Origin: a virus
IMG/VR virus record: IMGVR_UViG_3300023108_000164
Coordinates: 1 to 22,911 of that record
Strand: one strand, 5' to 3'
DNA length: 22,911 bases
Made by a program: the position numbers and the translations under genes. Shown here piece by piece: positions 1 to 22,911 of this stretch; the first letter of the stretch is position 1, and each line of letters begins with the position of its first letter. Below the pieces are notes generated by a model. That model was not told the DNA's origin. It did not search any database and saw nothing but the letters and a program-made list of their open reading frames with translations.

Positions 1-406
1 TGTACAATTAACTGTCAACTCTGCTGCTACTCAAGCAACAAGAATTGGTTCTTCATATAGCGTATCTGGGAACGGTGTAGATACCACCGATGGCACGACT
101 GCTGGCACCATCTCCACTGGTGCAATCACCAGTGGTGTTATGGCACCTGGCAATATTTCTGCCACTCAGGCTACCAATGGTGCTGCCTTTTCCTATTCTG
201 CTTCTTATACTCAAGCAGATGCGGTTCCAACTTCTGCTCCTAGTGTAGGTGATGTTGGTAACTTTGGTTCTATGACTAGCAATGCTGCTGGTACTGCTGG
301 AACTCTGGCAGGTACTATTACCTCTGCTGGTGCTATGACTTTGACCGCTGGTGGAGCTGGTACAAGTGCTACAGGGCAATTCGTAAGTGAGCTTCTGATC
401 AAGTGA
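1..406 (+). CDS. C-terminal part of a Ser/Thr/Ala/Gly-rich virion-like protein
   Basis: The gene enters from the left edge, so only about 134 C-terminal residues are visible; the reading frame begins at base 2 and ends with TGA at 404-406. The protein is almost wholly Ser, Thr, Ala, Gly and Val, with no Cys or Trp. It has an approximate internal repeat: SAATQATRIGSSYSVSG is followed about 45 residues later by SATQATNGAAFSYSASY. Such low-complexity, beta-prone repeats are common in phage fibre and decoration proteins, so a virion surface role is likely but inferred. The next gene starts 15 bases downstream behind a strong ribosome site (AAGGAG). An in-frame ATG at 140 is internal, because the repeat continues upstream of it to the edge. 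Confidence 0.7.
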   Translation, partial: VQLTVNSAATQATRIGSSYSVSGNGVDTTDGTTAGTISTGAITSGVMAPGNISATQATNGAAFSYSASYTQADAVPTSAPSVGDVGNFGSMTSNAAGTAGTLAGTITSAGAMTLTAGGAGTSATGQFVSELLIK

Positions 407-421
407 TCCAAGGAGATCATT

Positions 422-874
422 ATGACTTCTGGAAGGACAATTTGGTATATTGCGACGAGTGTGGGAGTAATCCTGAGTACAACTGCCACTGCCCTGGCAG
501 TCCCCGTTGTGCCAAACTTCACTCAGGGCTCGATGACGAGTCACACAGAAACGACGAGTAAAGTAACAGAAACTATTAATTCTATCGATTATAGTACTGG
601 TTATCAGTATACTGTAACGGGAACTAATGTAACTCCATCGAGTGGTCTTTCTCCGAGTTCTACTTCCAATCAATCTACTTCATCAAACGGCGTGACTTCG
701 ACATGGACTGGATTAAATCTGCAAAGCAGACCGAGTTGGTCAATAACAACACCAGGAGCAGCGTTTCAGTTCACAGAGACGTATCAAGGACCTGGCATGA
801 GCAATCAAACGATTATTCAAAGAACGACGGAAATACAATCCATAACGGATACAACAAGTATTTTCATGCAATAA
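422..874 (+). CDS. Exported Ser/Thr-rich protein, unknown function
   Basis: A 150-residue protein starts at ATG 422, seven bases after a strong AAGGAG ribosome site. Residues 1-26 look like a signal peptide: a short polar start, a hydrophobic core (IATSVGVILSTTATALA) and an ALA cleavage motif just before VPVVPNF. The mature part is very rich in Ser, Thr, Asn and Gln with no Cys, resembling an extended beta-structured surface protein. It lies between two other likely exported or virion proteins. The function is not recognised; a periplasmic or virion-associated role is inferred from the signal peptide and neighbours. Its stop (872-874) is 10 bases before the small Cys-rich ORF, whose ribosome site begins right after it. 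Confidence 0.75.
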   Translation: MTSGRTIWYIATSVGVILSTTATALAVPVVPNFTQGSMTSHTETTSKVTETINSIDYSTGYQYTVTGTNVTPSSGLSPSSTSNQSTSSNGVTSTWTGLNLQSRPSWSITTPGAAFQFTETYQGPGMSNQTIIQRTTEIQSITDTTSIFMQ

Positions 875-1617
875 AGAGGAAACTATGTCTACTACTTGTC
901 CTGAGTGCGGGTGTCAGTGCCCCTGTAAATGCAGAGACTGTCGGGGGTGTAAGTGCAACGGCAAGTCCGATCGCAAATAGCTCAGGCTCAGTCACCAACC
1001 AAGCAATCCAGGTCCTTCAAGGTCCATATATTACCAACACATATGGTGATGGAATCTCGTGTCAAGGAAGCACACTAAACGTCACACCATTTGTAACTGG
1101 AAGTAGTTCTTTCCAGAAACCATTTGAACCATATTATATGGATCCAGTCTATGATATGAGCGACTTGGATGAAGATGGATTGATGGATAATCCAGGAGAT
1201 ATTTTATATCACGTTCCTACTAGAACCGCACAGAAAGATACTTATAATCTGTCTATTGGTGTTTCTGCTACATGGTCAAAACCATTAGACAAAGAAGCAC
1301 AAGAACTCTGCCGAAAAGCAGCAACAAAACATAACGCTTTAAGAGACCAAATCCTTGCTAATCGTAGATTAGAGTTTGAACTTACGAGATTAACTAAGTG
1401 TGGTGAGTTGGCACAAAAAGGTATTGTGTTCCATCCACGGAGTCCTTTCTATAGAATATGTGCAGATGTGGTATTGAAGAATCCTCCAGGAGTTATTCCA
1501 CCACATAGACACACTATTCCAGCCCCTTCAGCTTCCTCACAGCGTGTGAGCGGATCCGCTGCTGATCTCGGCGGTCCTTTACAGACTCCCGCACGACCTT
1601 CTTCTTCCGCAAAGTAG
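871..1617 (+). CDS. Exported virion-like protein with no normal start codon
   Basis: The frame open to 1617 encodes a convincing signal peptide, KRKLCLLLVLSAGVSAPVNA, with VNA cleavage before ETVGGVSATASPIANSSGS. The mature part (about 225 residues) resembles a family of exported proteins I recall from T4-like cyanophages; this recollection is unchecked and the function unknown. An acidic stretch, DLDEDGLMDNPGD, looks like a Ca-binding loop. No ATG, GTG or TTG lies near the signal peptide: the codon in the natural start position is ATA at 871, and the nearest in-frame normal starts are TTG 736 and ATG 703, far inside the upstream gene. So 871 is a best guess: ATA start, frameshift from ATG 885, or sequence error. 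The last 104 bases overlap the opposing gene and encode low-complexity Ser/Ala/Pro sequence. Confidence 0.65.
   Translation: MKRKLCLLLVLSAGVSAPVNAETVGGVSATASPIANSSGSVTNQAIQVLQGPYITNTYGDGISCQGSTLNVTPFVTGSSSFQKPFEPYYMDPVYDMSDLDEDGLMDNPGDILYHVPTRTAQKDTYNLSIGVSATWSKPLDKEAQELCRKAATKHNALRDQILANRRLEFELTRLTKCGELAQKGIVFHPRSPFYRICADVVLKNPPGVIPPHRHTIPAPSASSQRVSGSAADLGGPLQTPARPSSSAK
885..980 (+). CDS. Tiny Cys-rich protein (31 aa, 10 Cys) overlapping the next gene
   Basis: This ORF begins at ATG 885 and ends with TAG 978-980. The start is MSTTCPECGCQCPCKC, followed by further CxxC and CxC pairs and a basic end (GKSDRK); 10 of 31 residues are cysteine. The spacing (CxxCxCxCxCxC, then xxCxxCxC) resembles metallothionein-like or zinc-binding peptides. 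A good ribosome site (AGAGGA, 876-881) stands 4 bases before the ATG, directly after the previous stop. The complication is that the +1-shifted frame over the same bases encodes the signal peptide of the downstream exported protein. Either this is a real overprinted gene, or its cysteines are a by-product of that signal-peptide code. The ribosome site favours translation here. Confidence 0.5.
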   Translation: MSTTCPECGCQCPCKCRDCRGCKCNGKSDRK

Positions 1618-2236
1618 TAATCTTTTTCATAATCTTTTTGACAGTGGGTTTAACTACTTTGAGCAGAAGATCTGCAATCGGTTTAGCAAAGATAGCAGAA
1701 CTTGTTGCAACAAATGCAATGGATGCAGTTGTGGTTACAAGGTCAAGAGGTGGTAAATATTTTTCGGTAAACGTTGGTTCTATACATCGTGGATCACTTG
1801 CTAATAGTTCTTTATACCACTGACATACCTGTTCCTCAGATTTATTTTCCAATTTGGGAACTGGTGGTATCTTTTGTGATGGCACCTCTGGCGGTGGTGG
1901 GGTTTCCGTTGGTGGTTGTTCTGTTTTTACAGGCTCTACAGGTGCGCTCTGAGTGATAACTAATTGCTCTGGAGTGTAATCCATTGCATCATATGTTGGT
2001 ATCCCAGCGTCACAATGAGTGACGATACCGTTGGGATCATCTTCTGCTAGATTCTTATTACGTTGTCCGTCTTTGTGTGTCTCTACACATCCAGGCATTT
2101 GGATGATAGGAACACCAATTTGTTGTGTTACTCTTGGAACAGGCGGAATGATAGGAGGTGGGAGACCTATGCTCCACACCTCCACGTTTGGTATTTGCTG
2201 TTGCCTGATGTTTATCTCATCAATCGATAAATCCAT
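1514..2236 (-). CDS. Proline-rich membrane protein with basic C-terminus
   Basis: A 240-residue protein, last gene of the minus-strand operon. Residues 25-34 and 98-128 are proline-rich (PPPIIPPVP; PPTETPPPPEVP), a probable extended spacer. Residues about 166-186 (LVTTTASIAFVATSSAIFAKP) form a probable membrane helix. Residues 193-240 are strongly basic (KPTVKKIMKKITTLRKKKVV). Cys at 50, 75, 138 and 151 could form disulfides. The layout resembles a one-pass membrane or virion-associated protein with a nucleic-acid- or lipid-binding tail, but I do not recognise the family. The start (ATG at 2236) follows an AAAAGAGA purine run and overlaps the end of the zincin gene by 17 bases. The 3' end overlaps the convergent + strand gene by 104 bases. 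Confidence 0.75.
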   Translation of the reverse strand: MDLSIDEINIRQQQIPNVEVWSIGLPPPIIPPVPRVTQQIGVPIIQMPGCVETHKDGQRNKNLAEDDPNGIVTHCDAGIPTYDAMDYTPEQLVITQSAPVEPVKTEQPPTETPPPPEVPSQKIPPVPKLENKSEEQVCQWYKELLASDPRCIEPTFTEKYLPPLDLVTTTASIAFVATSSAIFAKPIADLLLKVVKPTVKKIMKKITTLRKKKVVRESVKDRRDQQRIRSHAVRKLKGLE

Positions 2237-2912
2237 TCTCTTTTAACCACTCACGAGTCATAGGAGTTGGTTCATAATCAGTCCACATTGTGCCACGAGC
2301 ACAAGATTCAAGTGCTTTTTGTGTCATGCCTTCAGTGCGACCAGCCCAGGTTGCTTCTGCTTCCCAGGGTTGTGCATGAGCAGGGTAAGTTCTCTTGACT
2401 AACTCTTTCCAAATCATAGGAACATCTTCTTCGTTCCTAATAATTGCAAGCAGGTTATTCTTGATAGAACCTGCCATGCAATCTTGTGCAGCGTGCCATC
2501 CTTCATGACGCATGACTGCCATTAGAACACTCTGCCGATGCATGAATCCATCATTCAGGAAGAAGTTATTCCCTACGGTATGATAGACACCGCGGTGATC
2601 CACAGGGAAATACCTCTCTGCTCCTAAAAAAACTTTAACTCCGATCTTATCAAGGGAGCGTAGCATTGCATCAAACTCTTCACTAATAGCAGAATAATCA
2701 GAATCTGGATACTCAGACTTAATATCCTTGATGCTTTTAATTTGTCGAACATCTTTGGTGCATTCTCTAACGAGCATACAACCCATAGCATCCATGCTGT
2801 AAAATCCTTTAGTAATTTTCTCTTCAGAAGCGTTAGAAGAGAGAGCCACAACTCCTAAGGCAGCAGTGTTTACGATACTGATGCCCAGGAGTCCAAATAA
2901 AAACTTTTTCAT
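2220..2912 (-). CDS. Exported zincin-like putative metallopeptidase (HEGWH)
   Basis: A 230-residue protein with an N-terminal signal peptide (MKKFLFGLLGISIVNTAALG, processing probable near residue 28). Residues 136-140 are HEGWH, matching the HExxH zinc-binding and catalytic motif of zincin metallopeptidases, set in a helix (LMAVMRHEGWHAAQDC). Glu184 or Glu186 (PWEAEATW) is a plausible third zinc ligand, as in gluzincins. Cys45, 51, 145 and 204 could form two disulfides, in keeping with export. Its start overlaps the stop of the preceding small membrane gene (ATGA). A role in cutting envelope or virion protein, or in lysis, is inferred from export plus the motif; substrate and exact family are unknown. 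It could instead be a non-catalytic metal-binding virion protein. Confidence 0.75.
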   Translation of the reverse strand: MKKFLFGLLGISIVNTAALGVVALSSNASEEKITKGFYSMDAMGCMLVRECTKDVRQIKSIKDIKSEYPDSDYSAISEEFDAMLRSLDKIGVKVFLGAERYFPVDHRGVYHTVGNNFFLNDGFMHRQSVLMAVMRHEGWHAAQDCMAGSIKNNLLAIIRNEEDVPMIWKELVKRTYPAHAQPWEAEATWAGRTEGMTQKALESCARGTMWTDYEPTPMTREWLKENGFID

Positions 2913-3169
2913 AAACTTGGAATAGCAGATCCAGATGTACTTGGAGTATTAGGAATAGCACCACCAGTAGCACTAGGTAATGCAGGAATAGCAGCATCAA
3001 GCATACCTGGCAGTGCTTCTGTAATTGCTTCAGTTGCAGCTTCAGTAACTTGTTTCTTTGCCGAATCAATTAGTGCATCCTTTGTAAGATACACATATAC
3101 CCCTCCCCCGATTATACCAGCAGTGCCTAAAAAAGACAATACTGCGAGAGCATTAATCAACTTTTGCAT
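2909..3169 (-). CDS. Small one-helix membrane protein
   Basis: An 86-residue protein. I chose ATG at 3169 because AGGAGA lies 7 bases upstream on the minus strand and the hydrophobic segment then begins at once; a longer frame to 3232 would add a highly charged stretch that is merely the other-frame reading of the preceding gene. Residues 5-28 (INALAVLSFLGTAGIIGGGVYVYL) form one membrane helix or uncleaved signal anchor. An amphipathic Ala/Glu-rich helix (about 31-60) and a Pro/Ser/Gly tail (AIPNTPSTSGSAIPSL) follow. It overlaps the upstream gene by 17 bases and the zincin gene by 4, so translation is probably coupled. Function unknown; a lysis-cassette or virion membrane component is possible. 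Confidence 0.7.
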   Translation of the reverse strand: MQKLINALAVLSFLGTAGIIGGGVYVYLTKDALIDSAKKQVTEAATEAITEALPGMLDAAIPALPSATGGAIPNTPSTSGSAIPSL

Positions 3170-3443
3170 CTTTTTTCTCCTCTGGTTTGGATTCTTTTTC
3201 ATCTTTTTTCTTAGATGCTGTCTGAACCCCAAAAGTCGCTAAAGTTCCAGTAAAAACGGAGGCAATGAAAGTGGGATCAATTTGTTTCTGTTGCAAGCCA
3301 GGAATAGTTACATAATTAAGTGTAAGAATTGCTGCTGACCAAGATAGAATAACGACACGCACCAAAGCGGACAGACCATCATCTGCCCAATCAAACCTTT
3401 CCTTTTTGGCTTTTTCATCCTTTTTAACAGGTGTCTGAGCCAT
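3153..3443 (-). CDS. Small two-helix membrane protein, holin-like layout
   Basis: A 96-residue protein and first gene of the minus-strand operon. Charged ends (KKDEKAKKERFDWADDG at the start, KKKDEKESKPEEKKDAKVD at the end) flank two hydrophobic stretches, about 25-47 (LSALVRVVILSWSAAILTLNYV) and 58-76 (FIASVFTGTLATFGVQTA). Small size, two membrane segments and a highly charged C-terminus are typical of holins, but also of other small phage membrane proteins; I cannot name the family. The ATG at 3443 lies 21 bases from the late promoter box at 3465-3471, so late expression is expected. The genes behind it encode another membrane protein and an exported putative peptidase, which fits a lysis or envelope role but does not prove it. 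Confidence 0.75.
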   Translation of the reverse strand: MAQTPVKKDEKAKKERFDWADDGLSALVRVVILSWSAAILTLNYVTIPGLQQKQIDPTFIASVFTGTLATFGVQTASKKKDEKESKPEEKKDAKVD

Positions 3444-3464
3444 GGAAATACAGTAAGGCAGCTC

Positions 3465-3471
3465 TATTTAT
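3465..3471 (-). promoter_or_regulatory. T4-type late promoter box for the minus operon
   Basis: On the minus strand this reads ATAAATA, the core of the T4-type late promoter (TATAAATA) recognised by gp55-type sigma factors. It lies 21 bases before the ATG at 3443 and is the only promoter-like element ahead of the four-gene minus operon. Confidence 0.6.
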
Positions 3472-3474
3472 TGT

Positions 3475-3481
3475 CTAAATA
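3475..3481 (+). promoter_or_regulatory. T4-type late promoter box for the fibre gene
   Basis: CTAAATA lies 29 bases before the ATG at 3511 and only 3 bases from the opposite-facing box. The same CTAAATA occurs before the oxygenase gene at 12663, and the ATAAATA variant at 8724 before the VGIGT gene. Confidence 0.55.
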
Positions 3482-3510
3482 GGTCAGAACAATGTCTATG
3501 ATGCAAGAAG

Positions 3511-6500
3511 ATGCCTCTTAGTAAGTTAGATAATTTCATTAAGAACACACAAGGACGTATCCTTTATGTAAATCCTAATGATCTTGATGCTACTGACAGT
3601 ATTGAAAATCAGGGTAACTCTCTGACACAACCTTTTAAGACTATTCAGAGGGCACTCCTTGAGTCTGCTAGATTTTCATATGTAAGAGGAAAGGACAACG
3701 ACCTCTTTAACAGAACAACTATCCTGTTATATCCTGGTGATCATATTATTGATAATAGACCAGGATTTGCAATCAGAAATGTAGGTGGTATTGGTAAAGT
3801 AGTTAGCCCTGCTGGATCAGAAACAGACGCTACATCGACTCTCAATCTTACACTTACATCCAACTTTGATTTAACTCAAGAAGATAATATTCTTTATAAG
3901 TTTAACAGTGTCAACGGTGGTTGCATTGTACCTAGAGGTACATCCATCGTTGGTATGGATTTGAGAAAGACCAGAATCAGACCAAAATATGTTCCAAACC
4001 CAACAGATGAGAATGTAAATCAGTCTGCTATTCTGAGAATCACTGGTGGTTGCTATTTCTGGCAGTTCACCTTCCTTGATGGTCAAGATAATGAGTTGGT
4101 TTACACCGACCCTGCCACATTTGATACTACTAATAGATCACTCCCTACCTTCTCTCACCACAAACTCTCTGCCTTTGAGTTTGCTGATGGTGTAAATGAT
4201 GTAACAGGATACAGTGGTTTGACTGACCTCAGCATGTATTATTACAAGCTGACTCATGCTTTCCAGGCATCATCTGGTCGTCCTGTTTCATTCCAATGGC
4301 CAAATGAGCAAGGTGATTTTGATAAGCAAAGAGCAGAATATGAAATCGTTGGTGCTCTTGGTGTAGACGCTGCCGTTGTTACATCGATGTTTGCTGGTGA
4401 TGGTGCAACACCCACAGCACAAGTAACAGTAACAACACAAAACCCACACGGATTCACTACAGGAACTCCAGTCAAGATTCGTGGTGTTAATGTATCCAAT
4501 TATAACATCTCTGCATTTGTCACATCTGTAATTAGTGACACTTCATTTACATATCAGTTGCCAAGTTTCCCACAGAACTTGATTGCAACTCCAGACTCTT
4601 CCAATGCTACTGTAACCATTGAGTCTGATACAGTTAGTGGTGCTTCCCCATACATCTTTAACGTATCACTCAGATCCGTTTGGGGTATGCAGGGTCTTCA
4701 TGGTGATGGTGGTAAGTGTACTGGTTTCAGATCTATCGTTTTAGCACAGTTCACTGCAATCTCTCTGCAGAAAGATGATAGAGCTTTTGTAAAATATAAC
4801 GAACTATCTAGATTATATGATGGTATTGTATACACTAAAGTAACTGGTGGTGATTTGTCTGGTGGATCTAGTTCTACTAACAGTGCCACTGTTTATCACT
4901 TAGACTCTGATGCTGTCTATAGAAGTGGATGGGAAACTACCCACGTTAAGTTGAGCAACGATGCTGTATTCCAGATCGTTTCGGTGTTCGCTATTGGTTT
5001 CAATAAGCACTTCGAAGCATTAAGTGGTGCTGACGCATCTATCACCAACTCCAACTCTAACTTCGGTCAGATTGCTCTGGTTGCTGATGGATTCAAGGCA
5101 GCAGCATTTAATCGTGATGATCAAGGATTCATCACCAATATCATTACTCCAAAAGAAATTAATGCAAGAGAGAAGCAAGTAAGTTGGCTTCAAATTGATG
5201 TCAACAAGACTCTAAATGCTGGCATCTCTAGTCATTTGTATCTCTCTGGTCAGTCTGACCAGGATATTCTTCCCACATATCTGACACAGGGATTTAAGAT
5301 TGGTGGCAGACATGGTGAGACTTTATTCCTTCCAGGTTCAACAGGAATTGGTACTCTGACTGCTACAATTCAGATGCCTACTAATTCTGTGGGTGTAGGA
5401 GCAACTGTCGCTTATGGATCTAAGTCTGGTATTAAAGAAGCAGATGTTACTTCTGGACCAACTGATAATGAACTGACAATCGCAAGTGATATTGGTTTAG
5501 TAACTGGTGAATCTATCAGAATCATTAGTCAAACTGGTGACCTTCCAGAAGGAATAGAACCACATAGAACATACTATGCCATCAGAGTTTCTGCTACTGA
5601 GATTAAAGTTGCTTCTTCTTTCTCTGATGCTCTGAATGATAATGAAATCACCATTTATGGTGGAGCAGCTTTGGTTATTCGCAGTAGAGTGAGTGACAAA
5701 ATTGCTGGTGATATTGGTCACCCAATTCAATACGATACTGAATCAAACAACTGGTTTGTTCACGTCAATACCAACAATGATATCTATGTTGGTCTTTCTA
5801 CATTTACTGATGCTATAACTCCTAGATCATATGTCAAGAGACGTGATGACACTAGAGGTCTTGACTCTAAGATTTATCGTGTCAACTATGTAATTCCTAA
5901 GGAATCTCAGGACTCTAGAGATCCTAGACAGGGATATGTTCTCCAACTCTCCTCTCAGACTGGATTTGCTCAGACAGATTACGCTACTGCCACATCATTG
6001 CAGAGAGCAGATGTTCTCTATGATAGAAATCACAGTTTCATTTCTACATGCTCTGCATCTGGTAGCACAGTAACAATCAGAACGGATCTTCCTCATGGAC
6101 TAGATGTTGGTGATAAGGTTATCCTCACTAATATTAAGAGTGATACAAACACTGTCGGTGCTGCTAACAGTGGATACAATGGTAAGTTTGCCGTTGCTGG
6201 TATCAGTGATGACATGACATTTACCACTGATGTTACTGACACTGATGGTGTTGTTCATAACCCTGGCACATTTACTGATACAACTGGTGATCGTAACCTC
6301 TCTCTTCCAAGATTTGAGAGAAATGATTTGCAGTCCAACTTCTTCATCTATAGAAGTACAGTTGTTTCGACTTATGAAAGGGACAAATCTGATGGACAAT
6401 ATCTGCTTGAACTCTTAGATGCTGATTATGCACCTGAAGTTGAATTCACTGCACAAAAGTATAAACCAAATGTTGAGGATTACTATCCTCAGTTTGATAG

Positions 6501-8727
6501 AGATAACGCACACTCTAACCCTCCTGCTGCTACCTCTTATGCTAAGAGAGCACCAGTTGGTGAAGTTGTAACAAACGAGCAGGAGAAGAGTATTTCTAGA
6601 AACACGATTGATAGTCTCTTCAAGAAAACCAAGATTGGTAAAGAGGTTAGCACGGTTTCTTCCACTGCTGGTATTGCCACACTCACCTTTGATAGAAGGC
6701 ATGGATACAATGGTGTTCTTGGTATTAACACCATTACAGATAACACTACATCCTACGCTGATGGCACATATTATAATGTAAAACTGTTTAATGGTGGCAC
6801 TGCTGTATGGCAGGGTGCTACTGCTAAAGTATTGGTATCTGGTGGTGTGGTTGCTGCTGTTGATATCATCAACCCTGGTTCAGGATATACTTCTGGTATC
6901 ACTACACTTGATATTGAAAGTATTGGTGGTGATGTTGGCATTGGAACAACAACACTGGCAGTTAATGATGGTGATGTAGTTCAAGTAACTGGTGTTGGAT
7001 CTACCGCTAGCAAGCACTATAGAATTGCTGAGGTTAACGGTAATGTACAGATTGCTCTTGCTAAGACAGCAACTGATCCAGAGATTCTACCTAATAGTTT
7101 TGTCTACAATGTTGGTGTTGCTGTTACCATCTCTAGTTCTCAATATGATGCACCGAGTGGTATTACTACCTTTGTCTGTGCTAATCCACATGACTTGGCT
7201 GTTGGTAATAAATTCGAATTACTTAACCAAAGTGATGGTAGATTAGGTGAGTTCACTGTTCGTGAAAGAGTTGGTATTCATACCTTTAGTGCAGTTACTA
7301 CGGATGAAGTAACTTCCCCATACTATGTCTACAGACATGCTTTAGAAGCTAATGACCAGGACACCTCAATCACTGAGGATAATGGTGGTAGATTCTTCGC
7401 AATCTATGCTGGTATTCATGATCAAATTGTAAATGAACTGACCAACGTTGCAACAGCGATTAAACTCCCTAATGTTAATAACTCGACGACCAGAAGATTC
7501 GCTCTTGGTGATTATGTTCAGATAGGTCGTGAGATCATGAGAGTCGTAAGTTCCTCTCTTGGTGGTGTAAGTAGTGACGAGATTACGGTTGTTCGTGCTA
7601 TGTTCGGTACGAGAGCTGTTTCTCATCCAGCTGGTGCAAGAATTAGTAAAATTCAACCACTACCCGTAGAACTGAGAAGAAACTCTATTCTGAGAGCATC
7701 TGGTCATACCTTTGAATATCTTGGTTATGGTCCTGGTAACTACTCAACAGGTCTGCCACAAGTTCAGACAAGAACTCTCTCTGATCTGGAAGAATATCTA
7801 TCACAGGCACAAGATAGAGGTGGTGGTATTGTTGTTTACACTGGTCTTAACAACGATGGTGACTTCTACATTGGTAACAAGAAGATTAACTCCTTCACTG
7901 GACAAGAAGAGACATTTAATGTTCCTGTTCCAACCGTAACTGGAGCGGAAGGTTCAACGACTAGTGAAAGATTTGAAGAAGTTGTTGTTACTAACAGCAT
8001 TTCTGTTGAAGGTGGTGAGAACAACAACATCCTCAGCAACTTTGATGGTCCAGTAAGATTTGGTGGTGAAGTTACCAATGATGGTGATGTAACTATCAAC
8101 GGCAATCTTACTCTTGCAGGAGGATTCACGGTTGACCCAACTGCAGCTTTGGGTATCACTCCAACATTTGGTAATGTTCGCATTGCTGTAGATGCATCCA
8201 ATAAAGTTGATGTTGCTAGCGGTCAGTTCCTTGTTGGTGCTGGTATGGGTTCATCTGTTGGTGTTACAACAGATCTATCTGTTGATGGTGATTTATATGT
8301 AACTGGAAACATCACTGCTTTCTTCCCATCTGATAAGAATCTGAAAGATAGGATTCAACAGATTGCTAAACCAGATCAGAAGATGAAGACTCTGAGTGGT
8401 AACATGTTTGTTTGGAATGAGAAAGCAGGTAAGAATAAAGAAGGGCAGATTGATTATGGTGTAATCGCACAAGAAGTTGAGAAAGAATTCCCCGAACTTG
8501 TTGTTGAAGATAAGAATGGTGTTAAAAAGGTTCGTTATGAGGGTCTGACTCCCGTCATGATTGAAGCTATCAAAGACTTGATTGGTAGAGTGGAAGCTAT
8601 TGAAATGGGAAGTCCTAATGCACCTAGGAATCCTACGCAAATGCAAATGCCACAATATCCATATCCTTATCCACCATATCCATATCCCTATCCACCACAG
8701 CAACCACCACAAGAACCACAACAATAA
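3511..8727 (+). CDS. Giant tail fibre/adhesin with S74-type self-cleaving chaperone domain
   Basis: A 1738-residue virion protein. Near the N-terminus (about 15-58), GRILYVNPNDLDAT and TQPFKTIQRAL resemble the cap and first coil of a right-handed beta-helix. Three related modules follow, marked by NPHGF (311), LPHGL (861) and NPHDL (1226), each followed by a G-K-V/F-x-L strand and a tFt strand; these are likely repeated beta domains. Residues about 1607-1705 match the peptidase S74 intramolecular chaperone: Ser1607 in SDKNLK with Lys1612 five residues on, then YGVIAQEVEKEFPELV. In this family the trimeric chaperone folds the fibre, then cuts itself off before the Ser. The end (1710-1738) is a P/Y/Q repeat. 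The start follows AAGAAG and the late box at 3475. A host-binding tail fibre or spike is likely; the exact T4 equivalent is unclear. Confidence 0.88.
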   Translation: MPLSKLDNFIKNTQGRILYVNPNDLDATDSIENQGNSLTQPFKTIQRALLESARFSYVRGKDNDLFNRTTILLYPGDHIIDNRPGFAIRNVGGIGKVVSPAGSETDATSTLNLTLTSNFDLTQEDNILYKFNSVNGGCIVPRGTSIVGMDLRKTRIRPKYVPNPTDENVNQSAILRITGGCYFWQFTFLDGQDNELVYTDPATFDTTNRSLPTFSHHKLSAFEFADGVNDVTGYSGLTDLSMYYYKLTHAFQASSGRPVSFQWPNEQGDFDKQRAEYEIVGALGVDAAVVTSMFAGDGATPTAQVTVTTQNPHGFTTGTPVKIRGVNVSNYNISAFVTSVISDTSFTYQLPSFPQNLIATPDSSNATVTIESDTVSGASPYIFNVSLRSVWGMQGLHGDGGKCTGFRSIVLAQFTAISLQKDDRAFVKYNELSRLYDGIVYTKVTGGDLSGGSSSTNSATVYHLDSDAVYRSGWETTHVKLSNDAVFQIVSVFAIGFNKHFEALSGADASITNSNSNFGQIALVADGFKAAAFNRDDQGFITNIITPKEINAREKQVSWLQIDVNKTLNAGISSHLYLSGQSDQDILPTYLTQGFKIGGRHGETLFLPGSTGIGTLTATIQMPTNSVGVGATVAYGSKSGIKEADVTSGPTDNELTIASDIGLVTGESIRIISQTGDLPEGIEPHRTYYAIRVSATEIKVASSFSDALNDNEITIYGGAALVIRSRVSDKIAGDIGHPIQYDTESNNWFVHVNTNNDIYVGLSTFTDAITPRSYVKRRDDTRGLDSKIYRVNYVIPKESQDSRDPRQGYVLQLSSQTGFAQTDYATATSLQRADVLYDRNHSFISTCSASGSTVTIRTDLPHGLDVGDKVILTNIKSDTNTVGAANSGYNGKFAVAGISDDMTFTTDVTDTDGVVHNPGTFTDTTGDRNLSLPRFERNDLQSNFFIYRSTVVSTYERDKSDGQYLLELLDADYAPEVEFTAQKYKPNVEDYYPQFDRDNAHSNPPAATSYAKRAPVGEVVTNEQEKSISRNTIDSLFKKTKIGKEVSTVSSTAGIATLTFDRRHGYNGVLGINTITDNTTSYADGTYYNVKLFNGGTAVWQGATAKVLVSGGVVAAVDIINPGSGYTSGITTLDIESIGGDVGIGTTTLAVNDGDVVQVTGVGSTASKHYRIAEVNGNVQIALAKTATDPEILPNSFVYNVGVAVTISSSQYDAPSGITTFVCANPHDLAVGNKFELLNQSDGRLGEFTVRERVGIHTFSAVTTDEVTSPYYVYRHALEANDQDTSITEDNGGRFFAIYAGIHDQIVNELTNVATAIKLPNVNNSTTRRFALGDYVQIGREIMRVVSSSLGGVSSDEITVVRAMFGTRAVSHPAGARISKIQPLPVELRRNSILRASGHTFEYLGYGPGNYSTGLPQVQTRTLSDLEEYLSQAQDRGGGIVVYTGLNNDGDFYIGNKKINSFTGQEETFNVPVPTVTGAEGSTTSERFEEVVVTNSISVEGGENNNILSNFDGPVRFGGEVTNDGDVTINGNLTLAGGFTVDPTAALGITPTFGNVRIAVDASNKVDVASGQFLVGAGMGSSVGVTTDLSVDGDLYVTGNITAFFPSDKNLKDRIQQIAKPDQKMKTLSGNMFVWNEKAGKNKEGQIDYGVIAQEVEKEFPELVVEDKNGVKKVRYEGLTPVMIEAIKDLIGRVEAIEMGSPNAPRNPTQMQMPQYPYPYPPYPYPYPPQQPPQEPQQ
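8651..8700 (+). repeat. Short tandem repeat encoding a Pro-Tyr tail
   Basis: Units of CCATATCC and CCTTATCC/CCCTATCC, separated by CACCA, encode alternating PYPYPPYPYPYPP near the C-terminus of the fibre protein, after its S74 domain. Length variation by slippage is plausible. Confidence 0.7.
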
Positions 8728-8730
8728 ATA
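8724..8730 (+). promoter_or_regulatory. T4-type late promoter box overlapping the fibre stop
   Basis: ATAAATA includes the TAA stop (8725-8727) of the fibre gene and lies 22 bases before the ATG at 8753, a spacing close to the other late boxes here. Confidence 0.6.
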
Positions 8731-8752
8731 GATAAAAAGGTCTGTGTAGACG

Positions 8753-10309
8753 ATGCCTAGTAATTTTAAGACCGTTGTTAATTTTAGAGACGGTATTCAG
8801 GTTGATACAGATGATATTGTATCGTCTAATGGTTTCGTTGGTATTGGTTCAACCCTTCCAAGAGATACATTAGATGTAAGAGGTAACACACTTATCTCTG
8901 GTAATCTTGATGTTACCTCTGTTAATATTAGCGGAGTTACTACGATTGCTGATGGGTTTACCGTTGGTCTTGGTAACTCTGTTGGTATTGGAACTTCTGT
9001 TCCTGAGGCAACATTCCAGGTCGGTGTTGGTACAACTGGTGTAACAATTAGTGCCGCTGGTAGTGTAACTGCTGTCACATACTATGGTGATGGTGGATCA
9101 TTACTTAACCTCCCAACATCTCAGTGGCTTGATGTTGATGTAGGACTTGGATTTACCAGCATTTATGCACAAGGCAATGTTGGTATTGCGACGACTAATC
9201 CTCTATCAACCTTACAGATTGGTAATCGTATTAGAGTAGATGGTCCATCTGGTGTAATGACTGCTTTCACCTTTTCAGGTGATTTAGATGGAACTGCTGC
9301 CTTTGCCACTACAGCAACCAGTGCATCAGGAATACAAGACACACCTGATATTGAGGTTGGTAGTATTGTTGGAGCGTCTGCATCTATCACTGGATTTGTT
9401 ACTGCTACCAGTAGTCTTTCGGTTGGTGTTGCTTTCCAAGCGGATGCTGGTGGAATTGTAACAGGAACCAAATTTATTGGTGCCCTAGATGGTTTGGCAT
9501 CTCAAGCAAGAGTTGCTGCTGGAACCACAGATGATCCAGAGATGGTTGTTACCAGTATCGCATCATCTTCGTCTTCATTAAAACCATTCCAGTTGACAAG
9601 TTCTGGCATCTCAACCTTTGAGGGTGATGTTGCTATCTTAGATCAATTAGCAATTGGAGCTGCTACACCTGCAGGTGGAGTTGCTTTAGATGTTACTGGA
9701 AATGCTTCAGTTCAGGGAACTCTGACACCAACTACTCTAAATGTTGGTGGATTGCTTATTAACTCTGCGGTAATCACTTCTGGTGCTATTAACTTTACTG
9801 CAGGTGTATCCACATTCAATGATGCAAAGATTAACACCCTTGAGGCAACCTCTAATCTAAAAGTTGGTTCCTCAGATAATGCAAATCAACCTCTAGATGT
9901 TGTCGGAAATGCTGTTTTTGATGGAAGTGTTGGCATCGGAACAAGTATTCCACTTGGTAAGTTTGATTTATTAGGTGGTACAGCTTTAGTTAGACAAAAT
10001 ACATTTATTGGAACCAGTATCTACGATAACAGCATTGTAGATACTAACTCTATCTACAATGATACTGTATTCCCTGGTCCTGGTGCTGGTTCAGATGGAT
10101 CACAAAGCGCAAATGTTGGTATTGGTACAACAGTTGCGAGAAGTGCTCTTGACATGCAATATGCAAAGAGACCTTTGATTCTTCCAGTGTTCACATCCAC
10201 GGAAGAAAATGCTCTTGATTCGCAATATGAAATTGAAGGAGCGATTCTTTATAACAGCACCACAGGCAAGGTTCGATACTTTAATGGTTCTTCATGGGCT
10301 AACGTCTAA
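8753..10309 (+). CDS. Tail fibre/virion protein with VGIGT repeats
   Basis: A 518-residue structural protein built from a repeated strand-turn motif, VGIG(T/S)-x-x-P-x-x-x-L-x-V. Copies include VGIGSTLPRDTLDV, VGIGTSVPEATFQV, VGIATTNPLSTLQI, VGIGTSIPLGKFDL and VGIGTTVARSALDM. The motif is common in phage tail fibres and related trimeric beta proteins. The start (MPSNFKTVVNFRDGIQVD) is typical of a fibre-family N-terminus that docks onto another virion part. The C-terminus (EGAILYNSTTGKVRYFNGSSWANV) resembles the common fibre-tip ending in which a strand pair reads YN-T-K-FNG-W. It is preceded by its own late box and followed after 2 bases by the Gly-rich adhesin gene, so the two proteins may assemble in one fibre. 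No enzymatic motif is seen. Confidence 0.85.
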   Translation: MPSNFKTVVNFRDGIQVDTDDIVSSNGFVGIGSTLPRDTLDVRGNTLISGNLDVTSVNISGVTTIADGFTVGLGNSVGIGTSVPEATFQVGVGTTGVTISAAGSVTAVTYYGDGGSLLNLPTSQWLDVDVGLGFTSIYAQGNVGIATTNPLSTLQIGNRIRVDGPSGVMTAFTFSGDLDGTAAFATTATSASGIQDTPDIEVGSIVGASASITGFVTATSSLSVGVAFQADAGGIVTGTKFIGALDGLASQARVAAGTTDDPEMVVTSIASSSSSLKPFQLTSSGISTFEGDVAILDQLAIGAATPAGGVALDVTGNASVQGTLTPTTLNVGGLLINSAVITSGAINFTAGVSTFNDAKINTLEATSNLKVGSSDNANQPLDVVGNAVFDGSVGIGTSIPLGKFDLLGGTALVRQNTFIGTSIYDNSIVDTNSIYNDTVFPGPGAGSDGSQSANVGIGTTVARSALDMQYAKRPLILPVFTSTEENALDSQYEIEGAILYNSTTGKVRYFNGSSWANV

Positions 10310-10311
10310 AA

Positions 10312-12666
10312 ATGGCACTTAATATCACTCCTATCGTCAATCAACTTTTTACAGGAGTATCTACCGCTGGTGGATTCTCCTTTCGTGATATGAAGACACT
10401 GGGGTTCTTTGAACCAAACCAACCAGTTTCTTTTGGATCTTGCTTCTTAGATTATACTGTCGGTGTAGGATCTGACCCATATGATCCTATTATTGGTGTA
10501 ACAACTTACAATGCTGGAATCAAATCAACAGGAACAATGGGACCTTTGGATCTCATTGGTGCTGTAAGAGAATTAAAACTAGAGATTAGTGGTTCTGGTC
10601 AAAAAGTTGACCTTGCAAACTTAGCGTTTGGATCAGAACAAACTAACAATATTCGGAAGACAGTTGCTATTACAACAAATTGTACTATCTCATCAGATGA
10701 TACTAGCACTGCCGCTTTAAGTATCTCTGGTGGATATAATAATCTTAGAATCTTTGTTGATGGTCAGGTTTTAGGGTGTGGTGGAACTGGTGGTGGAGCA
10801 GGTCTGGATGGATCTCCAGATAGAACTGCAGACCCTGGCAGAGATGGTGGTGCCGCTCTAGACATTATCAATAATTTAGGTATTGCTGCTCTAATTGCTG
10901 TTAGTGAAACTGGTGCGATTAAAGCAGGTGGTGGAGGTGGTGGAGCAGGAGAAGATGGATTAAATGGTACTGGAGTTCAGTATCTGAGTGGATATAGTGT
11001 TAATCAATTTTTATGTGGTAAAGGTTGCGGCAATGCAAACTGTGGTAGATTTGGTTCGGGTTCTTTCCTTGCTCGGTGTTATACATGGGCTCCTTTTCAG
11101 GACCTTTGTGAGTGTCAAACTCCCAACTATAAAACATCTGATGGTGGTATTCGTGGACTGGGTGGTGCTGGTGGTAAAGCAACAGGTGGAGATTATCCAT
11201 CAGGTTCTAGGGAGGGAAGTGAACCAAGCGAACCTGGTTTGACTGATAGTTATGGTGGTGGTCCAGGAACTCCAGGTGGAGCAGGTGGAGCGGGTGGTGA
11301 TTACGGTCAAGCAGGAGAGATGGGTGAATTTGCAGCTGCAACAGGTATTGGAACGACCGCTGGCACTTATCTTTCTGGACCAATATCCTACACATTCACA
11401 ACTCAAAGAGAGAATGATATTAGACAAGGTGTTGTTGAAAGTGGTATCACTGGATATACAGAAATTGGGGCTACAGTAAATTATTTTTGGGGTGGTAGTA
11501 CACCTGGTTCTCTATACCAAGTTACTCAAATTAGAAAAACATCTGATAGTAGTGTAGTCTCTTCAGGAACTGGTTTTGGTTACAATGGCACTATTTTTGT
11601 TCCAACAGTATCTGTAGATCCATATGAGACTTATGAAATATATCAAATAGCAGTTAGTTATGCCGCTGGTAGTTTTGCACAAATTACTGCATTTGGTAGT
11701 GGTTCTTATGAGGGACTTGCACCTCAAGCTGGAGGTCTTGGTCCTGGTAGTGGTGGACAACCTGGTTATGCAATCACGGGTGCCTATGGTTTATCTGGAT
11801 TCATAGCAGGTATTGTTACAGGTATTCTTCCAGAACCTACATTTGGATTCACAACATCGGCAAACGCAACAGTCGGATTCGCTGGCACTCAACAAGTTTG
11901 GGAGTTTACTAGTGTCGGATCGACAGAAATGTCAGTCGCTAAGACTCAACGTGTTGACCTACTTGTAGTTGGTGGTGGTAGTCAGAGTGTTGATGGTGGA
12001 CGTGGTGGTGGAGGTGGACGTGTCGAATATCGTCAACTTCTTACACTAACTGGTGGAAGATATAATGTTAGCGTTGGTTCTAATAATGGTACATCTTCTA
12101 TCTCTCACGTTGATGGAACTACCTTTAGTTTGAGTGCCTCTGGTGCAACATCTTCTAGTTCTCAGGGTGGTAACATCATTGTTTATGATGGTACTGGTAA
12201 TGAGTCTGGAAATGAAGTAAGTAACACTGTATATCCTGCCAGGGGTCCTGGTGGTAACTCTATTCAGGTTCATGGACCTGAAGCTTATGGTGGAGGTGGT
12301 GGTGCCTCTGCTAATGGTGGAGGTGGTTCACGAAGTGGTGGTGTATGCTGGAAGGCATATCCTGGTGGTGGTGATAATGATTGCAGCACTGGTCCATATA
12401 ATGCAACAGGTGGAACAGGTGGTGCTGGATTACAAATTAACGTGAGAATCAGTGGATCTAATGAATACTTTGGTTCTGGTGGAGGTGGTTCCGCTGGTGA
12501 ATCTAGCAACTGTAATGGTCCTGATTGCGGTGTATCTGTCACGCAAGGTGCTATGGGTCCAGGACAATATGGAAGAGGAAGAAGACCTAGTGGACAGAAT
12601 CATGGAAGTCCAGTTAACGCAACTCAAGGTATTGTCGTAATTAAGTATCTCGATAACGTTCCCTAA
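10312..12666 (+). CDS. Glycine-rich, cysteine-containing adhesin/receptor-binding protein
   Basis: A 784-residue protein. The N-terminal ~150 residues (MALNITPIVNQLFTGVST) look like a virion-attachment part. Two large Gly-rich domains follow, roughly 155-345 and 550-784, with runs such as GGGGGGAGEDGLNG and GGAGGAGGDYGQAGEMG. The second begins VDLLVVGGG and ends GIVVIKYLD, the pattern of the Gly-rich domain family often found in phage tip proteins. Poly-Gly runs can form packed polyglycine-II helices, as in the gp38 adhesin of phage S16; this analogy is inference. Cysteines cluster at about 235-270 (CGKGCGNANC) and near the C-terminus (GGVCWKAYPGGGDNDC; NCNGPDCGV), unusual for a virion protein. 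ATG 10312 is 2 bases after the previous stop, so translation is probably coupled. A receptor-binding role is likely. Confidence 0.82.
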   Translation: MALNITPIVNQLFTGVSTAGGFSFRDMKTLGFFEPNQPVSFGSCFLDYTVGVGSDPYDPIIGVTTYNAGIKSTGTMGPLDLIGAVRELKLEISGSGQKVDLANLAFGSEQTNNIRKTVAITTNCTISSDDTSTAALSISGGYNNLRIFVDGQVLGCGGTGGGAGLDGSPDRTADPGRDGGAALDIINNLGIAALIAVSETGAIKAGGGGGGAGEDGLNGTGVQYLSGYSVNQFLCGKGCGNANCGRFGSGSFLARCYTWAPFQDLCECQTPNYKTSDGGIRGLGGAGGKATGGDYPSGSREGSEPSEPGLTDSYGGGPGTPGGAGGAGGDYGQAGEMGEFAAATGIGTTAGTYLSGPISYTFTTQRENDIRQGVVESGITGYTEIGATVNYFWGGSTPGSLYQVTQIRKTSDSSVVSSGTGFGYNGTIFVPTVSVDPYETYEIYQIAVSYAAGSFAQITAFGSGSYEGLAPQAGGLGPGSGGQPGYAITGAYGLSGFIAGIVTGILPEPTFGFTTSANATVGFAGTQQVWEFTSVGSTEMSVAKTQRVDLLVVGGGSQSVDGGRGGGGGRVEYRQLLTLTGGRYNVSVGSNNGTSSISHVDGTTFSLSASGATSSSSQGGNIIVYDGTGNESGNEVSNTVYPARGPGGNSIQVHGPEAYGGGGGASANGGGGSRSGGVCWKAYPGGGDNDCSTGPYNATGGTGGAGLQINVRISGSNEYFGSGGGGSAGESSNCNGPDCGVSVTQGAMGPGQYGRGRRPSGQNHGSPVNATQGIVVIKYLDNVP

Positions 12667-12669
12667 ATA
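12663..12669 (+). promoter_or_regulatory. T4-type late promoter box
   Basis: CTAAATA includes the TAA stop (12664-12666) of the adhesin gene and lies 20 bases before ATG 12690. It is identical to the box at 3475. Confidence 0.5.
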
Positions 12670-12689
12670 TTTTTACGTCAACCTTTATT

Positions 12690-13364
12690 ATGAACATTCA
12701 GAGAATTAAGACGTTACTTGCGGAACCAAACTGTATTATGAACATTTTTAATTTGTTTCCGACACCCGTTGGGTTTGTCGGTGGTGTGCTTACGGAAGAA
12801 GAACGTAATAAGTTAATCGAACAGGTAGAAAATTGTGATCAATTACTACCTAATCAAAGTTCAAAAGATTTAACACATACTGGTGCGGTAGACTCGCTTC
12901 AAGGTCCAGAGATTGATAACTTATGTAAGAAGTTATCTCCACACATTCGTGACTTTGGATTCCAATTAATGGGTGATGATTCCCTTAATTGGAACATCAT
13001 TGGTTTGTGGGGAAATATAATGAAGAAGGGAGGATGGCAATACAAACATAATCATGGCAACTCAGTAATCTCTGGTGTTGTATATCTTCAAATGCCAGAA
13101 AATGCTCCTGCAACCACATTTTGGAGACCAGAGCGTGGTGATACTTTCTTCCTTGCACATGATGGTCCAGGTAGAACGACAGACTACAACTCAGGATATA
13201 TTGATCTAAAGAATGTAAAAGCAGGTGATGTAGTTCTCTTCCCCAGTTATTTGACTCATAGTGTAGAAGAAAGTGGTGATGGAGATAGAATAACTCTCGC
13301 TTTCAATGTTGTGCCAGATCGTATCAATATCTTAGATACATATTATTTGAAACTATCCTCTTGA
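12690..13364 (+). CDS. 2-oxoglutarate/Fe(II)-dependent oxygenase
   Basis: A double-stranded beta-helix dioxygenase of the phage/marine bacterial putative 2OG-Fe(II) oxygenase family (PF13759/TIGR02466 type). Numbered from ATG 12738: N-terminal FPTPVGF (7-13); HNHGNSVISGVVYLQMP from 104, with His104 and His106 in the usual H-x-(D/E/H) iron site; LFPSYLTHSVEE with distal iron ligand His174; and RITLAFN with Arg184, expected to bind the 2-oxoglutarate carboxylate. The family hydroxylates unknown targets. The start is uncertain: ATG 12690 is 20 bases from the late box, but family members usually begin just before FPTP, which favours ATG 12738 (208 residues). Neither has a clear ribosome site, and both sit in the same ATTATGAACATT sequence. 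The next gene follows after 2 bases. Confidence 0.85.
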   Translation: MNIQRIKTLLAEPNCIMNIFNLFPTPVGFVGGVLTEEERNKLIEQVENCDQLLPNQSSKDLTHTGAVDSLQGPEIDNLCKKLSPHIRDFGFQLMGDDSLNWNIIGLWGNIMKKGGWQYKHNHGNSVISGVVYLQMPENAPATTFWRPERGDTFFLAHDGPGRTTDYNSGYIDLKNVKAGDVVLFPSYLTHSVEESGDGDRITLAFNVVPDRINILDTYYLKLSS

Positions 13365-13366
13365 TT

Positions 13367-13798
13367 ATGACTGAAGAAAATCAACAATATCCATCTTTAG
13401 GTGAACAGGTTAAAAACTTTGGATCATCTTTCCACGAATTGGTATCTCGTGCGGTTCAAGGTAATAGACTATTAGCACCCAGAGAAACTCAACTTGCAAG
13501 ACTTGAGATATGTAAAGCATGTGAGTTCTTTGATGCATCACAAGAGAGATGCACTAAGTGTGGTTGCTATTTGAGAGCGAAGGCAGTAATGAGTTATGAA
13601 ACATGTCCCGTAGGTAAATGGGGCACAGATGATTCACTATTCAAAGAATGGTTAGCTAATGGTGCAGAGGCAACATTCAATGAGGAAACTCCTTACTACA
13701 TCAAAAGATTGCCAAATGGGAAAATGGTTCCCGTTGAAGAATATGAACAAAGATTAAAGGATTACGAAGAATTTGGTGATGACTTGACAGGGGAATAA
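13367..13798 (+). CDS. Zinc-ribbon-like phage protein
   Basis: A 143-residue protein. Residues 49-80 hold six cysteines (ICKACEFF, then RCTKCGCYLRAKA, then ETCPVGKW), a CxxC-x9-CxxCxC-x12-C pattern able to bind one or two zinc ions. The motif recurs in small phage proteins of unknown function, often beside tail or fibre genes. The N-terminal helix region and acidic C-terminus (RLKDYEEFGDDLTGE) have no recognised motif. I chose ATG 13367, 2 bases after the oxygenase stop; TTG 13361 in the same frame is possible but overlaps that stop. Coupling to the oxygenase and the shared late promoter suggest joint late expression. A DNA-binding or assembly role is possible but unproven. Confidence 0.75.
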   Translation: MTEENQQYPSLGEQVKNFGSSFHELVSRAVQGNRLLAPRETQLARLEICKACEFFDASQERCTKCGCYLRAKAVMSYETCPVGKWGTDDSLFKEWLANGAEATFNEETPYYIKRLPNGKMVPVEEYEQRLKDYEEFGDDLTGE

Positions 13799-13911
13799 TA
13801 TTCCACTAGAATACCTTTGCTAAGGTTGGTCAGAGTATCTTAAGGATTACTCAGAGACCCATAAGGAACCTTTATCGGTCTACCCTGTTGACAGTCTCGG
13901 ACCAACCCTGC
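13799..13911 (+). other. Structured spacer between late and early blocks
   Basis: No gene is visible. It contains an 8-base inverted repeat, GGTTGGTC (13824-13831) and GACCAACC (13900-13907). Between these arms lie smaller dyads: GAGTA...TACTC around 13834-13853, and ATAAGG-AA-CCTTTAT around 13861-13875. The outer right arm falls in the spacer of the consensus promoter. There is no U-run, so a simple terminator is unlikely. A structured leader, a small RNA or an operator is possible. Confidence 0.4.
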
Positions 13912-13917
13912 TATAAT
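13888..13917 (+). promoter_or_regulatory. Near-consensus sigma70 promoter
   Basis: TTGACA (13888-13893), an 18-base spacer and TATAAT (13912-13917) match both consensus hexamers exactly. Initiation is expected near 13924. It drives the ParB-like gene and marks the switch from late-promoter to host-sigma expression, as expected of an early phage block. Confidence 0.8.
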
Positions 13918-13994
13918 AACCACATGATCAGGCAACTGGTCAGATGTTCATTAATCGTTGCTTAGTCAGCGATTATTATTTGGAGTATTCCCTA

Positions 13995-15089
13995 ATGAAA
14001 CGCCTTCCTTTTAATGATGACCTTCTCAAGAAATTGAAAGTGGATCGTGATGATGATCCCCTTTACAATTTTCCATTACTGCGCTCCATAGAGTTCAGTA
14101 TGAAGAGCACTTTTTCACTTCTCTCCACCCTTAATGAGGCACGGGGAACCTCAAAAGAGCACGGAAATGTTGATGCTCTTACTGCATCAATGAAACGTGG
14201 TTGGGATGTTGGTGCATGGCCCTTTCCCTTTATCAATATCAATGGTTCTTGCGAACTTATTGATCGTCGTCATAGCAAGAGTGCAGCAGAATCGCTGTTA
14301 ATCAAGAGGGTTCCTGCAGTAGAGTATGTTCGTGTTTCTTCTGATGAGTGGGATTGTCTTGATGACAAGTCTGTTTTAATCCTTGCTGCTATCCGTTTTA
14401 ATGTGGATGGCACTACCAACGCAACGAAAGAACACTTTGTTCATGTTGTTTTGACTGTCTGTAAGATCCAGGGTTTCGATCATACTGATATCGATATTGT
14501 TCGTGGTCTCCTTGACCTTGCTGGAGTCAACGAAAGGTATAATCACGTCGGTCCTATTACCTCTATCGAGAACAAGATTCTTGGATATGATGAGGATGAA
14601 GATGGTCCAATTTCCATGACCAAGCACTGCACTGACGAAGACTTTAGCAAGTATGTTGACACATTGCCACAGTTTGGTGATAACCAAGTAGACAAGGACG
14701 GAACTCTTCTTCATGTCATGGTAACAGATCCTCGGTATAATAAGCGTTATGCTTGGGACCTTTTGCGTCACATCTGGGAAGCGGAAGCACTTGGCAAGTC
14801 TGTCCGTGTTCTCATCCGCAGCAAGTCAACTACTGCTCGTGGTGTTCGTAAGGACCGTGAAGATCTTTTCACTAAGGTAGTGGAGTATTGCAATCTTGCC
14901 TATGATAGCTATCGTCTATTTGCAGCAGATGTTATCAACTCTCAGTTGCCGTCTTTCTTTGGTGGTGGTATTGATCTTCCTCGGAAAGGTGTAGAGAATC
15001 TTCCTGGTGAAGTTTATGTCGTAGATCAACTTGATGGTGAAGAAGCACCTCAACTCGTTGATTTCTTGGATTACTACCCTCACCTGTGA
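13995..15089 (+). CDS. ParB/sulfiredoxin-fold-like protein, unknown function
   Basis: A 364-residue protein, first gene behind the consensus promoter. Residues 58-100 recall the ParB N-terminal fold: NVDALTASMKRGWDVGAWPF, then ININGSCELIDRRHSKSAAES, where DRRHSKSAA matches the usual D-G-x-H-R-x-x-A-A motif with Arg in place of Gly. This fold includes DNA-binding ParB, nucleases and CTP/ATP-binding switches; I cannot say which applies. The middle (about 120-165) is helical, and an acidic loop (GYDEDEDGPI) follows. I chose ATG 13995 because GGAG stands 9 bases upstream; an in-frame ATG 13944 has no ribosome site. The TGA stop lies inside the dyad at 15086, and the helicase gene follows. A partnership with the helicase is inferred from position only. 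Confidence 0.6.
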   Translation: MKRLPFNDDLLKKLKVDRDDDPLYNFPLLRSIEFSMKSTFSLLSTLNEARGTSKEHGNVDALTASMKRGWDVGAWPFPFININGSCELIDRRHSKSAAESLLIKRVPAVEYVRVSSDEWDCLDDKSVLILAAIRFNVDGTTNATKEHFVHVVLTVCKIQGFDHTDIDIVRGLLDLAGVNERYNHVGPITSIENKILGYDEDEDGPISMTKHCTDEDFSKYVDTLPQFGDNQVDKDGTLLHVMVTDPRYNKRYAWDLLRHIWEAEALGKSVRVLIRSKSTTARGVRKDREDLFTKVVEYCNLAYDSYRLFAADVINSQLPSFFGGGIDLPRKGVENLPGEVYVVDQLDGEEAPQLVDFLDYYPHL

Positions 15090-15154
15090 CAGTACGCTAA
15101 ACCGTCCACCAGACCCCTCAGGATGCCCTCCTGGGGGGTTATACTGTATTCAAC
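15086..15154 (+). promoter_or_regulatory. Dyad, hairpin and -10 control cassette, copy A
   Basis: Left arm GTGACAGT (15086-15093) contains the upstream TGA stop; right arm AACCGTCCACCA follows (15100-15111). After the hairpin comes TATACT (15140-15145), three bases, then TTCAAC. No -35 hexamer is visible at the normal distance. GTCCAC begins 36 bases before the -10 box. It lies directly ahead of the helicase gene. Confidence 0.55.
15113..15139 (+). terminator. GC-rich hairpin, probable terminator
   Basis: ACCCCTCAGG (15113-15122) pairs over ten bases, with one T-G wobble, with CCTGGGGGGT (15130-15139) around a 7-base loop. The following run is only TTATA, so termination may be partial; the stem also occupies the -35 region of the next promoter. 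Confidence 0.55.
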
Positions 15155-15169
15155 AAGGAAAGACACCTA

Positions 15170-16348
15170 ATGCAACTGCGACCCCATCAGCAACGTGCTC
15201 TGGATGCCATGCTGGTGAATGATAAAGGTCAGATCATCGTCCCTACGGGTGGTGGTAAGACTATCTGCATGATTGAAGATTGCCGCATGTTGATGAACGC
15301 ATTGCACGGCAAGAATCCTACCTTTATTGTTGTTGCTCCTCGCATTATGCTTGCTGAGCAACTCTCTTCTGAGTTTCTTGAGTTCATCACTGATGTAAAT
15401 GTGATGCACGTTCATAGTGGTGAGACCCATCACTATTCTTCTACCAAACCCCATGAGATTCGTGGTTGGTGGGAGAAGAACAACGATGCACCACGTCTTA
15501 TCTTTACCACCTACAATTCGCTGCGTCGTGTACAATCTGCAAATGTTTTTGCAGACACTATTTACTTCGACGAAGCACACAATAGTGTGAAGCGGAACTT
15601 CTTTCCTGCCGTTGAGTATTTCAGTGCTCTTGCAGATCGTTCCTTCTTCTTTACTGCAACTCCCAAACATTCTGCCACTATCACTAAACCAGGCATGAAT
15701 GATGCTGAGGTTTATGGTGAGGTGATTGAGCAAGTTCCCGCTCCTGAACTTGTTGAGGGTGGTTACATTCTCCCTCCTAAGGTTGTTGTTCAGGAACTGA
15801 AGAATGTGGGCATTGGTCAAACCATTTACGAACGTGATTGTGATCACCTGCTAGAGTCTATCGACGGCAATGAGAACATGCAAAAGGTTCTTATTTGTGC
15901 CAAGAAGACTAAAGACATCATCAATGTTGTCGGTCAGTCTCCTTTCATCGGCAAGATGCATGAGAAAGGTTACTCCGTGATGTGGATTACTTCCAAGCAC
16001 GGTGCATTTATTGATGGTGTAAAAGTTGACCGTGAGAAGTTCTTCGACACCATGAATGAGTGGGGTCGTGATGCAAACAAGAAGTTTGTTGTCATGCACC
16101 ACTCTATTTTGTCTGAAGGAATCAACGTCCACGGTCTCTCTGCCTGCATCATGTTGCGTGGCATGGATTACATCGAGATCGCACAAACTGTGGGTCGTGT
16201 TATCCGTCTGGGTGAAGGCAAGACCTTTGGACTTGTCAATGTCCCCGTATTTGGCAATGTTGGTATCAACACCGCTGCCAAAGTTCAGAAAGTCGTTGAC
16301 ATCATCTTTGAGCAGGGTGATGCTGCTATCTCCACCATTCGTCGTTAA
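15170..16348 (+). CDS. SF2 DNA/RNA helicase (UvsW/SSL2-like)
   Basis: A 392-residue superfamily 2 helicase with a full motif set: LRPHQQRAL (3-11) as Q-like region, PTGGGKT (25-31) Walker A, VVAPRIMLAEQ (54-64) motif Ia, DEAH (134-137) Walker B, FTATP (161-165) motif III, and QTVGRVIRLGEGK near the C-terminus as motif VI with its arginine finger. Related enzymes unwind or anneal DNA branches; T4 UvsW is the phage example, at about 500 residues, so this is a compact core without obvious extra domains. It could be UvsW itself in a reduced form or a separate helicase. ATG 15170 follows AAGGAA by about 10 bases. The gene has its own promoter cassette and is coupled by TAATCATG to the next gene. 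Confidence 0.88.
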   Translation: MQLRPHQQRALDAMLVNDKGQIIVPTGGGKTICMIEDCRMLMNALHGKNPTFIVVAPRIMLAEQLSSEFLEFITDVNVMHVHSGETHHYSSTKPHEIRGWWEKNNDAPRLIFTTYNSLRRVQSANVFADTIYFDEAHNSVKRNFFPAVEYFSALADRSFFFTATPKHSATITKPGMNDAEVYGEVIEQVPAPELVEGGYILPPKVVVQELKNVGIGQTIYERDCDHLLESIDGNENMQKVLICAKKTKDIINVVGQSPFIGKMHEKGYSVMWITSKHGAFIDGVKVDREKFFDTMNEWGRDANKKFVVMHHSILSEGINVHGLSACIMLRGMDYIEIAQTVGRVIRLGEGKTFGLVNVPVFGNVGINTAAKVQKVVDIIFEQGDAAISTIRR

Positions 16349-16350
16349 TC

Positions 16351-16563
16351 ATGGCACATCATTCTGTTCTTCGTATTAAGAAAAAGTCATGGACTGCTGG
16401 GTTTGGTAAAGACAAATCAAAGGGAAATTATGTGGTAGCACAGAAAGAAATGGAACTAGAAATTACATGGAAAGATTCTATGAAACCTCAGTTTATTCCA
16501 TTTATTGATGACCATGGACATCAGGGAATGAAAGTCATTATCGAACACCAAAAAAACTTGTAA
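16351..16563 (+). CDS. Small basic protein of unknown function
   Basis: A 70-residue, Lys-rich protein (MAHHSVLRIKKKSWTAGFGK). It starts 2 bases after the helicase stop in a TAATCATG junction, with no ribosome site, so translation by re-initiation is likely. Its TAA overlaps the next ATG (TAATG). The charge (many Lys, a few Asp/Glu) and short strands (ELEITWKDS, GMKVIIEHQ) suggest a small beta protein. I recognise no family. Position suggests an accessory of the helicase or of the following gene. Confidence 0.65.
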   Translation: MAHHSVLRIKKKSWTAGFGKDKSKGNYVVAQKEMELEITWKDSMKPQFIPFIDDHGHQGMKVIIEHQKNL

Positions 16564-17177
16564 TGGAAACTGTCACTCAACTGGTTCAAGACCTCCGCTC
16601 TGTGCCTGCGGAAGTTTATCAAAATTTCTGCAATCAGGCACGGATTGTTGCACTCCAGTACCCTTTGGCGCATGGAATGGACTGTTTTGCCCGTGGTGAA
16701 ACTATCGAATATGGTTTCATTGATACTGTAGGGACACATGTTGCCCTGAAAGCTAACACAAAAGAAGATTTTAACGATCCCGATGCGCTTTATGGTCTAG
16801 AGCACCTGACTGACGTGAAAACGCAGGTAAATGGGTTTTTACCACAAAAGAGCAAAAAAGCACTGTTTTATTCTAAACAATGGGACATCAAGAAGACCGC
16901 GCAAGGTTCATCCAAGTTCACATCTAAGGCACAGTCTTACATCCTAATCGACCCAATGTGTGCTAGAATTGCTGTTGTTGATACTCAGGTATTTTACAAC
17001 AAACCATTCAAGTCTGGTGCTGCTCGTATCTCCTTCAGTGTAAAACCTGGTGACGTGCATATGATTTATGATGGTGTTTCCAATGTTCTTGATGTTGAAG
17101 TTGAGGCAAATTCTAGTGCCATCTTCAAGATGATTTGGGAAAATGCAGGCAAAGTTCTCAACGAGGTGACCCAATGA
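16563..17177 (+). CDS. Unknown protein with weak PD-(D/E)XK nuclease-like features
   Basis: A 204-residue protein. The N-terminal half is helical (METVTQLVQDLRSVPAEVYQ). Around residues 72-88, DPDALYGLEHLTDVKTQ contains an Asp-Val-Lys core (D84, K86) with acidic residues before it (D72, D74, E80). That is loosely like the Asp and D/E-x-K of restriction-endonuclease-fold nucleases, followed by strands (SYILIDP, RIAVVDTQVFY). This is a weak match; a virion or other DNA-metabolism protein is equally possible. It starts by a 1-base TAATG overlap and ends in an ATGA overlap with the DUF4385 gene, so it belongs to the helicase operon. The conserved-looking gene order suggests DNA processing, but the function is not known. 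Confidence 0.6.
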   Translation: METVTQLVQDLRSVPAEVYQNFCNQARIVALQYPLAHGMDCFARGETIEYGFIDTVGTHVALKANTKEDFNDPDALYGLEHLTDVKTQVNGFLPQKSKKALFYSKQWDIKKTAQGSSKFTSKAQSYILIDPMCARIAVVDTQVFYNKPFKSGAARISFSVKPGDVHMIYDGVSNVLDVEVEANSSAIFKMIWENAGKVLNEVTQ

Positions 17178-17668
17178 AAGAGTTTGATTATGATCTGGAT
17201 TACAAATCTCTTGACTTTACAGATGCAGAAACTCGCAAACTTTATCGTATTGGAAGGGGAGAACAAGGAGTGCTATTGGTACGCCCTTACACTAACGATA
17301 TATGCCAACATTGGAGGTTCAGGAATACTGATGTAGCAGAAACTTCATCCCGTTCGATATACAATCTGTTCTCAATGTACAAGGAGAAGGAAGATTTTAT
17401 CGGCATGGATATGTGTCGTAAGTTCTTAGAAATGGGATTTACCCGTGCTCGTCGTTACGCAAACCACAAATCTGGTCGCAAGTATGCAACCAAACCACCA
17501 TATTATCACACTGGAGATAGGGGTGGAGCACCCGTACTTCCGCAGGAAAAAGATGCTTTGACCAATGAAAAAGCACAGGCAGCATCAATTTTCAAAACTG
17601 TGCGTGATATTGTAGCAACAGACCCTCAGTATGTTAAAATGAGGAAAGAATGGAGGGCAGCAGAATGA
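17174..17668 (+). CDS. DUF4385 family phage protein
   Basis: A 164-residue protein matching the DUF4385 family as I recall it: FDYDLDYKSLDF near the start, YRIGRGEQGVLLVRPY at about 24-39, HWRFRNTDVAETSS, then DFIGMDMCRKFLEMGFTRARRYANHKSGRKY around 75-110. The family occurs widely in cyanophages and some bacteria; its function is unknown to me. The conserved basic stretch (RARRYANHKSGRKY) could bind nucleic acid. I chose ATG 17174, which overlaps the previous stop (ATGA), over upstream in-frame codons that would read into the preceding gene. It ends in another ATGA overlap. Truncation is unlikely. Confidence 0.85.
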   Translation: MKEFDYDLDYKSLDFTDAETRKLYRIGRGEQGVLLVRPYTNDICQHWRFRNTDVAETSSRSIYNLFSMYKEKEDFIGMDMCRKFLEMGFTRARRYANHKSGRKYATKPPYYHTGDRGGAPVLPQEKDALTNEKAQAASIFKTVRDIVATDPQYVKMRKEWRAAE

Positions 17669-17823
17669 CAGAGGACATTTTGCAAACTACACTGAGTCAT
17701 GTAACAAGTGCCATCAAGTTAATTGAAGGCAATGAATATGAACAGTATATGAATCTCCATCTCACCTCAGTTTACTACGAAATTAAGCGTCAACTCACTA
17801 ATCTTGAACAGACAGCATCATGA
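17665..17823 (+). CDS. Very small helical protein, unknown
   Basis: A 52-residue protein (MTEDILQTTLSHVTSAIKLI, ending NLEQTAS). It is linked by ATGA overlaps on both sides, to the DUF4385 gene and to the next small gene, which is the main evidence that it is real. The sequence predicts two amphipathic helices (about 3-20 and 28-47). No family is recognised. Confidence 0.6.
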   Translation: MTEDILQTTLSHVTSAIKLIEGNEYEQYMNLHLTSVYYEIKRQLTNLEQTAS

Positions 17824-18053
17824 CACCCTACTACATTGAGGATCTTCGTTCATACTATCTGCCACCTCCGATGATAGAAGTTGAGCAGGAAATCGTAGAG
17901 TATTGTGATTACTTTACCGTTGATGCTAAACGTACTGAATTGAGGTATAAAGATTGTGTCTGGATGCATCTTGGATTCTATGGAAATAATGCCGACACAA
18001 TGAAGAAAGTTCGTCAGAATTGGCGTCCACCTATTAAACCTGTCTTTGAATAA
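17820..18053 (+). CDS. Small acidic protein, unknown
   Basis: A 77-residue protein beginning MTPYYIEDLRSYYLPPPMIE, rich in Tyr and acidic residues, with a C-terminal KKVRQNWRPPIKPVFE. It starts in an ATGA overlap with the preceding gene and is followed by a TAATCATG junction. There is no signal peptide or recognised motif. The even spread of codons and gap-free packing support a real gene. Confidence 0.65.
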   Translation: MTPYYIEDLRSYYLPPPMIEVEQEIVEYCDYFTVDAKRTELRYKDCVWMHLGFYGNNADTMKKVRQNWRPPIKPVFE

Positions 18054-18055
18054 TC

Positions 18056-18277
18056 ATGAGCAAACCACTTACACAGGATGAAGTTTCTGCAGCAGCAGAA
18101 CAATTCTTTCCATTATTTGATATTGTACATCAACAAATGCCTGAAAGTGCAACCATTGAGGATACACTGAAGGTTATGGAGACTGTATGCACCCTGGCAC
18201 ATAAATTGCGTGCGGAAGAAGAACTTGCACCCTTTGGATTTAACAAAAAAACTGATGACGGACAAGAAACTAATTGA
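18056..18277 (+). CDS. Small acidic helical protein, unknown
   Basis: A 73-residue protein (MSKPLTQDEVSAAAEQFFPL). It is mostly helical with acidic surfaces and ends in KKTDDGQETN. The start is a TAATCATG re-initiation junction without a ribosome site, and the 3' end overlaps the next gene by 23 bases in another frame. No family is recognised. Confidence 0.65.
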   Translation: MSKPLTQDEVSAAAEQFFPLFDIVHQQMPESATIEDTLKVMETVCTLAHKLRAEEELAPFGFNKKTDDGQETN

Positions 18278-18467
18278 CGACGTGTTCTACATCAAGGAGG
18301 ATGTTCTCTGGACCAGTTATGACAAAGAAGACAAACCTTTGGTGAGTGGTTTAACCGAGCATGACTGTATTACCATGACTCGCTTTTACTTAAAGGGCAA
18401 ACAAGAGGGGTGGGATGATAATCAAAGCAGGGTAGTTAATGATGGAGTTGTGGGAGGCAAACTGTGA
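18255..18467 (+). CDS. Small protein, unknown
   Basis: A 70-residue protein. ATG 18255 (MTDKKLIDDVFYIKEDVLW) is preferred over upstream in-frame codons that only add sequence overlapping the previous gene. Residues 30-60 (LTEHDCITMTRFYLKGKQEGW) suggest a helix followed by a basic loop. Its TGA stop lies within the left arm of the control cassette at 18464, as at 15086 and 20435. It is the last gene of the helicase transcription block. No family is recognised. Confidence 0.65.
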   Translation: MTDKKLIDDVFYIKEDVLWTSYDKEDKPLVSGLTEHDCITMTRFYLKGKQEGWDDNQSRVVNDGVVGGKL

Positions 18468-18521
18468 CGGTTGACCTAGTGGCACACAATGCGGGTTCTG
18501 TGGGAACCCCGTTGCTATAAT
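18464..18521 (+). promoter_or_regulatory. Dyad, hairpin and -10 control cassette, copy B
   Basis: Left arm GTGACGGT (18464-18471) includes the upstream stop; right arm GTGGCAC (18479-18485). A small hairpin, GGGTTC (18493-18498) with GAACCC (18504-18509), precedes TATAAT (18516-18521). GTGGCAC begins 37 bases before the -10 box. There is no U-run and no -35 at the usual place. Confidence 0.55.
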
Positions 18522-18546
18522 TACAGAGTAATCAACCAAAGGCACC

Positions 18547-18978
18547 ATGGGCACTCGTTCCCTCATCGGCAAGCAACTCAAGGATGGTAGCATCTTGGGC
18601 GTATATTGCCACTATGATGGTTATCCTGAGTTCAATGGTCGGATCTTGCGTGATAAGTTCGACACCGCAGATAAAGTTAGCAAACTGATCGACGGTGGTG
18701 ATATGTCATGCACTTGGACTAATGCAGGTTGGCAGAATGAAACTCTGCCCGAATCTGGTCCCCTTCACTATACTATGCGTGGTGAATCTCTGGAGAATAA
18801 TGCACCTAATCTCTACAAAGATCTCAATGAGTTCTTGTGTGCTGCTGACGATAATTACGGTGCAGAGTATACTTATCACTATGTAAATGGTGAATGGATT
18901 TGTCACGATGTTCGTCCTAATCCTTATACTAAAAACAATGTGATGGAAGTTCCCATCCCTGCTGGACCAGTTGCATAA
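18547..18978 (+). CDS. Conserved phage protein (MGTRSLIG type)
   Basis: A 143-residue protein beginning MGTRSLIGKQLKDGSILGVY, then CHYDGYPEFNGRIL. This opening recurs in many phage proteins of unknown function, and I recognise it from memory only. The central region (GGDMSCTWTNAGWQNE) and the Asp/Tyr-rich end (AEYTYHYVNGEWICHDV) are also typical of that group. The small size and lack of signal peptide suggest a soluble cytoplasmic protein. It has its own promoter cassette upstream and a strong hairpin just after its stop, so it is probably transcribed as a single gene. Confidence 0.75.
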   Translation: MGTRSLIGKQLKDGSILGVYCHYDGYPEFNGRILRDKFDTADKVSKLIDGGDMSCTWTNAGWQNETLPESGPLHYTMRGESLENNAPNLYKDLNEFLCAADDNYGAEYTYHYVNGEWICHDVRPNPYTKNNVMEVPIPAGPVA

Positions 18979-19030
18979 GTGGCACGGGGGAGCATAAAAG
19001 CTCCCCATCATGCCCTATAATAAGTTCATC
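18967..19030 (+). promoter_or_regulatory. Dyad, hairpin and -10 control cassette, copy E
   Basis: A weak left arm CCAGT (18967-18971) lies in the end of the upstream gene; right arm AGTGGCAC (18978-18985) follows the TAA. After the hairpin comes TATAAT (19016-19021), AAG, then TTCATC. GTGGCAC begins 37 bases before the -10 box. Confidence 0.55.
18987..19006 (+). terminator. Strong hairpin, probable terminator
   Basis: GGGGAGC (18987-18993) pairs perfectly with GCTCCCC (19000-19006) around ATAAAA. Flanking GGCA and TGCC may extend the stem. There is no U-run, so it may act as a weak terminator or stabilise the upstream mRNA end. Confidence 0.5.
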
Positions 19031-19043
19031 AGCAAAAGAGTTC

Positions 19044-19409
19044 ATGACTTTCACTGAATTCAAACAACAACAAGACGCACGCAACACCATTGAGTTGAAC
19101 ATTCGTAAGTATTGTCTGATGCTCTGTGATGCTTTGCTGGACAACTTCAAGTCCCGCAATAATAGCAGCAGTAGTGACTATAAGTTCTACATTGAGTCTG
19201 GGCGTAAGTATCACAAACTGATCATGGAGACTGGTGCGGGCTCTCGTAGTGTTCATGCCTTCGTTGATAAGAAAACTGGTGAAGTCTTCAAGGCAGCATC
19301 ATTCAAAGCACCTGCAAAAGGTGTTCGTTACAATCTCTTGAACATTGCATCCCGTGAGGAATGTTTTGCTCGTGCAGATTGGGCGGGTTCTTATCTCTAT
19401 CTCCGTTGA
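19044..19409 (+). CDS. Conserved cyanophage-type protein, unknown function
   Basis: A 121-residue protein. The C-terminal part (about 55-105), YIESGRKYHKLIMETG followed by SRSVHAFVDKKTGEVFKAA and FKAPAKGVRYNLL, is a pattern I recall from many T4-like cyanophage genomes as an unnamed protein. It looks like a small beta domain with conserved basic and aromatic residues, possibly nucleic-acid binding. The N-terminus (MTFTEFKQQQDARNTIELN) is helical. It is first in a five- or six-gene run driven by the TATAAT at 19016. The next gene follows after 2 bases. Confidence 0.75.
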   Translation: MTFTEFKQQQDARNTIELNIRKYCLMLCDALLDNFKSRNNSSSSDYKFYIESGRKYHKLIMETGAGSRSVHAFVDKKTGEVFKAASFKAPAKGVRYNLLNIASREECFARADWAGSYLYLR

Positions 19410-19411
19410 TT

Positions 19412-19642
19412 ATGAGTTATAAAATCTCTCATTCTTTCACTGGTCACTCTTACATTCTGGAAGAGTATGATGACAAGGTTGAAGCAATTGCTGCTATCAA
19501 CAAAATGATTAATGAGTGGGGTGAACCTGACCCCACTGATGAATTCTTGGAGTTGTACTATTACAATGAAGAAACTGAAGAAATGATTGATGAGATTGTG
19601 GTGCATTATTTGACCGACCCTGATACTTGGGAGGACGATTAA
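19412..19642 (+). CDS. Small acidic protein, unknown
   Basis: A 76-residue, very acidic protein (MSYKISHSFTGHSYILEEYD, ending DPDTWEDD). ATG 19412 stands 2 bases after the previous stop; upstream in-frame codons lie inside the previous gene and are not needed. The strong negative charge (nearly 30 percent Asp/Glu) could mimic DNA or bind a basic protein, but that is speculation. It ends by TAATG overlap with the next small gene. Confidence 0.7.
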   Translation: MSYKISHSFTGHSYILEEYDDKVEAIAAINKMINEWGEPDPTDEFLELYYYNEETEEMIDEIVVHYLTDPDTWEDD

Positions 19643-19794
19643 TGAAGTTCAAAGTAGTCTACCAACAACTGAAGAAAAAGACATTCAAAAAACAAGAAGC
19701 AGTCTTTTTTGATGAACGTGACGCTATCAACTGGGAGCATTATGTTCGGACCCTAGATAATACTAGGAACATTGAAATTCACCCCATTTTCTGA
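19642..19794 (+). CDS. Very small basic protein, unknown
   Basis: A 50-residue protein (MKFKVVYQQLKKKTFKKQEA), starting in a TAATG overlap with the preceding gene. The pattern of a strand (KFKVVYQQ), a Lys-rich loop and a helix (FFDERDAINWEHYVR) resembles other small phage proteins with an alternating beta-alpha layout, such as that at 20872. The last 22 bases coincide with a promoter-like TTGAAA/TATAAT pair. No family is recognised; overlap and codon use support reality. Confidence 0.6.
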   Translation: MKFKVVYQQLKKKTFKKQEAVFFDERDAINWEHYVRTLDNTRNIEIHPIF

Positions 19795-19800
19795 TATAAT
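19772..19800 (+). promoter_or_regulatory. Possible internal sigma70 promoter
   Basis: TTGAAA (19772-19777), a 17-base spacer and TATAAT (19795-19800) form a good sigma70-type promoter inside the end of the 50-residue gene. The -10 box is only one base before ATG 19802, so a transcript from the usual position (about 19807) would miss that ATG and serve the gene at 19963. Confidence 0.45.
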
Positions 19801-19801
19801 T

Positions 19802-19960
19802 ATGGCAAATCTTGTGTATGTGGTTGAGTTTTGCTCTCCCACTCTTGCAATGCAAAAGATGGAAGTTGCAGCACTAAGTCCTGACGCAGCTGAACAAGTT
19901 GTTCGCAGGATGTACGGCAACGATGTTCAAATCTATCGTAACAATCCCGAGTATAGGTAA
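19802..19960 (+). CDS. Very small protein, unknown
   Basis: A 52-residue protein (MANLVYVVEFCSPTLAMQKM, ending RNNPEYR). Residues 3-10 form a likely strand, followed by a helix (AALSPDAAEQVVRRMYG) and a second strand (DVQIYR), a compact beta-alpha-beta layout. ATG 19802 is chosen 7 bases after the previous stop; an earlier in-frame ATG at 19772 would read through the preceding gene's end. It is followed by a TAATCATG junction. No family is recognised. Confidence 0.6.
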   Translation: MANLVYVVEFCSPTLAMQKMEVAALSPDAAEQVVRRMYGNDVQIYRNNPEYR

Positions 19961-19962
19961 TC

Positions 19963-20214
19963 ATGGCATCTGACTTTAATCTAAAACCAAAACCCCAACG
20001 TCCTGGTGAGAAAGTTGTAATTACTCCCCAAGAATTACCACTCAATCCACCCCCAGAGCGTCGTTATCGTGTCGAGGAACTGACTACAACTGGTTGGGAA
20101 CTTGCCGATGAAAAGTGTACTAATCTTACCAAAGATGAGGCACACAAAGCATTAAAGAATTTCCTTGATGATGGTCTAGCACCTAATCGTTTGCGGGCAA
20201 TTCCTGATAATTAA
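19963..20214 (+). CDS. Small proline-rich-start protein, unknown
   Basis: An 83-residue protein. The N-terminal third is unstructured and Pro-rich (LKPKPQRPGEKVVITPQELP), then YRVEELTTTGWELADEKCTN and a helix (KDEAHKALKNFLDDGLAP) suggest a small alpha/beta domain; phrases of the type RVEELTTTGWEL recur in small cyanophage proteins that I know only as unnamed. It starts in a TAATCATG junction and overlaps the next gene by one base (TAATG). Confidence 0.7.
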   Translation: MASDFNLKPKPQRPGEKVVITPQELPLNPPPERRYRVEELTTTGWELADEKCTNLTKDEAHKALKNFLDDGLAPNRLRAIPDN

Positions 20215-20438
20215 TGCGTCCTTACATTCTAAATGAAAAGTGTGAACCACCGTCGTATGTTACCAAAGATTGGACATACATGGTGGTTCCTAACACTGAA
20301 GGAACTGAATGGTGCTTGCTAGGTGACATTCCATGCAGACAGATTAAATGGTTCAAAGATTTCGATAAAGCGGTAGATTACTGCAAAAAGTATCACAAAA
20401 AGAATAAGAAAGGACCACTAGACAGGTTCACCGTGTGA
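20214..20438 (+). CDS. Small basic protein, unknown
   Basis: A 74-residue protein with a strongly basic end (KYHKKNKKGPLDRF). The part WTYMVVPNTEGTEWCLLGDI and the following helix (FDKAVDYCKKYH) suggest a small alpha/beta fold. Cys residues occur at 10, 34, 41 and 57. It starts by a one-base TAATG overlap with the previous gene, and its TGA stop lies inside the dyad at 20435. A nucleic-acid-binding role is possible from charge only. Confidence 0.65.
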   Translation: MRPYILNEKCEPPSYVTKDWTYMVVPNTEGTEWCLLGDIPCRQIKWFKDFDKAVDYCKKYHKKNKKGPLDRFTV

Positions 20439-20502
20439 CAGTCGCACAAACTGTCCACCACCCCCAGCAATGGGGGTTTTTTTGTGCCATACTATGTTCA
20501 TA
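20435..20502 (+). promoter_or_regulatory. Dyad, hairpin and -10 control cassette, copy C
   Basis: This is the clearest copy. Left arm GTGACAGT (20435-20442) contains the upstream TGA; right arm ACTGTCCACCA (20450-20460). GACAGT and ACTGTC are perfect inverted halves. After the terminator comes CATACT (20488-20493), ATG, then TTCATA. GTCCAC begins 35 bases before the -10-like box. Confidence 0.6.
20460..20483 (+). terminator. Rho-independent terminator
   Basis: ACCCCCA (20460-20466) and TGGGGGT (20471-20477) pair over seven bases around a GCAA tetraloop, followed by a further run of six T. It is the only textbook intrinsic terminator in the window. Confidence 0.85.
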
Positions 20503-20520
20503 CCAATCAAGGGAACGCAA

Positions 20521-20703
20521 ATGACCCGAATCGAAATCAATGCCGAACTGACCAAACTCCGCTTCGAGCGTGAGAAGGCACAGCGTGAGGTTGATAACAT
20601 TCAGGCGTGCATGAATGAGTTAATGCGGAAACGCAATGAGTTGGATCGTCAACTGGAAGTTGAAGAGATGGGTACTCTTTTCGATCAAATGTTCGGAGGT
20701 TGA
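20521..20703 (+). CDS. Small coiled-coil protein, unknown
   Basis: A 60-residue, highly charged protein (MTRIEINAELTKLRFEREKA, then QREVDNIQACMNELMRKRNEL). Residues about 5-50 form a probable coiled coil with regular hydrophobic positions, so it probably dimerises. ATG 20521 has a good ribosome site (AAGGGA, 6 bases upstream) and stands after promoter cassette C. The coiled coil suggests a scaffold or partner-binding protein; no family is recognised. Confidence 0.7.
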   Translation: MTRIEINAELTKLRFEREKAQREVDNIQACMNELMRKRNELDRQLEVEEMGTLFDQMFGG

Positions 20704-20707
20704 TAAC

Positions 20708-20869
20708 ATGGAAACCAAATTTCTCCTCTGGGGTGAACATCATCGTCACAATGGTTGGGTGATGAGAGATTGCCTAGGTTACATTGCTTCTAGTAAAGAA
20801 GAGGCAATCGCAAAATGTAATCAAAATCAACCACAGTTTGTAATCCAATCCGTCACCATTGAAAACTAA
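20708..20869 (+). CDS. Very small protein, unknown
   Basis: A 53-residue protein (METKFLLWGEHHRHNGWVMR), starting 4 bases after the coiled-coil gene; upstream in-frame codons lie inside that gene and are ignored. Residues 24-40 (YIASSKEEAIAKCNQNQ) form a helix followed by a strand (FVIQSVTIEN), a beta-alpha-beta pattern like its neighbours. It ends in a TAATCATG junction. Confidence 0.65.
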   Translation: METKFLLWGEHHRHNGWVMRDCLGYIASSKEEAIAKCNQNQPQFVIQSVTIEN

Positions 20870-20871
20870 TC

Positions 20872-21048
20872 ATGAAGTATGAAATCATCGTTGAATGGAA
20901 CAACAAGGCATCAAACATTTTGTATGACAAACGCACCACACCTAAGACACAACGAGGTGCAAATCGTCAACTGGCAAATGTAGTGAAGAAGTACGAAGAG
21001 TATTTTGCTGGATATGATTACATGCGTCTAACTGTCACTGCTATCTAA
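20872..21048 (+). CDS. Very small basic protein, unknown
   Basis: A 58-residue protein (MKYEIIVEWNNKASNILYDK), with strand, basic loop (RTTPKTQRGANRQLANVV) and C-terminal strand (MRLTVTAI). The start and stop are both TAATCATG junctions. The beta-alpha-beta pattern and net positive charge suggest a small nucleic-acid-binding protein, but that is inferred from shape only. No family is recognised. Confidence 0.65.
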   Translation: MKYEIIVEWNNKASNILYDKRTTPKTQRGANRQLANVVKKYEEYFAGYDYMRLTVTAI

Positions 21049-21050
21049 TC

Positions 21051-21236
21051 ATGAAACTCTCAAAACAGATTGAAAAGTTAATGATTTCTCGTGGTTATCG
21101 TCTTGCACGAACCAAGAAACATAACGTCTGGGTGAATAGCAAAGGGCAGACAGTTACAACCTCTAAGACTACAGGAGACGCAGGAAGATTGCTCAAGAAT
21201 ATTGAGCGTGACATCAACAAACTTGCGAGGGTTTGA
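21051..21236 (+). CDS. Small basic protein, HicA/dsRBD-like fold possible
   Basis: A 61-residue basic protein: helix (KLSKQIEKLMISRGYRL), then three short strands (RTKKHNVWVN, GQTVTTSKT), then helix (AGRLLKNIERDINKL). This alpha-beta-beta-beta-alpha order, with a His in the KHNVW strand, recalls the HicA mRNA-interferase fold. Typical HicA proteins have a G-S-H-x-x-F/Y pattern; here KKHNVW is the nearest equivalent, so activity is uncertain. No HicB-like antitoxin gene is evident next door. It may be a phage RNA-binding protein of the same fold. The start is a TAATCATG junction. Confidence 0.65.
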   Translation: MKLSKQIEKLMISRGYRLARTKKHNVWVNSKGQTVTTSKTTGDAGRLLKNIERDINKLARV

Positions 21237-21249
21237 GTAAAGAATGGTT

Positions 21250-21307
21250 GTGCCAGTCACACGAACTGTCCACCATTGCCCCCACGGGCACCAAAATCGT
21301 GTATATT
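21250..21307 (+). promoter_or_regulatory. Dyad, hairpin and -10 control cassette, copy D
   Basis: Left arm GTGCCAGT (21250-21257); right arm AACTGTCCACCA (21264-21275). A weak hairpin, TGCCC (21277-21281) with GGGCA (21286-21290), precedes TATATT (21302-21307). GTCCAC begins 34 bases before the -10 box. Here the stop of the upstream gene is 13 bases before the left arm. Confidence 0.55.
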
Positions 21308-21332
21308 AAAAGAGTCAAAGGAATCGCACCAA

Positions 21333-21569
21333 ATGCAACTCACTTCACAAGGTCAACATCGTGCAATGGTCGTTGAGTTTCGTCCTCACAACATTCTCAG
21401 CGAAAAGTTTGTCTACACTCTCAAATTCATGGGAGATGAGATGACCAAATCCATGCGTTTGATGAGCAAAAAAGAAATGATTGAGACTGTAAATGCACGT
21501 CTTGATCTTAACTATGAGGTGACAGATTTCCTTACTGAGCCTCAAGAATATCTGCCATGTGCCTGCTGA
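21333..21569 (+). CDS. Small protein, unknown
   Basis: A 78-residue protein. ATG 21333 (MQLTSQGQHRAMVVEFRPHN) is chosen because AAAGGAA lies about 9 bases upstream and because it follows the TATATT promoter; a longer frame would start inside the control cassette. Residues 10-35 suggest strands (AMVVEFRP, KFVYTLKFM), then a helix (SKKEMIETVNARL). A CAC end follows EYLPC. First gene of the last operon; no family is recognised. Confidence 0.7.
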   Translation: MQLTSQGQHRAMVVEFRPHNILSEKFVYTLKFMGDEMTKSMRLMSKKEMIETVNARLDLNYEVTDFLTEPQEYLPCAC

Positions 21570-21597
21570 TCAATCTGCAAAACTTCCCCACAAACTA

Positions 21598-21804
21598 ATG
21601 CAATTCCAAATCCTTTCTGTCGATTTTGATGTTGACTGCAACATCTATGATCCTTCACTTGAGTGCCCTACAAGTGAGGAACTTGCAGAGAATTACATTG
21701 GTGAAATTTGGGAGGCAGATGATGAAGATGATTTGATTGAAGAAATCACAAACGATGCAGCACATTGCATCTATTCTATTGACTACCGTATCATCCTTAA
21801 ATGA
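21598..21804 (+). CDS. Small acidic protein, unknown
   Basis: A 68-residue, very acidic protein (MQFQILSVDFDVDCNIYDPS, then GEIWEADDEDDLIEEITNDA). ATG 21598 has no clear ribosome site; GTG 21559, overlapping the preceding gene, would add 13 residues and is an alternative start. The first strand and final strand (CIYSIDYRIILK) suggest an alpha/beta fold. Many Asp/Glu could allow metal binding or DNA mimicry, but no family is recognised. Ends in an ATGA overlap. Confidence 0.65.
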   Translation: MQFQILSVDFDVDCNIYDPSLECPTSEELAENYIGEIWEADDEDDLIEEITNDAAHCIYSIDYRIILK

Positions 21805-21980
21805 ACATGAACCGCTCCGAACTTCAACAACAACTTGTTAACGAAATGATTGACGGGATGGATCACAAAACTATGTGGTCAGTTCTTGATAGTTACATGA
21901 TGGAGAGTTATGGTAAGTATACCGATGATGAATTGATGGAAGAAGTTAAAGAATACTACCCTGAACTTTTGGAGGAATAA
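21801..21980 (+). CDS. Small helical cyanophage-type protein
   Basis: A 59-residue protein (MNMNRSELQQQLVNEMIDGM, then YTDDELMEEVKEYYPELLEE). I recall similar short proteins, of the type NRxELQQQLVNEMIDGMD, from other T4-like cyanophages, all of unknown function. It is acidic and helical throughout. ATG 21801 overlaps the previous stop; a second ATG 21807 is a possible start. The 3' end carries TTGGAGGAATAATG, serving as ribosome site and start for the next gene. Confidence 0.7.
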   Translation: MNMNRSELQQQLVNEMIDGMDHKTMWSVLDSYMMESYGKYTDDELMEEVKEYYPELLEE

Positions 21981-22195
21981 TGTCACTCATCAAACAACAT
22001 CTTCACCACATTCAACAACAAACAATGGATCAAGATTCTATCACGGAAATGTTATCACTGTCCGAAGAAATTCAGGAACAGATTGAAATTGCAGGTGAAC
22101 TTTGGGAACTCAGTGACTTTGAAATCACCGCATTATGTGGCATGGTTGCTGATGCTTTCGCTAGCAAAGGTATCTCACTGAAGGAGTTAGTATGA
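21980..22195 (+). CDS. Small acidic helical protein, unknown
   Basis: A 71-residue protein (MSLIKQHLHHIQQQTMDQDS, then EEIQEQIEIAGELWELSDFE). The start is well supported by GGAGG six bases upstream, embedded in the previous gene's end. It is almost wholly helical and acidic after a His/Gln-rich first helix. It ends in an ATGA overlap preceded by AAGGAG, which serves the next gene. No family is recognised. Confidence 0.7.
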   Translation: MSLIKQHLHHIQQQTMDQDSITEMLSLSEEIQEQIEIAGELWELSDFEITALCGMVADAFASKGISLKELV

Positions 22196-22329
22196 GGATC
22201 ATTCTTGTCGCTTTTGTTATCATCATCGGTGCCAACATTGGCATTAATTTGATTGAGAAAGTTTCTGAGATTCAAGATAACAAAATGGCACAGTTTTGCA
22301 AGGTCGATCCGTCCTATTGTGCCAATTGA
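22192..22329 (+). CDS. Tiny one-helix membrane protein
   Basis: A 45-residue protein. Residues 2-20 (RIILVAFVIIIGANIGINL) form a membrane helix or signal anchor, followed by a short outside part with two Cys (FCKVDPSYCAN) that could form a disulfide. The ribosome site AAGGAG lies 7 bases upstream and the ATG overlaps the previous stop. Its TGA lies between the arms of the dyad at 22319. The function is unknown; an envelope-modifying role early in infection is possible. Confidence 0.7.
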   Translation: MRIILVAFVIIIGANIGINLIEKVSEIQDNKMAQFCKVDPSYCAN

Positions 22330-22384
22330 CTAGGTGGCACAATTTTCTGGCATTGCCGCCCAGATGCCCTATTGTATGTTCATA
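22319..22384 (+). promoter_or_regulatory. Dyad, hairpin and -10 control cassette, copy F
   Basis: GTGCCA (22319-22324) and TGGCAC (22335-22340) are perfect inverted halves around the TGA stop. A weak stem, GGCAT (22349-22353) with ATGCC (22364-22368), precedes TATTGT (22370-22375), ATG, then TTCATA. GTGGCAC begins 36 bases before the -10-like box. TGTATG-TT-CATACA (22374-22387 region) is also palindromic. Confidence 0.5.
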
Positions 22385-22432
22385 CAGGGGGAGGGAAACC
22401 AACCCCACCACACTCAACCGACTCTCACTCTC

Positions 22433-22783
22433 ATGCGTAAGATCGAAAAGCAAATGTGTGCCGCAGTTCAAAAGAACATCAACTGGCAATCTGCTAATAC
22501 TTCTGTTCACTTTGACCCCGAAACTGGGGTGTCTGTTGTTCGTCTTCATGGCAACAAGATTGCCGAGATTTCTGACAACGACATGACAATCTTCGACGGT
22601 GGTTGGCAATCTGTCACCACTAAATCTCGTCTCAATGCATTATGCGATGAGTTCTGCATTGCTGGTGAAGGTGTTTTCCAGAAAGATTTTAAGTGGTTTG
22701 TGCGTAAAGTTGTCGCACAATCTCCCATCACTGGTAAAGTCTTCAACGTCGAAGATTTCACCAATGGTTATGTTTTTGCCTGA
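22433..22783 (+). CDS. Conserved phage protein, unknown function
   Basis: A 116-residue protein. ATG 22433 (MRKIEKQMCAAVQKNINWQS) is preferred; longer frames begin inside the control cassette. The stretch VRLHGNKIAEI, then TIFDGGWQSVTTKSRLNALC and GEGVFQKDFKWFVRK, is a pattern I recall from many phage genomes as an unnamed protein. It looks like a small beta-sheet protein followed by a helix, ending NVEDFTNGYVFA. There is no ribosome site close to the ATG. The upstream cassette indicates separate transcription. Confidence 0.75.
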   Translation: MRKIEKQMCAAVQKNINWQSANTSVHFDPETGVSVVRLHGNKIAEISDNDMTIFDGGWQSVTTKSRLNALCDEFCIAGEGVFQKDFKWFVRKVVAQSPITGKVFNVEDFTNGYVFA

Positions 22784-22788
22784 TCTAA

Positions 22789-22911
22789 ATGACCAAACGT
22801 AAAACACTCTCATTCAAACCATTTGACCCTAAAAAAGTGAAAATCATCGGTATTCTCTTTGTCGTCTCGTTCTTTGCATTTCCTGCCGTTCGTTATCACA
22901 CTGCCGAGGCA
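22789..22911 (+). CDS. Start of a membrane-anchored protein (cut by the window edge)
   Basis: Only the first 41 residues are present. A basic start (MTKRKTLSFKPFDPKKVK) is followed by a hydrophobic helix (IIGILFVVSFFAFPAV), an N-terminal membrane anchor or signal peptide, and then RYHTAEA at the edge. ATG 22789 lies 5 bases after the previous stop. The function cannot be judged from this part. Confidence 0.6.
   Translation, partial: MTKRKTLSFKPFDPKKVKIIGILFVVSFFAFPAVRYHTAEA

Follow-up and report, generated by a model that had tools for sequence, protein, structure and literature searches.

Six repeated units in the genome of a T4-like cyanophage appear to be promoters that borrow a transcriptional regulator of the host. 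Each unit combines an imperfect DNA dyad with a -10 box at a nearly constant distance downstream. Because the dyad copies the promoter of the cyanobacterial non-coding RNA Yfr2 in both half-site and spacing, its likeliest binder would be the GntR-family regulator of the host (PMM1637 in Prochlorococcus). Based on sequence comparison, a probability of about 0.6 is given to the use of this regulator by the phage as an activator at these promoters.

The units lie in a record of 22,911 bases, analysed over its whole length (the window), which comes from the genome of a T4-like cyanophage (Kyanoviridae). It is most closely related to myoviruses of Synechococcus and Prochlorococcus, with identities of approximately 65–78%. 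The gene order runs from tail-fibre genes to a uvsW-like helicase gene (15170–16348) and then to a series of small genes. Each copy would serve as a promoter of this small-gene, probably early, region.

Six Copies of the Element in the Window

A weight matrix was trained on 246 sites of other phages, with the window and near-identical contigs excluded. On the plus strand of the window it returned exactly six strong sites, scoring 30–47 bits (Table 1), and the next-best site scored 8.8 bits. The top score among 300 Markov-shuffled windows, read on both strands, was 27.5 bits, which rules out chance repeats. Weaker minus-strand matches at 22340, 20457 and 18485 are the palindromes of the six copies read in reverse. 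The six positions are those listed in an earlier note on this DNA, apart from the third copy, which exists but has its left arm (GGACCAGT) at 18964 rather than at 18967. Its -10 box at 19016 lies 52 bases from the corrected left arm, matching the other copies.

The note had also placed the upstream stop codon in or between the arms of four copies. The pattern holds, although for five copies: TGA lies within the left arm at 15087, 18465 and 20436, and the stop falls between the arms at 18976 (TAA) and 22327 (TGA). At some dyads in other genomes, the TGA of the upstream gene likewise sits inside GTGACA. A GC hairpin had been ascribed to every copy; it is strong in copies 1–4 (p ≤ 0.005 against shuffles) but weak at 21250 and 22319 (p 0.03–0.045), and a clear U-tract is seen in copy 4 only. 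No TTGACA-like hexamer was found 16–18 bases before the -10 box in any of the six copies.

Table 1. Features of the six copies in the window (offset, bases from left arm to -10 box).
Feature	Position	Strand	Score or remark
Copy 1 dyad, GTGACAGT-ACGCTAAA-CCGTCCAC	15086..15109	+	36.8 bits
Copy 1, TGA stop of the 13944-15089 ORF inside left arm			From ORF list
Copy 1 GC hairpin	15113..15139	+	-20.1 kcal/mol, p<0.005
Copy 1 -10 box TATACT, ahead of uvsW-like helicase 15170-16348	15140..15145	+	Offset 54; orthologous site in 10 genomes
Copy 2 dyad, GTGACGGTTGACCTAGTGGCAC, left arm holds TGA stop	18464..18485	+	35.1 bits
Copy 2 GC hairpin	18487..18514	+	-14.7 kcal/mol, p<0.005
Copy 2 -10 box TATAAT, ahead of ORF 18547-18978	18516..18521	+	Offset 52
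Copy 3 dyad, weak left arm GGACCAGT, right arm GTGGCAC, TAA between	18964..18985	+	30.1 bits
Copy 3 GC hairpin	18987..19006	+	-15.3 kcal/mol, p<0.005
Copy 3 -10 box TATAAT, ahead of ORF 19044-19409	19016..19021	+	Offset 52; orthologous site in 7 genomes
Copy 4 dyad, GTGACAGT-CGCACAA-ACTGTCCAC, left arm holds TGA stop	20435..20458	+	46.8 bits
Copy 4 intrinsic terminator, ACCCCCA-GCAA-TGGGGGT, then T run	20460..20477	+	Hairpin -13.2 kcal/mol
Copy 4 -10 box CATACT, ahead of ORF 20521-20703	20488..20493	+	Offset 53
Copy 5 dyad, GTGCCAGT-CACACGA-ACTGTCCAC	21250..21273	+	46.3 bits
Copy 5 small weak hairpin	21277..21290	+	-7.8 kcal/mol, p=0.03
Copy 5 -10 box TATATT, then common leader AAAAGAGTCAAAGGAA; ORF 21333-21569	21302..21307	+	Offset 52; orthologous site in 5 genomes
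Copy 6 dyad, GTGCCAATTGACTAGGTGGCAC; arms flank TGA stop of small ORF 22192-22329	22319..22340	+	35.8 bits
Copy 6 small weak hairpin	22349..22368	+	-7.4 kcal/mol, p=0.045
Copy 6 -10 box TATTGT, ahead of ORF 22433-22783	22370..22375	+	Offset 51; orthologous site in 8 genomes

Architecture of the Element

The consensus, GTGMCASTT-N4-6-A(A/G)STG(K)C(C)AC, forms an imperfect dyad, and the -10 box mostly lies 52–53 bases past its left arm. In 14 sequences, the offset of the -10 box from the left half-site peaked at 52 (20 cases) and 53 (9 cases) over a background of 2.6. Between genomes, identity is 0.81 in the left arm and 0.76 in the -10 box. The 22 bases between them show an identity of 0.29, against 0.26 for random sequence, and their spacing is constant (52 ± 1–2). 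That the spacer keeps its length while its sequence varies almost at random points to the geometry of a protein and RNA polymerase and not to recent copying. Compensatory changes between the arms were not detected (counts 21/13/24/19, Fisher p=0.65), which rules out an RNA stem or hairpin and leaves the dyad as a DNA site. The earlier suggestion of a DNA-binding dimer just upstream of the promoter is thus well supported by the fixed spacing, the non-covarying arms and the near-random spacer.

The other parts of the unit are less constant. A hairpin between dyad and -10 box (MFE <= -6) is present at 46% of 257 sites, so the terminator–promoter unit that had been offered as a second explanation fits only about half of the sites. 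A match of at least 4/6 to TTGACA at the correct distance occurs at 101 of the 257 (approximately 40%), and the reported lack of a -35 hexamer, correct for the window, fails as a general rule. At these frequencies, both hairpin and -35 hexamer are accessory. Dyads lie at a gene end in 27 of 30 cases (20% by chance), and a gene start follows within 70 bases past the -10 box in 23 of 30 (17% by chance). The conserved upstream dyad and the -10 box would act as a promoter, probably an early one.

Distribution Among Cyanophages

The element was found in most of the cyanomyovirus genomes examined and in more than 240 IMG/VR stretches. The form GTGNCAGTN7ACTGTCCAC has at least 120 IMG/VR matches, and 73 of the 99 distinct sites among the matches listed have a -10 box 28–30 bases past CCAC. 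The palindrome TGTGCCASTTN4AASTGGCACA also has at least 120 matches; here the -10 box stands at 51–54 in 143 of 150 perfect-palindrome sites among those listed. Several palindrome-bearing records carry gp23 (the T4-type capsid gene) or psbA/psbD, which marks them as T4-like cyanophages.

With the matrix, 11–19 plus-strand sites each were found in S-RIM8, Syn9, Syn19, S-PM2, P-SSM4, Syn33, P-SSM2, P-HM2, Bellamy and S-SSM7, and 13 minus-strand sites in S-RSM4, against 0–1 sites in shuffled genomes. The sites mostly form one cluster, which lies between tail-fibre and baseplate genes in the annotated genomes at hand; in Syn9, eight clustered sites span 43–53 kb, and one site of this phage is at 46290. 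The element also stays with its genes. The uvsW orthologues keep a site in 10 genomes and other gene families in 4–8, among them those to which the window genes at 22433 (eight), 19044 (seven) and 21333 (five) belong, counts in which the sites of related phages are not independent of one another. The arms and spacing therefore recur outside the window and are conserved in cyanomyovirus relatives, as the earlier note had expected of a genuine control element.

A second promoter system is found in sister lineages. Three of the 18 compared phages (SynMITS9220M01, S-SM2 and RN05-S) have few dyad sites and instead carry unrelated repeated elements, TTACTCACCYCTAAAGTGTYCCTATAGTRT and AAGGGGGGTCGCNTAAAGYGTCCCTATAGTRT, before the same orthologous genes. 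These replacement elements take the form TTACTCACC..AAAGTGTCC-TATAGT or GGGGGGTCGC..AAAGYGTCC-TATAGT, and TTACTCACCYCTAAAGTGTYCCTATAGTRT is also present in 19 IMG/VR stretches. The comparison shows what appears to be an exchange of promoter grammar at the level of lineages. The cobS-like genes of the same three phages retain dyad-like sites.

Relation to Known Promoter Systems

A novel regulatory element of early genes has reportedly been described by Doron and colleagues (2016, ISME J 10:1437) in Syn9 and P-TIM40 and is said to be conserved in T4-like cyanophages; the abstract of that study reportedly names no binding factor. The phage dyad resembles this element in being abundant and conserved in T4-like cyanophages, and Syn9 carries the eight sites given above. 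The two are probably the same, in which case the element as such was probably known already.

Two other systems of T4-like phages offer partial likenesses. Promoter–stem-loop cassettes (PeSLs; Arbiol 2010; Comeau 2014; both as cited in PMC4503421) are also repeated intergenic units of promoter and stem-loop, but the constant part here is the upstream dyad and the stem-loop is optional. T4 middle promoters similarly pair a -10 box with an activator site, that of MotA, in place of a good -35 box. Their box lies at -30, whereas the dyad lies at approximately -63 to -40; the dyad, ending 28–30 bases upstream of the -10 box, does not occupy the MotA position. Cyanomyoviruses have been described as lacking motA and asiA (PMC2984593).

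The closest parallel is found in the host. The yfr2 promoters, at which the CGRE1 element and PMM1637 are reported (Lambrecht et al. 2018, DNA Res 25:489, as cited in PMC6778093), have the same half-site (TGTGACAGTT), the same distance to the -10 box and RNA start, and the same orientation. The second half-site is better in the phage (AACTGTCCAC or AASTGGCACA) and degenerate in the host, and the phage sites, unlike those of yfr2, precede protein genes. The phage dyad may correspond to CGRE1. The link between yfr2 and the GntR regulator may already have been stated in the 2018 study, and the likeness of phage and yfr2 promoters may have been noted there or in the 2016 study.

A Host GntR Regulator as the Probable Binder

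Across 257 Gb of bacterial and archaeal genome sequence, the TGTCCAC form of the dyad has only 3 matches, which rules it out as a host-wide element. One of the three lies on a marine MAG contig with phage-like sequence downstream. The symmetrical form was found in 18 of 390 cyanobacterial genomes (1 for the reversed control), and several of these matches directly precede the Cyano-1/Yfr2 non-coding RNA (Rfam RF01701). Away from Cyano-1, some host matches lack a -10 box and may be due to chance.

The yfr2 promoters were examined at 35 loci, 30 of them from small cyanobacterial genomes (whose label as picocyanobacteria leans partly on the yfr2 sequences) and five from others. The half-site TGTGACAGTT (TGTG[AC]CA[GCA]TT) was present 57–63 bases ahead of the RNA start in 31 of the 35, against 1% by chance, and many have a -10 candidate, GATATT or similar, at +53. 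The right half is AGAGGTCTA in most Prochlorococcus-sized genomes, unlike the phage dyad, and matches the phage dyad in several other cyanobacteria.

A GntR domain (PF00392) was not found in 19 phage records, the window included; each of the six host genomes tested has one strong GntR gene. PMM1637 presumably belongs to the PlmA/Sll1961 family, and this conserved GntR protein of the host has been linked to redox state and to nitrogen/carbon status. PMM1637 is described as common to all cyanobacteria, as binding the yfr2 promoters that contain CGRE1, and as the route by which nitrogen starvation and high light induce Yfr2 (PMC6778093). The view in the earlier note that no described factor has this site thus looks wrong, since the yfr2 promoter has the same half-site and spacing and PMM1637 is reported to bind there.

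The proposed mechanism is as follows. A dimeric protein, most likely the host's own GntR regulator, would sit on the dyad at approximately -63 to -40 and help the host RNA polymerase to start at the -10 box. The bound dimer would stand in for a good -35 box, and the place thus freed could carry a hairpin that terminates transcription coming from upstream.

The main fact left unexplained by a purely host-driven system is the swap of elements, since the three dyad-poor phages infect similar hosts. Such a swap would be expected if a phage-encoded factor had changed, and a phage-encoded binder is the better, though still improbable, of the alternatives. The candidate is phrog_661, a small protein (AbrB-like; MazE-like by Pfam) from the 3' end of the same cluster (42339–42509 in S-RIM8), which could activate the promoters or shut them off later. 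Its gene adjoins or ends the site cluster in many genomes and was found in 11 of 14 site-rich genomes, with a strong match in none of four site-poor ones. The site-rich phages P-HM2, S-SSM7 and Bellamy do not have it, which rules it out as the sole factor, and it would leave the match to host yfr2 promoters unexplained. Indeed, none of the phage proteins has a distribution that matches that of the sites in every genome compared. Dam methylase, considered as a partner, co-distributes too, but at the BLAST cut-off it was missing from S-SSM7 and S-CAM9. A search for a T4-like capsid-targeting N-terminus, the mark of an injected activator, found no conserved candidate. The phrog_661 protein could act as a second regulator beside the GntR protein.

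Could the dyad be the operator of a repressor? Shutdown of early genes is usual in phages, and a dimer at this position could block upstream contacts of the polymerase. The host RNA polymerase would then use the -10 box immediately and the dimer would silence the early genes afterwards. This is somewhat less probable again, as the strict spacing to the -10 box and the frequent absence of a -35 hexamer favour an activator; the host factor at yfr2 is described as mediating induction (PMC6778093). Activation by a GntR protein, rather than repression, seems the better fit to these patterns. Very improbable is a mobile PeSL-type cassette kept for module recombination, in which the dyad is only a recombination arm or RNA stem: the units are intergenic, often have a hairpin and belong to phages in which PeSLs are described (cited in PMC4503421), but the spacer is random yet of fixed length, a stable hairpin is missing from half of the sites, no covariation links the arms, and orthologous genes keep their units.

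Conclusion

How cyanomyoviruses take over host transcription without the T4 switches alt, modA, motA and asiA is a long-standing question (PMC2984593). We would give even odds to the fuller account, in which the early region is driven by multiplied and improved copies of the yfr2/CGRE1 promoter that borrow a single host GntR regulator, while sister lineages have swapped the element wholesale before the same genes. The promoter match to yfr2 names a concrete host protein for the takeover. If this is right, phage takeover would be tied to the host regulator through which high light and nitrogen starvation are reported to induce Yfr2 (PMC6778093).

Putative promoter elements with and without the dyad

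A second repeated putative promoter element, which does not contain the dyad, occurs in other cyanomyoviruses (MT408532, S-SM2, and RN05-S). This element was found to precede orthologues of dyad-driven genes in stretches of all three genomes (L128, L207, and L246). Two predicted promoters within the window also have no dyad. The one at 13888-13917 represents a promoter class different from the dyad type in the same window; the one at 19772-19800 lies near the 3' end of a small ORF and close to where the following ORF begins.

A leader following the -10 box was seen in many dyad sites, for example at positions 21308-21323 of the window. One subclass of sites, including this example, shares the leader (A)AAAGAGTCAAAGGAA 3' of the -10 box, and leaders containing TATGTTCATA or AGTACATAACAAACAA are found in other subclasses. 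In the cyanobacterial genome stretch L471, the dyad lies between tandem genes for the host small RNA Cyano-1/Yfr2.

Coordinates of putative promoter elements and of genes
Feature	Location	Details
Second element, form TTACTCACCYCTAAAGTGTYCCTATAGTRT	MT408532 40001-60000 (L128)	7 copies
Second element, form AAGGGGGGTCGCNTAAAGYGTCCCTATAGTRT	S-SM2 40001-60000 (L207)	8 copies
Second element, TTACTCACC (under form TTACTCACCYCTAAAGTGTYCCTATAGTRT)	RN05-S 1-20000 (L246)	14 times, one strand
Predicted perfect host-type promoter, TTGACA-18-TGCTATAAT	window 13888-13917	upstream of ORF at 13944
Predicted strong sigma-70-like promoter, TTGAAA-17-TATAAT	window 19772-19800	no dyad
Two tandem Cyano-1/Yfr2 RNA genes	L471 1403-1640	cyanobacterial genome
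Small AbrB/MazE-like protein gene (phrog_661)	S-RIM8 42339-42509 (L122 23535-23705)	and orthologues
Very basic 201-aa protein	MT408532 40815-41420 (L128 815-1420)	

Phage proteins

Most of the cyanomyoviruses that bear the dyad have the gene for the phrog_661 protein in their probable early region, and some genomes carry paralogues at other places. The 201-aa basic protein is present in the phages with the second promoter element and absent from the dyad phages. Its N-terminus in MT408532 (MKTFAQFVNE) is of the T4-like capsid-targeting type, and this protein is possibly an injected DNA-binding protein.
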